Below are positions 1-64,000 of a stretch of 64,000 bases of DNA, in pieces (position 1 is the first letter of the stretch; each line of letters opens with the position of its first letter). The DNA is taken from assembly GCA_011390955.1 (NCBI GenBank), contig JAABRM010000016.1, positions 62,001 to 126,000 on the forward strand. Reading direction: 5' to 3'. Under the pieces are notes generated by a model. It was not told where the DNA came from and did no database searches. It saw only the letters and a list, made by a program, of their open reading frames with translations. This DNA comes from Oscillatoriales cyanobacterium (GTDB taxonomy: Bacteria > Cyanobacteriota > Cyanobacteriia > Cyanobacteriales > Laspinemataceae). A program made the translations under genes and the position numbers.

Positions 1-393
1 TTGCAACAAGCTAATACTGATTTGATTTTCAATTCTGACCAATACTTCAGAAAAATGAAATGGTTTAGTAATATAATCTACGCCGCCAAAGCTCCAAGCC
101 TTAACCTTATATTCAATATCATCAAGAGCCGTTAAAAAAATTACGGGAATATTGGCAGTTTTTTCACAAGCTTTTAACCGTTCACAAACTTCATACCCAT
201 CCATATCTGGCATCAAAATATCTAGTAAAATCACATCCGGGGGATCCGCTTCCACCGCCTTTAAAGCTATTTCTCCATTTAAAGCTTGACGCACTTCATG
301 GCCTTTTTGGATTAACAGATTTGATAGCACCTTCAAGTTATAAGGCGTATCATCAACGATCAATATTTTACCGATATATTTGTTAGAATTCAT
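1..393 (-). CDS. Response regulator receiver protein, 3' end outside window
   Basis: The 131 codons present form a complete CheY-like receiver domain. The acidic pair is in VDDTPYN (residues 14-15), the phospho-acceptor is Asp58 in LLDILMP, and the conserved lysine is Lys110 in DYITKPF. The reading frame is open to the window edge, so more domains, most likely a histidine kinase or output domain, follow outside. It lies 51 bp downstream of, and on the same strand as, a receiver-kinase hybrid whose receiver domain is clearly similar (shared GGVDYITKPF and DGYEVC). The two are probably co-transcribed paralogues from a tandem duplication. The signal sensed is unknown. Confidence 0.9.
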   Translation of the reverse strand, partial: MNSNKYIGKILIVDDTPYNLKVLSNLLIQKGHEVRQALNGEIALKAVEADPPDVILLDILMPDMDGYEVCERLKACEKTANIPVIFLTALDDIEYKVKAWSFGGVDYITKPFHFSEVLVRIENQISISLLQ

Positions 394-444
394 TTGGTTT
401 TCTCTGGTAATTTTTACAGGCAATGACGATAAATTTACATAATT

Positions 445-1767
445 TTACTGTTTCAGTGGTAAAATAATTTTGAAGTTTGTCCCTTCTCCCGGCGTACTCC
501 GACAACAAAGGTGTCCTTGGTGTCCTTCCACAACAGTTTGATAACTAATTGACAATCCTAAACCTCTACCCGACCCCACGGGCTTGGTGGTAAAAAATGG
601 ATCGAACAATTGTTTTTTTACTTTTTCCGTCATTCCTGGGCCATTATCGGCAATGGTAATCTGTACTTGGTCTGGATCAATTAACTCCGTACTAATCTCA
701 ATGGTCGGTATAATACATTCAGAATTGGGGCAAGAAGGGTTCCCGTCAATCAGGGATAAATTTAGGTTGGTCTGAGTCAGGGCATCGATCGCATTTGTCA
801 AAATATTAATAAAAACTTGATTAATTTCTCCAGCATAACATTCTACCTGGGGAATTTTTTGATAATGTTTAATTACCTGAATTTTGGGGCGATCGCTGCC
901 TTCTGGTTCTAGGCGATGTTGCAACATCATCAAGCTACTTTCTAACCCTTCATGCAGATCGACTTTTTTGAGTTTTGCCTCCCCTAAACGAGAAAAATTT
1001 CTTAAAGAATTCACGATATTTTTAATTCGTTCCGAACCGAATTTCATCGAATCCAAAATTTTCGCTAAATCTTCCATTAAAAAAATTAGATCGATGTCTG
1101 CGGCGAAATCTTGAATATGCTGGGGCGGATTTGGCAAAGCGGCTTGATAAAGATTGAGTAAATCTAGCAATTCAGAAGTATAAGACCTGAGATGGCTAAT
1201 ATTGCCCTGAATAAAATTAGCGGGATTATTGATTTCGTGAGCAATTCCCGCCACGAATTGCCCCAGAGAAGCCATTTTTTCTGTATGAATTAATTGAGAT
1301 TGAGTTTGCTTAAGTTCTTGCAAGGTTTCTTCTAACAACAAATTTTTTTCTTTCAAAGTGCGTTGCAGCGATCGCAAATTTAGCTGATTTTCCACTCGCA
1401 ACAGCACCTCCACAGGTTGAAACGGTTTAGTAATATAGTCTACCCCGCCACAGCTAAAAGCTTTCACCTTATCCCCCAACTCATCCAAGCCACTAATAAA
1501 AATTACCGGAATATCAGCAGTTTGGGGATTTTCTTTTAACTTTTGGCAAACTTCATAACCATCAATGCCCCGCATTTTAATATCCAGGAGAATTAAATCC
1601 GGTAAAATTTCCGCTGCTTTGGTTAAAGCCGTAAACCCATCTAAGGCTTGGAAAACTTCATACCCTTTTCGTTGCAAAATTCCCGCAGCCAAACGAAGGT
1701 TATAAGCCGTATCATCCACGACTAAAATTTTCTCGGCTTGAGAATCAACTGGTAAATAATCGTTCAT
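445..1767 (-). CDS. Receiver-histidine kinase hybrid
   Basis: This is a 440-residue soluble phosphorelay protein. An N-terminal receiver domain (about 13-128) has Asp62 as phospho-acceptor and Lys114 in DYITKPF. A coiled coil (about 130-165) leads to a HisKA segment with His177 in GIAHEINNP, then an HATPase domain with DNGPGMTEK and GRGLGLSI boxes (about 370-405). No membrane segment or sensory domain is present, so the input is probably the receiver, phosphorylated by an upstream kinase. ATG start. The next gene on the strand, 51 bp away, begins with a paralogous receiver. The cognate partner and output cannot be deduced. Confidence 0.92.
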   Translation of the reverse strand: MNDYLPVDSQAEKILVVDDTAYNLRLAAGILQRKGYEVFQALDGFTALTKAAEILPDLILLDIKMRGIDGYEVCQKLKENPQTADIPVIFISGLDELGDKVKAFSCGGVDYITKPFQPVEVLLRVENQLNLRSLQRTLKEKNLLLEETLQELKQTQSQLIHTEKMASLGQFVAGIAHEINNPANFIQGNISHLRSYTSELLDLLNLYQAALPNPPQHIQDFAADIDLIFLMEDLAKILDSMKFGSERIKNIVNSLRNFSRLGEAKLKKVDLHEGLESSLMMLQHRLEPEGSDRPKIQVIKHYQKIPQVECYAGEINQVFINILTNAIDALTQTNLNLSLIDGNPSCPNSECIIPTIEISTELIDPDQVQITIADNGPGMTEKVKKQLFDPFFTTKPVGSGRGLGLSISYQTVVEGHQGHLCCRSTPGEGTNFKIILPLKQ

Positions 1768-2037
1768 GGTTAATGTGTTATTGCAAAAAAATCGCCCAAA
1801 AAATCAAATAATTTTGTTGAAGTTGGCTCGCCGAGAATTACCCGCGAAATATAAAGAAAATTGGCAGTTAAAAGTTCATCAATGCCGGTAGAAAGTCTAG
1901 CTAAAAACACCGATGACACAACGATGACACCCTTGGTGCTGTTATTATACAAAGATATATGGCTAAATGGCGATCGCACCCATTCACTTCTCCATAGCCG
2001 TTTTGTTTCTTCTTGAAAAATTAGCGAGTTTGCAGTT

Positions 2038-3495
2038 ATGTGTGCACGCGGGATCGATGTTTCCGACTGGCAGGATCCAGTAAACTGGCAGGCCGTGGCC
2101 AACTCTGGCATGGCCTTTGGCTTCACCAAAGCCACTGAAGGAGCGACTTTTGTTGCCCATACTTTTAATAGTAATTGGCGGGAGATCAAGGCAGTTGGTT
2201 TAGCCCGGGGAGCCTATCACTTTTATCGTCCCAAACAGAGTCCCCAAGCCCAGGCGGAGATATTTCTCCGCACGGTTAAATTAGAGCCGGATGATTTGCC
2301 CCCAGTATTGGACATTGAAACCACCGATGGGATGCCCAACGGCACAATTATCTCTGGGATTACCCAATGGTTGCAAATCATCGAAAAAGAAACCGGGCGT
2401 CAGCCGATTATTTACACCTATCCCTACACCTGGGAAATCTTTGGCAATCCTACCAGTTTTTCTGATTACCCCCTGTGGATTGCCCACTACACCACCGCCT
2501 ATCAACCGATCGTTCCAGCGGGATGGGATGGCTGGACTTTTTGGCAATACACCGATCGCGGTCAAGTCAATGGGATTGCGGGTGGGGTAGACGTTAACTG
2601 GTTTAATGTCGCCAGACAAGGAGCCAAAGGTTCTCATGTGGCCTATATTCAAAAAGTTTTAAATCAAAAAGGATTTTATGCCGATTCCTTAAATGGGATT
2701 TTCAGCGATCGCGTCACCCAGAGTGTCATAGCCTTTCAACGGGCGATGAATTTAGTCGTGGATGGGGTCGTGGGAATTCAAACCTGGAGAGCCTTAGTTT
2801 CTCAAATCCAACCGCCCCGACCCACGCCCACGCCCACGCCCGCGCCCGCGCCCACACCCACGCCCACCCCCGCGCCCACGCCCGCGCCCACACCCGCGCC
2901 CACGCCCACGCCGATCATTAATTTGTTAGATGTTTGTCGCTTTTATCGCAATTTGCCCAACCAAAACCATGCTATAGACTGGCTGCACCAGCAAGTGTCC
3001 GCCGCCACCTTGAATGAATTCGCCCGTCGGTGGCGCAATGAACCCGCATCAGCGTCCCCTCGTCCGATTCATCTGGCCAATGTTTTTAAGTATTATCAGG
3101 GATTACCCCATCAAGAAAATGCTTTGTTGTGGCTCCAAAATCAACTGTCTGGTGATATTCTCCAACAATTTGCCCGTTTGTGGCGATCGACCAACACTCA
3201 GGCAGTGAGTCAATCAACCCCAATTCGCTTAATCGATGTCTGCGAATATTATCGGGGATTAACCAATCAACAACAAGCGCTCAATTGGCTGCAAGGACAA
3301 ATCCCCAGCTTTACCCAACAAGAATTTGCCCGTCGCTGGCGCAACCAAACCACTTTTCAGGGAGGAACCATTAGCTTAATCAATGTCTGCCAATTTTATC
3401 AAGGCTTGCCCCACCAATATCAGGCTATCTTGTGGTTACAAAGCCAAATTAGCACCTCGGTGTTAGAGGATTTTGCCCGCCGTTGGCGGAGTTAG
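2038..3495 (+). CDS. GH25 lysozyme with peptidoglycan-binding domain and four C-terminal repeats
   Basis: Residues 4-195 are a glycoside hydrolase 25 (Chalaropsis-type muramidase) domain: GIDVSDWQ at the N-terminus, the acidic catalytic pair in LDIET, and DVNWF near the end. It should cleave the MurNAc-GlcNAc bond of peptidoglycan. Residues about 197-256 are a PG_binding_1 domain (FSDRVTQSVIAFQ, VDGVVGIQTW). A Pro-Thr/Pro-Ala linker (about 260-292), made from a CCCACG/CCCGCG hexamer repeat, leads to four repeats of roughly 41 residues starting near 293, 343, 395 and 444. Each repeat follows the pattern aromatic-Tyr, a central AxxWLQxQ and a final EFARRWR. I do not recognise that repeat. There is no signal peptide: the catalytic domain starts at residue 4, so export, phage-like release or autolysis is unclear. 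Confidence 0.9.
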   Translation: MCARGIDVSDWQDPVNWQAVANSGMAFGFTKATEGATFVAHTFNSNWREIKAVGLARGAYHFYRPKQSPQAQAEIFLRTVKLEPDDLPPVLDIETTDGMPNGTIISGITQWLQIIEKETGRQPIIYTYPYTWEIFGNPTSFSDYPLWIAHYTTAYQPIVPAGWDGWTFWQYTDRGQVNGIAGGVDVNWFNVARQGAKGSHVAYIQKVLNQKGFYADSLNGIFSDRVTQSVIAFQRAMNLVVDGVVGIQTWRALVSQIQPPRPTPTPTPAPAPTPTPTPAPTPAPTPAPTPTPIINLLDVCRFYRNLPNQNHAIDWLHQQVSAATLNEFARRWRNEPASASPRPIHLANVFKYYQGLPHQENALLWLQNQLSGDILQQFARLWRSTNTQAVSQSTPIRLIDVCEYYRGLTNQQQALNWLQGQIPSFTQQEFARRWRNQTTFQGGTISLINVCQFYQGLPHQYQAILWLQSQISTSVLEDFARRWRS

Positions 3496-3570
3496 CCCGG
3501 GGTTAATTTCAGTTAATGGGAATGACGCGCGATCGGCATTAAAAAAAAGACTACAAGGCGACAAGGCAAT

Positions 3571-4449
3571 TTAAGCTGTTTGGTGGTCTTCTTTTTTGAC
3601 ACCGATCGCGATCGCCATTCCCTCGCGGGCAAGGCAAGCATCGGGAAAAGCTTGTTGTACGTCGGCTTCTACCCGATCCAGGAAATCATCATCATGGGCT
3701 GGATCGTGGTGAAAAATGACTAACTTTTTCACATTCGCCGAAGTAGCAACTTTGACCGCTTCTTGCCAAGTGGAATGACCCCAACCCACTTTCGAGGTTT
3801 TGGGATGGTGGTATTCTTCATCGGTGTAGGTGGCATCGTAAATTAAAACATCTGCATCGCGCACCAAATGTAGGACATTTTCATCGAGGCGATCGGCAAA
3901 ATGTTCCGTATCCGTGCAGTAAACCGCCGTACCGCGATCGCTACTTACCCGATAACCAATCGCCTGACCGGGATGATTCAGCAAACCCGTTTCTATAGTT
4001 ACATCGTCAAGCTGAATAATCTCTCGCGGTTTAACCGTATAAAAATTCAATTCTGACTGCATTCCCTTCAAAGGAATGGGAAAATTGGGGTGAAGCATCT
4101 GATCGGAAAGACGCTGTTTCATCGTATGTCCCGTGGGTGCCATTCCCCCGTAAATATGAAAGCGATTCCCCGGAATAAAAGCCGGAACAAAAAAGGGGAA
4201 CCCTTGAATATGATCCCAATGGGAGTGGGTAAAGAATATATGCGCTTCTATGGGCATTTGTGACAGCAAATTTTTCCCCAGTACCCGCAAGCCAGTACCG
4301 CCATCAAAAATCAGACGTTTACCGGCAACCTGCATTTCCACACAGGAGGTATTGCCACCATAGCGAACAGTTTCTTTGCCTGGGGTAGGAATGCTCCCTC
4401 TGACCCCCCAAAAACGAACTAAAAAATCAATGGAAGTGCTGGTTTCCAT
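3571..4449 (-). CDS. MBL-fold metal-dependent hydrolase
   Basis: A 292-residue metallo-beta-lactamase-fold protein. The metal-binding THSHWDH motif is intact (residues 75-80 from this start), followed by later metal ligands in NHPGQ, CTDTEH and FHHDP. The N-terminal FWGVRGSIPTPG is typical of the MBL group related to phosphoribosyl cyclic phosphodiesterases and RNase Z-like enzymes that are often linked to response regulators in cyanobacteria. The frame extends 13 codons upstream to a TTG at 4488, but the ATG at 4449 is preferred. The substrate is not determined; a phosphodiester is the likeliest class. Confidence 0.85.
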   Translation of the reverse strand: METSTSIDFLVRFWGVRGSIPTPGKETVRYGGNTSCVEMQVAGKRLIFDGGTGLRVLGKNLLSQMPIEAHIFFTHSHWDHIQGFPFFVPAFIPGNRFHIYGGMAPTGHTMKQRLSDQMLHPNFPIPLKGMQSELNFYTVKPREIIQLDDVTIETGLLNHPGQAIGYRVSSDRGTAVYCTDTEHFADRLDENVLHLVRDADVLIYDATYTDEEYHHPKTSKVGWGHSTWQEAVKVATSANVKKLVIFHHDPAHDDDFLDRVEADVQQAFPDACLAREGMAIAIGVKKEDHQTA

Positions 4450-4782
4450 ACTGGCTTTTCCATCAAACTGTTGTGGACGATCGGCCAAGGCTGAATTAAC
4501 CCAGCCCCGACCAGATTTACTGGGGATCTTTGCAATATATCCCCCAAGACTTTGAGCAATTATAAATTTGTTCTGGCTGCTCAGTTAGGACTCCGGAGAG
4601 TTTCACCCACCAAAACCAGCCCAAAATCTAATATGGCTCATTTGTAGCCTATCTTAAGGTGAAATATCTCGCTAGAAAAGCTGAAGTTATCAAAAAGCCC
4701 TGTCTTTTGTTTCCTGAGTCAGAGGCAGGACGCTATCTTGGTGGGATTAATTGCCAGTCCGCTGCCTGCCCCTGGGAGATGG
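4450..4782. other. Spacer between pyrophosphatase and MBL gene
   Basis: About 330 bp with no convincing gene, RNA or repeat. It should hold the 3' untranslated region of the pyrophosphatase gene and the promoter of the MBL gene, both on the minus strand. No clear terminator was seen. Confidence 0.5.
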
Positions 4783-5295
4783 TTACTTGCTACCGGCTTT
4801 AATGCACTTTTCCACTAGAGGGGCTACTTGGTCAATATCTTGCCAGCCGAGAATTTCGGTCACTTTTTTCTCTAGATTTTTGTAAGTTCTAAAGAATTCG
4901 GCAATTTCGTCCAAGCGATGCTGGGCCACATCTTTCAACGATCTGACGTTGGCATAGCGGGGGTCTTTGTCGGGAACGCAGAGAATTTTTTCATCGCGAT
5001 CGCCCCCATCAATCATTTCCAGCATCCCAATTGGTCGGGCCGTAATCACGCAACCGGGGAAAGTGGGCTGATCCATCAACACCATGCCATCTAAAGGATC
5101 CCCATCATCCGCCAGGGTATTGGGGACAAAGCCATAATCATAAGGATATTGCACCGAAGAATACAGCACCCGATCCAAGGCAAAGGCTGCCATATCTTTA
5201 TCAAACTCGTACTTATTTTTGCTCCCAGCAGGAATTTCAATCAGAACGTTAATCAGACCGGGTTTTGGTTGAGCCGGAATCCGTGATAAATCCAT
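4783..5295 (-). CDS. ppa: Inorganic pyrophosphatase, family I
   Basis: At 170 residues it has the usual length of a soluble family I enzyme. It hydrolyses pyrophosphate to phosphate with Mg2+, pulling biosynthetic reactions forward. The active-site blocks are visible: [11 protein letters not shown] near the N-terminus, YDYGF, and the acidic DDGDPLDG metal site. A good Shine-Dalgarno (AAGGAG, 6 nt before the ATG at 5295) fixes the start. It is monocistronic by appearance, with about 460 bp of spacer upstream that includes a terminator hairpin for whatever lies further up. Confidence 0.97.
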
Positions 5296-5557
5296 AAATA
5301 ACTCCTTTTTTTAGAAGTAAAATCTTTAATCGGGCAGACCGCAAAGGCGCGATCTTTTGCGGGCGGATCCACACCGTTCCGCATTTCTGCGGGCGAGGGA
5401 ATCACCGTCAGTCATCCTACCAGAAACCATCCCTTTGCAGACCATTGAAATTAAGAAATGGCCATTTTTTTTGATTATCTATTGGCAACTGGCAATAATT
5501 TACTTAAAAGTTTTCCCGGATAGAACAGCGAGGAATGCACCGAGGAAATATCTCCCC

Positions 5558-5591
5558 AAAAAAACCCGGTTTCAAGCAACCGGGTTTTTTT
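5558..5591. terminator. Rho-independent terminator hairpin
   Basis: A perfect 14-bp stem (5558-5571 with 5578-5591) with a 6-nt loop, GC core ACCCGG and runs of A and T on its two sides, so it could work on either strand. It lies downstream of the small minus-strand gene at 5760-5945 and insulates the ppa promoter. It belongs to the ACCCGGT palindrome family found throughout this window. Confidence 0.7.
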
Positions 5592-5759
5592 GGAGAATTT
5601 CCCAATTGTGGGAAAATTTAATATTGTTTTAAACAAAAATGATTTTCAAGGGAATTTATTAAGTTTAATCCAACTATTCAAGGGTGTCCATGCAGCCAAA
5701 CCCCCTCTAGAAAATGTTTCTGACATCGGATTTATTTCTGATGATAAATTGTGCGTAAA

Positions 5760-5945
5760 TCACTTTTTCAGGGTGGGAATCTGATATCGACTTTCCACAA
5801 AGCTGCCACTATCTGGCTGAGAGTAATAGCCGATTGCCCATAAAGGCAAGAGTAAAGTCAACAACGCGATCGCCATCCCGAAGAGATTTTCCCACCTCTG
5901 GGCTGGTTGTTCGCTAGATCGGACGGGGTATTCACCTGATTGCAT
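5760..5945 (-). CDS. Small single-pass membrane protein, function unknown
   Basis: A 61-residue ORF with a hydrophilic N-terminus, one hydrophobic stretch (about 22-41, MAIALLTLLLPLWAIGYY) and a short polar tail. The layout (WENLFG followed by one helix) resembles conserved small hypothetical membrane proteins of cyanobacteria, but this is from memory. ATG start. It is followed, after about 170 bp, by a terminator hairpin on the same strand, which supports it as a transcribed unit. A chance ORF remains possible. Confidence 0.5.
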   Translation of the reverse strand: MQSGEYPVRSSEQPAQRWENLFGMAIALLTLLLPLWAIGYYSQPDSGSFVESRYQIPTLKK

Positions 5946-6160
5946 AACCTGGTTGATGGCTAAGTATGATATGAGTCGTTTTAATTGCGATTCTAATTAT
6001 AGCGGATTAACCACTATGGCATTGTTTATTTTGAACTTATTTGCCACTCCAACTGTCAGGTTTAAACATTTTTTTAAACATTGTGATTGGTGTAGCTAAA
6101 ATTACTAAAGGTTGTTTATTTGTTAGTATTTTATCATGGGTTTGTGAAGAACTTGTGAAT

Positions 6161-6392
6161 TTGGTTGTTGGTTGTTGGTTGTTAGTTGTTGGTTGTTCGT
6201 TACTTGTTACTTGTTACTTGTTATTTGTTTTCAGGTTTTATCTCCAACCACCAACTTTCCAACAATCAACTTTCCAACGATCGACAACAAACAACAAACA
6301 ACAAACAACCAACAACCAACAACAAACAACCAACAACAAACAACCAACAACAAACAACAAACAACCAACAACCAAAAACCAACAACCAACAA
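6161..6392. repeat. Heptamer-type repeats in opposite orientation
   Basis: Positions 6161-6197 repeat TTGGTTG, followed by several TTACTTG units. Positions 6285-6392 are built from AACAACC and AACAAAC units, the complement of the first array. The two arms could fold into a long imperfect cruciform. The region gives long but meaningless open frames of Asn/Thr/Gln on one strand. The array abuts the stop codon of the gene at 6397. Confidence 0.85.
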
Positions 6393-6396
6393 CTAA

Positions 6397-7065
6397 TTAA
6401 GGAATTGTCACCTGAGAACGGAGGAGAATCACCCCAGGTGCATCCACCATAAAGACCCAAAAACCGCGATCGCTGAGAGTTTGCAAGACTCTTTTCGCCG
6501 TATTTTGGTTTTCGGTAAATTCGGCTAACAGATAAGGACGTTGCTGATAAGAGACAAGACCGACGCTTTGCTGCGGTAACAATTGCTGTAATTCTGCGGC
6601 GACTTGGGGATTGCTAAAATAATCCACTAACACCGCATATCCCCGACCCAAGGGTTGAGGATTGTATGGTTGGCTTACAGCGGTGAATCCTGGCGGTGGC
6701 ATAGTGGACTCACCCTGGGGAACGGCGACAAAGGCAGGTAGTCCTAAATTGCTGGTAATATATTCAGCCCAATTACTAGCTGCGTTGATATCGGGAAACC
6801 CTTCAACGCGCAACACCACATCATTTAAATACTTACAAGAGGTAGCGACGACTTGCGGCGGCAAGATACCCAGAATTTGCTGCTGATTTTCGCTGCTATT
6901 CGTGACGATTAACAGGAGGGACTCATCGGATTTAGGCGGTTGACAAGGGAGAAAACCCGGTTGTGCATTGGCTTTTGTGGTTGTGAACCATGCCGCGATC
7001 GATAAGATCAACGTACCTAATCTTTGTAGATATAGCGATCGCCTGCGATAGAAATTTTGACTCAT
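6397..7065 (-). CDS. Exported protein of unknown function, possibly two SPOR-like halves
   Basis: 222 residues with a Sec signal peptide (Arg-rich start, hydrophobic LGTLILSIAAWFTT, cleavage after ANA near residue 34). The mature part seems to contain two similar alpha/beta units. One starts LLLIVTNSSENQQQIL and the other GYAVLVDYFSNPQVAAEL; each ends in a strand with an F or V-V pattern. This resembles the SPOR-like layout of many cyanobacterial exported proteins. No catalytic motif is seen. Likely periplasmic. The stop codon lies next to a repeat array. Confidence 0.75.
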   Translation of the reverse strand: MSQNFYRRRSLYLQRLGTLILSIAAWFTTTKANAQPGFLPCQPPKSDESLLLIVTNSSENQQQILGILPPQVVATSCKYLNDVVLRVEGFPDINAASNWAEYITSNLGLPAFVAVPQGESTMPPPGFTAVSQPYNPQPLGRGYAVLVDYFSNPQVAAELQQLLPQQSVGLVSYQQRPYLLAEFTENQNTAKRVLQTLSDRGFWVFMVDAPGVILLRSQVTIP

Positions 7066-7255
7066 AGCCGAATTAAGCCACCTTTGTGGAATCTTTGATC
7101 ATTATATTGACTATTCACGGATTCGGGCGAACGCAAGAACGCCCCTACAGACCGTGGAAAAATAACCGATCGCCCCATGTCAAGAAGAAAACAGCGATCG
7201 CCCAATGCAATAGGTTAAACTCAAAATCGCCATCTCGATCGAGGTTATATCCAAC

Positions 7256-9292
7256 ATGGCTTTAGAGCATCAGTTAGAGCACCAGACAGAAACTTTCTCC
7301 GCTGAGGAATTACAGGGAGGATCGCCGGAAATGCATCATAACGGCGATTCGCTTCGGGATAGCTTCACTTCAGGACCGGCTGCCAGCAACGGGGAAACCG
7401 ATTGGACAATCGAAGACAGCGAAGAACTGTATAGAATTAAAGGCTGGGGAGAACCATACTTTTCCATTAATGCCGCTGGTCATGTGGCCGTTTGTCCCAG
7501 AGGGGATAACAGTGCTTCTTTGGACTTGTATGAACTGGTAGAAGCCCTGAAACAGCGCAATCTTTCTTTACCGTTGTTAATTCGGTTTTCCGACATTTTA
7601 CAAGACCGGATTGAACGGTTAAATGCTTGCTTTGCCAAGGCGATCGCCCGCTACAAATATCCCGGAGTCTACCGGGGAGTATTCCCCGTGAAGTGCAATC
7701 AACAGCGGCATTTAATCGAAGATTTAGTTCGGTTTGGTCATCCGTACCAACTAGGACTAGAAGCCGGTTCCAAACCAGAATTAATGATTGCCTTAGCCTG
7801 CTTGAATCATCCGGATGCTTTACTGATTTGTAATGGGTACAAAGACCGAGAATATATTGAAACAGCGATGTTAGCCGCTCGGTTGGGTAAAACGGCAATT
7901 ATCGTCATTGAACAGCTTGAAGAAGTCGAAACCGTGATTTCTTTGAGTAAATCTTTAGGCATTAAACCTGTAGTTGGAGTACGAGCCAAACTCAGCAGTC
8001 GAGGGGTTGGTCGCTGGGCAGAATCTTCGGGAGAAGGGGCGAAATTTGGCCTAATGATTCCGGAAATTATTGCCGTAGTCGATCGCTTATCGGCAGAAGG
8101 AATGCTGGATAGTTTGCAGCTATTGCATTATCATATTGGTTCCCAGATTTCTTCCATCAGCGTGATTAAAGATGCCATCCGAGAAGCCAGCCAAATTTAT
8201 GTAGAATTAGCCAAATTAGGCGCTAACATGACTTATTTGGATGTGGGCGGTGGTTTGGCTGTAGATTACGATGGGTCTAAGACTAATTTTCACGCTTCTA
8301 AAAACTACAATATGCAAAACTATGCCAATGATATTGTGGCAGAGGTGAAAGAAGCGTGCGAACAAGCGGAAATTCCTGCCCCGGTGTTAATTAGTGAAAG
8401 TGGTCGGGCTTTGGCTTCCCATCAGTCGGTGTTAATTTTTGACGTACTCGGCTGTAGTAATTTGAACACGGAACCCCCGGAAAGAACCGGCGAAAAAGAA
8501 CCTCTAATTATCCGCAATCTTTACGAAACTTATCGCGATATTACTCCAGAAAATTACCAGGAAGCTTATCACGATGCGATCCAGTTTAAAGAGGAAGCCA
8601 TTAGTATTTTTAACTTTGGTTATCTTTCCTTACGCGATCGCGCCAAAGCGGAACAACTTTATTGGGCTTGTTGCCGGAAAATTGATGAAATTGTCAGCAA
8701 TAAAAAATATATTCCCGATGATTTAGAAGCCTTGGAAAAAAACATGGCTTCTACCTATTACATCAATCTTTCGGTGTTTCAATCTATGCCGGATAACTGG
8801 GCGATCGATCAACTATTTCCCATCGTCCCAATTCACCGTCTAGACGAAGAACCCACCGAACGGGGCATCCTGGCTGACTTGACCTGTGATAGTGATGGCA
8901 AAATCAATAAGTTTATTGACTTATTAGATGTGAAAACCGTCCTAGAATTACATCCATTGAAACCCAAAGAACCCTATTATTTGGGAGTATTTCTCAGTGG
9001 CGCTTATCAAGAAATCATGGGGAATTTGCACAACTTATTTGGCGATACCAACGCCGTGCATATTCAGCTAACTCCGAATAATAGCTATAAAATTAAGTAT
9101 GTGGTCAAAGGGGACACAATTACTGAAGTTTTAGGCTATGTGCAATATGATGCTGAGGATATGATTGAAAGTATTCGCCAACAAACGGAAGATGCTTTAG
9201 AAAGTGGGCGGATTACCCTAGAAGAGTCTCAACGTCTGTTGCAAAACTATGAACAGAGTTTAAGCCGTTACACTTATTTATCTCAAGCATAA
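7256..9292 (+). CDS. speA: Biosynthetic arginine decarboxylase
   Basis: 678 residues, full length for SpeA. It is a PLP enzyme converting arginine to agmatine, the first step of the agmatine route to putrescine and also a route of arginine breakdown in cyanobacteria. It has the alanine-racemase-fold barrel with the PLP lysine in FPVKCNQQ (about residue 146), HYHIGSQ, DVGGGLAVDY, ISESGRAL, and the C-terminal substrate motif CDSDGKI (about 543). The N-terminal 45 residues are hydrophilic and variable. The ATG at 7256 is the first in frame. A repeat-built hairpin follows the stop. Confidence 0.97.
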   Translation: MALEHQLEHQTETFSAEELQGGSPEMHHNGDSLRDSFTSGPAASNGETDWTIEDSEELYRIKGWGEPYFSINAAGHVAVCPRGDNSASLDLYELVEALKQRNLSLPLLIRFSDILQDRIERLNACFAKAIARYKYPGVYRGVFPVKCNQQRHLIEDLVRFGHPYQLGLEAGSKPELMIALACLNHPDALLICNGYKDREYIETAMLAARLGKTAIIVIEQLEEVETVISLSKSLGIKPVVGVRAKLSSRGVGRWAESSGEGAKFGLMIPEIIAVVDRLSAEGMLDSLQLLHYHIGSQISSISVIKDAIREASQIYVELAKLGANMTYLDVGGGLAVDYDGSKTNFHASKNYNMQNYANDIVAEVKEACEQAEIPAPVLISESGRALASHQSVLIFDVLGCSNLNTEPPERTGEKEPLIIRNLYETYRDITPENYQEAYHDAIQFKEEAISIFNFGYLSLRDRAKAEQLYWACCRKIDEIVSNKKYIPDDLEALEKNMASTYYINLSVFQSMPDNWAIDQLFPIVPIHRLDEEPTERGILADLTCDSDGKINKFIDLLDVKTVLELHPLKPKEPYYLGVFLSGAYQEIMGNLHNLFGDTNAVHIQLTPNNSYKIKYVVKGDTITEVLGYVQYDAEDMIESIRQQTEDALESGRITLEESQRLLQNYEQSLSRYTYLSQA

Positions 9293-9299
9293 GATTTTG

Positions 9300-9426
9300 A
9301 GAGGGTGTAGGGTGTAGGGAATAATTGATAATTGATAATTAACAATTGTTAATTTTATTTAATTGTCAATTATCAATTATCAATTGTTAATTATTCCCCC
9401 CGATGGCGGCCCTACACCCCTCCCTT
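9300..9426. repeat. Composite repeat forming a long inverted repeat
   Basis: It begins with GTGTAGG heptamers, continues with AATTGATAAT units, then returns in complement (ATTATCAATT units, CTACACC). The two arms can pair over about 45 nt, so it may end transcription of speA and of the convergent gene. Near 9396-9410 the right arm is interrupted by about 14 extra bases containing GATGGCGG compared with the otherwise identical junction at 62924-62932. Confidence 0.8.
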
Positions 9427-9431
9427 CTCTT

Positions 9432-10598
9432 TTACTTATTTTCGCTTTTGAGAATTTCCGCGATCGCCTGTTGTTCTTCCGGTGGCATTGCCAGGGGACT
9501 TTGACGACTATCGGTAATCAACCAGTCTAATGCTGCCGCTTGCATATCAAAGGACACACCATGTTTATCCACACAGTAACGACCAAATACCAATTTTTCG
9601 ATTAAGCGCACATTTGAGCCTAAACGGGAATACTCAAAAATCACGCTATTATCAATCGTTGCCCCACCACAAATATGGCAACTTGGCCCAATCATGGTCG
9701 GCCCAATAATCGTAGCGCCATCTTCAATTTTAGTCATGCCGCCAATATACACGGGGCCGGTAATATTGACCCGCTCCAAATTCATCGCCACATTTAAGCC
9801 CGTGTAGATCCCAGGGCGAATTTCTTTCCCCGGAATCGAGACATTTTTCACCTTGCCCGCTAACACATCCCGAATGGCTTGCCAATAGTCAGGGACTTTG
9901 CCAATATCAACCCATTGGAAGTCCATTGTTAAGCCGTAAAATGGTGCTTGTTTGGCCACTAATTGCGGAAATAAATCTCCCCCAATGTCATATTCCACTC
10001 CAGAGGGAATATAATCTAAAACTTCTGGCTCAAAAATATAAATCCCGGTGTTGATATTGGTACTGAGGGCTTCTTCAACCGATGGCTTTTCTTGGAATGC
10101 ATGAATCCGATTATTTTCATCGGTGACGACCACCCCATAACTAGAAACTTGCTCTTTCGGCACAGATTTCATAATAATGGTGGCGATCGAGCCTTTTTCT
10201 TTGTGCCACTTCACCGCTGCGGTTAAATCCAAGTCAATCAGGGCATCCCCGCAGAGTACCACAAAGGTATCATCAAAATAGGGACAAAAGTCTTGGATCC
10301 GGCGCATTCCCCCCGCTGAACCCAGGGCTTCCCCGATGAGTTTTCCTTCGACAATTCTCCCTTCAAAAGAATAGGCAATTTGCACGTCAAAACGGCTACC
10401 ATCCCGAAAATAGTTTTCAATTTCATCAGCTAAGTGGCTGACGTTCACCATAATTTCGTTAAAGCCATGTAAACGTAACAGTTCGACTAAAAATTCCATC
10501 ACTGGTTTAGTGAGAATGGGAATCATCGGTTTAGGAACTGTATAGGTAATGGGGCGGACACGGGTGCCTTTTCCTGCCGCCAAAATCATTGCTTTCAT
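9432..10598 (-). CDS. Sugar-nucleotide pyrophosphorylase (GDP-mannose/dTDP-glucose type)
   Basis: The protein is a nucleotidyltransferase: ILAAGKGTRVRP binds the NTP at the N-terminus, PKPMIP follows, and VVLCGDALIDLD is the metal site. A C-terminal left-handed beta-helix (about 250-340) carries hexapeptide-like turns such as IGPTMIGPSCHICGGATI. It activates a sugar-1-phosphate, probably mannose-1-phosphate or glucose-1-phosphate, for cell-wall or exopolysaccharide synthesis. Some cyanobacterial homologues, as I recall, carry a fused phosphomannomutase domain; this one (388 residues) does not. An ATG two codons upstream (10604) is also possible, but MKAMILAAGKG is the usual family start. Confidence 0.88.
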   Translation of the reverse strand: MKAMILAAGKGTRVRPITYTVPKPMIPILTKPVMEFLVELLRLHGFNEIMVNVSHLADEIENYFRDGSRFDVQIAYSFEGRIVEGKLIGEALGSAGGMRRIQDFCPYFDDTFVVLCGDALIDLDLTAAVKWHKEKGSIATIIMKSVPKEQVSSYGVVVTDENNRIHAFQEKPSVEEALSTNINTGIYIFEPEVLDYIPSGVEYDIGGDLFPQLVAKQAPFYGLTMDFQWVDIGKVPDYWQAIRDVLAGKVKNVSIPGKEIRPGIYTGLNVAMNLERVNITGPVYIGGMTKIEDGATIIGPTMIGPSCHICGGATIDNSVIFEYSRLGSNVRLIEKLVFGRYCVDKHGVSFDMQAAALDWLITDSRQSPLAMPPEEQQAIAEILKSENK

Positions 10599-10604
10599 AG
10601 GCAT

Positions 10605-10948
10605 CTGTAGTTTAAAAAGCTAGGGTCAACTAATTGTATCAAGTAGCTGTGGGAACCTTTTCAATATACTTACTACTTTAGTTGCGACCGATCGCCAGTC
10701 AGAGATCGTGGCGCTAATTTTTTGACCAGAATAGCTCTAATTTGAGACAGTTAATTTACATAAATTAAGGGAAATTGGCTAGTTTGCCGGAGTCACGGTG
10801 TTGTGGTTTTGCCGATTCGCGCCTTAGCTCGGTGACATCCGTAAAAACACTGAAATTTTAGCCTTTCTGAGCCAGAATTGACCGACATTATGCGGTCAAT
10901 GTCCGTAAAATTCCTTAAATTGCCTTAAATTTATGTATTTTAACTGTC
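10605..10948. promoter_or_regulatory. Spacer with inverted repeat ATTGACCG-n8-CGGTCAAT
   Basis: The 344-bp spacer is upstream of the pyrophosphorylase gene and downstream of scpA. It holds a perfect 8-bp inverted repeat (10877-10884 with 10893-10900), the size of a dimeric repressor operator or a short hairpin. Two copies of a recurring spacer motif (ATCCGTAAA near 10837, GTCCGTAAA at 10901) are also present. No gene is seen. Confidence 0.4.
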
Positions 10949-11782
10949 TTACATAGCCTGTAAATTCATGGAAATAGGAATCGAGCGAATTTTCAAATCC
11001 TGATAAAATTCTTCCTGGCAGAGTTCGACTTTCGACTGTGCGGACAGCAGCAACAGCGCCCAGAAAACCCCTACGCGGTCGTAATGTTTGTGGGATCCAG
11101 AATTTTTCTGGCTGCCATTGGCGGATCCTTGAAAATTAGAAATTTGCCACCGTGCCACTAAATCATCAATTTCTAGCCAATCATCATTGTCGGTTAACTC
11201 GTGCCACTGGTCGGACAGAAATTGATCCAAGGCTTTGGCGACTTCTGCCAGATTTTCTTGGGTGGCAAATTCACTCAGAGCTTGCACTGCCGCTTTAGAT
11301 TGGGCTTTGTTGGGTTTAGGGCGCTTGGTGCTGCGCTTGGGGATATATTCTTCCAGGGTTTGAGACATCAGTTGTAGCTGATCGATCAACTCCTGTAAGG
11401 TGACGCGGCGTTTTTTGGGCACGGGAGCCACCGCACGGCGGCGCAGTTGTTTCTCCAGTCTCAAGGGCATCAGAGAATTTTGCTCTTCTGGATCCAATGC
11501 TTCGACCTCTGCTTCGGCAGTCTCCTCTTCGTCGGACAACGATTCAGCCCTCACCAGGTTATCCGCTTTGAGTAATACCAACATTGAGGCATATAAAAAA
11601 GCTTGCCCAGAGCGAGATAGAGCGACTTCTCGCTCCATTTGACTGGCGTCATGTTCGTGTACCAGCCCACTTAAGTATCGGTCAATTACATCAATCACTT
11701 GCACATCCCAGGGATCGATTTCTCCCTGATTGGCCAGATCAATTAACAGTGCGATCGCATCTTGCGCCAGAGAACCACTCAT
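10949..11782 (-). CDS. scpA: Segregation and condensation protein A
   Basis: 277 residues from the ATG at 11782. ScpA is the kleisin that bridges SMC heads and binds ScpB in chromosome condensation. The N-terminal kleisin segment is typical (LLIDLANQGEIDPWDVQVIDV, then RYLSGL), followed by an acidic middle (EEETAEAEVEALDPEE), a basic patch (PVPKKRRVTLQELI) and a C-terminal winged-helix part. The frame is open for 28 more codons upstream to 11866, but that stretch is leader-like, absent from the family, and the family N-terminus begins at this Met. No smc or scpB is in the window. Confidence 0.88.
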   Translation of the reverse strand: MSGSLAQDAIALLIDLANQGEIDPWDVQVIDVIDRYLSGLVHEHDASQMEREVALSRSGQAFLYASMLVLLKADNLVRAESLSDEEETAEAEVEALDPEEQNSLMPLRLEKQLRRRAVAPVPKKRRVTLQELIDQLQLMSQTLEEYIPKRSTKRPKPNKAQSKAAVQALSEFATQENLAEVAKALDQFLSDQWHELTDNDDWLEIDDLVARWQISNFQGSANGSQKNSGSHKHYDRVGVFWALLLLSAQSKVELCQEEFYQDLKIRSIPISMNLQAM

Positions 11783-11940
11783 ATTTAACCCAAAAAATAC
11801 CTGCGAGCAGCAAAGAAATAAGGTCAGAAATAAGGTCAGCGTACTATCTGGGATTTTCACCCGCATATACTGGCTTATTCTAGCGTAGTTGTTAAATTAT
11901 TGTTTGATGAGGGTTTGCAGGCAAAAGTGAGATTTTCGTT

Positions 11941-12053
11941 ACAGCGCTTTTCTGTGGAGTAAACCACACCATAATGTAGGGGCGAGAAAGCGAATCGCCC
12001 CTACATACATATTTGATCTGTGGTCGATCGCCAAGAAAAAAGAAAAACGCTGT
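11941..12053. mobile_element. MITE-like element, family C, copy 1
   Basis: A 113-bp element with imperfect terminal inverted repeats (ACAGCGCTTTTCT at the left, the complement of ACAGCGTTTTTCT at the right). A perfect internal 12-bp palindrome lies at 11974-12006 (ATGTAGGGGCGA with TCGCCCCTACAT). A second copy with the same outer flank is at about 21189-21293. It encodes nothing and is probably mobilised in trans. Confidence 0.7.
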
Positions 12054-12070
12054 CACCAATGGCAAGTAAG

Positions 12071-13450
12071 CTATTGAGGGTTCACCTGTCGATTGCACAT
12101 CTTTTGGTCATATTTGAACTGAAAGACATACTGGTAGGCAGTGGGTTGACCAGTTTCGGGCAAGTTGAAATTCTGAATATAATTTAGCGCCGCTTGATTC
12201 AAAATTTGCTGTTGACTGGGTTGCAAAACTTTGGGGGTGCGGATGATTTGACCCCAAGCATTGACAAAAGCACCAATTACTACAGTGCCTTCTAACTTTT
12301 CTGCACAGGCGGTTTCGGGATAATCGTTGGATGAAGTCAGGGTTTTTGGCTTTAAATTGGTAAATTCTTGCTTTAATTCCGTGACCCAAAGGTCAAATTC
12401 TGCGGTAGCAGGTAAGCTGGTTTCTGATTTTTGGGATGAGGCATTTACTGATGAAACATTAATTTTGGCTACCGGATCATTTTTGGCCGCCAATTCTGAA
12501 GCGCGATCGCTGACTAATTTGCTGACTAATGTGGGTTCTGAATTAGCCACCAAAATTGTTTCTGTCACCTCTGCTTCTTGGGCAAAATTAAAGCCAGTCG
12601 TCGGATTGTCTAACAGTGAACTCGGATCCACAGAAATCCAGCCTCGATCTGTCAATTCGCGGTATTCAAAATGTAAGTGTGGGCCGGTAGAATAGCCCGT
12701 AGATCCAACTAATCCAATCACCTGTCCGACCTGAACTATTTCCCCTGGTTGAACCAAAATCTGGGAAAGATGAGCATAGAGGGTTTCACTGCTGCCTGAA
12801 TCGTGTTCCAAGACTACCGTTAAACCATAACCACCATTCCAGTCAGCGATCGCCACTTGCCCAGAATGAACTGCCAACACAGGAGTGCCCTCAACAGCGG
12901 CAAAATCAATCCCTTGATGGAAATTTAAATTACCAAAAATGGGATGAGTCCGCCAACCAAACTCAGAGGTAATCTCAGCCGGTTCAGCTAATGGCAAACT
13001 GAGAGTGAAAGCCGGTTGGATATTTGAGATCGTTTGGGGATATGAGCGATTAAGATCAGTATTTGCCTTCTCTGATGACAATAACCGATTAGATTCTACA
13101 GTGGTTAATTCTGGAGAAGAAACCGCCCCACCTCTTCCGGGCAAATCCCCTCCCTTAACTTGGTTTGAATCCGCTGCCTCCGCCGATTTATTCCCTAAAT
13201 TTAGCCAGATATTTGACTGAATTACCTGTAAATTTGCTGAATTATTTTTGCCTTGAGCAGTCAATTGACTCAAATTACTTGGTAAAATTTTTGGGAAATT
13301 TTCCGATAAAATTACCCCGTTCCAACCCAAAAATAGCACCGTGTTGAGGCTTACGGAAGCAAAAAAGGTGAATAAGCTAGGTTTACGGCTTTTATCGGAG
13401 TTGGTCACTGAGTAACCTTGCCTCACACCAATACCAGAATCATTTCTCAT
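12071..13450 (-). CDS. M23 (LytM-type) peptidase with C-terminal TonB-like domain
   Basis: 459 residues. An N-terminal membrane segment (about 23-45) anchors it. A long Ser/Asn-rich linker follows, then a peptidase M23 domain (about 155-275) with the zinc ligands in FHQGIDFA and GPHLHFE, so it should be an active peptidoglycan endopeptidase of the envelope. After another linker, the last 100 residues (GTVVIGAFVNAWGQIIR, NQAALNYIQNF) resemble the C-terminal domain of TonB-family proteins, including a Cys pair candidate. That combination is unusual. It is monocistronic and divergent from the kinase gene at 14116. ATG start at 13450. Confidence 0.87.
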   Translation of the reverse strand: MRNDSGIGVRQGYSVTNSDKSRKPSLFTFFASVSLNTVLFLGWNGVILSENFPKILPSNLSQLTAQGKNNSANLQVIQSNIWLNLGNKSAEAADSNQVKGGDLPGRGGAVSSPELTTVESNRLLSSEKANTDLNRSYPQTISNIQPAFTLSLPLAEPAEITSEFGWRTHPIFGNLNFHQGIDFAAVEGTPVLAVHSGQVAIADWNGGYGLTVVLEHDSGSSETLYAHLSQILVQPGEIVQVGQVIGLVGSTGYSTGPHLHFEYRELTDRGWISVDPSSLLDNPTTGFNFAQEAEVTETILVANSEPTLVSKLVSDRASELAAKNDPVAKINVSSVNASSQKSETSLPATAEFDLWVTELKQEFTNLKPKTLTSSNDYPETACAEKLEGTVVIGAFVNAWGQIIRTPKVLQPSQQQILNQAALNYIQNFNLPETGQPTAYQYVFQFKYDQKMCNRQVNPQ

Positions 13451-14115
13451 TTATTATGTACCCTGACTTGCACAAATATTGCAGATGAAATGCACCAAGA
13501 AATTTCACGGATGTAAGAATTTCCGTGCGGGTAAAATCATCATCAAAATTTAGTGAGTTTGCCCCAAGACCCTGGGTGGATTTCCTACAATCACTTGTGA
13601 TTTCACTTAATGATGATATTTACTTGACTATCTGAATATTGAAGCACCTGGTTAGGATTTATTATAGGGTTTTAGGTAAGAATAAACAAGCGCGATCGGG
13701 GATTGTTATAAAAAAATTAAAACTTTTTTCTTGCATATATAACACAAAATTATCCTTATGATAATTTTGTGTTATATATGCCTGCCGAAAAGCTTGTTTG
13801 AAATTAAAATAGGGGGTATAACACCGGATTGGAAAATGGGTCACACCCCCTATTTCGATCCAAATAAATCAGGTTTTATCGTCGGTATAAAATTGCCTTC
13901 TAGTATTTTTCACTTTAATCAGGTAAAGTGATTTAGGCAAACAGGGAATTAATTGTTAATTGTTGATTGGTAATTGTTGATTGTTATTTGTTGTTGGCTA
14001 TTTGTGATTGACAAATATTTCTCGATCGCCAAGAACGAATAACCAACAACCAAGAACAAAAAAGATGAATTTTTCGCATTCAATTCAGGAATAATTTATT
14101 GAGTCAGGTGCATTA
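13451..14115. other. Divergent spacer with nested inverted repeats
   Basis: 665 bp between the divergent M23 peptidase and kinase genes. It holds a perfect 22-bp stem (listed separately), flanked by AAACAAGC near 13684 and GCTTGTTT near 13791. A second palindrome follows (AAATAGGGGG near 13807 with CCCCCTATTT near 13845). TTGTTGGTT/AACAACCAA-type repeats lie at 13949-14060. Promoters for both genes should be here. No coding region was recognised. Confidence 0.6.
13733..13781. repeat. Perfect 22-bp inverted repeat, 5-nt loop
   Basis: Left arm 13733-13754 and right arm 13760-13781 are exact complements (GCATATATAACAC outward to AAAATTATC at the loop). The loop is CTTAT. The arms are AT-rich and lack a U-tract, so it does not look like an ordinary terminator. 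It lies more than 280 bp from either flanking gene. Confidence 0.9.
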
Positions 14116-16287
14116 ATGAATAACTATCCAGACTTTTCTAGCTATGGCTATGAGGTAATTCGTGAACTGGGACGGAATCAGTCAGCGGGTAGAGTAACTT
14201 ACTTGGCAAAGCTGAAGAATGAAGCGAAAGAAGTCGTCATTAAACAATTTAATTTTGCCGTAGATAATTCAATTTGGAAAAGCTTTAAAGCTTATGAGCG
14301 GGAAATTCAAATGTTGCAAGATTTAGAACATCCCCGGATTCCCCGCTATTTAAATTCTTTTCAATTGTCATCGGGATTTTGTCTGGTGACGGAATATAAA
14401 AATGCTCCGTCACTGGCAGAAATTTATAGTTTGAATGCTGAAAAAATTAAGCATATTGCGATTTGTATTTTAGAAATTTTAGCTGATTTACAATACCGAA
14501 TTCCGCCAGTAATTCACCGGGATATTAAGCCGGAAAATATTTTACTGGATGAGGATATGAATGTTTATCTGATTGATTTTGGGGTGGCTGCGTTGTTTTT
14601 CGGCAATGAAGGCAGTAGTAGCTTGAATCATGCTACTCCAGGATTTATGGCACCAGAACAAATGTTTAATCGTTCCCTGACTTTGGCTTCAGACCTCTAT
14701 AGTGTTGGGGCAACCATTATTTGTTTGCTGACAGGTACAGCTTCGGGCAATATTAACAGTTTGCTTGATGAAAATTACTGTTTTCAGTTTCAAGATCGGG
14801 TCGCTTATTTGAATCCTCGTTTTATTCGTTGGCTGGAAAAGATGGTGGCTTTGAGTACGAAGGATCGTTATCCCAATGCTGCCTCTGCTCTCAAGGCTTT
14901 GCAGCCGATCGCCGTGACGGGATCGGGGACAATTTTGGATCGATTAACCAGAATCAGTGCCACAGCGAGAAAACCTATTTTAGGGCTAACGATCGCCTTT
15001 CTAGTTGTTCTAGGAATTGTCGGAGTGAATTGGCTCGTTTTGTGGTTTATGAGTCCCGTCAGAGAGTTGCAACAAACGAAAACTTGCGTAGGTTGTAATT
15101 TGTATCAGGCTGAGTTGATCCGGGGTAATTTAGCCAAAGCTAATCTGGAAAGGACTAATTTGGAAAAGGCTAATTTAACCGAAGCGAATTTAGGCGAGGC
15201 GAATTTAGCCGGGGCTTATTTGCGCGAGGCGAATTTAGAAGGGGCTTATTTGAAAAAAACCAGTCTTCAGAATTCTGTTTTAGATCGGGCTGTACTGACC
15301 AATGGCTATCTGGAAATGGTGAATTTGATGGATACTTCCTTGGTGAATGCGAATCTGTCGAATGCTAATTTAATGTATGCCAATCTGGAACGAGCAAATT
15401 TAGCAGGGGCGAATCTGACTGATGCGAATTTGATCGGGGTGAATTTGACTGATGCGAGTTTGATCGGGGCGAATTTGAAGGGAACAGCGATTAGTAATTC
15501 GACCAAAATGAGCGATCGCGATCGCGTGATTTGGCGAATTGTGAATCAGGGGGGCGAAGGGGCAAATCTTCAGGACTTTAATTTGGAGCGATCGCATTTA
15601 GAAAGAGTTAATTTGAATCAAGCCAACCTACAAGGGGCGAATTTGGCCGGGGCCATACTCAAAGGCAGTAGTCTCAAAGGGGCAAACCTGATCGATGCCA
15701 ACTTAGCCGGTGCCAACTTAGAAGACGTTGATTTAACCAATGCCAATTTGATGGGAGCAAATTTAATTGGCGCTAATCTGAATCATGCCAACTTAGTTGG
15801 AGCCTATTTGAAAGATACTCAAATTGCTCAGGATAGCCAAATAGGCGATCGCTGGCGGTTGGTTTGGGAAATCCTCAACCAGCAGGGAGAAGGGGCCAAC
15901 TTAGAAGGAGTCAACCTCGCAGGGGCAAATTTAACAGGGGCTAACCTCGAAGCGGCTTATCTCAAAAATGCCACTTTGGACAATGCCAAATTAGAAAATG
16001 CCAACCTGACTGGGGCTAACTTAATGAATGCGAACCTTCAAGAAGCCACACTCAAAGAAGCCAAGCTGATTGGCGCTACTTTAAAAGGGGCGAATTTGGC
16101 CAATGCAAACTTGGAAGCCGCAAACCTATACATTGCCAACCTGAGAGATGCCCAGCTTCAAGGAACCAACCTCAAAGATGCCAATGTCCAAGGAGCCATA
16201 TTGCCCCGTCGGGAATCAGACAATTCATCCGATAAATCCGATGAATCCGATGAATTTGATGAATCCGATGAATCCACATCTAATTGA
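14116..16287 (+). CDS. Serine/threonine protein kinase with pentapeptide repeats
   Basis: 723 residues. A Hanks-type kinase domain (about 11-265) has the ATP lysine in VVIKQF, the catalytic HRDIKPEN (His135-Arg136-Asp137), the DFG of LIDFGVA and FMAPEQ, so it should be active. A membrane helix (about 290-312) follows. The extracytoplasmic part is then made of pentapeptide repeats of the A(N/D)LxxA type in three blocks, separated by two related spacers ending RIVNQGGEGANL and EILNQQGEGANL. The last 20 residues are an Asp/Ser repeat coded by a 9-bp DNA repeat. The pentapeptide helix is probably the sensor or docking part. Substrates are unknown. Confidence 0.95.
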   Translation: MNNYPDFSSYGYEVIRELGRNQSAGRVTYLAKLKNEAKEVVIKQFNFAVDNSIWKSFKAYEREIQMLQDLEHPRIPRYLNSFQLSSGFCLVTEYKNAPSLAEIYSLNAEKIKHIAICILEILADLQYRIPPVIHRDIKPENILLDEDMNVYLIDFGVAALFFGNEGSSSLNHATPGFMAPEQMFNRSLTLASDLYSVGATIICLLTGTASGNINSLLDENYCFQFQDRVAYLNPRFIRWLEKMVALSTKDRYPNAASALKALQPIAVTGSGTILDRLTRISATARKPILGLTIAFLVVLGIVGVNWLVLWFMSPVRELQQTKTCVGCNLYQAELIRGNLAKANLERTNLEKANLTEANLGEANLAGAYLREANLEGAYLKKTSLQNSVLDRAVLTNGYLEMVNLMDTSLVNANLSNANLMYANLERANLAGANLTDANLIGVNLTDASLIGANLKGTAISNSTKMSDRDRVIWRIVNQGGEGANLQDFNLERSHLERVNLNQANLQGANLAGAILKGSSLKGANLIDANLAGANLEDVDLTNANLMGANLIGANLNHANLVGAYLKDTQIAQDSQIGDRWRLVWEILNQQGEGANLEGVNLAGANLTGANLEAAYLKNATLDNAKLENANLTGANLMNANLQEATLKEAKLIGATLKGANLANANLEAANLYIANLRDAQLQGTNLKDANVQGAILPRRESDNSSDKSDESDEFDESDESTSN

Positions 16288-16297
16288 TTTCAACCGA

Positions 16298-16331
16298 GAA
16301 ACCGGGTTTCGGCGCTAGGAAACCGGGTTTC
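16298..16331. repeat. Two GAAACCGGGTTTC palindromes
   Basis: Perfect 13-bp palindromes at 16298-16310 and 16319-16331, between the convergent kinase and antiporter genes. The position fits a role as a transcription end point. Further family members are at 17586-17598, 17638-17650 and 52501-52537. Confidence 0.8.
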
Positions 16332-16449
16332 GGCGTTAATCTTTGACTTAAACAGGACTGACGCAACGAATCTATCTATCGGGTATTGGTGTGTCACCGT
16401 CTCGGAACAACACCCTACGGACAGCCTTCATGCGTAAGTCCTGACCCAA

Positions 16450-17544
16450 TTAACCTACTGCTTCCATCACGGGATGGAAGAAAAAGGCTAATCCCAAAAC
16501 CGTATAAGCTGCCAGTAACAGAGTGCCTTCCAACCAATCCGATCGCCCATCAGAACTGACCGAATTAGCAATCAACACCGCCACTGCCACGGCGACTAAC
16601 TCAAAGGGATTAAAATTCAAATCCATTGGTTGTCCCAGAATCAACCCAGCCAACACCAAAACTGGGGCAACAAACAAAGCAATTTGCAAACTGGAACCCA
16701 CCGCCACGGACACGGACAAATCCATTTTATTTTTCATCGCCACGGTGACAGCAGTGGCGTGTTCGGCGGCGTTGCCAATAATCGGCACCAAAATCACCCC
16801 GGTAAATAGGGCGGTCAGACCTAAACTGGCAGTGGCTTCTTCCAGAGAATCCACCAATAATTCTGATTCGATCGCCACCAACAGAGTACAAACCAGCAGC
16901 ACCACAGTCCACAAAAGGCCATTGGGTTTTTCTCCCTGTTCCCCGGAGGAGGACTCATTTTCTGCTTCCCCCACCTCACAGAGATAGGCATGAGTTTTCA
17001 TGGAAAACAGCAGAGTTAATCCGTAGACCACAATTAACACCACCGCCACCCAACCAGAAAGGGTTTGCATGGTGCTTTCAGAAATCCCTTGGGAGGTATA
17101 GTTCACCGCCGTGGGTAACAGAATCGCAATCACCGCCAAATTCATCGCCGAAGCATTACTTCGGGCGACCACCGGCTGAAAGGTTTGTTCTTTGAACCGC
17201 AACCCCCCCAGAAACATAGACAAACCCATCACCAGGAGTAAGTTGCCGATAATCGATCCGGTCAAACTGGCTTTCACCACTTCCACCAGACCCGCATTCA
17301 GGGCAACCAAGGCGATAATCAATTCTGTGGCGTTGCCAAAGGTGGCATTCAGCAATCCGCCAATGGTCGGGCCGACCAAAACCGCAATTTCTTCCGTAGC
17401 GGTTCCCATCCAAGCTGCCAGGGGAATAATCGCCAAACAAGCGGTGATAAACACGGTCACGGATCCCCATTCCTGGAAATGAGCGGCAATGGAAACCGGG
17501 ACAAACAGCAGCAAAACAATAAAAATCAGGTTTTTCGGAGACAT
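16450..17544 (-). CDS. Calcium/proton antiporter (CaCA family, CAX type)
   Basis: 364 residues, about eleven hydrophobic segments. The two duplicated ion-binding alpha repeats are clear: GGLLNATFGNATELIIALVA in the first half and GNAAEHATAVTVAMKNK in the second. An acidic loop (EVGEAENESSSGEQGE) sits between the halves. It should export Ca2+ from the cytoplasm against H+. The frame is open upstream to an ATG at 17613, but those 23 codons translate a GAAACCGGGTTTC repeat, and the hydrophobic family start follows the ATG at 17544. Confidence 0.93.
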   Translation of the reverse strand: MSPKNLIFIVLLLFVPVSIAAHFQEWGSVTVFITACLAIIPLAAWMGTATEEIAVLVGPTIGGLLNATFGNATELIIALVALNAGLVEVVKASLTGSIIGNLLLVMGLSMFLGGLRFKEQTFQPVVARSNASAMNLAVIAILLPTAVNYTSQGISESTMQTLSGWVAVVLIVVYGLTLLFSMKTHAYLCEVGEAENESSSGEQGEKPNGLLWTVVLLVCTLLVAIESELLVDSLEEATASLGLTALFTGVILVPIIGNAAEHATAVTVAMKNKMDLSVSVAVGSSLQIALFVAPVLVLAGLILGQPMDLNFNPFELVAVAVAVLIANSVSSDGRSDWLEGTLLLAAYTVLGLAFFFHPVMEAVG

Positions 17545-18453
17545 TAAGGTATTTCTTGAGGTTCCTACGGGTTGATTTATCTTAAGAAACCGGGTTTCTT
17601 TTTGGCAATTCACAGTTTACCCTGGTATCCCACCACAGAAACCCGGTTTCTCAACTGATTTCTTTTTCCGTTGAGGCATGGGAATATTGACATCTACGAT
17701 CTTTTTGCCGGTGTCTAAGTCAGGATTTCTTGATATGGCGGCGGTTGGATTTTTTTCTAAGTAATTTTACTGAAAATGTTGTTTAAAAAACTTAATAATA
17801 ATTTAATAATTTTCGTAGCAAAATTTGCCATATAGCGGTTATTGTCCGAATTACAGAGGTTTTCTGGATTCCCGTCGGAGTTTACCCCCGCGAAGCCTGC
17901 CCCCGCGAAGGCGGGGGGCCGCCATCGGCGGGAATGACAGGTTTTTTTGTAATTCATAACTATGACAATTGCTATAAGTTTGTTAGGGAAGGCAGACAAA
18001 GAAAATTGTTAGGCAGCGATATGCGATCCGGCACGCTTCGCGAACGCGATTTTGTTAACAAAAATTTTATATTTGCGCTAAATCAAGTAAATTGCTAGAA
18101 AAATCAAGCATTTCCCCGTTAGACAGGGCTGGCTATTTTCAGATTCCAGATTTCGCTCGATCTGCATTGTCAAAAAATCTGTCATAAAATATACATATTT
18201 TGGCACATATTTTTGTAAAGAATTGAAAAGATTAAAGTTTTATGTTCAACGGTTAATTTATCAGCTAAATTAGATAAAATATTCAGAGAAATCAGTTATA
18301 TTTCTCAGGTAGTCATCGGCAATAACCCAACCATAAGACTTGATTGCGGAAAACCGCAGAATTTGATGAGTGTGAATTGAGACAAAGATTTCCGGTCATT
18401 TTTTCGGGAAATCTGTAGATCGTGTTAGATTTATTTTATTAAGGTGATTAATT
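17545..18453. other. Long spacer upstream of GH57 gene
   Basis: About 900 bp between divergent genes. It contains two GAAACC-type palindromes (17586-17598, 17638-17650) and a MITE-like element (17831-17976). The AT-rich remainder (about 18050-18450) is a plausible promoter and leader for the gene at 18454. No gene was recognised. Confidence 0.6.
17831..17976. mobile_element. MITE-like element, family A, copy 1
   Basis: 146 bp. The ends are TATAGCGGTTATTGTC and the complement of TATAGCAATTGTCATAG, starting and ending in TA, which fits TA target duplication as in IS630/Tc1-type elements. The interior has an ATTCCCG...CGGGAAT palindrome enlarged by a GC-rich insert. The same element lies in inverted orientation at 35303-35405, there 103 bp because the insert is missing. 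No ORF. Confidence 0.8.
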
Positions 18454-21186
18454 ATGTCCCCAAATCCTCAAGCTACCGATCGGTTTGAAACTCAATTGCC
18501 TGAACTTTTGGCAGAAGATTTAGAACAGATGGAAGATGAAGTAGAAACTGCTCCCGATCCCTTGCAAACCGCTCATGGGATTTACATTACGGTTCACGGG
18601 CATTTTTATCAACCGCCACGGGAAAACCCTTATTTAGATGCAATTGAACGGCAACCCGGTGCAGAACCTTATCACGATTGGAATGAGCGAATTAATCACG
18701 AATGTTATCGGCCAAATGCCTTTGCCCGCGTCTACAACGATCGCGGCGAAGTGGTCGATATTGTGAATAATTACGAGTATATGAGTTTCAATATTGGCCC
18801 AACTTTGATGAGTTGGTTGGAACGGTACGATCCACAGGTTTATCAGCGGATTTTAGATGCCGATCGCCAAAGTGCAGAACGTCTGAATGGTCACGGAAAT
18901 GCGATATCTCAAGTCTATAATCACATCATCATGCCGTTAGCCAATAAACGGGACAAATATACGCAAATTCGCTGGGGCAAAGCGGACTTTCGCCAACGAT
19001 TCGACCGAGAACCGGAGGGGATGTGGTTGGCAGAAACGGCGGTAGACTATCCTACTTTGGAAGTATTACACGAAGAAGGGATTAAATTTATTGTCTTGGC
19101 CCCGTCGCAAGCGGAACGTTGCCGTCTATTGCCCACCAAAGATCGGCCAAAACCGGAATGGAATGCGGTGGGTGGCGGTCAAATTGACCCGACTCGTCCT
19201 TATCGATGTTTTCTGCCCAGTCGTGACAAAGTGCCGGAGGCGGTTTCAGAACTAGAAAGCGAACGCAAATACATCGATATCTTCTTTTATGATGGCCCGA
19301 TTTCTCGCGACATGGGCTTTAACGATGTGCTGAAAAGTTCCCACCATTTAGCCGGACGCTTATCATTAGCGATTCACGGGGATCACCGTCCCAGTCAACT
19401 GATTTCCGTGGCAACGGACGGGGAAACCTTCGGACACCATAAACGGGATGCGGAAAAATGCCTGACTTACGCTTTTGTGGCAGAATTTCCCCGTCGTGGT
19501 TGGACATTGACCAACTTTGCCCATTACCTGAGTATCTGTCCCCCAACGTGGGAAGTGGAATTAAAGCCCGTCACCGCTTGGAGTTGTTCTCATGGGGTTG
19601 ACCGTTGGCAAGACAACTGCGGTTGTGGTGGGGGTGGGGAATGGCACCAACTCTGGCGCCGTCCCCTGCGAAATGCCCTCAACTGGTTGCGGGATCGACT
19701 GATTTCTATTTATCAAGAAGAGGGTGGCCGCTTGTTGCTGGATCCCTGGCAAGCCCGGGATGAGTATATTCAGGTGATCCGCGATCGCTCCCCAGAAAAT
19801 GTCGCCAAGTTTTTCTTGCGGCAGCAAAAACACAGCCTCACCCCCTCGGAACAAGTGGACGCCATGCGGTTATTGGAAATGCAGCGTCATGCCCTATTAA
19901 TGTTTACCAGTTGTGGTTGGTTCTTTGAAGAACTGTCCCGACCGGAAGGGACGCAGATTTTGCGCTATGCAGCCCGGGCGATCGAATTAGCGGGAGACGT
20001 AGCGGGAATTCAACTGGAAAAAGAATTTATCCAACTTCTCTCCTCCGCACCGAGTAACGTTGACTTTTTCAAAGACGGGGCGGGAGTTTATCAGCATCAA
20101 GTGATTCCCTCGCAAATTAACCTGGAAAAAGTCGCCGCCCACTATGCCATCAGCGGCTTATTTACCACATATGCCATCGAACAGCGGGTCTATTGCTATA
20201 CGGTTTATCAACGGGATTATCAGTTGCAGCGCATGGGGCCATTGACTTTGGCGGTGGGACAAGTGCAGCTTGCCTCAGAAATTACCCGCGAAAGTGTGGA
20301 ATTCGTCTTTGCGGTGCTGCATTTGGGCGGTTGGGATTTCCACTGCTGCATTCAACCCTTCTCTGGTCGTCGGGCTTATACCCAGATGAAAGAACATCTG
20401 ATGGGGATTTTAGAACTAGGCAGCGCCGCTCAAGCGATTTTGGGGATGAACCAGTATTTTGATGGCAAGTCTTTCAGTTTGCATGACTTATTTGCCGAAG
20501 AACGGCATCGGATTATGCGCTTGCTGAGTCAAGAAACTTTGTTGCGCTTGGATCAACTTTATACCCAAGTTTATCGGGATAATTATGGGGTGGTGATGGC
20601 TTTCCACCGGGATGAGTTGCCGGTGCCCAGAGAATTACAAGTGGCAGCAGAAATTGCTTTAGGAAATCGCTGCTTGAGTGCGGCAAAAGCCTTGGCAGCA
20701 GAAATCGGCGACGATCCAGAAAATGTTCTTAATGCGACGGGAGATAGTTTTTTGGGCTTGACTCATTTGGTCGAGTTAGAAACTTGTGCCACGGAAGCGG
20801 GACATTTACGTTGTCATTTGGATATTCCCGAAGTTAAGCAAATTTTGGAAAAACTGATTGTGCGATCGCTGTCCAATTTGCTTTATCAAGCCAACCCGGA
20901 AACCACCGAACCGCAGCTAGAACGCTTAGAACGGATGATTGCTGTGGGCAAACAACTGAATCTGCATTTGGCTAAGGATCAAATCCAAGAACTTTACTTC
21001 TACTGGCTGCGTGGGGATATCGGGGATCAATGCTTTTATGCCCCAAATCGCGATCGCAATGGCGATCGCCGCGAGGATGATGCCACCAATACCTCAGTTT
21101 GCTGGACGGTTTCTCAATTCCGTCGTCTCTTGCAACTGGGCAACAAACTCTCGGTCAATGTCAGCACCCAGCTAGAATCCCTTTAA
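18454..21186 (+). CDS. Glycoside hydrolase family 57 protein with DUF3536
   Basis: 910 residues. The N-terminal half is a GH57 alpha-glucanase fold (ITVHGHFYQPPRENPY, NHECY, MWLAETAVDYPTLEVL), with the likely nucleophile Glu in MWLAET and the acid in SVATDGETFGHH. The C-terminal half matches the DUF3536 extension of cyanobacterial homologues (CGCGGGGEWHQLWRRPLR, IRDRSPENV). It probably acts on storage alpha-glucan, as amylase or glucanotransferase. AAGGTG lies 9 nt before the ATG. The C-terminal 30 residues contain HIP1-derived RDRNGDRRED. Confidence 0.93.
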   Translation: MSPNPQATDRFETQLPELLAEDLEQMEDEVETAPDPLQTAHGIYITVHGHFYQPPRENPYLDAIERQPGAEPYHDWNERINHECYRPNAFARVYNDRGEVVDIVNNYEYMSFNIGPTLMSWLERYDPQVYQRILDADRQSAERLNGHGNAISQVYNHIIMPLANKRDKYTQIRWGKADFRQRFDREPEGMWLAETAVDYPTLEVLHEEGIKFIVLAPSQAERCRLLPTKDRPKPEWNAVGGGQIDPTRPYRCFLPSRDKVPEAVSELESERKYIDIFFYDGPISRDMGFNDVLKSSHHLAGRLSLAIHGDHRPSQLISVATDGETFGHHKRDAEKCLTYAFVAEFPRRGWTLTNFAHYLSICPPTWEVELKPVTAWSCSHGVDRWQDNCGCGGGGEWHQLWRRPLRNALNWLRDRLISIYQEEGGRLLLDPWQARDEYIQVIRDRSPENVAKFFLRQQKHSLTPSEQVDAMRLLEMQRHALLMFTSCGWFFEELSRPEGTQILRYAARAIELAGDVAGIQLEKEFIQLLSSAPSNVDFFKDGAGVYQHQVIPSQINLEKVAAHYAISGLFTTYAIEQRVYCYTVYQRDYQLQRMGPLTLAVGQVQLASEITRESVEFVFAVLHLGGWDFHCCIQPFSGRRAYTQMKEHLMGILELGSAAQAILGMNQYFDGKSFSLHDLFAEERHRIMRLLSQETLLRLDQLYTQVYRDNYGVVMAFHRDELPVPRELQVAAEIALGNRCLSAAKALAAEIGDDPENVLNATGDSFLGLTHLVELETCATEAGHLRCHLDIPEVKQILEKLIVRSLSNLLYQANPETTEPQLERLERMIAVGKQLNLHLAKDQIQELYFYWLRGDIGDQCFYAPNRDRNGDRREDDATNTSVCWTVSQFRRLLQLGNKLSVNVSTQLESL

Positions 21187-21188
21187 AT

Positions 21189-21293
21189 CAGCGGTTTTCT
21201 GTTGAGTAAACCACACCCCCTGTAGGGGCGATGTAGGGGCGCAAGCATTGCGCCCCTACAGGTATTTGTGCGGGCGATCGCGAAGAAAATGTC
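21189..21293. mobile_element. MITE-like element, family C, copy 2
   Basis: It shares with 11941-12053 the left flank (TTTTCTGTTGAGTAAACCAC), the AGGGGCG...CGCCCCT palindrome and a right flank of CGATCGC followed by AAGAAAA and GTCACC. The left half of the palindrome is doubled (TGTAGGGGCGATGTAGGGGCG) and part of the right terminal repeat is missing. Confidence 0.6.
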
Positions 21294-21367
21294 ACCCACC
21301 CTCACCGGATGGGAATTTGGCGTTATTTACCCCGGATCTGTACGGATCTCTCCCCTTCTCCGTATAT

Positions 21368-21406
21368 CCGTGTATTTACTTAAGTGTCATATCCGTAAAT
21401 ACACGG
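21368..21406. promoter_or_regulatory. Inverted repeat in the leader of the PatA-like gene
   Basis: A 12-bp perfect stem (CCGTGTATTTAC at 21368-21379 with GTAAATACACGG at 21395-21406) and 15-nt loop, about 220 bp before the start codon of the response regulator gene. No U-tract follows. It may be an operator or RNA hairpin. The right arm contains the recurring ATCCGTAAA motif. Confidence 0.45.
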
Positions 21407-21625
21407 GGAAAAAAATCATGGTTCCCACTGATGTGCAATTTGTATTGAACGGTTACTATGGTCAGTACAAAGACTAAAGGTGGGAAAAAATAACAATCTG
21501 CCTAAAACAAGTGAGATTAAACGCAAAAGTAGTTGATTTTACAGTTTATTTTACATTTGTCAGCGATCGAGATCGCTAATCTATTAAATATATATTTAAA
21601 ATTCATTAGGGAGCAAATTTCAACC

Positions 21626-22861
21626 ATGACACTAGCCACTCCAATTAAAAACCAAGCTTTAGCCGCACCTAAGCCAAATCAAGGGCAAAATAGAGGGTCA
21701 AATCAAGGGTCAAATCAAGGGCAAAAAAACTTAATCTCTCCAGTGCAAATCCTGCAAAATATTGTCAGCAAAAAAATTACTGGCAAATTAACCATCAGCG
21801 ACCCAAATGATGAGTCAATTTTTTGGCGCGTGTATGTGGGCAATGGCCAAATTCATTTTGCTACCAGTGCAATGGGGCAAAAAGAGCGTTTGGAATACTT
21901 CCTACAATGGTATTACCCGGAATTAGAATTTAATGGTCGGGAATTTAAGTCCGACTATCAGCAAATTTGCCAATATTGGAAATCCGGTAGGTTGTCGGTT
22001 CAGCAAGTTAGGAAATTGCTATTCTGGTTAACCCAGGATGCGTTAATTCAACTCCTGGCTTTGCCCAAAGGGGTGGTTCAATTTGAAAAAACCGTGGGAT
22101 TAGATCCGATATTACTATCGGTTTCCCTGAGAGATTTGGTATTGCCCATGCGCGGGGTAATCGGTCAATGGCAAAAACTGCAACCAGAAATTAGTTCCCC
22201 GTTTCAGCGGGTGGCGATCAAGAATCTTAAAGAAATGCCCAAACTTTTGTGGGAAAAAGTCAAGGATATCGAGTTTCTGAAAGCTTTGTGCCAAGTTTTG
22301 AGCCAAAATCCTTCTTTGTATGAAGCGGCTAAACACTTGAAAACGGATGCTTTAGGATTAGCGGCTTTATTACAACCCTTAGTCCGCGCTGGTGCGATCG
22401 AAATTCAACCTTATTATTCACCAAAAACCCAGGTGAAACCGATTATTGCTTGCATTGATGATAGTAAAACCGTGCAACGCAATGTGAAGATGGTTTTAGA
22501 AGCCAGTGGGTATCGGGTGCTGAGTATTACCGAACCGGCAAAAGCCCTGAGTACAATGGTGCGATATAAGCCTGCTTTGGTGTTGATGGATATCAATATG
22601 CCAGAAATTAATGGCTATGAATTATCGCGGATGCTGCGTCAGTCTAAGCAGTTCCATATGCTGCCGATTGTGATGTTGACCGGGCGCGATGGTTTAATTG
22701 ATAAGATGCGATCGCAGATGGTGGGGGCAAATGACTATATTACTAAGCCAGTGCCACCCCTTATGCTGCTCAATATCATCGAAAAAAATCTGCAACAAGC
22801 ACAAACCTTGACTGAGACAAAATCTTTGGTTCCAGAAAAGACGATGCTGCAAATGGCTTAG
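21626..22861 (+). CDS. PatA-type response regulator (PixG-like)
   Basis: 411 residues. An N-terminal PATAN/DUF4388-like domain (about 40-230, with RVYVGNGQIHFATS) precedes a C-terminal receiver: DDSKTVQ, Asp322 in LVLMDINMP, and DYITKPV. In Synechocystis the PatA-like PixG/PilG proteins act with CheY, CheW, MCP and CheA homologues in phototaxis and pilus control. CheW- and CheA-like genes do follow here, but only beyond an unrelated 3-kb block. The N-terminal linker carries a 12-bp in-frame repeat (SNQG units). The frame extends to 21533, but the ATG at 21626 is preceded by AGGGAG and begins the plausible protein. Confidence 0.9.
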   Translation: MTLATPIKNQALAAPKPNQGQNRGSNQGSNQGQKNLISPVQILQNIVSKKITGKLTISDPNDESIFWRVYVGNGQIHFATSAMGQKERLEYFLQWYYPELEFNGREFKSDYQQICQYWKSGRLSVQQVRKLLFWLTQDALIQLLALPKGVVQFEKTVGLDPILLSVSLRDLVLPMRGVIGQWQKLQPEISSPFQRVAIKNLKEMPKLLWEKVKDIEFLKALCQVLSQNPSLYEAAKHLKTDALGLAALLQPLVRAGAIEIQPYYSPKTQVKPIIACIDDSKTVQRNVKMVLEASGYRVLSITEPAKALSTMVRYKPALVLMDINMPEINGYELSRMLRQSKQFHMLPIVMLTGRDGLIDKMRSQMVGANDYITKPVPPLMLLNIIEKNLQQAQTLTETKSLVPEKTMLQMA

Positions 22862-22966
22862 TCTTCCGGTTCAGGCATAACTATCTCGATCATCTTACGG
22901 GGCAATCAGTCCCCAGGCATCTATACTATGGCTTTCCAGGGAATTCACAATTTACATATCTGTTTG

Positions 22967-23000
22967 AATATAGGGGCAATTGATGAATTGCCCCTATATT
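22967..23000. terminator. Perfect 15-bp hairpin between convergent genes
   Basis: Left arm 22967-22981 (AATATAGGGGCAATT), loop GATG, right arm exact complement 22986-23000. It sits between the convergent PatA-like and phospholipase D genes. There is no strong U-tract, so a terminator role is only positional. It is a relative of the AGGGGCG palindromes elsewhere in the window. Confidence 0.45.
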
Positions 23001-23083
23001 TGTTAGGAGAGCCAATAGAAAAACCCTGTAAGTTAATTTAGGCAGGGGAAACAAAAACCCGGTTTCTCGTTTGAACGATCGAA

Positions 23084-24166
23084 TTACCGATTGACCCATA
23101 AAAATAATTGACAAGCGGCTTTTAATTGAAAATAGCCCCATTTTCCTTGCCAGTCAGATATTTTCCCGGTCCATCGGCTTGACTTTTGCAAGTCAGGTTG
23201 AAAAATCAGGCGTTTAAATTCTTGGATGATTGCCCGATCGCGACAAATGGCAATAATGTCTTGCTGAAAGTAATAACTAAATAAGTCAAAGTTAGAAGAA
23301 CCGATGATTAAGTATTGGTCATCGATTAACATGGATTTTAAGTGAGTCATGCGATCGGGATAAAGATAGAGGTCAATTCCCGATCGCTCAGTTTCCCAGC
23401 GAGTATAGCGATCGTAAACTGCCCAATTATTCACCGCTGAGGTAATGAAGGAAATTTTCACCCCGTTTTTGCGGGCAGTGCGGAGGCGATCGTAAAAAGG
23501 AAATGACAAATAAGGGGTTTCAATGATAATTGATTCACGGGCTGACTCAATTAAATCAAAAACTCTGGGAAATAACTGGGCATTATCCTTGCCATTGAAT
23601 AAGTAGAGTTCAAGGTTGCCAAAATTCTGATATTCCTGTTTATGTTCTCCCTGCCAACTGGCTAAAAAGTCGGCGGTTAAAAATTCGGCGATCCTGGGAT
23701 CTTCAACTCTTAGCATCATATCATGCCACGCAAAGTTATGCTGGCTAAAATTAATTCCGCCAATGTAAATAATCCGGCGATCGATCAGAATCATTTTTTT
23801 ATGATTGCGCTGGGCAAATTTGCTGAAAAATAGCCCGACGGGGTTAATAAATCTAACTTCGACTCCATTGTGATTGAGGCGTTTGACTATTTCCCAAGTC
23901 GATCGGGCTTCTTGCTGTAATTCTGAGTTGAGTAAATTGGCCGGACTATATAAAAATCGATCGCTGATCTTATATTTAGTATAAGAGTCAATCATCAATT
24001 TTTTATCCTTGGCCGCAGAAGCTAATAAGGCTTCTGCCAAGTTTTGCCCAACGCGATCGCCCTCAAAAGAAAGGGTTTGAAGATAAACTTGGTCTTGGGC
24101 GGATAAAATATCGGCTTTTAAGCTTGCCCAAAATTCATTGGCATCGACTAAAATTTGAAAATTCAT
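23084..24166 (-). CDS. Phospholipase D-like protein (cardiolipin synthase-like)
   Basis: 360 residues with two HKD motifs: HKKMILIDRRIIYIGGINF in the first half and HLKSMLIDDQYLIIGSSNFD in the second. This is the pattern of phosphatidyltransferases such as bacterial cardiolipin synthase and of other PLD-family enzymes. There are no N-terminal membrane helices, unlike classical Cls. The ATG at 24166 overlaps the upstream stop codon as ATGA, indicating translational coupling. An ATG 13 codons further up (24205) lies inside the upstream gene and is less likely. Confidence 0.85.
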   Translation of the reverse strand: MNFQILVDANEFWASLKADILSAQDQVYLQTLSFEGDRVGQNLAEALLASAAKDKKLMIDSYTKYKISDRFLYSPANLLNSELQQEARSTWEIVKRLNHNGVEVRFINPVGLFFSKFAQRNHKKMILIDRRIIYIGGINFSQHNFAWHDMMLRVEDPRIAEFLTADFLASWQGEHKQEYQNFGNLELYLFNGKDNAQLFPRVFDLIESARESIIIETPYLSFPFYDRLRTARKNGVKISFITSAVNNWAVYDRYTRWETERSGIDLYLYPDRMTHLKSMLIDDQYLIIGSSNFDLFSYYFQQDIIAICRDRAIIQEFKRLIFQPDLQKSSRWTGKISDWQGKWGYFQLKAACQLFLWVNR

Positions 24167-24648
24167 ACCCACAAATCTTTCAATAATTGAGGAATTCCCA
24201 CACAAAAGATAAACCGGATAAACCGGCCAGCAGCCCCAAACAGAAAAAAGTTAAAAAATCTAATTTTTAACAGGGCAGAACAAACAGTGACGACAAAAAA
24301 CGGCGGAAAACTCACCCAACCGGAAAGAAAAATAAACCAGTTGCGGTGGTTGCCCATTTTTTCCATTTTTAGGATAACTTTTTCCATCTGGTTGGCATAC
24401 TTTTGCTGTTTGAGCGAAAAGGCGATCGCCCCTTGACTGGCAAAAAACATTAGAGATTTTCCTAGCATTTGTCCCAGAGTAGCCAGGAAGACGATCGCTA
24501 ATAATTGGCCAAGAGATTTGGGCAATAGGGTGGAAATTGAAAGCAGATAAACTTCGGTATTCACCACGGGAAATACTCCAGCGACCGTACAAATAATTAA
24601 AGTCGCCGCGTAAAGTCCGAATTGACTAATAAGTTCCGAAACATTCAT
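24163..24648 (-). CDS. VTT/DedA-like small membrane protein
   Basis: 161 residues, about four hydrophobic segments. The layout (VNTEVYLLSIS, GQMLGKSLMFFASQGA, FLSGWVSFPPFFVVTVCSALL) resembles the VTT/SNARE-associated (DedA, YqaA) family of lipid-scramblase-like membrane proteins. The match is by pattern only. The frame is open 76 codons upstream to 24876, but that part crosses a nested palindrome and overlaps the previous stop, so the ATG at 24648 is chosen. Its stop overlaps the phospholipase D start, so the two are probably one functional unit. Confidence 0.7.
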   Translation of the reverse strand: MNVSELISQFGLYAATLIICTVAGVFPVVNTEVYLLSISTLLPKSLGQLLAIVFLATLGQMLGKSLMFFASQGAIAFSLKQQKYANQMEKVILKMEKMGNHRNWFIFLSGWVSFPPFFVVTVCSALLKIRFFNFFLFGAAGRFIRFIFCVGIPQLLKDLWV

Positions 24649-24720
24649 GGCAGGTAATCCGCTGTAAAATGCATCTCTAATGTATTTTTCGATCGGGCAA
24701 AGCATTCGGACGGGAAGCAT

Positions 24721-24822
24721 CCCCGGCATTGCAACTATTCTTGGGAGGGCGAAGCATTCTAACGAGTGATTCTCGGTTGCTGGCGAGAGATTCCTCCCCA
24801 GAATACTTCGCCCCTGCCGGGG
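24721..24822. repeat. Nested palindrome of the GGCGAAGCATTC type
   Basis: Outer arms CCCCGGCA (24721-24728) and TGCCGGGG (24815-24822). Inner arms GGGCGAAGCATTCT (24747-24760) and AGAATACTTCGCCC (24800-24813). A related element is at 59201-59275. It lies in the gap before the VTT-like gene and argues against translation through this stretch. Confidence 0.75.
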
Positions 24823-24859
24823 AAAATAATTGGAAAATTGGAAAATAATTAATCTGCAA

Positions 24860-25852
24860 TTAATTTGCGGCACCAACTAGGGCTGATTTTCCGCGATCGG
24901 TCGTCTGGGGGTCGCGCCAGTTGTCAAACACAGCGATCGTATTCACGCAGGTCAGGGTGCAATACGGGGCGCAATCCTTCTGGGCAGCGTACTCCGCATC
25001 CAGGTGTTCCTGAGTGTATTCCAGGAAGGGAATGCCGGGGTAGCCCCGTTGCTGGGAGCAGCGATGCACCAGACCATCCTCGCAGACATAGAGATAGCGA
25101 GATCCAGCCCGACACCGCCACTGGTTAGGACGGCCTTCTACAAGGTTATTCTGGAATGCCATAAAGTGCGACATCGGCCAGGGGGTGCCGGAACGGTAAT
25201 CTTGGTAGACCTCTCGTTCCTTTGAACCCAGAGGCTTAAGTTGCCCATTGCCATCGTGGAGCACGCTTACGGTACTGGTAAAACCCAGCGTCCGGGCATG
25301 ACGACCAATGGTTAAAGCATCCTCTGGGTTAGAGATGCCCGCACCAATCACCGAGTTGATGTTCACGTCAAATTTCGCATGGGCTGCCAGGTGGTCGAGA
25401 TTATGCCCAATGATTTTCAGGCTTTTTTTCGAGACATTATCTGGCTGAATGTTGTCAATGCTGATCTGCATCCGCAGCAAGCCCGCATCGTTGAGCCGAT
25501 TGATGCGATCGGGATTGAGATAGTAGGCGTTGGTCAGAAGTTCCGGCACTATTCCGTGATTCGCGATGCGTCGGATTAGATCGTAAATATCTGGGTGCAT
25601 CAGGGGTTCGCCGCCACTGAACGAAACCATTGAGGCGCCGAGTTCTGCGGCTTTGTCGATGCGCCGAAACATCTCCTCGGTGGGTACTGGGGGCGAGTGG
25701 TCGTCGTATTCGTTGCAGTAGGCGCAAGCGAGATTGCAGCGTCGGATCGCAATCATATTAATCAGAATTGGGTGCTTGGTTGAAGCGATCGCTCGTGCGC
25801 CGAGTTTGACCATTGCCAGTTTGGGCGCCAGTCCGTTGTGCTTTTTTAGCAT
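24860..25852 (-). CDS. Radical SAM protein with SPASM-like C-terminus
   Basis: 330 residues. The [4Fe-4S]/SAM motif is Cys39-x3-Cys43-x2-Cys46 (CNLACAYC), followed by the SAM-binding FSGGEPLMHP. The C-terminal part has further cysteines (CRAGSRYLYVCEDGLVHRC, CAPYCTLTC), like auxiliary-cluster SPASM or twitch domains. The substrate is unknown. AGGA lies just before the ATG. By eye its base composition is clearly richer in G+C than the neighbouring genes, with few A/T-ending codons, suggesting separate origin. It is the first gene of the block with the VTT-like and phospholipase D genes. Confidence 0.9.
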   Translation of the reverse strand: MLKKHNGLAPKLAMVKLGARAIASTKHPILINMIAIRRCNLACAYCNEYDDHSPPVPTEEMFRRIDKAAELGASMVSFSGGEPLMHPDIYDLIRRIANHGIVPELLTNAYYLNPDRINRLNDAGLLRMQISIDNIQPDNVSKKSLKIIGHNLDHLAAHAKFDVNINSVIGAGISNPEDALTIGRHARTLGFTSTVSVLHDGNGQLKPLGSKEREVYQDYRSGTPWPMSHFMAFQNNLVEGRPNQWRCRAGSRYLYVCEDGLVHRCSQQRGYPGIPFLEYTQEHLDAEYAAQKDCAPYCTLTCVNTIAVFDNWRDPQTTDRGKSALVGAAN

Positions 25853-25937
25853 ATCTTTTCCTTTTGACTTGACATACTGGGATAATCATGGAGTCTTTGG
25901 AGTCTTTAATGTCGATATTGTAATCACAACTTATTCG

Positions 25938-26073
25938 ATATCGGCAAAAGTCCTGAGTACAATCATGCCGATTAATATAATCTAAAATAATCTAAAAAAA
26001 ATCTACAATCAGTACAACTGGTGACTGAACCAAAAAAACTTTGGCTCCAGAAAAGACGATGCTGCAAATGGTC
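25938..26073 (+). pseudogene. Decayed copy of the 3' part of the PatA-like gene
   Basis: Two stretches match the intact gene in order. First, GGCAAAAGTCCTGAGTACAA (about 25942-25961) matches about 22537-22556 with one change. Second, about 26022-26071 matches 22810-22856, including 33 bp with one mismatch ending TGCTGCAAATGG. The roughly 250 bp between these anchors in the intact gene are reduced to about 50. Reading frame and stop are lost. It lies directly upstream of cheW, on the same strand, so the ancestral order was probably patA-like then cheW. Confidence 0.75.
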
Positions 26074-26208
26074 TATTTTTTTACGATTCATCTCCCTAGA
26101 CTAGATCGGTTATGACTCGTTGATGGCTTGCTAGGGAACGATCGGCTATTCGATCGCATTTCTGTAAAAGGCGATCGCTGATATATAGCTTATATATATA
26201 GCCGATAT

Positions 26209-26943
26209 ATGGGTGATATATGGCTTATATATTTTGATATCTTGGATCGGATTGGCAGTCTAAATGGGATCGGTGCGGATAAAGTGAAAGATTACTTAGG
26301 CTTTCAGGTCAAAAATTCTGTGCGCTTGGTAGTGCCTGCGGATTGGGTGGTGGAAACGATCGCCCTGAATTGCCATGAAATTTGTCCCATTCCTGGTGTT
26401 ACTGATGGGATTTTGGGAGCGATCGATTACCAAGGACAGTTAGTTTGGGTGATTGATTTAGGGGAATATTTGACTCATTTACTCGGTTTAGCCTCTGTCC
26501 CTTCGAGGGATGAAAATTCTCTGAGAGAAAATAAATTAACCCATACATCAACCCATACATCAACCCATGAATTACCTAATAAATTACCTAATCAATTAAC
26601 TAATAAATTACCTAATAAATTAACTAATCAATTAACCGGGGTGGCGATCGCATTGCCCGCTTCCCAGTCCCAGAAATCCCAGTCTCAGAAATCAATCAAC
26701 TCGCAGCCATTAATCTGGGTTGTCTCGGAACTACAGGGCATCGTCTCTTTAAATTCCGCCAAGTCCAGACCCTTACCCAGTCAGTTTATCTCCTTACTCG
26801 GTGCTTATTTTAGCGGTTTAACCGAAATTAATTCCACTTCATCGCCCACAAACTCCACAACTGTGGCAATCTTAAATATAGATGGTTTATTTTCTGCTTT
26901 AGAATCTCAAAGTAGAGAAATTGCGGCAATTTGGGACATTTAA
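26209..26943 (+). CDS. CheW-like scaffold protein with low-complexity insertion
   Basis: 244 residues. The CheW fold is recognisable at both ends (YLGFQVKNSVRLVVPADWV, GILGAIDYQGQLVWVIDLG; then LIWVVSELQGIVSL, TTVAILNIDGLFSAL). About 65 residues in the middle are an insertion of in-frame tandem repeats (THTS units; LPNK/LTNQ units from a 12-bp DNA repeat) plus a Ser/Gln stretch. It should couple the CheA-like kinase to receptors. The first ATG (26209) is used, but the family-like part starts at a GTG, codon 26 (26284), and the extra 25 residues derive from a TATATA-rich repeat, so the later start is quite possible. Confidence 0.75.
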   Translation: MGDIWLIYFDILDRIGSLNGIGADKVKDYLGFQVKNSVRLVVPADWVVETIALNCHEICPIPGVTDGILGAIDYQGQLVWVIDLGEYLTHLLGLASVPSRDENSLRENKLTHTSTHTSTHELPNKLPNQLTNKLPNKLTNQLTGVAIALPASQSQKSQSQKSINSQPLIWVVSELQGIVSLNSAKSRPLPSQFISLLGAYFSGLTEINSTSSPTNSTTVAILNIDGLFSALESQSREIAAIWDI

Positions 26944-26944
26944 A

Positions 26945-27101
26945 GAGTGTTAGTTGTTGGTTGTTGGTTGTTGGGTAGGGATTCTTTTGTTGGGGTGTAG
27001 GGTGTAGGGTGTAGGGTGTAGGGGAAAAAATTAACAATTGATAATTAACAATTGATAATTAAAATTAACAATTATCAATTGTTAATTATCAATTATCAAT
27101 T
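26945..27101. repeat. Repeat cluster between cheW and cheA
   Basis: In order: TTGGTTG heptamers (26950-26975), GTGTAGG heptamers (about 26995-27021), then AATTGATAATTAACA units and their complement, which can pair as a long AT-rich hairpin ending just before the cheA ribosome-binding site. The same building blocks occur at 9300-9426 and 62669-62950. Confidence 0.85.
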
Positions 27102-27103
27102 AT

Positions 27104-27123
27104 AAAGGAGGATGAATAGTTTG
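27104..27123 (+). promoter_or_regulatory. Shine-Dalgarno AAAGGAGG deciding the cheA start
   Basis: AAAGGAGG (27104-27111) directly abuts the ATG at 27112, leaving no spacer. The in-frame TTG at 27121 has 9 nt to it, a normal distance. TTG initiation, giving a protein three residues shorter, is therefore plausible. The hairpin-forming repeat just upstream could affect access to this site. Confidence 0.5.
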
Positions 27124-30051
27124 CTGGCACCACTAGATTTAGAGGCGATCGCTCAAGAGTCGCGCAATTGTTTTTTATATGAAGAAGCGCCAGATTATTT
27201 GGTGATTTTAGAGCAAGGGATTGCTCGGTTAGGCAATCCCAAAGGGACGATTAATCTGGATGAGCAATATCAAAAATTAATTCGGGTGGCGCATTCCCTG
27301 AAAGGGGGGGCTGGTTTAGCGGAAATGCCTGCCCTTTCTCAGTTGTCTCATAAGTTAGAAGATTTACTGATTGCGATTCAAGAAAAGCGGGTAAGTTTGC
27401 ATGAAAAAATCTCCAGCGATCGCATTTTAAATGATGCCGGGGTTAAATCTGAAGTGACATCTGATGGATTCGATCGCACTACTTCCGCCTATCAATTATT
27501 GTTGATGAGTCTGGATCGAGTCAGCGCGTTACTATTTGAAGCCCTAAATCAGCCAGAATTATCCGATGAAACTACTCCACAAATAGCCGATCCGGTTTGT
27601 GATGCGATCGATCAATTTTTGGCTTCTCAGGGTTTGGCTAACTCTGAGAAATTAGCCGATTTGGAGAATATAAATCCTTTAGATCGTCATCTAGATCGTC
27701 ATCCCCAGGTGAGTAGTTTTATCAAAACTTCTCTGGAAGTGGATTTAGAAGAATGTTTGCAAAGAATTGAATCTAGCTTAAGGGAAAATCAAGCCAGTGA
27801 AAGTAGTTCCAGAGAAGCGATCGCGACTTTTGCCGCAGAATGCACATTGCTGGGAGACGCATTAGAGGTGAATTGGTTAAGTGAAATCGGTTCTCGGCTG
27901 GAAAAATGGTGTGAAGAAACCGATATTTCGCTGCCACAGGTGACAGAAGCGATCGGCCAAATTCGGCAGCAAAGAAATCAAACCCTTTATGGTTCGGAAG
28001 GTTCGGAAACCGAATTATTCAACTCAGAGGAGGAAGAAAATTCGGCGATCGATGCAGAAACAAAGTGGGAAAATCCAGAGGAATTTTCTGATTTAGATTC
28101 TGATTTAGATTTGCCAGAAACCCCACCACTTTCTTCCCCGGTGCCCCAGCGTTTTTTAAAGTATTTAATTCGGCAACCGGACAATGCGCGATCGCCAGAA
28201 AATATTAATCTGCGAGTTTCCTTATCCCGCATCGATCGGATGACCGACACCGTAGGCGAACTGCTGATTAATTATGAACAACTAGAACAATGCGAACAAC
28301 AATTAAAAGATGCCATTCTCGGCCAAAATTTATTACCCAAACCTAAAAGTGCAAATAGCGCAAATGGCACCGTCGCACATAACCTAAAATCATCTATTTT
28401 GCTAAAAACTGTTTCCCAAATTAATCAGCGATTCGATCGAAATCGGATTGACATGGTTTTGGGAGCGCGTAACCTGCGGATGACCCTGGCAAATATGCGA
28501 TCGTCCTTAGAACAATTGTATCGGGATTTAACGGAAGCGCGAATGGTGCCTTTTCGGGAAATGACCGAACGCTTTTTTGTGTTAATTGATAATTTAAAAC
28601 AACAATACAAAAAATCAGTTAATTTAGTCGTTTCTGGGCAAGATGTTTTAATCGATCGCTGGATAGTAGAACAATTACAAACTCCCTTAACTCACTTGTT
28701 ACGCAATGCCTTCGACCACGGCATTGAGTTGCCCAAAGAACGAATGATCCAAGGCAAATCTAATCAGGCAACTATTCATTTGTCTGCGGTTTCTCACGGC
28801 ACTTATGTGGTGATTTCTATTGCCGATGATGGTCGAGGCATTAATCCAGAAAAAATTTACCAAAAAGCCTTGGAAAAAGGACTAATTTCTCCAGAGAAAA
28901 AAACCTGGTCAGCGGATGAAATTTTGCAATTTTTGTTTACTCCTGGGTTTTCCACCGCAGAACGGGTGACAGATATTTCCGGTCGGGGTGTGGGATTAGA
29001 TATTGTGGTGCAAGAAGTGGCGAAATTAGGCGGTTCGGTGGCGGTAAAGACCACATTAGGAATGGGCACCCAATTTGCGATAACTATTCCTTTAACCCTG
29101 AGTATTTTACCTCTGCATATTTTTCGCTGTCAAGGGCAAACTTTTGCCATCCCTGCGGCTAATGTTTTGGAGACAATCCGTTTAGCAGAAAACCAGTCAA
29201 ATATTCAGTGGCAAAATCAATTTATTCCCGTATTTCATTTAAATGAATTGTTGCCGGTTCGGTCATGGTGTCCCAGTGAGCGATCGGCGCAATCGGCAAG
29301 TTCCTCAGAAGCATCTAATTTAGCTAGTTTAGATAATTTAGGATTAGTGGTTAAAGTTAAAGAAAATCCCATTATTTTAGTGGTTGATGCTTTATTAGGT
29401 GAACGGCGATTAGTTCTAAAACCCTTAGATTACCGGGTGCCAGTTCCGCCTTATGTCGCCGGTTGTACTGTCCTGGGAAATCGTCAGATTGTTCCGGTAC
29501 TTTCTCCGGATCATTTTGTCAGTTTAATCAGAAAATTTACTTCTAACGATCCGCAAACTCTAACCCCAGAAACTCTCACCCCAGAAAGCATAAACCCAGA
29601 AAGCATAAACCCAGAAAATCTGGTAGAAAATCTGGATCGAGTAGAAGCAAAAAATGGCGCGATCGCACATCATCTAGCAAAGCGAATTTTAATTGTGGAT
29701 GATTCGCGCACCGTGCGTTGTTTGTTGCAACAAACTTTGTCTCAAGCGGGTTTTTTGGTAGAAGAAGCGAGTGATGGTGCAGCGGGTTTTGCTAAGGTAG
29801 CAGAAGCCCAAGGTCAATTTGATTTAGTAATTTCCGATTTGGAAATGCCCCATCTAGATGGTTTGGGATTTTTGCAGAAAATTCGGGCATCTCAATGGTC
29901 AGATTTGCCTGTAGGGATGTTAACTTCCCAGGCTAAGGAAATTTATGTGAAAACGGCTAAAGATTTGGGGGTCAAATTTTATTTAACTAAGCCATTTAAA
30001 CCCGCTGAATTCCTGAATTTAATTGAAAAAACTGTATCAAAAAAGTTATAA
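27112..30051 (+). CDS. CheA-type hybrid histidine kinase (PixL-like)
   Basis: 979 residues. Hpt domain with His61 in VAHSLKGGAGL; a second all-helical Hpt-like region (about 205-300) without a clear histidine motif; dimerisation segment (SRIDRMTDTVGELLINYEQL); CheA-type HATPase (LLRNAFDHGIELP, IADDGRGIN, GRGVGLDIV); CheW-like regulatory domain (about 665-800). A C-terminal receiver has DDSRTVR, Asp909 in LVISDLEMP, and TKPFKP. The linker before the receiver holds a 15-bp in-frame repeat (SINPE units). It should phosphorylate the PatA-like regulator in a Pix/Tax-type system. No MCP gene is in the window. Confidence 0.94.
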   Translation: MNSLLAPLDLEAIAQESRNCFLYEEAPDYLVILEQGIARLGNPKGTINLDEQYQKLIRVAHSLKGGAGLAEMPALSQLSHKLEDLLIAIQEKRVSLHEKISSDRILNDAGVKSEVTSDGFDRTTSAYQLLLMSLDRVSALLFEALNQPELSDETTPQIADPVCDAIDQFLASQGLANSEKLADLENINPLDRHLDRHPQVSSFIKTSLEVDLEECLQRIESSLRENQASESSSREAIATFAAECTLLGDALEVNWLSEIGSRLEKWCEETDISLPQVTEAIGQIRQQRNQTLYGSEGSETELFNSEEEENSAIDAETKWENPEEFSDLDSDLDLPETPPLSSPVPQRFLKYLIRQPDNARSPENINLRVSLSRIDRMTDTVGELLINYEQLEQCEQQLKDAILGQNLLPKPKSANSANGTVAHNLKSSILLKTVSQINQRFDRNRIDMVLGARNLRMTLANMRSSLEQLYRDLTEARMVPFREMTERFFVLIDNLKQQYKKSVNLVVSGQDVLIDRWIVEQLQTPLTHLLRNAFDHGIELPKERMIQGKSNQATIHLSAVSHGTYVVISIADDGRGINPEKIYQKALEKGLISPEKKTWSADEILQFLFTPGFSTAERVTDISGRGVGLDIVVQEVAKLGGSVAVKTTLGMGTQFAITIPLTLSILPLHIFRCQGQTFAIPAANVLETIRLAENQSNIQWQNQFIPVFHLNELLPVRSWCPSERSAQSASSSEASNLASLDNLGLVVKVKENPIILVVDALLGERRLVLKPLDYRVPVPPYVAGCTVLGNRQIVPVLSPDHFVSLIRKFTSNDPQTLTPETLTPESINPESINPENLVENLDRVEAKNGAIAHHLAKRILIVDDSRTVRCLLQQTLSQAGFLVEEASDGAAGFAKVAEAQGQFDLVISDLEMPHLDGLGFLQKIRASQWSDLPVGMLTSQAKEIYVKTAKDLGVKFYLTKPFKPAEFLNLIEKTVSKKL

Positions 30052-30070
30052 GTTTCACCTAATTGCTATT

Positions 30071-30748
30071 TTAGCTACTGTTTTTGCTGCTGGTTTCCGC
30101 TAAAACTTGTCTCACCCAAGCGCGAAAAGAACGCAATAAAGTTGTTTCTCCTAAAGTTTGACTTTGGCTGAGAAATTTCGTTATTTCTGTCACCGATAAC
30201 AGGGGAAAAGCCAGCGATCGCTCTACCATGATATATTTTCCCCCGTCTAACTGCAAAAACTTGACCACACCGCGATCGCAGCGCCAAATTTCTGGCACCC
30301 CCATTGCCGCATAAATTCCTTCTCGATCCACAGAACTACTGGAAACATCAATTTCAATTACTAAATCTGGGGGCGGATCGGTAGTTAAATCAATCCGGGA
30401 TTTTCCCTTAACCAATCGTTCATTTTGGATATAAAAACTTGAATCCGGTTCAGCCCCTTTTGCTAAATCTGGACGCTTCAAAGTTGTCGAACCCGCTCGC
30501 AGGATTTCTATATTTAACTCTTCGGCTAATACCCCCACCAAAGCCGTTAACATTTCTTTTGGTTTTTCGTGGTCTAACAGCGGCGTCATAATTTCTAATA
30601 ATCCTCGGTCATAGCATAAGCGAATAGTCCGACTGTCTCCCATTTCGGCTAACAGTTGTTCATAAGTATGCCAGCTAATCTGATTGAGCACAACTCTTCC
30701 GGTGACAGTCGGGGTTGTTGGGGTTAAAGTCGGTGCAGTTATGGTCAT
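30071..30748 (-). CDS. Uma2 family (DUF820) restriction-endonuclease-fold protein, copy 1
   Basis: 225 residues of the Uma2/DUF820 family, a PD-(D/E)XK-fold group greatly expanded in cyanobacteria. The core motif PDLVIEIDVSSSS followed by GIYAAMGVPEIW is intact. Cellular role is unknown. The neighbour at 30939-31616 is almost identical. Differences cluster in about 25 residues after LLDHE (here KPKEMLTALVGVLAEELN). Its upstream sequence retains the last codons of maf, showing that it arose by tandem duplication of the maf-proximal copy. Confidence 0.9.
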   Translation of the reverse strand: MTITAPTLTPTTPTVTGRVVLNQISWHTYEQLLAEMGDSRTIRLCYDRGLLEIMTPLLDHEKPKEMLTALVGVLAEELNIEILRAGSTTLKRPDLAKGAEPDSSFYIQNERLVKGKSRIDLTTDPPPDLVIEIDVSSSSVDREGIYAAMGVPEIWRCDRGVVKFLQLDGGKYIMVERSLAFPLLSVTEITKFLSQSQTLGETTLLRSFRAWVRQVLAETSSKNSS

Positions 30749-30840
30749 AAAAAATCTGCTCCAATTTAAATTATTTTTTTAACCAAAAGTTTTTCGTAGG
30801 TTGGGTCCACCGTCCACGAAACCCAAAGGCGTCCGTACCT

Positions 30841-30916
30841 ACAAATACTGTTGGGTTTTGCTTCGCTCAACCCAACCTACAAATACTGTTGGGTTTTGCT
30901 TCGCTCAACCCAAACT
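30841..30916. repeat. Two tandem 38-bp repeats with internal hairpin
   Basis: Copies at 30841-30878 and 30879-30916 differ at one or two bases. Each contains TTGGGTTTTGCTTCGCTCAA, where TTGGGTT pairs with AACCCAA. They lie between the duplicated Uma2 genes, downstream of the maf-proximal copy. Confidence 0.85.
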
Positions 30917-30938
30917 ACAAATAGTAATTATGGCTATT

Positions 30939-31616
30939 TTAGCTGCTGTTTTTGCTGCTGGTTTCCGCTAAAACTTGTCTCACCCAAGCCCGAAAAGAAC
31001 GCAATAAAGTTGTTTCCCCTAAAGTTTGACTTTGGCTGAGAAATTTCGTTATTTCTGTCACCGATAACAGGGGAAAAGCCAGCGATCGCTCTACCATGAT
31101 ATATTTTCCCGTATCTAACTGTAAAAACTTGACCACACCGCGATCGCATCGCCAAATTTCTGGCACCCCCATTGCCGCATAAATTCCTTCTCGATCCACA
31201 GAACTACTGGAAACATCAATTTCAATTACCAAGTCCGGGGGCGGATCGGTAGTTAAATCAATGCGAGATTTTCCCTTAACCAATCGTTCATTTTGGATAT
31301 AAAAACTTGAATCTGGTTCAGCCCCTTTTGCTAAATCTGGACGCTTCAAAGTTGTCGAACCGACACTTAAGATTTCTAAATTTACTTCTTCTGCTAAAGC
31401 ATCAACAAATTTTTCTAAAATTCGTTTTGGGTTTTCGTGGTCTAACAGCGGCGTCATAATTTCTAATAATCCTCGGTCATAGCATAAGCGAATAGTCCGA
31501 CTATCTCCCATTTCGGCTAACAGTTGTTCATAAGTATGCCAGCTAATCTGATTGAGAACAACTCTTCCGGTGACAGTCGGGGTTGTCGGGGTTAAAGTCG
31601 GTGCAGTTATGGTCAT
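30939..31616 (-). CDS. Uma2 family (DUF820) restriction-endonuclease-fold protein, copy 2
   Basis: 225 residues, near-identical to the gene at 30071-30748, with the same PDLVIEIDVSSSS core. The divergent patch reads NPKRILEKFVDALAEEVN; outside it I see only one further difference (FLQLDTGKY against FLQLDGGKY). It starts 22 bp after the maf stop on the same strand, probably in one transcript. Either copy could be the template of recent gene conversion. Function unknown. Confidence 0.9.
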   Translation of the reverse strand: MTITAPTLTPTTPTVTGRVVLNQISWHTYEQLLAEMGDSRTIRLCYDRGLLEIMTPLLDHENPKRILEKFVDALAEEVNLEILSVGSTTLKRPDLAKGAEPDSSFYIQNERLVKGKSRIDLTTDPPPDLVIEIDVSSSSVDREGIYAAMGVPEIWRCDRGVVKFLQLDTGKYIMVERSLAFPLLSVTEITKFLSQSQTLGETTLLRSFRAWVRQVLAETSSKNSS

Positions 31617-31638
31617 AATAAATCTGCTCCAATTTAAA

Positions 31639-32265
31639 TTATTTTTTCAACCAAAAGTCAGTCACATTATAACCTAAATCAGTAATCATCTGCCGCAGCA
31701 AAGGTAAACTTAATCCAATCACGTTTGTATGGCAGCCTTCGAGTTTTTCCACAAACAGTCCTCCTTGACCATCAATGGCAAAACAACCGGCACAATTGAG
31801 AGGTTCTCCTGTTGCCACATAAGAAACAATTTGTCGATCGCTGATATGGGCAAAATAAACTTTAGTCACTTGGCAACGGACTAAAGTATTGTTTTTAGTT
31901 AAATCTATCAGTGCATGACCTGTGTAAAGTTCGCCCACAGAACCCCGCATTTTTTGCCAACGAGCGATCGCCACTTCGGGAGTTTCTGGTTTACCGTGAA
32001 TTTCCCCATCTAATACCAACACCGAGTCACATCCTAATACTAACATCGGAGAATGGTTCGGATCCTGCGGGGTAAATTCTTGGGCGACCACTTCTGCCTT
32101 ACAGCGAGCTAAAGTCTGCACTAATTCACTGGGTTCATCAATTTTAACTTGTGACTCATCAAAATTGCTGCGACAAACAATTGGTCCAAATCCCGCTTGT
32201 TCTAATAACATTAATCGAGCGGGAGAAGTTGAAGCTAAAATAAATGCCGGATTTCCCATAATCAT
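31639..32265 (-). CDS. maf: Maf/YceF/YhdE family nucleotide pyrophosphatase
   Basis: 208 residues. Typical N-terminus [19 protein letters not shown], the Glu/Asp-containing [20 protein letters not shown], and the Arg of [13 protein letters not shown] are all present. Maf proteins hydrolyse non-canonical or modified nucleoside triphosphates and are linked to septum inhibition. Start at 32265, or at the ATG two codons on (32259), which gives [10 protein letters not shown]. The last codons (FWLKK) and the following 25 bp also occur upstream of the first Uma2 copy, marking the duplication boundary. Confidence 0.93.
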
Positions 32266-32374
32266 CTGTCATAATTTGTCATAATTTTTTAACTTTTTTA
32301 CAGGATGGTGGGCTATACCCACCATCCGATGCCAATTTTTTTACCCTAGGATTGGCATTGCCTAACGATGGAAA

Positions 32375-32917
32375 TTAATAAACGGAGAAAGAAGCTACCA
32401 CTTGCTTCAAAGTTTCCGCCGTTTTCTGCCAGCGATTTGCGGTGGTAGACACATTAAAGCTAAAGAGTTTACCGCGACTAATCGCCACACTAGCGATATC
32501 ATGGCGTTCTTGGTTGGCTAATTTCACCGCATATTCCAAGATATAATAAGTTTTGTCTTTCTTTTCTATGGCAGTGGCATTGATTAATTCCGCTTCCCTT
32601 CCTGAACCTTCAGGAGCGATCGCTTTCTGCAAGATTTTATATCCCACCGTTGAAGGATCGCCAATATCCTGAAGTTTTTGATTTTCGGGAATTGCAGAAA
32701 TTACCACACTGACATTTTCGCTCGACTCAATCAAATCTTTAAATACCACATCAGGGCCATTTTTAACCGGCACCTCAACCCATCCATTTGGATACAAAAA
32801 CTCATAACCTTTGTAGCTATTCACATAAGGTTTCAATCCAGTGGTCGGTGAACTGATACAACCTGTTAAGCTAATGGTTAAAACAACGAGAATAATGGCC
32901 GCAATTCGTTTAAGCAT
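32375..32917 (-). CDS. PsbP-like lipoprotein (CyanoP)
   Basis: 180 residues. A lipoprotein signal peptide ends in the lipobox LTGC, so the mature protein should be lipid-anchored on the lumenal thylakoid face. The PsbP-type fold is indicated by YKGYEFLYPNGWVEVP near the start and KTYYILEYAVKL, HDIASVAISRGKLFSFNVS, RWQKTAETLKQVVASF towards the end. CyanoP assists photosystem II assembly and is not strictly required for oxygen evolution. The frame extends 23 codons upstream to 32986, but the ATG at 32917 starts directly with the signal peptide. Confidence 0.9.
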   Translation of the reverse strand: MLKRIAAIILVVLTISLTGCISSPTTGLKPYVNSYKGYEFLYPNGWVEVPVKNGPDVVFKDLIESSENVSVVISAIPENQKLQDIGDPSTVGYKILQKAIAPEGSGREAELINATAIEKKDKTYYILEYAVKLANQERHDIASVAISRGKLFSFNVSTTANRWQKTAETLKQVVASFSVY

Positions 32918-33443
32918 CTTTCTAATTTCCTTGCAATCTGCCGAGGGATGGGTCTGACCTAAACATCGGTCATCCCCATTCACCATAGACCTATTTTCAC
33001 ATCCAATGGGCGCTTTTCTCTATCGGTTGGTTCACTCCGGGGGACAAAACTGCCCTAAATATTTCCCAAATCTTTACTGGTGTTGGGTTTCAGTTCGGGC
33101 GACGATGGGCTTTTATTCCCGCATCAAGGCAAGGGGTAGGGTGGACAAAACATTGCCCACCCTAGTGATTTCAAATAAGAATGATATTTTAGTCTGCCCT
33201 CACCCCTCACCCTAAATCGACGGCGGCCCTGAAAGGGGGAGAGACTTTGAGAGGCGATCGGATTATTTCTGAACAGGCTGTATATTCCCGCATCAAGGGG
33301 TCCGGTGGGCTTGCACATTCCCCACCCTACTATTCTTGTAAACATTGGGGTAGGGTGGGCTTGCACATTCCCCACCCTACTACTAAAGTTAATATTTTCA
33401 CCAATAAATTATCTGCGGTGAATATGGCGCGACTACAACCATT
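32918..33443. repeat. Spacer with CCCACCCTAC palindromic repeats
   Basis: The 526-bp spacer contains three related hairpins: near 33136-33166 (TAGGGTGGACA ... GCCCACCCTA), 33304-33330 and 33349-33380. The last two share GGTGGGCTTGCACATTCCCC. The phrase ATTCCCGCATCAAGG occurs near 33115 and 33286, so a longer unit was duplicated. A GACGGCGGCCC cluster at about 33221 resembles the small GATGGCGG insertion. No gene recognised. Confidence 0.7.
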
Positions 33444-35198
33444 TTACCGCAATTTAATAGAGCGCAATTCACCACCATTCAGTTCCGTATAATAGCCAGA
33501 CGGTGGCCCTAAATCGGGATAGGGATTTTCGATTCTGACAGACCATTCTCCACCAACTCTAACGACTGCCAACCCATCAGTAAAAGAATCAACTTCCGTA
33601 AAAATTGGTGGAATAATAAATTGACCTGTGCTATCGATAAATCCCATATTGTCCCCTACTCTAACAGCGGCCAAACCATTGCTAAATGGCTTAACCGCTG
33701 GCCCCCATGAAGGTTGACCGGCAATCCCATCTTTGGTATAATGTTGGGCAGGATAAAAATTTGCCTGGATGACCAATTTTCCCTGCGGGTCAATATAGCC
33801 CCACCGATAGTCGATTTGAACTCCGGCTAATCCTTCGGAAAATGATTGGGCGGTCTGAAATTGATGGGGAATGGCTAATTTTCCTTGTTGATTCACATAG
33901 CCCCAGAGATAATCATCTCCGTAAAACTGTACCGCCGCCAACCCTTCTTTAAATGATTCGGCGGCGATAAATTGTGGTTCAACCACTATTTTGCCGGTGC
34001 GATCGATAAAGCCATATTGAACTAAACCAATTTCATTTATGATGCCAATTCGAGCAAATCCTTCGGAAAATCCCAAGACTTCACTGTAATCTTGCGGTTC
34101 AATTACCCAATTTCCTTGGCGATCGATGTAGCCATATTTCCCCCCAACTTGCACTGCTGCCAAGCCTTCAGAAAAATTATCCACTCCATCAAATTTAGGC
34201 TGAATTGCGATCGCCCCAGTTTGATTGATAAATCCAGATTTACCATCTTTAAATATGGGTGCAAGTCCTTCAGAAAATGGTTTGCCCAGTTCCAAAACTG
34301 GCTGAATAATCCATTCACCTTTGCGGTTAATATAGCCCCACAATGGATAGCCTGGACCGGCGATCGCTACTGCGGCTAATCCTTCAGAAAAATTGTTAGC
34401 TAATGTATATTGAGGTGGAATGACAAATTTGCCGGTGCGATCGATATAACCATATCCGCGATCGCCATATTTTACCGCCAAATCTTCCACAAATCGCACG
34501 CCTCCTGGATTGACAAAATCATAATTACCAGCCACATAATCTAAGGATACGCTAGAAAAATTCAGCGCCCGACATAATAAAGCCGCCACTTCTCCACGAG
34601 TTGAATTTTGATTGGGGCGGAGTTGTCGAAGCTGAGGATAATTTACTACTAAAGCTTCTTTTGCAGCGGCGGCGATCGCCCCTTTCGCATAGTTAGGAAT
34701 TGCCGCCGCATCATCAAAATATTTAGGCAAAATTGTCTCAGGATTGGTGACGGATTCTGTAGCCAAAGCATTAGCAACTACCAAGATTGCCTGGGTGCGG
34801 GTAATTGCTTGGTTGGGTCGAAATGTCCGATCTGGATAACCCACAAAAAAAGCCTTTTGCACTGCCAATTGAATGGCATTAGATGCCCAATAACTGTTAG
34901 GAATATCCCTAAAACTCAGACTAGGACGTTGGATTTTTGCGTCGGGAAAAGCATTTAGCATCAACACCGCAAATTCAGCCCGTGTCACCGTGGCATCCGG
35001 GCGAAAGGTGCGATCGGGATAGCCAGACACTAACTTTTTTTCTGCCAATTGATTAATACATTGGGCATTCCAATGCCGGGATGTATCGGTAAATCCTAAA
35101 GCCGATGTTTTTTCTATGCTCAAAAGTGCGATCGCCAAGATGAACGATTTGGTGAGGGATCGCCCGGTAATTTGCCCGATAATTTGTCGATGTTTCAT
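33444..35198 (-). CDS. SLH-domain protein with WG beta-repeats
   Basis: 584 residues. A signal peptide (about 1-34) is followed by three S-layer-homology domains (about 35-205; FTDTSRHWNAQCI, GYPDRTFRPDATVTRAEFA, then GYPDRTFRPNQAITRTQA), which bind the cell wall or pyruvylated polymers. Residues about 225-570 are WG repeats of the YGYIDRTGKFVIPPQ ... FSEGLAAV type, at least eight, probably a beta-propeller- or solenoid-like surface. It should be a cell-surface protein; ligand unknown. ATG start. Confidence 0.93.
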   Translation of the reverse strand: MKHRQIIGQITGRSLTKSFILAIALLSIEKTSALGFTDTSRHWNAQCINQLAEKKLVSGYPDRTFRPDATVTRAEFAVLMLNAFPDAKIQRPSLSFRDIPNSYWASNAIQLAVQKAFFVGYPDRTFRPNQAITRTQAILVVANALATESVTNPETILPKYFDDAAAIPNYAKGAIAAAAKEALVVNYPQLRQLRPNQNSTRGEVAALLCRALNFSSVSLDYVAGNYDFVNPGGVRFVEDLAVKYGDRGYGYIDRTGKFVIPPQYTLANNFSEGLAAVAIAGPGYPLWGYINRKGEWIIQPVLELGKPFSEGLAPIFKDGKSGFINQTGAIAIQPKFDGVDNFSEGLAAVQVGGKYGYIDRQGNWVIEPQDYSEVLGFSEGFARIGIINEIGLVQYGFIDRTGKIVVEPQFIAAESFKEGLAAVQFYGDDYLWGYVNQQGKLAIPHQFQTAQSFSEGLAGVQIDYRWGYIDPQGKLVIQANFYPAQHYTKDGIAGQPSWGPAVKPFSNGLAAVRVGDNMGFIDSTGQFIIPPIFTEVDSFTDGLAVVRVGGEWSVRIENPYPDLGPPSGYYTELNGGELRSIKLR

Positions 35199-35302
35199 TG
35201 ATTGTTCCCAGGGATAATACCAGCATTTATTTTATCACCCGGATTCAAAGAAAAAAGGACGTGGCGATCGCGTCCTTTTTTCTTTACCCAAATTTTTTAC
35301 TT

Positions 35303-35405
35303 TATAGCGATTGTCATAGTTATGAAGTACAAAAAAAATTTGTCATTCCCGCGAAGGCGGGAATCCAGAAAACCTCTGTACTTCATTCGGACAATAACCG
35401 CTATA
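35303..35405. mobile_element. MITE-like element, family A, copy 2
   Basis: 103 bp, inverted relative to 17831-17976. Left end TATAGCGATTGTCATAG, right end complement of TATAGCGGTTATTGTC. In this copy GAAGTACA follows both ends, making the terminal repeats about 25-30 bp with gaps. The interior palindrome ATTCCCGCG...CGCGGGAAT lacks the GC-rich insert of copy 1. No ORF. Confidence 0.8.
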
Positions 35406-35444
35406 TCCAGATATTCCAGATATTTTATCCTGGTTTCTATTAGC

Positions 35445-36290
35445 TCATCCTTTCCGCTTGCGAGCAAATTTCGCGCCTAAAAGCCCAAAGCCAACTAAAC
35501 CAATAACTGTCGAAGGTTCAGGAACCGAAGCCACGGTGACATTAAATTTATCTTGTGTTCCAATTTCTTCACTACCATATACCCGATTTAAGGCAGTCAG
35601 CCAATCATTTGTTGGGCGTTGATTTAACCAACTAAATGGTTGGGCTGTGGTAATAAAGTCCTCTACCTCAAATGGATTTTCATTACCATTATCGCTATTT
35701 TGAATATCATAACCCCATGTCCAACCCACTAACGGCTTCACGGAAAAGAAATCGTCTTGGGCTTTGTTGGGGTCATCACCAAACACTTCATCTAAGACTT
35801 CAACTAACCAAGTTTCAAACTTAGCCTCTGCACGACCACCAATATCTAAAACATCAGGGAAAAAAGCAGTAGGCTGATCGAAGAAATAATTTTCCCAACC
35901 TGGTTCTGTATCGTAATAAGGCAAAAGATCGATAAAACCGGGCGGCATATAAACATAGCCACCAGGGGGGGGATCGAGCAAAGGTTTTTCAATCAATGTA
36001 CCATCATAAAATATGGTCGGGCCATCCGCAGCAGTAATCGCACTCATAAAGCGATATTTTCCCATTTGAGTGGGAGTAAACATCGCAGCCATAATCACCG
36101 AACCCGCTCCAATATTAGGAAACTCTTCTAATGGATAACCGTCGCGCACTAGATACTCATTAATTGTTAAAACCCCCTGGTTCAGAGTTTGGCAAGAAAA
36201 TGCTCCATCCAAGCATACAGCGCTTGCCGCTTCTGGGATAGCAAGGCTGGATAACGCAGCGAGAAACAAGGGATAAGTAATTTTTTTCAT
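35445..36290 (-). CDS. PEP-CTERM sorting-domain exported protein
   Basis: 281 residues. Signal peptide (LFLAALSSLAIPEAASA), a body without known domain, and a C-terminal PEP-CTERM anchor: VPEPST, a hydrophobic stretch (VIGLVGFGLLGAKF) and a basic tail ARKRKG. Such proteins are processed by an exosortase and often end up in the extracellular matrix. Two cysteines near the mature N-terminus (VCLDGAFSC) may form a disulphide. The role of the body is unknown. ATG start. Confidence 0.9.
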   Translation of the reverse strand: MKKITYPLFLAALSSLAIPEAASAVCLDGAFSCQTLNQGVLTINEYLVRDGYPLEEFPNIGAGSVIMAAMFTPTQMGKYRFMSAITAADGPTIFYDGTLIEKPLLDPPPGGYVYMPPGFIDLLPYYDTEPGWENYFFDQPTAFFPDVLDIGGRAEAKFETWLVEVLDEVFGDDPNKAQDDFFSVKPLVGWTWGYDIQNSDNGNENPFEVEDFITTAQPFSWLNQRPTNDWLTALNRVYGSEEIGTQDKFNVTVASVPEPSTVIGLVGFGLLGAKFARKRKG

Positions 36291-37519
36291 AGCAGTCTTA
36301 TTCTTATTGATAATGTGTTTTGAACTGTTCGGTTTTGGGTAAAATATATCTTTAGCCTTGAAAAATTGTCTAATTTAAAACTGATAATAATTTTGGGTCA
36401 AATTTATACTTTTTTTTGATGTAATTCATCAATTAAATGCACGTTTACCGGACAAATAATAAATAATCAGTTTCTTAAATTAGACCAATGCACCATAATT
36501 TATTGCCAGATAATAGCGCGTCTGAGATTGACCTATCTAACCATATCTGTCTCGCATTCACTCCATTAACAAAAAAATACTTAAAGCGTTTTTTGGTTTG
36601 AAAATCAAACTTTATACGGTTATCTCTGTAATTTTACGCAGTTTTCGGAGAAAATACTAGGCCACAGGTTCAACTTTACAAAAGCTTTAAACTTCGCTCC
36701 TGTATCTGCCCGGATTCCGCTGATTTCTTTACCAAATCTTTACACAAGCCAGTGAGGGACAATGGTATGGCGCAGTATGGCGCAGATTTTTACGCCAAAA
36801 GCAATGAACTTGCCCGATCGCGCCTATGTAAAGTTCCAGAACAGTGGTAACGGCGATCGCTACTGGCGATCGCTTTTATGTAAATTTTCGGATGTGCTAA
36901 GTAGCAACTGTCGGCGTTATTTAAGTAAAATTACGGATGTAAAGCTGAATCGCTGACCTAGCTGGGGATGATTGACCCCAACCGCCAAGCATTCGCTATG
37001 GCAAGTCAATTGGGCAGTATTAATTCAATTTTCTGATGTCACAACTCAGTAAATTTGCGTAACTTGCCCTCCATTATAGATGCACCCACCCGCATTCAAC
37101 CACTGAACCAATATTACAAGTTAACAAAAAACATGAACTTTTATAAAGAAATATGGAGATTTCTACCATAAGGAAACAAGCAGAATCGCTCAAACCTGCT
37201 AAAAGATAAAATTTCTGAGACTAATTCGCTAGAATAGATCCGCTGGTTGAATTAAATTAGTCTCATACCAAATCCGCTGTTCATAGACTATTTATTATAA
37301 TACCCTAAACTGCTTATGGATTCCCGCATTCGCGGGAATGACACCTGACTTTATAAGTGGGTTTTGAGAACCGGATTTGGTATCACTCACCCCAAGGGTT
37401 AAAGTTAATCAAAAATTTGACAATAACTAATTATTGTTTTATCACATTTAACCACATAAGTAGAAAGGGGCGATCGCGCATTTTTCTTTAACAACCATTT
37501 ACTGACCGAGAGGAAATAA
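36291..37519. other. 1.2-kb divergent spacer upstream of the macroglobulin gene
   Basis: It lies between the divergent PEP-CTERM and macroglobulin genes. No convincing gene: a 64-codon frame at 36762-36956 has no recognisable features. Two HIP1-containing sites lie at 36855-36875, ATCCGTAA-type motifs (minus strand) near 36889 and 36932, and a MITE-like element at 37265-37383. Both promoters should be here. GAGAGGAAATAA precedes the macroglobulin ATG as ribosome-binding site. Confidence 0.6.
37265..37383. mobile_element. MITE-like element, family B
   Basis: 119 bp with perfect 12-bp terminal inverted repeats (ATACCAAATCCG at 37265-37276 and its complement at 37372-37383). The interior carries an ATTCCCGC...GCGGGAAT hairpin at about 37319-37338, as in family A. 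No coding capacity. Only one copy was found in the window. Confidence 0.75.
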
Positions 37520-40500
37520 ATGAGAATAAAAATTAAGACTTGGATGAAAAATTGGATACATTTCCTACTGGGGTTACTCCTAGCATTTGGTTTATTTACT
37601 TGTCAGAGCATAAATATGATCGCAAATTTTTCCCAGGCAGTGGAACCTTTCTCACGGGTTGCCCCACTTCCGCAGCCACAAATTCCCGACTGGATCGAAC
37701 AAATTAGTCCGACGAAAGAAGCCGAACCCCTTGCCCAAATTCGCATCCGATTTAAAGACCCAGTAATTCCTCTAGAGAGTCTCGACTCTCCCGAACAGCA
37801 AATCAAACTAAACCTGTTTCAAATTCAGCCCGCTTTACCGGGTCGATTTCGGTTTTTAACCCCGCGCATGGTGGGATTTCAAGCAGACGAACCCCTGCCC
37901 AAAGCCACGCGAATTCAAGTTACTGTAAAAGCGGGTTTAGCCGATTTAAATAATCATCGTCTGACTCAAGATTTAGCGTGGACATTTACCACTGACCCCA
38001 TCCAAATTACCAATTTACCTCAAACTAATCCTAATCCATATAGCTCAGGATATCTGGATATTAAGCCAAACCTAGCAATTACCTCAAATGTTCAATTAGA
38101 CTTGAACTCTTTGGCCAACAATGCCACCTTAATTTCTGAGTCAACCCAAGAGAGAATTAGCCTAAAAGCTGAACAACCAACCGCCGAAAATCAGCAACCA
38201 TATCCGATTTTTTTGGCCAATGGTTCCACGGATCCATTTAATCTGATTAACCGTCAATGGCAGTATCAGTTAATTCCTCAACAAGAACTCCAAAAAAATA
38301 CTCGTTATCGCTTGGAATTAGCTCCAGGAATCCGGCCTATCCGAGGTAATTTAGTCAGCGACAAAGCGTTTACCAGTCAATTAGCAACCTATGCTCCCTT
38401 AAAATTTGAAAAAATAGAAACCAATCGCGGATGGGGATCCAGATTTGATCGAGGAATCTCTGGATTAAGATTTAATAACCCCTTGAATGCTGATTCAGCC
38501 TTAGAAAATATTCGCTTTAGTCCCCCACCTAAACCAGACATTTCTCTATTAGAAATTTATGAAGGCAACAACTATGTTGGGATTAATCCTTGGGCATTAG
38601 AACCAGAAACCACCTACATCATTACTATCGGCGAAAACCTTAAGGATACCTTTGGTCAAACCTTGGGTAAGCCCGTAACTATTCAGCATAAAACCGGAAA
38701 TTTACTGGCCAATATTTCTACCCAAACTGGGTTAAATATTTTCCCCAAGGGTGCCAAAGCTAATTTAAAAATTTCCACGGTAAATTTGCCGGAACCCAAC
38801 TATAAAGCCGCTTACAAAGTCGTCCAACCCACTGACTTAGTATATCGCCATAACTCAGAAGAATTTCTGCCAAGTTCAAACACTTGGAAAAAGTTCGCTA
38901 TTTCCGGCAAAAAAAATCAAATCACCCAGACTGAAATCGCTTTAGAGCAAGAACTGCAAGCCCCTACCGGCATGGTGGCTTATGGTGTCCAAGCCAAGAC
39001 AGTTCCCTACCAAGAAAATAATCAGCAAAAATGGCAAGAACCCACTTATTATGGTTTCGCCCAAATCACTAATTTAGGCGTCTTTACTCAATGGTTTCCG
39101 AAGTCTGGATTAATTCGGGTCAATCATTTGTCTGATGGGGCGCCAGTTGCCGGTGCCACTGTAGAAATTTATCAGTCAAAATTGAATGAAACACCTCGTT
39201 CTGAACCGCAACCTTGTGCTACGGGAATTACCGACCAAACAGGAACTTTTATCCTGAATAACCAGCAGTTAAAACAATGCATTCCCAATAATGAACCACC
39301 AGAATTATTAGTGATTGCGCGAGAAAACCAAGATTGGGCTTATGCTCGATGCGATCGCAACAGTGGGAGCTATGGTTATGGCATTTATCCCGAATGGGAC
39401 TATGGTCAAATTCAACCACGGGGGACTATTTTTTCCGATCGCGCCCTTTATCAACGGGGAGAAAAAGCATCATTTACTAGCTTGGCGGCTTACTTGCAAA
39501 ATAGCCAGTTAAAGCTGCATCAAAATAGCCAATATACTCTCACCTTGTCCCAGCCCAATGGTACGCAAAAAAATCTGGGTAATTTTACCACAAATCAATT
39601 TGGCACATTTTCTTATGACTGGGAAATTGAACCGGATAGTCCTTTAGGTTACTACTCTCTATCCGCCAGTGGCACAAATGGCAATGTCCTTTCTGGTTCT
39701 TTCCGAGTTGCCGAGTTTAAACCGCCAAATTTTCAGGTGGATTTAACCCTAGATAAAGAGATTGCCATTAGCCAGCAAATTGTCGAGGCAAAAGCCGAAG
39801 GTCAATATTTATTTGGCTCCCCCTTAGCGGCAGGTCAGCTAAAGTATTATGTCACCCGCAGTCAGGCAAATTTTACCCCCAAAGGTTGGGAAGAATTTGC
39901 TTTTGGACAACAGTGGTTTTGGCCGGAAACTCCACCATCAATTGATGCTCAGGTGCGGCAAAATTATGCTGAGTTAGATCCTAAAGGTCTGGGAACTTTT
40001 AGCTTTAAAATTGGGAATGACTTACCTTATCCCATGACCTATCAAGTATCCGCAGAAGTCTCGGATAGCTCAAATCAAGCGGTGGCTGCTTCTCAATCGG
40101 TGATTGCTTTACCGAGCGATCGCCTCATTGGGTTAAAAAGTGACTTTGCGGCTGAAGTGGACAAAGATTTTGTCGTAGAAATGATTGCCACTGATGCCAC
40201 AGGTAAAGTGCTTAAAGGAGAACGAATTCGCCTGCAACTGCAAAAAGTTGACTATAAACCGATGCCGCGTTCAATGTCAGAACCTTGGCCGAAATATAAA
40301 CTTGAATATACAACCGTAGCGGAAAAACAGATCGCATCTGGCGGCCAAGCCGAAAAGATTTCTCTCCAAGCGAAAGAAGCCGGTTACTACCGCATTCGGG
40401 CTAATTTTGCCAACGCCAAAGATGAAGTAATGGCGACAGATTTATCCATTTGGATTAGTGGGAAAAATCCTGTATTTTGGGGATATCGTGGAGAACAGGA

Positions 40501-43354
40501 AAATGCCCTGGAAGTTAAACTAGATAAAGAGACTTATCAACCCGGTGAAATCGCCACTGCTGTTGTACAATCTCCTTATCCAGAGGCAGAATTATATTTT
40601 GCCGTGGTGCGAGATAAACCCATCTATAAAACTATCACCAAAGTAACCGGAGGTGCGCCGCAAATTCAGTTTACTGTCACCCCAGAAATGCTGCCCAATG
40701 CCGCAGTGCAAGCGGTGTTAGTCCGACAAGGTATTTCTCTGGATCGAGTGGAAGCGGGAACGGTGAAAGATTTGGTAAAAATTGGCTTTGCCCCATTTTC
40801 CACTAGCTTAGATGAGAAATATCTTCAGGTAGAAGTGAAACCAGATTTAGAGGCAGTTGACCCTGGGGCAGAACAAAGCCTCAAACTGACCGTTAAAGAT
40901 GGGAAAAATCGGCCAGTTAAAGGACAAGTTTCCCTGATGGTGGTGAATGAGGATGTGCTGCAATTGACGGGATATCGTCCCCCAGATTTGGTGACAACAG
41001 TTTATGCCCAGCAATTAATTCCGACGCGGTTTACCGATAACCGATTTGCGGTTTCTTTGAAGGATATTAGTTTTAATCAAAATGAGAATCCGCCGTTTTT
41101 ACCACGGGCTGCTACTCCAGGAGTGGGAGATATATTTCTACAACAGGAGTCGGGAAAAGATCGGTCTGCCCCATTACCTGCAAGTGCTCCTGCCGCAGAG
41201 CGATCGCAGACCCCAGGGGAACCAGCGCAAGCGATCGATATTCGCAAAGATTTTAAGCCCTTGGCTTATTACAATGGTGCCGTAATTACTGACAACAATG
41301 GTCACGCCACTGTTCGGTTTAAATTACCGGATAATTTAACCACTTGGCGAGTGATTGCGATCGCCGAAACCGAGGATATGCGGTTTGGCAAAGGAGAGAA
41401 AACTTTTGTCACCAAAAAATCGCTGATGGCCAATCCGTTGTTACCCCAATTTGCGCGGGTGGGCGATCGCTTTTTTGCCGGTCTTGCCGTGACTAACAAT
41501 ACGGGCAAAAAAGGCAATTTAGAAATTAATGGTCAACTGGCGGAAAATATGCAGTTTGCGGAAAATGCCAGCAGTACCCAACAATTAAGCACTCAAGCCA
41601 AACCGGATACAACTGGCTATCGCTTCCCGATCGCAGCCCAAGACATTGGGGTAGGAAAGATAAAATTTACCGCCCAATTAAACAAGCGAGACGGCGATGG
41701 TTTTGAGGTATCTTTGCCGGTGAAAAAACTGGCAGTTACAGAACAGGTAATTTCTACTGGAGTCACCGAAAATCAGGTCAAAATTCCCCTGAACGTGAAT
41801 CAGAATGTAGCGCCCAATGTGGGAGGTTTAGAAGTTTCTCTGGCTTCTACCTTAATCCCGGAAATTACTGCCCCAGCGCGGCAAGTATTTGAAGAAAATC
41901 GCTTGCCATTCTTGGAACCGGCAGCCTCTCAGTTAGCGATCGCCGCTAATCTGCAAATTTTAGGGCAAAAATACGGTCAAGCTTTTGGGGAATTTAACCC
42001 CACAGCCCAGGCAGAAATTGCCTTAAAACAACTGCAAGAACTTCGCCGGTTTGATGGCGGATTTGCCTCATGGCCAAACCAACAACAATCAGATCCATTT
42101 GTCACCCCCTACGCGGCGGAAAGTTTAGCCAAAGCATTGGCCGCAGGATTTAAAGTAGATCCCGTGATGGTGGCTGGGGTAAAACTGTATTTGCAGAGTC
42201 TCTTAGAAAACCCGCAACAATATGATTATTGCCAGACAGAAATCTGTCAAAATCAGTTGCGACTATCCGCAATGATGGCTTTAGCTGAATTAGGAGACAA
42301 ACGGGATAAATTCCTGGCGGATATCTATAAACAGCGAGAAGAATTAGACCAGTTATCTCAGCTTAAATTGACCCGCTATTTATTTAGCTTCCCGCAGTGG
42401 CAAGATGAGGCAAAAACTCTGTTCGATCGCTTCCAGGAAACCGTCTATGAAACTGGGCGATCGGCCACAGTTAATTTACCGCGAGGCTGGTATTGGTTGA
42501 GTACCCCGACCATTCAACAGGCGGAAACTGTACGGCTATTTATTGCCCAAAAAGCTACACCAGAAGTGAGCGATCGCCTCTTACAAGGGCTATTAAATTT
42601 GCGGCGAAATGGCACCTGGCAAAATAGTTATGCCAACGCTTCTGCCCTGACTGCATTAGTGGCTTATGCCAACACCCAACCCACCCCACCGAACTTTACC
42701 GCCACGGTAAAACTAGCCGGTCAAAATATCGACTCCATGCAGTTTCAAGGCTACGAAAATCCCAGTCGATTTATTAATGTAGCAATGGATCGATTACCCC
42801 AGGGAAATGCTGACTTAACCTTAGAAAAAGCTGGGGACGGTAGCCTACATTATTTAACCGCCTATAGCTATCGCTTATTAGGCAATGCCCCCGGACGATT
42901 TAACGGCTTGCGCGTTGACCGAAAAGTTCGCCTTGCCGGTGAAAATCAAGTGGTGGCAACAATGGGGTTATCTGCCTTAAATCAACCCGTAACCGTAGAG
43001 GTTGGACAAGTGTTTGATATTGGGTTGGAAATTATTACTGACCACCCCATCGATCATCTGGTGATTACTGACCAATTACCCGCCGGTTTTGAGGCAGTGG
43101 ATACCAGTTTCCAAATCACTAATCCGGCAGTTCAAGCCCAAGTTGATAGCTGGGAAATTGGTTATCAAACCATTTACGCAGACGAAGTGGTTGCTTATGG
43201 CGATCGCCTCAATGCGGGGGTCTATAATCTGCATTATTTAGTGCGGTCTGTAACCCCTGGAACCTTTGAATGGCCTGGGGCAGAAGTGCATCTGAAATAT
43301 GCCCCAGAAGAGTTTGGGCGATCGGCCACGGCTACCTTAGAAGTTAAGGAATAA
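37520..43354 (+). CDS. Alpha-2-macroglobulin family protein, thioester motif absent
   Basis: 1944 residues, typical of large bacterial macroglobulins. Hydrophobic N-terminal segment ending LLLAFGLFTC, a possible but non-ideal lipobox. Then Ig-like and MG domains (AEPLAQIRIRFKDPVIP; SPLGYYSLSASGTNGNVLSG), the bait/MG7-8 boundary (YYNGAVITDNNGHATVRFKLPDNLTTWRVIAIAET), and an alpha-alpha toroid (about 1450-1770). Family members trap proteases in the periplasm. At the toroid start, where CxEQ normally forms the thioester, this protein reads RLPFLEP (1461-1467): no Cys, no Gln. It may still trap proteases sterically. A terminator follows the stop. Confidence 0.93.
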   Translation: MRIKIKTWMKNWIHFLLGLLLAFGLFTCQSINMIANFSQAVEPFSRVAPLPQPQIPDWIEQISPTKEAEPLAQIRIRFKDPVIPLESLDSPEQQIKLNLFQIQPALPGRFRFLTPRMVGFQADEPLPKATRIQVTVKAGLADLNNHRLTQDLAWTFTTDPIQITNLPQTNPNPYSSGYLDIKPNLAITSNVQLDLNSLANNATLISESTQERISLKAEQPTAENQQPYPIFLANGSTDPFNLINRQWQYQLIPQQELQKNTRYRLELAPGIRPIRGNLVSDKAFTSQLATYAPLKFEKIETNRGWGSRFDRGISGLRFNNPLNADSALENIRFSPPPKPDISLLEIYEGNNYVGINPWALEPETTYIITIGENLKDTFGQTLGKPVTIQHKTGNLLANISTQTGLNIFPKGAKANLKISTVNLPEPNYKAAYKVVQPTDLVYRHNSEEFLPSSNTWKKFAISGKKNQITQTEIALEQELQAPTGMVAYGVQAKTVPYQENNQQKWQEPTYYGFAQITNLGVFTQWFPKSGLIRVNHLSDGAPVAGATVEIYQSKLNETPRSEPQPCATGITDQTGTFILNNQQLKQCIPNNEPPELLVIARENQDWAYARCDRNSGSYGYGIYPEWDYGQIQPRGTIFSDRALYQRGEKASFTSLAAYLQNSQLKLHQNSQYTLTLSQPNGTQKNLGNFTTNQFGTFSYDWEIEPDSPLGYYSLSASGTNGNVLSGSFRVAEFKPPNFQVDLTLDKEIAISQQIVEAKAEGQYLFGSPLAAGQLKYYVTRSQANFTPKGWEEFAFGQQWFWPETPPSIDAQVRQNYAELDPKGLGTFSFKIGNDLPYPMTYQVSAEVSDSSNQAVAASQSVIALPSDRLIGLKSDFAAEVDKDFVVEMIATDATGKVLKGERIRLQLQKVDYKPMPRSMSEPWPKYKLEYTTVAEKQIASGGQAEKISLQAKEAGYYRIRANFANAKDEVMATDLSIWISGKNPVFWGYRGEQENALEVKLDKETYQPGEIATAVVQSPYPEAELYFAVVRDKPIYKTITKVTGGAPQIQFTVTPEMLPNAAVQAVLVRQGISLDRVEAGTVKDLVKIGFAPFSTSLDEKYLQVEVKPDLEAVDPGAEQSLKLTVKDGKNRPVKGQVSLMVVNEDVLQLTGYRPPDLVTTVYAQQLIPTRFTDNRFAVSLKDISFNQNENPPFLPRAATPGVGDIFLQQESGKDRSAPLPASAPAAERSQTPGEPAQAIDIRKDFKPLAYYNGAVITDNNGHATVRFKLPDNLTTWRVIAIAETEDMRFGKGEKTFVTKKSLMANPLLPQFARVGDRFFAGLAVTNNTGKKGNLEINGQLAENMQFAENASSTQQLSTQAKPDTTGYRFPIAAQDIGVGKIKFTAQLNKRDGDGFEVSLPVKKLAVTEQVISTGVTENQVKIPLNVNQNVAPNVGGLEVSLASTLIPEITAPARQVFEENRLPFLEPAASQLAIAANLQILGQKYGQAFGEFNPTAQAEIALKQLQELRRFDGGFASWPNQQQSDPFVTPYAAESLAKALAAGFKVDPVMVAGVKLYLQSLLENPQQYDYCQTEICQNQLRLSAMMALAELGDKRDKFLADIYKQREELDQLSQLKLTRYLFSFPQWQDEAKTLFDRFQETVYETGRSATVNLPRGWYWLSTPTIQQAETVRLFIAQKATPEVSDRLLQGLLNLRRNGTWQNSYANASALTALVAYANTQPTPPNFTATVKLAGQNIDSMQFQGYENPSRFINVAMDRLPQGNADLTLEKAGDGSLHYLTAYSYRLLGNAPGRFNGLRVDRKVRLAGENQVVATMGLSALNQPVTVEVGQVFDIGLEIITDHPIDHLVITDQLPAGFEAVDTSFQITNPAVQAQVDSWEIGYQTIYADEVVAYGDRLNAGVYNLHYLVRSVTPGTFEWPGAEVHLKYAPEEFGRSATATLEVKE

Positions 43355-43383
43355 TTATCCAGAATAATTACTTCCTAAAATTG

Positions 43384-43418
43384 AAAAACCCCGGTTTTTT
43401 TCAAGCAACCGGGGTTTT
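43384..43418 (+). terminator. Rho-independent terminator of the macroglobulin gene
   Basis: Arms AAAAACCCCGGTT and AACCGGGGTTTT around a short T-rich loop, about 30 bp after the stop codon at 43354. It is a member of the ACCCGGT palindrome family with one extra C:G pair. Confidence 0.75.
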
Positions 43419-43518
43419 CGCCACCGACCAACCAACAAATCAGAAAAGATAGCAGATAAAATGATCGAAACAACCTGAAAATGATAGAATTCTAGTATTC
43501 CCTAACTAACCCTTACCC

Positions 43519-43809
43519 ATGAACCAAATTCTGACATTGAAATTAGATGACAAAGTTTTTACTGCCATTCAGCAGCAGGCTGAGGCGATTGGGATATCTA
43601 CCGAACTTTTAGCGGCTAATTTACTAAAACAACAGTTTGAGAAAACCTTCCAGCAAATCATCAATGAATCGGAAAACCAATTAGCGCGAGAAAGATTTGA
43701 GCGCCATTTTGGGGAAATCAGTCTTGACTGTGACATGAATATAAATAACGAAAGCATTGATGCAGATTTAGCTATGGAGTATATCTGTAACCATATAGAT
43801 AAGAAGTAA
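43519..43809 (+). CDS. Small protein with ribbon-helix-helix-like N-terminus, unknown function
   Basis: 96 residues. The first 45 (ILTLKLDDKVFTAIQQQAEAIGISTELLAANLLKQQFE) show the beta strand-helix-helix pattern seen in CopG/Arc-type DNA-binding or antitoxin proteins. The rest is acidic and helical. No toxin-like gene follows: the next gene is an ABC ATPase 140 bp on. It may be an orphan antitoxin or a small regulator. ATG start. Confidence 0.6.
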   Translation: MNQILTLKLDDKVFTAIQQQAEAIGISTELLAANLLKQQFEKTFQQIINESENQLARERFERHFGEISLDCDMNINNESIDADLAMEYICNHIDKK

Positions 43810-43950
43810 AAATAATCCGCCTCAACTCTCTAATCCCCTTTGTGTCCTTTGTGTCTTTGTGGTTAATTTATTATTTAATAAGCCTTCTAATAATTTAATT
43901 TATTTTTTGTGCTAATATAAAAATATTCAAAAATTAATCAACAATCGGCT

Positions 43951-44631
43951 ATGTTTAATAAGCCCGCTATTGAAATCACCAATTTTAACCATTATTTTGG
44001 CAAGGGTAGCCTAAGAAAACAAATATTATTTAATATAAATCTAAAAATATTTCCCGGAGAAATCGTGCTAATGACCGGACCATCGGGTTCGGGAAAAACC
44101 ACCTTATTAACCCTGGTGGGAGGACTGCGATCGCCCCAAGAAGGCAGCTTAAAAGTATTGGGTAAAGAACTTTCTGTCGCCGAACCAAAAGATTTCGTCT
44201 TACTCCGCCGAAATATTGGCTATATTTTTCAAGCCCATAACTTACTCGCTTGTTTAACCGCAAGGCAAAACGTGCAAATGTCCCTAGAACTTCACCCAGA
44301 AATTCAGGAAAATCTCCGGGAAAAAGCCGCCGGAATTCTCACCGCCGTCGGACTAGAAGATCGTATTGATTACTATCCCGAAAACCTATCGGGAGGGCAA
44401 AAACAACGAGTAGCGATCGCCCGCGCATTAGTCAGTCATCCCCAACTGGTATTAGCGGACGAACCCACCGCTGCCCTGGACAGTAAATCTGGGCGGGATG
44501 TAGTCGAAATCATGCAGCATCTTGCCAAAAAACAAAATTGCACCATCTTATTAGTGACTCACGATGACCGCATCTTAGACATCGCCGATCGCATCGTACA
44601 CTTAGAAGATGGACGTTTATTCAACAACTAA
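43951..44631 (+). CDS. ABC transporter ATP-binding protein, DevA-like
   Basis: 226 residues. Walker A GPSGSGKTT, signature LSGGQKQRVAIARAL, Walker B LVLADEPTAALD, and the H-loop in VTHD are intact. Length and sequence (GLRSPQEGSLKVLGKEL, YIFQAHNLLACLTARQNV) fit the DevA/MacB-type ATPases that work with DevB and DevC in glycolipid or other export. No permease or membrane-fusion gene lies beside it, so its partners must be elsewhere. This is a non-heterocyst-specific family despite its name. Confidence 0.88.
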   Translation: MFNKPAIEITNFNHYFGKGSLRKQILFNINLKIFPGEIVLMTGPSGSGKTTLLTLVGGLRSPQEGSLKVLGKELSVAEPKDFVLLRRNIGYIFQAHNLLACLTARQNVQMSLELHPEIQENLREKAAGILTAVGLEDRIDYYPENLSGGQKQRVAIARALVSHPQLVLADEPTAALDSKSGRDVVEIMQHLAKKQNCTILLVTHDDRILDIADRIVHLEDGRLFNN

Positions 44632-44792
44632 AAACTTACAGCCACCGGACAAGGGCAAAAATTGCCGGGACTTAATTTCACCCAATTCATTAATCAATTT
44701 AATCATAAACATTAACAAAAACAACCTATTTGTTGCCTGTCTGAATCCGTCCGATTGTTGACATTAGTCCGTAGGAGATGAACCCATTCGCG

Positions 44793-44860
44793 CAGATAAC
44801 AGGGCAGATAACAGGGCAGATAACAGGGCAGATAACAGGGCAGATAACAGGGCAGATAAC
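44793..44860 (+). repeat. 12-bp tandem repeat upstream of ndhA
   Basis: Five complete copies and one partial copy of CAGATAACAGGG. The period is a multiple of three, so a chance frame reads ITGQ repeatedly from an ATG at 44778 into ndhA. The unit number probably varies between strains. It sits about 150 bp before the true ndhA start, in the 5' leader or promoter. Confidence 0.9.
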
Positions 44861-45011
44861 CCGATCGCTTTGTAGTGGAGATCGATCCGGGAATGGCTTT
44901 ATCCCCTACCTTACATTATTCAATCGATCGCCAAATTCTGCTGACCATACAGGGTTATACTGTAACTCAGTCCCGCTCGTAAAAAATCTTCATAAATTTG
45001 AAGTAACAAGC

Positions 45012-46130
45012 ATGAACCAAGGAATAGACTTACAAGGAAGCGTTATACAATTGCTGGTGGACTTAGGACTGCCTCCCCAAGTCGCCAAAGTGATTTGGAT
45101 CCCCCTCCCCATGTTTTTAATGTTAGCCGTAGCCACGGTTGGGGTATTGGTAGCCGTCTGGCTAGAAAGAAAAATCTCTGCCGCCGTACAACAGCGAATT
45201 GGTCCCGAATATGCCGGCCCATTGGGGGTATTGCAACCCGCCGCTGACGGGCTAAAGCTAATTTTTAAAGAAGATATCGTCCCCACGAAAGCGGATCCGG
45301 TGCTCTTTACCCTCGGCCCGATTCTGGTAGTGCTGCCGGTATTTATCTCTTACCTGATCGTTCCCTTCGGGCAAAATCTGATCATCAGCGACTTGAACAT
45401 CGCCATTTTCTTATGGATTGCCCTTTCCAGTGTTGCCCCGATCGGTTTACTGATGGCCGGTTACGCCTCCAACAATAAATACTCTCTGTTGGGCGGACTG
45501 CGGGCTGCTGCCCAGTCCATTAGCTATGAAATTCCTCTGGCTTTGGCGGTATTGGCGATCGTGATGATGTCCAACAGCCTCAGCACCCTTGACATCGTAG
45601 AACAACAAAACAGTTACGGCATTCTCGGCTGGAATGTCTGGCGTCAGCCCGTTGGGTTCCTCATTTTTTGGATTTGCGCCCTGGCAGAATGCGAACGTCT
45701 GCCTTTTGACTTACCGGAAGCAGAAGAAGAACTCGTAGCCGGATATCAAACCGAATATGCCGGGATGAAATTCGGTCTATTTTATGTCGGTTCCTACGTC
45801 AACTTAATTCTCTCCGCCTTATTAGTATCAGTCCTCTACTTTGGTGGTTGGGCATTGCCAATTCCCATTGAACTGATTGCCCAATGGATCGGGGTGAGCG
45901 AAACCACCGCCTGGTTCCAAGTCATCGCCGCCGTGCTGGGCATCACAATGGTGCTGTTGAAAACCTACTTCTTCGTGTTTCTGGCGATTCTATTGCGCTG
46001 GACTCTGCCACGAGTGCGGATTGACCAACTCCTCAGCCTGGGCTGGAAATTCCTGTTACCCATAGGTCTGGTGAATTTGCTATTAACTGCCGCCTTAAAG
46101 TTGGCTTTTCCCTTCGCTTTTGGTGGTTAG
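45012..46130 (+). CDS. ndhA: NAD(P)H-quinone oxidoreductase subunit 1
   Basis: 372 residues, eight or more membrane helices. NdhA is the membrane subunit of NDH-1 lining the quinone chamber, in cyanobacteria used for respiration, cyclic electron flow and CO2 uptake. Conserved blocks: [38 protein letters not shown], and [21 protein letters not shown]. The frame is open upstream through a 12-bp repeat to 44778, but [10 protein letters not shown] is the family start. First of four ndh genes on this strand. Confidence 0.97.
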
Positions 46131-46309
46131 TTTCGGTGGTTAGTTTACTGGCGGTCGATGGTTTCCGTGAGTGACCAGATCCCCCGGAATTTTCCCACCA
46201 AAACCGCAGGATTACACGATTAATTTCATCATCGGATCGTCCGATCGCCGGAGCGACTGATTAATCTTTTCATCCAAAGCACATTGACATTCTCTGCCAT
46301 CCTTTACTT

Positions 46310-46894
46310 ATGCTAAATTTCCTCAAACAAGTTAGCGACTATACCAAAGAAACCTTCCAAGCCGCCAAATATATTGGCCAGGGTCTTTCGGTGACATTCG
46401 ATCATATGCGCCGTCGTCCAGTGACGGTGCTCTATCCTTACGAAAAACTAATCCCTTCCGAACGATATCGGGGTCGAATTCACTTTGAATTTGACAAATG
46501 TATTTCTTGCGAAGTTTGCGTGCGGGTTTGTCCAATTAATCTGCCGGTAGTGGACTGGGAATTTAACAAAGAAACCAAGAAGAAAAAGCTGAAACACTAC
46601 AGTATTGATTTCGGAGTTTGTATTTTTTGCGCCAACTGCGTAGAATATTGCCCCACCAACTGTCTATCGGCGACAGAAGAATATGAACTAGCCGCCTACG
46701 ATCGCCATGATTTGAACTACGACAACGTAGCAATGGGGCGTTTGCCTTATAAAGTCACTAATGACCCAATGGTCACACCCCTGCGAGAGTTGGCCTATTT
46801 GCCCAAAGGGATCACCGAACCCCACGATCTCCCCGAAGGGTCAGTTCGGGCGGGTAAACGCCCAGAAGAAATCATGGAGCAAATGGAGAAGTAA
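46310..46894 (+). CDS. ndhI: NAD(P)H-quinone oxidoreductase subunit I
   Basis: 194 residues. It carries two [4Fe-4S] clusters, ligated by [12 protein letters not shown] and [12 protein letters not shown], and passes electrons towards quinone in the peripheral arm of NDH-1. The N-terminal amphipathic part ([18 protein letters not shown]) contacts the membrane arm. It lies 179 bp after ndhA and 88 bp before ndhG. Confidence 0.97.
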
Positions 46895-46982
46895 TTCTTC
46901 CCCGTGGATGGTTCCCTGTCGATCGCAAATCTTCAACAGTGAACTGGTAAATTTCTCTTGACAACTGATAAAGGACAAAACA

Positions 46983-47600
46983 GTGAATCTAGCGGAAGGC
47001 GTTCAGATAGTTTCGTTTGGCTTATTGGCCTTAATGATGATTGGTTCAGCATTAGGAGTGGTGCTGTTCTCTAATATTGTTTACTCCGCGTTTTTGCTCG
47101 GTGCGGTATTTACCAGCATGGCCGGGATATATTTGCTGCTGAACGCAGATTTTGTGGCAGCGGCTCAACTGCTGATTTATGTGGGTTCGGTGAACGTGCT
47201 GATTTTGTTTGCCATTATGTTGGTGAACAAGCGGGAAACCTATGCCCAAGTGGGAAATGCCACCTTGCGTCAATTAGTCACCGCGTTGGTAGGCGTCGGT
47301 CTGTTTGCCCTGTTGGGGACGATGGTTTTATCGACCCCTTGGCCGGTGAAAACTGGCGCGATCGCAAATGCTGCTTCCACCGTAGAGGCGATCGGGCAAC
47401 ATTTCTTCACGGACTTTTTGCTCCCCTTTGAATTAGCCTCACTGCTGCTATTAATTGCCATGATTGGCGCAATTATTTTGGCGCGGCGAGACTTCTACCG
47501 CGATGACATTCCCGGTGCTCCCATTGCCCCCATGCTCAAACTACCAGAACGGGCTAAAGAACCCATTGGCGCCTTAAGTAGCAGCCAGAAAAAATCATAA
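46983..47600 (+). CDS. ndhG: NAD(P)H-quinone oxidoreductase chain 6
   Basis: 205 residues, five hydrophobic segments, membrane subunit of NDH-1. Typical motif LLNADFVAAAQLLIYVGSVNVLILFAIMLVN. It starts with GTG at 46983, reading MNLAEGVQIVSFGLL, which matches the family N-terminus. The C-terminal 25 residues are hydrophilic. 196 bp separate it from ndhE. Confidence 0.96.
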   Translation: MNLAEGVQIVSFGLLALMMIGSALGVVLFSNIVYSAFLLGAVFTSMAGIYLLLNADFVAAAQLLIYVGSVNVLILFAIMLVNKRETYAQVGNATLRQLVTALVGVGLFALLGTMVLSTPWPVKTGAIANAASTVEAIGQHFFTDFLLPFELASLLLLIAMIGAIILARRDFYRDDIPGAPIAPMLKLPERAKEPIGALSSSQKKS

Positions 47601-47796
47601 CAAATCATCACATTGTTGACAGTTATTCCCGCCAAGTGCGGGAATCTGTCTGAAAATTTTCCCTGTAATTTTCCCTGGAATTAATTTAACCTTAAACTTA
47701 ATTAAGATTAATTAAGAGGTTAATTAAGAGGGAAAATTAAACCACAGACAATCAACCCAGAAAAACCACCCAGAAAAATTATCTTTGGTAGGATTC

Positions 47797-48108
47797 ATGC
47801 AACTTCACCTTGAGTATTTTTTATTATTGGCTGCCGCCTTATTTTGCATTGGCATCTATGGTCTGGTGACAAGTCGTAATGCCGTGCGAGTTTTGATGTC
47901 CATTGAGTTGCTGCTCAATGCGGTGAATCTTAATTTGATGGCCTTTTCTAATTTCATCGATTCAGCCACGATTAAAGGCCAAGTTTTTACGGTGTTTGTG
48001 ATTACCGTAGCCGCCGCCGAAGCCGCCGTAGGTTTGGCGATTATTCTAGCCATTTATCGCAACCGGGATACGGTGGATATGGAACAGTTTAATCTGTTGA
48101 AATGGTAA
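47797..48108 (+). CDS. ndhE: NAD(P)H-quinone oxidoreductase subunit 4L
   Basis: 103 residues, three membrane helices, with the conserved glutamates in [16 protein letters not shown] and [10 protein letters not shown]. It is part of the proton-pumping membrane arm. A TTG four codons upstream (47785) is in frame, but the ATG at 47797 gives the usual [10 protein letters not shown] start. Last gene of the ndhAIGE order; a strong terminator follows 38 bp after the stop. Confidence 0.96.
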
Positions 48109-48145
48109 AACAATTGAACAGGCTGTAATCAAAATTATTGATATT

Positions 48146-48178
48146 AAAAACCCGGTTTCTTCAACAAACCGGGTTTTT
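48146..48178 (+). terminator. Rho-independent terminator of the ndhAIGE cluster
   Basis: A 13-bp stem (AAAAACCCGGTTT at 48146-48158 with AAACCGGGTTTTT at 48166-48178), 7-nt loop and T-run. It stands 7 bp from the stop codon of the convergent serS remnant, so it probably once served both strands. Confidence 0.85.
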
Positions 48179-48184
48179 AATCGC

Positions 48185-48390
<206 letters not shown>

Positions 48391-48637
48391 AGTAATTCTT
48401 AACCATATACTTATTCAGGATTTAACTGCTTTTGAGGGAAAACGATTACGGCACAATGCTTTATCATCTGGTTTTGATTTTGGCAAGAGAGTATTTTTTC
48501 TCATTGTCACCTTTTATCGATATGATAGACTTTAAATATTAAAAAATATTAACCTACCCCTCAAACTGGAAATATTCTTTTTTTAGTGGTTACAATTAAG
48601 CCAATTAAATCGCCAACTTATTAGCCAGAATATTGTT

Positions 48638-50173
48638 ATGACATTACCATCAAACAAGGTGCCGACAATTGGGCTGGTGGAAGTACCGGCCTTGGGGCTA
48701 TACGACGAAGAGGGTCATAATTGGACGGCATTGTACAGACGCAATACTCTACTTAGCAAGCAAGTTTTAATGGCTGACCTGCAAGCAGGTGGTTTCGATG
48801 CTCAATTGGTCAACCTCAAATCCGGGGATTGCCAAGAACCATTTGGAGAAGTCACCTGGAAAGGCATGAATCTGACTAAAGCTTATGTTGGGCAGAAGAT
48901 TTTCGATCTGGATCCAGAAGCTTATGATGCTTGGGGGGTGACAGTTAACTACACCCAAGAACGCCAAGTCACCTGTATGGCGATCGCGCATCTAGCCAGT
49001 AAAGGCAAACCCGTTGTCGTCGGTGGTTCTGACGCCATTGCCGAACCCAATCATTACCTGAAAGCCGGTGCAACAGCGATCGTCACCGATAAATCTGGTG
49101 CTGCCAATTGGCCGATTTTCGACTATGTATTGGGAAAAACTCCACGAGAAAATCTCACTGGTGCGATCTTGGCTGATGGTCGTTATTATCCAACCCGGAT
49201 TAAAGCCATGAGTCCCGATGAGTGGGCCCTACCATCAGTGGAAGTAGCAAGGCAATGTTTGGGTCAAGAATATTCAGAAGAGCCTTTTGTGGAAGAACTT
49301 GTACCTATCGGCTCGGTATATCCTGACATTGGGTGCGATCGCAAATGTGACTTTTGCCAAACCCCAACTTACACATCAGGTTATCGCCGGATGTCACCAG
49401 AAACCACTCTCAAATGGATCCTGCGTCAGCAGGAAGCCGGGGCAAAATGTACCGTCATGGGTTCCGATCAATTTCTCGGTCGAGTTTTGTTTCCCGGTGG
49501 ACGAGAAGAGATTCTGGAAATTACCCAAGGCGCCAGAGAAATTGGGATGCCCCTGTTATGGCCCAATGGTTTAGAACTGAGAAAAGCAACTTTAGGCAAA
49601 GGACGCAACTACGATCGTACCGATCTCTCCCCTGACGAAGAATTGATCGAAGCCCTTTGGGGATGGGATGGCAAAGTTGGCGGCTTTTTGGGTTACATTC
49701 CTGCCGAACGTCCGGTTTTTGGCCGAGAATCCTACGCCAAACTTTTGCCCTGGCAACAGCATTGTGAAATCATGCGAGCGATCGTTCGAGTAGGTCTTCC
49801 GGTGATTGTCTATGGTTTGATTATTGGTTTTCCTGATGATAACCATGAAAGTTTACTCAGGTTGGAAGAAGCTATTTTAGAACTCCATCAACAACTCCGA
49901 GAAATTAACCCACACCTGGAATTTCAAGTTGCTTGCTATTCTATTTCTCCTATACCAGGAACACCTCAAGGGGAAAATATCCGCAAATCTGGTTTGTTGC
50001 GTTTTGACGACCCCTCAATTGTTGGTGGGTTTTGGACACCCAGTTGTGACACCCACCACCTCAGCTATGAAGATATTTCTGACTGGCAATTTCGGTTGGC
50101 TAAAATTGGCAAAGCTGAATCTAAATTGATTAACTATCATGGAGGACTGACAAAACTATCTGCTGTCAGTTAA
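48638..50173 (+). CDS. B12-binding-type radical SAM protein, unknown substrate
   Basis: 511 residues. The N-terminal 170 residues form a cobalamin-binding-like Rossmann domain (MADLQAGGFDAQLVNL, AWGVTVNYTQERQVT, KPVVVGGSDA), but a classic DxHxxG motif is not seen. The radical SAM core has Cys233-x3-Cys237-x2-Cys240 (CDRKCDFC). The C-terminal part contains VYGLIIGFPDD and CYSISPIPGTP. Substrate unknown. It is the first gene of the accessory block beyond the serS remnant. ATG start. Confidence 0.88.
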   Translation: MTLPSNKVPTIGLVEVPALGLYDEEGHNWTALYRRNTLLSKQVLMADLQAGGFDAQLVNLKSGDCQEPFGEVTWKGMNLTKAYVGQKIFDLDPEAYDAWGVTVNYTQERQVTCMAIAHLASKGKPVVVGGSDAIAEPNHYLKAGATAIVTDKSGAANWPIFDYVLGKTPRENLTGAILADGRYYPTRIKAMSPDEWALPSVEVARQCLGQEYSEEPFVEELVPIGSVYPDIGCDRKCDFCQTPTYTSGYRRMSPETTLKWILRQQEAGAKCTVMGSDQFLGRVLFPGGREEILEITQGAREIGMPLLWPNGLELRKATLGKGRNYDRTDLSPDEELIEALWGWDGKVGGFLGYIPAERPVFGRESYAKLLPWQQHCEIMRAIVRVGLPVIVYGLIIGFPDDNHESLLRLEEAILELHQQLREINPHLEFQVACYSISPIPGTPQGENIRKSGLLRFDDPSIVGGFWTPSCDTHHLSYEDISDWQFRLAKIGKAESKLINYHGGLTKLSAVS

Positions 50174-50189
50174 TTAAAATGTTCATTAA

Positions 50190-50268
50190 AATAATTAGAC
50201 CTTTTCGGTTTATGTCCCCATTCGAGCCGGAAGCGGCATCGGCAAGCCGCCGAAAAGGTCTAATTATT
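50190..50268. repeat. 19-bp perfect inverted repeat with structured loop
   Basis: Arms 50190-50208 (AATAATTAGACCTTTTCGG) and 50250-50268 are exact complements, enclosing 41 nt rich in GCCGG/CCGGC-like pairs (AAGCGGCATCGGCAAGCCG). It begins 16 bp after the radical SAM stop codon. It could be a terminator, a small RNA or a short mobile repeat. The remaining spacer to 50528 is AT-rich with no gene. Confidence 0.8.
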
Positions 50269-50528
50269 AATTTAATTTACGAGTTAATTGATGAGTTAAT
50301 TAATGAGTTAAATTATAAAAAATAACCCCAAAATTATAGCCTATAAATAGCCAATAAAATCACTATTATAACCAAAAAAATATAATCTGTGATTCCCGCT
50401 AACTCGGCAATTCATTTCCTAATGGCGATGTAAATATATCTTGACGAAACATCCTAATAATGATACCATATACATGATATTTGCTCGAACCAAAAAATCC
50501 CAAAAAACGACCACAAGGACAAACAACA

Positions 50529-51023
50529 ATGAGACCTCAACCAATTCCGCCAAAACCCGGTCAAGAATCCGTATGGGACTATCCCCGTCCCGCTATTTGG
50601 CAAGATAGTGATAAACATCTGAAAGTAATTTGTAATGATATTGTTTTAGCAGAGACAAATAGAGGAAAAAGAGTATTAGAAACCAGTCATCCTCCTACCT
50701 ATTACTTTCCTGCTGAAGATATTAAATTAGAACATTTAATCGAAACACCAAAGAAAGGTTTTTGTGAGTGGAAAGGTATCTATCAATATTACGATGTTAG
50801 TATTGGTGAAAAGTATATAAAAAATGCTGCTTGGCGCTGTGTTGAACCCAGTCAAGATTTTGCAGCTATTCAAGAATACTACGGTTTTGTGCCTGCTTTA
50901 ATGGATGCTTGCTATGTCAACGATGAGCTAGTAACACCTCAAGCGGGAGACTTTTATGGGGGCTGGATTACTGCTGATATTGTTGGGCCGTTTAAAGGTG
51001 GCCCAGGTACTTATGGATGGTAA
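50529..51023 (+). CDS. DUF427 domain protein
   Basis: 164 residues. DUF427 pattern: SVWDYPRPAIWQ, KHLKVICNDIVLAET, TSHPPTYYFPAEDI, EWKGIYQYYDV, and the C-terminal FYGGWITADIVGPFKGGPGT. This family has a small beta fold and no established activity that I know of. The ATG at 50529 with AAGGAC upstream is preferred to a TTG at 50481. Only 3 nt separate its stop from the next gene, so the two are probably translated together. Confidence 0.88.
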   Translation: MRPQPIPPKPGQESVWDYPRPAIWQDSDKHLKVICNDIVLAETNRGKRVLETSHPPTYYFPAEDIKLEHLIETPKKGFCEWKGIYQYYDVSIGEKYIKNAAWRCVEPSQDFAAIQEYYGFVPALMDACYVNDELVTPQAGDFYGGWITADIVGPFKGGPGTYGW

Positions 51024-51026
51024 ATA

Positions 51027-52382
51027 ATGAAAATTGACCTAATTAAAATAGACGATCTGACAATTCACGAACATCATCTAGACATTATCTATAGTGCCGA
51101 TAAATTTAGATTTTCCACCAAAATTTTTTATCACAATATTTCTTTTTCGGCACTAATAGAAAAGTATGCTCAACCATTAATAGAACGTATCGCTGCCCAT
51201 ATTGCCTTATTTGAAGGCATGAAACTATGTTCTTTATTTCCCAAATACTACGATATTTCCAAAATATCGTCCCATCTGGAAAAGCCTGTTTTAGATTTAT
51301 TTGTCAAAATCTACCAAGGAGTATTTGGTCAACATTGGTATGAAAACAATGTTACAGACTATCAGCATCCCGAAATTATCTACCCACAAGATTTAGGAGA
51401 AAGTCATCCGATGCCCATTTTAGGCGATCGGCAGACGATTCTTACAGGTTGTGGGGGAGGTAAAGACAGTATTCTAGCTATGAAAATGTTACAAGCAGCC
51501 GATATTCCTTTCGCTTCTATGCAATATTCTCATAGTGTTTATGGCAAAGCCGATTTACAACACAATTTAATTGCTCAATTACTGGAAAATGTTCAACCCA
51601 TTAAAAGCCATAAAATCTCAATTTTTGATGATTTTATGGCTTTTCCCTTTTTCCAGTTATATTTTCCTGAAAATTCAGGGATTACCGCCCCAGAAACTCC
51701 GGTTTCCATTTTTGAATCATTATTTTTGATGCTCGACGGAGGATATAAATACTTATGTCTAGCCCATGAAAAAAGCGCCAACACAGGGAATCTGTTTTGG
51801 TCAGAAATTGGCAAAGAAGTGAACCACCAATTGGGAAAAAGTCTGGAAGCTGAAAAAATTTTAGATGAATTTATTCGAGACAATATTTTATCTAACTTTA
51901 AATATTTCAGCATCTTGCAACCAATTTACGACTACCGCATCTTTCAAAACTTAAGCAAATATCCCGAAGTAATTCCCAAAATCCACTCCTGTAATATCCA
52001 AAAACCTTGGTGTAAAAAATGCCCTAAATGTGCTTATGTTTGGTTGGGATTAATGGCTTTTTGTCAGCCGAATCTAGTCGATGCAGTATTTCAGTCAAAC
52101 TTATTTGATGATGAAGATTTACAGCCGACATTTCGAGAAATGTTAGGATTATCAACCCATAAACCTTTTGAATGTATTGGCGAAATTGATGAAAGCCGTT
52201 TGCTGATGAAAAAATGTTTCGAGAAAGGTTTATCGGGTAAAGCTTTAGATATGTTTAGCCAAGAAATTCTATCAGACAATTCTATTGATTGGCAGAACAT
52301 AGAACAAAAGTATAACTTGGTTTACTCAGAAGAACACGCGATTCCCGATCGCTTTTTTGCTCAACTAAAAGATAAGTTTTGA
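51027..52382 (+). CDS. PP-loop ATPase-like protein, possibly MurL-related
   Basis: 451 residues. A PP-loop nucleotide-binding motif GCGGGKDS (141-148) is followed by LAMKMLQAADIPFASMQYS, as in N-type ATP pyrophosphatases that adenylate a substrate. A C-terminal cysteine cluster (Cys322, Cys329, Cys332, Cys335 in CNIQKPWCKKCPKC) may bind zinc. Layout and size recall MurL-type epimerases of UDP-MurNAc-L-Ala-Glu, but I cannot confirm this. The 3-nt gap to the DUF427 gene suggests a joint function. Confidence 0.65.
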   Translation: MKIDLIKIDDLTIHEHHLDIIYSADKFRFSTKIFYHNISFSALIEKYAQPLIERIAAHIALFEGMKLCSLFPKYYDISKISSHLEKPVLDLFVKIYQGVFGQHWYENNVTDYQHPEIIYPQDLGESHPMPILGDRQTILTGCGGGKDSILAMKMLQAADIPFASMQYSHSVYGKADLQHNLIAQLLENVQPIKSHKISIFDDFMAFPFFQLYFPENSGITAPETPVSIFESLFLMLDGGYKYLCLAHEKSANTGNLFWSEIGKEVNHQLGKSLEAEKILDEFIRDNILSNFKYFSILQPIYDYRIFQNLSKYPEVIPKIHSCNIQKPWCKKCPKCAYVWLGLMAFCQPNLVDAVFQSNLFDDEDLQPTFREMLGLSTHKPFECIGEIDESRLLMKKCFEKGLSGKALDMFSQEILSDNSIDWQNIEQKYNLVYSEEHAIPDRFFAQLKDKF

Positions 52383-52742
52383 ATTAACCACAGAATTTGA
52401 TCTAAAGCATAATCCCGAATCAACTATCATTTTTCACTATTAGAGAATGTCTGTAGAGACAGAACGAAGAAGATCGCAGAGGGGAAGATATCTGTTGAGA
52501 GAAGAAACCCGGTTTCTCGAAGAAACCGGGTTTCTTCTTGTATGATAGACGATCGCTACCTGGGTTACAACCTTGATTGGCATTTGGGTTGCTTGAATTT
52601 TTGCTAGAACCCGGTTTATTGAAAAAACCAGATTGCTATAAAATTCAGGACATACAGAAAGTGTTTTTTTTCATTCTGAAAATGCGATCGCTGCTGAAAT
52701 TTGTTAAAATACTCCTAGTTTACCCAACAGAAAAAATTCAAA
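52383..52742. terminator. Spacer with a perfect 17-bp GAAACCCGG hairpin
   Basis: At 52501-52517 and 52521-52537 the arms GAAGAAACCCGGTTTCT and its complement form a stem with a 3-nt loop, probably ending the DUF427/PP-loop transcript. A decayed relative (AACCCGGTTTATTGAAAAAACC) lies at about 52608-52630. The toxin-antitoxin promoter should lie at 52640-52742. Confidence 0.6.
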
Positions 52743-53009
52743 ATGATTCAAATTAATACCGAACTGAGCGATCGCACAGCCGATCGGTTAGCATATATTC
52801 AGCAAAACACCGAACAAGACCTGACTCAAATTCTTGATGCCGCCATTGAGACTTATTATCAAAAACTGCAACAAGAAAATAAGCAACGGCCTTTTCAAAT
52901 GTTAGAACAGTCGGGGTTTATTGGCTGTTGTTCGGTGGAAAGCGATTTGTCTAGCAGCTATAAGTCTGTCCTCAAAGCTGAATTGGAAGCCAAATATGAT
53001 CATCGTTGA
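52743..53009 (+). CDS. VapB-like antitoxin
   Basis: 88 residues. The N-terminal half (IQINTELSDRTADRLAYIQQNTEQDLTQILDAAIETYY) fits a ribbon-helix-helix DNA-binding antitoxin. The C-terminal part, ending FIGCCSVESDLSSSYKSVL, would wrap the toxin. Its last 14 nt overlap the PIN-domain gene, the usual antitoxin-toxin order. It should repress its own promoter. Confidence 0.82.
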   Translation: MIQINTELSDRTADRLAYIQQNTEQDLTQILDAAIETYYQKLQQENKQRPFQMLEQSGFIGCCSVESDLSSSYKSVLKAELEAKYDHR

Positions 53010-53412
53010 TACAGGTTTTTGGTTGGCAATAGCTGACCAACGAGACAGCAACCACGAAGAAGCCAAACGTACACTGAAAAAAGTTAATGAACCACTGATT
53101 ACAACTTGGTGCGTTGTCACGGAAACCTGCTACTTATTGTTAACCCGTAAAGGAGTCCATGCCCAAGTTGCTTTTGTCACCAGTCTGTCCAATGGCGCAT
53201 TTGAAGTGTTTAACTTAGAATGCCCACATATTCAGCGCATGGTTCAACTGATGCAACAATATGCTGATTTGCCAATGGATTTAGCAGACGCTTCTCTCGT
53301 AGTGCTTGCAGAACATTTAGGTGATGGTCGTATTCTTTCCGTGGATCGACGAGATTTCAATATTTATCGTTGGCAGAATATTTATCCATTCAATAATTTG
53401 TTTCCATGCTGA
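52996..53412 (+). CDS. PIN-domain toxin, VapC family
   Basis: 138 residues. PIN-domain acidic residues are visible: Asp5 in IIVDTGFWLA, Glu in VVTETCYLL, Asp in MDLADASLVVLAE, and Asp in LSVDRRDF. It is a predicted Mg2+-dependent ribonuclease that cuts RNA and stops growth unless bound by the antitoxin. The ATG at 52996 lies inside the antitoxin gene; a start at 52921 would add 25 residues of antitoxin shadow and is rejected. The pair is typical cargo that stabilises accessory DNA. Confidence 0.88.
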   Translation: MIIVDTGFWLAIADQRDSNHEEAKRTLKKVNEPLITTWCVVTETCYLLLTRKGVHAQVAFVTSLSNGAFEVFNLECPHIQRMVQLMQQYADLPMDLADASLVVLAEHLGDGRILSVDRRDFNIYRWQNIYPFNNLFPC

Positions 53413-53547
53413 AACAAATTTGGTAAAATGTAATGGGCTAATAGCTTGTTTTGCTATGACGAATTAAACGATTACTTATATTCTGTTTATTGAATGCAAT
53501 AGTCCGACTATAGTTCTACTTTATTTAAAAAAAGTAGAAAATTATTG

Positions 53548-53589
53548 ATAATTGATGGTAATTGTTATAAAACGCTTACCATCAATTAT
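53548..53589 (-). terminator. Hairpin between the toxin gene and serS
   Basis: A 14-bp stem (arms 53548-53561 and 53576-53589, ATTGATGGTAA core) with a 14-nt loop. On the minus strand it is followed by TTTTCTACTTTTTTT, so it may end the serS transcript. Another AT-rich mirror (TACTTTATTTAAAAAAAGTA) lies beside it. Confidence 0.5.
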
Positions 53590-53625
53590 TCATTAAGCTA
53601 ACCTGAAATATTTAAATATCAGATA

Positions 53626-55077
53626 TTAGCTTAAAAACCAAAGGAAAATCGAAATCAACCAAAGAACTAATACGATTGTCAAGCCGATCGAAATAATGGG
53701 ATTGGTCTTAGGTTTTGGTAAAGGCCGCTTAATGATTTTAATCTTACTTTGAGCGCTCAAGTAGCATACAGGATCAGATAATTTTGACGGATACTCTGAT
53801 TGGAAGATTTCAGCAAAATAAGGTTGCAAAACTTCCGGCACTTTAATTGTGCCATCGGGCTGTTGATAATTTTCCAAAATTGCCGCCATAGTTCGCCCGA
53901 TCGCCAACCCGGAACCGTTTAAAGTATGGACAAATTCCGTGCCTTTTTTGCCTTTATCTTTAAAGCGAATATTCGCACGTCGGGCTTGAAAATCACCGAA
54001 ATTAGAACAACTAGAAATTTCCCGATATTTCTCCGCCGAAGGCAGCCATACTTCTAAATCATAGCATTTTTGAGCACTAAAACCTAAGTCACCAGTACAG
54101 AGTTCAATGACTCGATAAGGGAGTTTCAAAGCTTGCAAAATCGCCTCAGCATTAGCCACTAATGCCTCATGTTCTGCTGCGGAAGTGCTGGGGTGAACGA
54201 ATTTAACTAATTCCACTTTATTAAATTGATGCAGTCGAATTAGTCCTCTAGTATCCTTGCCATAACTGCCAGCTTCCCGCCGAAAACAAGGGGTATAAGC
54301 ACAATGGTAAATTGGCAAATCATCAGCGGTTAAAATCTCATTGCGGTAGAGGTTGGTGACGGGTACTTCCGCAGTGGGGGCTAACCACAAGTCATCCTCC
54401 CGACATTGAAAGCTTTCTTCCGCAAATTTCGGCAATTGTCCCGTAGCGCGAAGGGAGTCGGAGTTAATTAAAACTGGCGGCATAATTTCCAAATATCCCG
54501 CCGCAGTTTGGCGATCGAGCATAAAATTAATTAACGCTCTTTCTAAGGCTGCCCCGGCACCAATTAAGGAAACAAAGCGACTTTGGGCAACTTTTACGGC
54601 GCGATCGAAGTTCAAAATTCCTAACTTTTCGCCAATTTCCCAATGGGGCAGAATATTGGCATTTTTGGGCAGGTATTCATCACCCCAACGGCGCACTTCT
54701 ACGTTGTCATTTTCACTCTTACCAATGGGAGTGGTTTCGCTGGGCAAATTAGGCAGATTTAAAAGTAACTCTTCCAGTTGGGCTTTGAGTTCTTTTTCTT
54801 TGGGTTCTAGTTCCCCAATTTGGCTTTTTACTTGGTTGCCTTCTTCTTGTAAAGCCAAGAAATCTGGGTCTTCTGGTTTACCGCCCCCTTTCATTTTTTG
54901 GCCAATTTCTTTGGCAATTTCTTTACTCCGCGCTTGTAGCTGCGATCGCTGCGTCTCTAATTCTCGCTGTTGGCGATCTATTTCCACAATGGGCGCCAGG
55001 TCATAGTCATTGCTGCGCTGGTTGAGTCGTTCCTGAACCCCTTGGGGGTTTTCCCGAATTTGTTTAATGTCTAGCAC
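53626..55077 (-). CDS. serS: Seryl-tRNA synthetase with membrane-helix C-terminal extension
   Basis: 483 residues; GTG start at 55077. N-terminal coiled-coil arm (about 30-105), then the class II core: motif 2 [14 protein letters not shown], motif 3 GSGLAIGRT. It charges tRNA-Ser. Family members end soon after LQPY, at about residue 425-430. Here residues 421-483 are an unrelated tail, [13 protein letters not shown] onward, with a basic stretch ([13 protein letters not shown]) and one strong hydrophobic helix (about 461-482) at the extreme C-terminus. That could tether the enzyme to a membrane. The family-like end of the gene survives at 48185. Confidence 0.95.
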
Positions 55078-55140
55078 AAATAGTCCTCACAGGCTGAAAA
55101 TGGTTTATCCCATGTTGTTTCCTGGAATCATCCTACTAAA

Positions 55141-55367
55141 CTATGGTGCTTTAGGTGTGGGGTGCGGAGGTGCGGAGGAAGCCGCCGTCGTGTAGGGTGT
55201 AGGGTGTAGGGTGTAGGGGTGCAGAGGGGCAGAGGGGCAGAGGTGCGGAGGTGCGGAGGTGCGGAGGGGCAAACAACAATCAACCAACAACCAACAACCA
55301 ACAACCAACAACACCCCCCCCAACCCCCCCTTCAAGGGGGGGCAACCAACAACCAACAACCAACAAA
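55141..55367. repeat. Composite tandem repeats between serS and the cyclase
   Basis: In order: GGTGCGGA units, AAGCCGCCGTCG (complement of the GATGGCGG type), GTGTAGG heptamers (55192-55219), 8-bp GGGGCAGA and GGTGCGGA arrays (55219-55268), CCAACAA heptamers, a C-tract with CAAGGGGGGG, and CCAACAA heptamers again. No gene. The array ends 2 bp before the cyclase stop codon. Confidence 0.85.
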
Positions 55368-55368
55368 A

Positions 55369-56871
55369 TTATACTTTTTGTTTCCCAATTAACCAATAAG
55401 TAGTCATTTCTCCCTTGCCTTTGACCAAAATTTGACCGCGTTCTTCAAAAATATACTCATCTTTGAGAATTTCATAAGTTTCAGCGGTGACTTGAATTTT
55501 GCCAGGAAGTCCTGATGATTCCATGCGAGAAGCCAAATTTACCGTATCTCCCCAGAGGTCATAAATAAACTTTTTAATCCCAATCACCCCAGCAATCACT
55601 GGCCCAGTGTGAATGCCAATTCTAATTTGAAAAGACTCATCCATATCCACTTGAAATTGTTGAATTGCTTGCTGCATTTCTAATGCCATAAGCGCCACCG
55701 AAGCCGCATGATCGGGTTTATGAACGGGCAAGCCACCCGCAACCATATAGGCATCCCCAATGGTTTTAATTTTTTCTAACCCATAATTTTCGGTCAATTG
55801 GTCAAATTTGGAGAACATTTCATTGAGTAAATTAACCAGTTCTATGGGAGACATTCGGGCTGATAGTGGTGTAAAGCCAACAATATCCGCAAATAAAATA
55901 GTGGCTTCGTTGAAATATTCGGCGATCGCGCCATCAACTTCTTTATCAAACTCTTTTAACCGTTCGGCGATCGCCTGGGGTAAGACATTCAATAATAAGC
56001 GTTCTGACTTCTCCTGTTCTTGACTTAGATATAGGGTTAAATTACTCAAGCGAATAATAATATAAGCCGCCACCCCCAATCCCAGCACCATTAAGAATAA
56101 ATATAACCATAGTCGATAAAAATTGGTGGTGACGATCGCATCTTCATATCCGCGATCGTATGCTAAAGAAAGGAGTTCACTCCGTTGTGCGGTGGGCAGA
56201 CTCACAATCTCATTCAGCAGACGGTTGACTTCCGGCAAATGTTGCAAGATAATCCCGGAATGCACCAGGGCAATGTTCAAATCATTCCGCTCGTTGCCTA
56301 ACCGATCTCGTTGCTGGGAAATCGTTTGAATTTGCTCTCGGATTTCCGCCAGCAACTCGTTACTGGGTGATAAGTTATAAATGAGAATATCGCGCAACAA
56401 TTGATTCAGTCGATCGATCAATTGAGCCTCTCTGACTGGATCGCTTTCACTCACGGCATTAGCAATAGCGATCGGTAAATAAGCCAGGGAGTTTCTGACA
56501 ATCGCATTTTCGGTTTTAAAATCTTCTATATTTTGACTTTTTTCCTGAAACAGGTTTAAATAACTATCCAGAAAAAACGCCACCGTTTTGATATTTTTTT
56601 TCCTAAGACAAGGGGGAATTTGTTTTAAGCTATTAACGGTAATATCGTGTAAGCTTAAATAATAGACAATCAAATCATAATTTTTAAATCTACCAGTTCT
56701 TAACTGGAGAATACCTTCATTTATTCTAGCATCTAGTTCATTTAAATGCCGCAAATTGCTGACATAACTAGAGTGAATTTCAAAGTTTAGTTGAGTGGAG
56801 TGGAATAGCAAAAATAGAAACAGAATAAATCCCAAAATTGCGGCAATAACATTTAACAGAAAATTTTTCAT
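55369..56871 (-). CDS. Membrane adenylate cyclase, class III
   Basis: 500 residues. One helix (about 8-26), an all-alpha periplasmic domain (about 30-250, DAHL-like by pattern), a second helix (about 252-275), then the class III cyclase domain. Metal Asp residues are in FADIVGFT and KTIGDAYM. The purine-selecting pair is Lys (EKIKTIGD) and Asp (YDLWGDTVN), indicating ATP rather than GTP. It should make cAMP in response to a periplasmic signal. The ATG overlaps the stop of the di-haem peroxidase gene as ATGA, so the two are translationally coupled. Confidence 0.92.
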   Translation of the reverse strand: MKNFLLNVIAAILGFILFLFLLFHSTQLNFEIHSSYVSNLRHLNELDARINEGILQLRTGRFKNYDLIVYYLSLHDITVNSLKQIPPCLRKKNIKTVAFFLDSYLNLFQEKSQNIEDFKTENAIVRNSLAYLPIAIANAVSESDPVREAQLIDRLNQLLRDILIYNLSPSNELLAEIREQIQTISQQRDRLGNERNDLNIALVHSGIILQHLPEVNRLLNEIVSLPTAQRSELLSLAYDRGYEDAIVTTNFYRLWLYLFLMVLGLGVAAYIIIRLSNLTLYLSQEQEKSERLLLNVLPQAIAERLKEFDKEVDGAIAEYFNEATILFADIVGFTPLSARMSPIELVNLLNEMFSKFDQLTENYGLEKIKTIGDAYMVAGGLPVHKPDHAASVALMALEMQQAIQQFQVDMDESFQIRIGIHTGPVIAGVIGIKKFIYDLWGDTVNLASRMESSGLPGKIQVTAETYEILKDEYIFEERGQILVKGKGEMTTYWLIGKQKV

Positions 56872-57902
56872 AAAGGTTTCCCCTCATATTCTCCTGTTAG
56901 AGTGTTGAGAAACTGCACAATCAGTTGGATATGTTCCGATGAAATTGGGCGGAGTTGGTATTGGGCCATAATCACGATCGCTTCTTCTAAGCTGCCCGCA
57001 GAACCATCATGCAAATAAGGCTCCGTGAGAGTGACATTCCGCAAACTCGGTACTCTAAAAACATAGAGGTCTTTGGGATCGCCGGTGACATTAAATCTGC
57101 CTAAATCCGCTGGATTAATTTGCCCGCGATCCACAAAATAATTGCCTAAAATGCCAAATTTTTGAAATAAGTTTCCGCCGATATTCATACCTTGATGACA
57201 AGTGACACATCCATAAGTTTTAAAGATTTGATAGCCTTCTTTTTCCGCTTCAGTTAAGGCATCAGTATTTCCCCGTAAATAGCGATCGAACCGTGAATTA
57301 GGTGTATAGAGAGATTGTTCAAAAGTAGCGATCGCATCCCGAATATTTTCCTGAGTAATCCCATCGCTATAAGCTTGAGTAAATCCCCGGACGTACTTCG
57401 GGTCTTTTTTCACGTTTCCCAAAATTTCTGACCAATCACCTCCCATGATTTGGGGATCTAACAAATGAGCATCCAGTTGTTCTAATAAATCTTTATATTC
57501 CCCAGTCCAATGCTGCCTGAAGTTAAAACCACTATTAAACACGGTTAGGGTATTAGTTAAACTAATTTCACCGTTGACTCCCTGGGCTAAATCTTTACCA
57601 TCCACTCCTCCAGTTTTCAGATTGTGGCAACTGACACAGGAAAATTGCCGATTTTTAGACAAAACCGGATCTTTAAATAGTTTTTCTCCTAATACAACTT
57701 TATGTTCATCCAAGTCTAGTTTCAGGGGAATCGGTTGAATCGGTTCATCACCGATCATTAAAGTTTCATAACTCAAAGAATTTTTGGGAACTTGCATTTG
57801 GGAGTGAAAATTCGGCCAAGCGATCGCCAACCCCGTCACTATGATTATTGTTACTAATAACAAAATAGTAACTATTGATTTATTTGAATTTAAATTGAGC
57901 AT
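56868..57902 (-). CDS. Di-haem cytochrome c peroxidase family protein
   Basis: 344 residues. A single N-terminal membrane segment or signal anchor (about 10-30) precedes two c-type haem sites, CVSCH (89-93) and CVTCH (232-236). Typical blocks follow: RFDRYLRGNTDALTEAEKEGYQIF and VPSLRNVTLTEPYLHDGS. The family reduces H2O2 or oxidises protein substrates (MauG-like) in the periplasm. It is the first gene of a two-gene unit with the adenylate cyclase (ATGA overlap). Confidence 0.92.
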   Translation of the reverse strand: MLNLNSNKSIVTILLLVTIIIVTGLAIAWPNFHSQMQVPKNSLSYETLMIGDEPIQPIPLKLDLDEHKVVLGEKLFKDPVLSKNRQFSCVSCHNLKTGGVDGKDLAQGVNGEISLTNTLTVFNSGFNFRQHWTGEYKDLLEQLDAHLLDPQIMGGDWSEILGNVKKDPKYVRGFTQAYSDGITQENIRDAIATFEQSLYTPNSRFDRYLRGNTDALTEAEKEGYQIFKTYGCVTCHQGMNIGGNLFQKFGILGNYFVDRGQINPADLGRFNVTGDPKDLYVFRVPSLRNVTLTEPYLHDGSAGSLEEAIVIMAQYQLRPISSEHIQLIVQFLNTLTGEYEGKPL

Positions 57903-58316
57903 ATACTAAATATAAATAATTTATTCTACCAGATTTATCCGAAATAAATTACCATAAATTCGCGGATTTACCGAGGGATATTTCTCCTTATTTTTACGGA
58001 GATTCGACTAGCCGATCTGAATAATTCTGGGGGATATAAGTTTACGGGCAGAAATAACCACAGACCCCATGAGAAAAATAACTGTCATTCCCGCCGATGG
58101 CGGCCTTCGCGGGGGTAAACTCCGACGGGAATCCAAAGATTTACGCAGGGGAAAGAAAAGTGCAATTAATTATGTTCACCTACTTATGTATGCAACCACA
58201 TGGGGTAGTCTATGAGAGATCGCTCTTTCGGACTCCAGCCTGAAAACGAGAGCCAAATAATTACCCAGTGAGATTATGTTTTATCTAAAAAATAATCTCA
58301 GCAGGTCGCCGCGCCC
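57903..58316. other. Spacer with ATTCCCGCC palindromic core
   Basis: 414 bp between the TSUP gene stop and the peroxidase start. Positions 58087-58132 carry the interior palindrome of MITE family A (ATTCCCGCCGATGGCGGCC ... CGACGGGAAT) without its TATAGC ends. The promoter of the peroxidase-cyclase unit should be in 57905-58060. Nothing else recognised. Confidence 0.55.
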
Positions 58317-59105
58317 CTACATCAAGTTAAACGCCCCGCCTTTTACCAACATATATAACGCTAACAAAACTAAGAAGAATTGAAACCAGCGATTAATCCT
58401 ATTCGGGGCAATATTGGGCAATAACCAACTACCCAATTGCACCCCAATAATGCCCCCTGTGCCTAAACAAATCCCCGGAATCCATAACACATGACGATGC
58501 CAAGTATGTTGAATTAATCCAGAAGCAGCGATCGCCACCATTGCCCCTAAACTGGTGGGGGCGGCAGTTGTAATCGACTCTCCTAATAATAGGATTTGTA
58601 ACGGCACCATCACAATGCCACCTCCAATCCCAAATATCCCAGACATTACCCCAGCGATCGCGCCAATTTGGGCAAATTTCCATCCTAGTAATTGGTGAGA
58701 TAAAGTATTATTCAGATGGCTGGCATCGGCAGGATTATCTAATTCTTGGCTCAGATTTTCTCGCCAGTAAATTAGATAAATCGTCAATAATAATAAGCCG
58801 GAAAAAATCACAGCCAACCAGCGATCTGAAAGGCGATCGCCCAGCCACGCACCCACCTGAGCAGCGGGAATTCCCACCAAAGCAATTCGCCCACAAACAG
58901 GCAAATTTAATTCAGAAGTAAACCAGTTTCGCAAACTACCGGAAATTGCGGTAAGCAACACTCCGACTAAACTGGTTGCCGCTGCATTAATCACAGAAAA
59001 TCCCCAAAAAGTTAGCGCTGGTACAATGATAAATCCTCCACCTACTCCAAAAATGCCTGAGAGAAAACCAGTCCCTATTCCTAATAAAAATAGCCAGAAT
59101 AACAT
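58317..59105 (-). CDS. TSUP family (TauE/SafE) permease
   Basis: 262 residues, about eight helices in two homologous halves. Each half has the family signature: FLSGIFGVGGGFIIVPAL and VMSGIFGIGGGIVMVPL. These transport sulfite, sulfonates or other small organic anions. Substrate cannot be inferred from the neighbours. ATG start at 59105. Confidence 0.92.
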   Translation of the reverse strand: MLFWLFLLGIGTGFLSGIFGVGGGFIIVPALTFWGFSVINAAATSLVGVLLTAISGSLRNWFTSELNLPVCGRIALVGIPAAQVGAWLGDRLSDRWLAVIFSGLLLLTIYLIYWRENLSQELDNPADASHLNNTLSHQLLGWKFAQIGAIAGVMSGIFGIGGGIVMVPLQILLLGESITTAAPTSLGAMVAIAASGLIQHTWHRHVLWIPGICLGTGGIIGVQLGSWLLPNIAPNRINRWFQFFLVLLALYMLVKGGAFNLM

Positions 59106-59200
59106 TGTTTGTTATTTGTTTGTTATCTTTTAATTGTACTTCTGGTAATCGCCCTTTGATAATTACAGCATTTTTCAGGTTTGTCAACTACAAATATCCC

Positions 59201-59275
59201 TAGGGGCGAAGCATTCCGGCAGATGCTTTTTGAGTTAAAAGCCAGAGATTATATGCGGTCATGCTTCGCCCCTAC
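59201..59275. repeat. Palindromic repeat TAGGGGCGAAGCAT
   Basis: 14-bp perfect outer arms (59201-59214 with 59261-59274), enclosing about 46 nt. The same arm sequence occurs in the nested palindrome at 24721-24822. It lies between argS and the TSUP gene. Confidence 0.8.
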
Positions 59276-59310
59276 AAGCATCTTTGGTCTATTTAGTAGA
59301 AAAAGGCTGT

Positions 59311-59338
59311 AAAAAAAACGGTAGAAAAAAATCTACCG
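59311..59338 (-). terminator. Rho-independent terminator of argS
   Basis: On the minus strand: CGGTAGA, a loop of six T, TCTACCG, then eight T. It starts 10 bp after the argS stop codon. Confidence 0.9.
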
Positions 59339-59348
59339 CTTATGAATA

Positions 59349-61106
59349 TTACATCCGATCTAACACTTCAATTCCCAATAAATTTAAGCCTAATTTCAAA
59401 ATCCGGGCAGTAAAATCACACAGGAGTAAACGAGAAGTGTGGAAGGGTTCCTCTGCTTGCAAAACCGGACAGCGATCGTAAAACTGATTGAACTTTTGGC
59501 TCAATTCAAATAAATATTGACAAAGCCGATTTGGTAATAACTCCGTTTCCACCGCCGCGATCGCCTCACTGAACAGCAGAATATGTTTTGCTAAAGCAAT
59601 TTCCGTCTCTTCTTTAAGGAGAATTTGCTCACCCACCCCCAAATGTCCAAAATCAATATCACCTTTACGGCTAATTCCTTGAACTCGGACATAAGCATAA
59701 AGCATATAAGGGGCGGTATTCCCTTGCAAAGCCAGCATTTTATCGTAACTAAAAATATAGCTACTGGTGCGATTTTGGCTCAAGTCAGCATATTTCGCCG
59801 CACTCAAACCCACCACTTTTGCCACATGGTCAATAAATTCTGGAGTTTCTAACCGTCCCTCTACCTGAAGTCTCATTTCTAAATCAGCCTTAGCGCGGGC
59901 GATCGCCTCATCCAACAAATCCCGCAACCGCACAGTTTCCCCAGCGCGAGTTTTCAACTTCTTGCCATCTTCCCCTTGCACCAAACCAAAGGGAACATGA
60001 ACCACCTCTACATCATCAGCAATCCAACCAGCGCGAGTTGCCACCTGGAACACTTGGGCAAAATGGGTAGACTGACCCAAATCCGTCACATAAATAATCC
60101 GTTTTGCCCCATCTTCCTTAATCCGATAGCGCAAAGCTGCCAAATCCGTAGTCGCGTAATTGTAGCCACCATTGGACTTTTGCACAATCAACGGCTGAGG
60201 GTTTCCTTCTTTATTCATAAACCCTTCTAAAAACACACATTGGGCCCCTTGGTCTTCTTGTAATAATCCCAAGTTATCCAAATCTGCCACCACTGCGGGC
60301 AAAAAAGGATTATAAAAAGACTCACCCCGTTCCGTCACCTTAATATCCAGCAAATCATAAATCACCTGAAACTCACGACGAGATTGATCGCATAACAACT
60401 TCCAAGCTTGAATGGTTTCTGGATCTCCTGCTTGCAGTTTCACCACCGCTTGCCGGGAAATCTCACAAAACATTTCATCTTCATCAAAGCGCTGTTTGGC
60501 TTTTTTGTAGAAAGCCACCAAATCGCCAATATCCAAAGCATCCGCTTTGGTCAAAGCTTCGGGATAAGCTTCGCGCAAATAGGTAATCAGCATCCCAAAT
60601 TGGGTCCCCCAGTCACCCACATGATTCAGACGCAATACCTCGTGACCCCGAAATTCCAAAATTCGGGCAATACAATCGCCGATAATCGTCGATCGCAGAT
60701 GTCCGACGTGCATTTCTTTAGCAATATTAGGGCTAGAAAAATCCACCACAATTTTTTGGGGACTGTCCACCCGGTCTACTCCCAATCGGGCAAAACCCAC
60801 AATCGAACCAAGTTGGGCTTCCAGATAACTGGGTTTAATCATCAAATTAATAAAACCCGGCCCCGCTATTTCTGGGGCTTCGCAAATATCGCTCACATTT
60901 AAACGATCCACAATTTTCTGAGCAATATCGCGGGGCTTTTGCTTCAAGGGTTTCGCCAAAGACATAGCCACATTTGACTGGTAATCCCCAAATTTGGGAT
61001 TACTCGCAGGAACTAACAGGGGGTCAGTTGCCGCTAATTCTTGCCCAAAAGCAGCGACTAAAGCCTGTAAAAATCGTTCTTTGAGGAGAATAATTGGAGT
61101 TTTCAT
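59349..61106 (-). CDS. argS: Arginyl-tRNA synthetase
   Basis: 585 residues, normal length. N-terminal Add-1 domain; class I HIGH motif as HVGH in [14 protein letters not shown]-like region [14 protein letters not shown]-terminal DALR anticodon-binding domain ending [10 protein letters not shown]. It charges tRNA-Arg. ATG at 61106. A terminator follows directly. The 299-bp divergent spacer to the FAD oxidoreductase holds both promoters and no other feature. Confidence 0.97.
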
Positions 61107-61405
61107 AATAATGGGGCGAATAAACTATAGTTTTGTTCGATAGCAGCAGATAGTTTTGTTAGATATTGGTCTACCGATTCGCTGACACGATCGCTGCATG
61201 AATCGCGGATTTTCCTGTCCGCAGGCAATGATTGCCTCCTGACATCAAAGTTCGGTTTCCTAACCTGACTAACTAAGTTATCTATTATTCTATGATCCAA
61301 TTTAGTAGATGCCTCGGATATTACTCATAAAATCCCCAAACCTGGGTTTATGAGTCAATGTCGATCCCTTCGCAATTCTGATTATTTTTGTCAACAAAAC
61401 AGCCC

Positions 61406-62668
61406 ATGACTCAAGACCTAGTTCTCATCGGTGGGGGACATAGCCACGCGATCGCCCTGAGAATGTGGGGCATGAACCCATTACCCGGAGTCCGCATCAC
61501 TTTAATTAGCGATGTCACCCATACCCCATATTCGGGAATGCTTCCGGGTCATATTGCTGGGTTCTACAATTATGACCAAAGTCATATTGATTTAAGACCC
61601 TTAGCCAACTTTGCCGGGGCGCAATTTTACTGCGATCGCGCCGTGGGTTTAGACTTAGCCAACAACCGCGTAATTTGTGCCAACCGTCCCCCAGTTGCCT
61701 TCGATATTTTATCCATTGACATTGGCAGCACCCCGGCAACCCTCTCCGTACCCGGCGCCGCAGACTATGCCATTCCTGCCAAACCCGTCCCAAACTTATT
61801 GCACCATTGGCATCAACTAACTGAAGAATTGCAGGTAGGGTCAACCACCGCTACGGAAAAGTCCCTACAAATAGGCATTGTTGGGGGTGGCGCCGGAGGT
61901 GTGGAATTAGCCTTATCCATGTCTGCCCGTTTAAATCAAATTCTCCGTTCCCAAAATCGCCCAAATCCCCAAAATCCCCAAAATCGCCCAAATTGTCCAA
62001 ATTTTCAGATTCATCTCTTCCAACGTAGCCCCGAAATCCTGCCCACTCATATCACTTATGTGCGAAATAAACTGCAAAAAATTCTCACTCAGCGCGGAAT
62101 TAACTTAAACTTAAGTGAGTCAGTTATCCGCGTAGAATCTCACTCCCCTGCTGATGGCGGGCTCCCCTGCTCCCCTGCTCCCCTGCCCCTCCGCTCCTCT
62201 GCCCCATCGCCCGTCACCGTATATTGTCACTCTGGGTTAACCGTAGAATGCGATCGCCTCTTTTGGGTTACAGAAGCATCCGCCCCTAGCTGGTTGCGGG
62301 AAGCTGGTTTAAGTACCGATGCCGATGGCTTCATTAAAGTGAGAAATACCCTCCAGTCAATTTCTCACTCTCACATATTTGCCACTGGAGACATTGCCAC
62401 CGCGATCGATCGCCCCCGTCCCAAAGCGGGAGTCTTTGCCGTCCGTCAGGGTAAACCTCTATATGAAAATTTGCGGCGAATTTTACAAGGTCAACCCCTC
62501 AAACCATTTAAACCGCAGAAAAATTTTCTCACTTTAATTGGTACAGGAGAAGGAAGTGCGATCGCTTCTCGTGGGGCTTTTGGTCTTGGGCCTTCTCCCC
62601 TGTTATGGCTTTGGAAAGATTGGATCGATCGCGAATTTATGGAAAAATTCCAAAATCTTCCCGATTAA
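61406..62668 (+). CDS. FAD-dependent NAD(P)H oxidoreductase, SelD-type fusion partner standing alone
   Basis: 420 residues. Dinucleotide-binding LVLIGGGHSHAIAL at the start, a second GIVGGGAGGVELAL, and FATGDIAT near the C-terminus. The sequence matches the N-terminal half of the long cyanobacterial fusion of an NADH-dehydrogenase-like domain with selenide, water dikinase. Here the protein ends at WIDREFMEKFQNLPD and no SelD half follows; a repeat cluster starts at once. Two low-complexity insertions are in frame: Pro-Asn-Gln repeats near residue 190 and a Pro/Ser stretch near 255-270 from TCCCCTGC repeats. ATG at 61406 is preferred to TTG at 61388. Confidence 0.85.
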   Translation: MTQDLVLIGGGHSHAIALRMWGMNPLPGVRITLISDVTHTPYSGMLPGHIAGFYNYDQSHIDLRPLANFAGAQFYCDRAVGLDLANNRVICANRPPVAFDILSIDIGSTPATLSVPGAADYAIPAKPVPNLLHHWHQLTEELQVGSTTATEKSLQIGIVGGGAGGVELALSMSARLNQILRSQNRPNPQNPQNRPNCPNFQIHLFQRSPEILPTHITYVRNKLQKILTQRGINLNLSESVIRVESHSPADGGLPCSPAPLPLRSSAPSPVTVYCHSGLTVECDRLFWVTEASAPSWLREAGLSTDADGFIKVRNTLQSISHSHIFATGDIATAIDRPRPKAGVFAVRQGKPLYENLRRILQGQPLKPFKPQKNFLTLIGTGEGSAIASRGAFGLGPSPLLWLWKDWIDREFMEKFQNLPD

Positions 62669-62950
62669 CCACCCTACACCCTACACCCTACATCCTACAC
62701 CCTACACCGGGGCAGAGGAGCTTTCGGAGCAGGGGTGCAGGGGAGCTTTCGGAGCAGAGGAGCAGAGGAGCAGAGGAGCAGAGGAGCAGAGGAGAACAAT
62801 TAACAATTAACAATTATCAATTAAATAGATTAATTATCAATTATCAATTGTTAATTGTTAATTATCAATTATCAATTAACAATTATCAATTATCAATTAT
62901 CAATTATCAATTATCAATTATTCCCTACACCCTACACCCTACACCCCTTA
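62669..62950. repeat. Repeat cluster after the FAD oxidoreductase
   Basis: CTACACC heptamers (62671-62705), two copies of GGAGCTTTCGGAGCAG, AGAGGAGC octamers (62755-62794), then more than 100 bp of AATTATCA/AACAATTA units in both orientations, closed by CTACACC heptamers. It ends shortly before the tRNA gene. Confidence 0.9.
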
Positions 62951-62974
62951 ACTGATAAGGGTTGCATCTAAAAC

Positions 62975-63060
62975 GGAGAGGGGGGGATTCGAACCCCCGA
63001 AGGATGTGACACCTTAATGGATTTCGAGTCCACCGCATTCAACCGCTCTGCCACCTCTCC
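62975..63060 (-). tRNA. tRNA-Ser (anticodon CGA)
   Basis: 86 nt. Acceptor arm GGAGAGG pairs with the 3' end CCTCTCC region. D-loop AGCGGTTGAATGCGG, anticodon loop CTCGAAA (anticodon CGA at 63024-63026, decoding UCG), long variable arm as in class II tRNAs, and TTCGAATC T-loop. The 3' CCA is not encoded. Confidence 0.96.
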
Positions 63061-63099
63061 ATATTTAATTATGCCTCATTTTAGGACATTTTGATCGTT

Positions 63100-64000
63100 T
63101 CAGAAAAAAGAATCCGATCCATCGGTATTTTCGATCGCCGAAACAAAGCCAGAATCAGGTTTCCACTGCAATGCCCCATCCCTTTCCGTAGAATAAATTG
63201 AGATATTGGCCTCAGTCAAGATAGCCGCCGTCTCTTCATCAATATTTTCCGAAGTCGCGATCGCCACCTCTGGGTTGAGTGCCATCAGTAAATCAGCTTT
63301 CAGGGGTTCTCCCGACCACCAGAGCACCTGTAAAGGTTTTCCCTGAGTTCCGGGTAACGACTTATGCTGTAACAACTGGTTTTGTTCTGACTGATTTCTT
63401 TCTTCCAGCCATAACCAAGTTCGATCGCCAATGGTCAATTCTACCAGCGCCGGTCGATCCTGGAGTAATTTTACCGATGTCGAACCTGCCGCAGGGAGAA
63501 TTTCGCCTACGGGTAAAACTTGATAAGAGGCATTACGGTCTTGTACCACACTGGTCAACGTAGCGTTGAGCGTCCCGGTCGAAGCAAAATTTCTCACCCT
63601 CACCTGGTCCATAATCAAATACCAGCCACTTCTAGATCCAGGGCTACTGGTAGCAATGCCCCAATCGATTTGATTAATCGCCTGTTGTCGCAAAAACGGT
63701 AAAATTGTGTATCTAGCGGTATTTTGATCCCCACTATTAATTAACGTCACTTTACCTCGATCTTGAATCACCAGCACTGGCTGACCGTTGGTTTGCAAAG
63801 CTGTGACTTGAAGAACCGTGGTTTGACGATGCCAAACTGGGACTATGATTAAAGCGATCGCAAACAAAAAAGCCCACACCCAGCGGCGCCCCTTATGCCA
63901 CCAAGGAACCGACCACAAAAAGATAATCAACCCATAAAGAATCAGCATTTGCACCAAGGAAAGCGTTCCGGTGGAAATTAAACTTCCCGGTAATCGGCTG
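63100..64000 (-). CDS. ComEC/Rec2 family protein, C-terminal part
   Basis: About 300 residues to the window edge, frame still open, so the N-terminal competence domain lies outside. The visible part begins with the end of the membrane region (GSLISTGTLSLVQMLILYGL, WWHKGRRWVWAFLFAIAL). Then comes the metallo-beta-lactamase-like domain that follows the channel in ComEC (VLQVTALQTNGQPVLVIQDRGKVTLINSG, ILPFLRQQAINQIDWGIAT). Metal ligands are poorly preserved, as in many cyanobacterial versions. ComEC forms the inner-membrane channel for DNA uptake. Confidence 0.82.
   Translation of the reverse strand, partial: SRLPGSLISTGTLSLVQMLILYGLIIFLWSVPWWHKGRRWVWAFLFAIALIIVPVWHRQTTVLQVTALQTNGQPVLVIQDRGKVTLINSGDQNTARYTILPFLRQQAINQIDWGIATSSPGSRSGWYLIMDQVRVRNFASTGTLNATLTSVVQDRNASYQVLPVGEILPAAGSTSVKLLQDRPALVELTIGDRTWLWLEERNQSEQNQLLQHKSLPGTQGKPLQVLWWSGEPLKADLLMALNPEVAIATSENIDEETAAILTEANISIYSTERDGALQWKPDSGFVSAIENTDGSDSFF

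Follow-up and report, generated by a model that had tools for sequence, protein, structure and literature searches.

A chemotaxis operon of Planktothricoides, a genus of filamentous cyanobacteria, is split between its regulator gene and cheW. The best explanation is the insertion of a block of three genes at the regulator–cheW junction, with a long target duplication, for which a probability of about three in four can be given. That 25938–26073 carries the scar of an insertion is well supported. The window (the whole stretch of 64,000 nucleotides analyzed here) lies inside contig C90 of a genome of 7.1 Mb.

Results

The split operon and the genomes compared

In the window, the regulator gene, which is the first gene of the operon, is followed by three genes on the opposite strand, encoding a PLD-domain protein, a VTT-like protein and a radical SAM protein, and then by the relic of a regulator gene, cheW and cheA (Table 1). 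The name "patA-like", given earlier to the regulator from the sequence alone, is correct by its domains, DUF4388 (PATAN) and Response_reg. The regulator shares 90.5% amino acid identity with its same-genus orthologue. The cluster of regulator, cheW and cheA contains no separate cheY or receptor gene. Behind cheA, at 30062–31658, there are two tandem Uma2 genes, which are 94% identical across 730 bp.

Two genomes of the same genus were compared, G001 (Planktothricoides sp. SR001) and G002. They are 99.7% alike and were counted as a single comparison genome. When the GTDB collection was scanned with CheW, SR001 was the sole genome found. Rearrangement is heavy in the genus: the counterparts of three parts of the window, 16–32.3 kb, 35.4–43.4 kb and from 43.8 kb on, lie at 0.28, 1.22 and 3.28 Mb of G002, respectively.

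Table 1. Positions in the window of the operon genes, the block and the two copies of the putative duplicated target.
Feature	Position	Strand	Remarks
PATAN (DUF4388)-receiver regulator, intact, PatA/PixG-like, first gene of the operon	21626–22861	+	PF14332, PF00072
Left copy of the putative duplicated target (3′ third of the regulator gene and start of the spacer)	22536–22946	+	direct repeats; spacer match 22928–22946
Dispersed palindrome GGGGCAATTGATGAATTGCCCC at the left junction	22967–23000	.	13 sites in the genome
PLD-domain protein, block	23084–24205	−	PF13091, PF00614; orthologue at 1.22 Mb of G002, 89% (amino acids)
VTT-like membrane protein, block	24163–24876	−	VTT_dom E = 3e-6, below the curated cut-off
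Radical SAM protein, block	24860–25852	−	PF04055; 85% (amino acids) with G003
Right copy of the putative duplicated target: decayed 3′ fragment of the regulator gene (relic)	25938–26073	+	direct repeats with the intact gene
Original regulator–cheW spacer, running on from the relic	26074–26208	+	unbroken alignment of 25995–26912 to L023 9012–9931, 81%
cheW	26209–26943	+	PF01584; 78% (amino acids) with G002
cheA with a receiver at the C-terminus	27112–30051	+	Hpt, HATPase_c, CheW and Response_reg domains

The relic and the extent of the duplication

The sequence-only reading had taken 25938–26073 for a decayed 3′ fragment belonging to a second regulator gene, on the basis of two collinear matches just upstream of cheW. 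Both matches are present and both are direct. The first, 22536–22562 against 25942–25968 (89%), lies within the receiver domain. The second, 22782–22857 against 25995–26072 (blastn E = 1e-13 in the whole genome), spans the C-terminal tail of the regulator almost to the stop codon and contains the 33 bp with one mismatch that had been noticed. Their scores, 39 and 86, were never reached in 1000 dinucleotide shuffles, where the maxima were 30 and 35. That the second match might be a common repeat, which had been named as the point that could undo this reading, is ruled out, because the relic with its flanks matches only two places in the genome of 7.1 Mb, the relic itself and the intact gene. 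Between the two matches there are 219 bp in the intact gene and 26 bp in the relic. The relic has thus lost about 190 bp internally.

The three opposite-strand genes had been described as bracketed by an intact and a broken copy of the 3′ part of the same gene. This is the case, and the duplication is even larger than reported. At 22928–22946, 67 bp past the stop codon of the intact gene, 18 of 19 bp are identical to the relative's spacer (L023 9152–9170) at the collinear place. The BLAST E of this spacer match is 0.057 in the search of 3.6 × 19 kb, and about 3e-5 after the authors' own scaling to the spacer alone. The preceding spacer sequence behind the intact copy, 22862–22927, is mostly unlike the relative's spacer. 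Since a piece of spacer stands behind the intact copy, the duplicated target reached from about 22536 or earlier to 22946 or beyond, which corresponds to at least about 410 bp.

The empty site in the relatives

Relatives in which the regulator gene and cheW are adjacent had been proposed as the comparison to make. G001 and G002 are such relatives: in both, the regulator gene and cheW are direct neighbors, about 170 bp of spacer apart, and the block is absent between them. The same adjacency is seen in those other genera of this family whose contigs span the junction, except that G005 has two tandem regulator copies. The window matches the arrangement of the relative in two parts, 17969–22860 to L023 4235–9093 and 25995–26912 to L023 9012–9931, and the relative's last 80 bp of the regulator gene are matched twice. 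The repeat sequence has one match in each same-genus relative and two in this genome. The relic and the following 135 bp align in one continuous stretch with the 3′ end of the regulator gene and the spacer of the relatives. This continuity with the adjacent arrangement indicates that the operon was split by insertion, as the sequence-only reading had suggested first.

Its second suggestion, that a tandem patA copy was replaced, fared less well. In such a case, the regulator–cheW part would have been duplicated in tandem, and the first cheW together with the 5′ part of regulator gene number two would later have given way to the block. The two flanks would be identical to those observed, and G005, from another genus of the same family, shows that tandem regulator copies are possible in this operon, with two of them before cheW (L025 3178–6762). 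However, neither 22947–23083 nor 25899–25936 shows a collinear match to the first cheW or to the 5′ part of a second copy, and two events with a precise replacement are demanded. This course is rather unlikely.

It is far less likely still that the relic derives from an old paralogous regulator, orthologous to copy 2 of G005, even though the position of the relic just before cheW equals that of copy 2. The latter is only 55% identical overall and forms a long branch of its own in the tree, and the other genera carry one regulator copy. The relic is not closer to copy 2 than to the intact gene, and it bears the C-terminal tail specific to Planktothricoides. With copy 2 so divergent and this tail in the relic, a young local duplication is the better reading.

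Junctions of the block

The right edge of the block lies between 25898, where the homology to the region upstream of the G003 radical SAM gene ends, and about 25936. The left edge lies between 22947 and the stop codon of the PLD gene at 23084, where the homology to G002 ends. The coding part of the VTT-like gene probably starts at about 24651. The domain search of the block genes revealed PLD, VTT-like and radical SAM only, with no transposase or integrase, and in the repeat search no inverted repeats stand out as bracketing the block. The palindrome GGGGCAATTGATGAATTGCCCC at the left junction is dispersed, with 22 sites in each same-genus genome and 13–47 copies per genome within the family, in addition to the sites in this genome; the reversed control pattern gave 0.

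Origin and age of the block

In G001 and G002, the block sits behind an alpha-2-macroglobulin (A2M) gene (L040 8481–10781). It is decaying there: the VTT gene is frameshifted, and the radical SAM gene is 5′-truncated and contains stops, while all three genes are open in the window. Regulator-like sequence was looked for beside the block in G002 and none was found. In this genome, the A2M gene is located in the same window (37520–43354) without the block behind it. The response regulator gene found behind the block in G002 lies on contig C113 here, also without the block. No block remnants were found at the corresponding A2M and response-regulator sites of this genome. The place of the block in G002 is itself a rearrangement point, and the block is partly lost there.

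The dS of the PLD gene between the two species is 0.30, against 0.14–0.60 for nine other genes. Because this synonymous divergence matches that of the neighbors, the block was relocated, not recently acquired. Its age within the genus equals that of its surroundings, and the relocation took place in one of the two lineages. A recent foreign origin is disfavored by the dS and by the presence of the block elsewhere in the genus. The same evidence bears on a Campbell-type integration, in which a circular element carrying the 3′ end of the regulator gene would have brought in captured foreign DNA. Direct repeats flanking the cargo are expected from this as well, but the divergence of the block is ordinary for the genus, the relatives have it elsewhere with no regulator fragment adjoining, and it lacks an integrase or transposase. 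Such an integration is improbable.

In 113 gap-free coding columns, the private differences number 13 in the relic, 6 in the intact copy and 9 in G002; about 20 sites differ between the relic and the intact copy and about 16 between the intact copy and G002. By themselves, such three-taxon counts do not decide whether the duplication preceded or followed the species split. A fragment without function is expected to diverge more quickly than a gene, and the duplication would therefore be of about the age of the species split or somewhat younger.

Proposed course of the insertion

Insertion with target duplication could have proceeded as follows. The ancestral operon would have been regulator–cheW–cheA. 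In the lineage of this genome, a block of roughly 3 kb (PLD, VTT and radical SAM genes, all in opposite orientation), which the genus already carried at another place, would have entered the junction between the regulator gene and cheW. The target of at least about 410 bp, consisting of the 3′ third of the regulator gene and the start of the spacer, would have been duplicated as direct repeats on either side of it. The left copy would leave the regulator gene whole. The right copy, severed from the 5′ part, would have lost about 190 bp and decayed to the relic. Insertion and duplication were presumably one event. No excised form or intermediate stage was seen, and the two could therefore also be separate events. 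A possible route is the joining of the fragment to breaks staggered across two chromosome copies of a polyploid cell; another is the recombination of a circular intermediate.

cheW is now 3.3 kb from the regulator gene, beyond the opposite-strand genes. cheW and cheA would therefore need their own promoter, to be expected within the 356 bp that separate the radical SAM gene from cheW.

Similar pairs of gene and fragment elsewhere in the genome

Local repeat pairs were surveyed in 2.07 Mb (29%) of this genome. The criteria were that one copy falls in an ORF of 150 aa or more, that the other is outside any ORF, and that there are at most 3 matches in the searched set. Twelve gene-fragment pairs were obtained, all direct (12/12) and none inverted. 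The 3′ fragments are downstream of the whole gene (3/3) and the 5′ fragments are upstream (2/2), the placing predicted if the target is duplicated around an insert. The bias to direct repeats is no proof of insertion, because simple tandem duplication also gives a local direct bias. In 0.44 Mb of G002, the survey gave 1 direct and 0 inverted pair; a search of these 0.44 Mb for the empty sites of the other cases gave no overlap. Some of the pairs in this genome enclose toxin-antitoxin genes, and the contents of the pairs are suggestive. By inference, all of them could share one mechanism; the empty site is confirmed by relatives for the regulator–cheW locus only.

Five loci illustrate the contents. 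At L106/L107 (C53:59675–61288), a nucleotidyltransferase-HEPN pair lies within 64-bp direct repeats of the preceding gene. At L079 (C46:153583–157994), a PIN-domain gene and a small upstream ORF lie within 179-bp direct repeats of the preceding gene. At L092 (C77:14434–16192), a gene for a HEPN_Swt1-RNase III-dsRNA-binding fusion has direct repeats of 128 bp on either side. At L141 (C18:234139–239795), a 5′ fragment of aroB (101 bp, 99% identical) is found 4.4 kb upstream, and trypsin-like protease genes are on the opposite strand between aroB and the fragment. At L090 (C56:136136–138700), seen in the first survey pass, the end of a glycosyltransferase-like gene overlaps the next start codon; between repeats of 70 bp (97% identical) there is 1.3 kb with a membrane-like protein of 262 aa, and both genes are whole.

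The parallel drawn earlier with serS in the same window holds. The sequence 48186–48384 is a decayed 3′ end of serS, 92% identical to the serS end of the relatives, and is 5.4 kb from serS. The serS ORF (53626–55077) runs into a hydrophobic extension, because its native 3′ end was lost at 53818. A PIN-domain protein (52921–53412) is encoded among the genes between the fragment and serS.

It can be speculated, tentatively, that in Planktothricoides a recurrent process free of transposase inserts or relocates small gene cassettes at gene boundaries, with target duplications of 60–400 bp. Its cargo might possibly include toxin-antitoxin pairs, proteases, the RNase III-HEPN gene and the PLD/VTT/radical SAM block. 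If this process is real, one flanking gene is left whole, and such insertions would therefore survive selection and shape gene order genome-wide. The putative recurrence in this genome is a more interesting lead than the single scar.

Discussion

The empty site shows how a vertically inherited block interrupted a signaling operon while the regulator was spared. Gene fragments of this sort are usually ignored; taken as scars, they can reveal the age and orientation of insertions. In domain content and in the order regulator, cheW and cheA, the operon resembles cyanobacterial chemotaxis operons of the PatA/PixG type; it differs from them in lacking a separate cheY or receptor gene and in the interruption between the regulator gene and cheW.

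The insertion is unlike a transposon or insertion sequence, since transposase is absent and the duplication is at least about 410 bp instead of short. The scar belongs to a known but little-studied type of gene movement that needs no recognizable transposase. In Arabidopsis, transposed genes are relocated host genes flanked by direct repeats; these repeats, often genic, correspond to the empty site at the orthologous place, and a circular-intermediate model has been proposed for the transposed genes (PMC2869330). The block shares with them the relocation of host genes and the direct repeats matching the empty site. The differences are that the host is a bacterium, not a eukaryote, and that a repeat at the donor site is not seen here.

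Insertion with long target duplication was described by Nobusato et al. (2000) between two strains of Helicobacter pylori, as recounted in PMC1643837, PMC3154945 and PMC4978471. As in H. pylori, the cargo here lies between long direct target repeats that are present once at the empty site of the compared genome, and there are no transposon ends and no transposase or integrase with terminal inverted repeats. Such inserts are "frequently associated" with restriction-modification genes in H. pylori, in the wording of PMC1643837, which is a frequent association and no strict requirement. The present case differs in its cyanobacterial host, in its cargo of PLD, VTT and radical SAM genes instead of restriction-modification genes, in the vertical inheritance and relocation of this cargo, and in the decay of one of the two repeat copies. 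Insertion with long target duplication, for which restriction-modification genes of H. pylori are the main known examples, may be common in a filamentous cyanobacterium, where the cases suggest other cargo, toxin-antitoxin pairs included.
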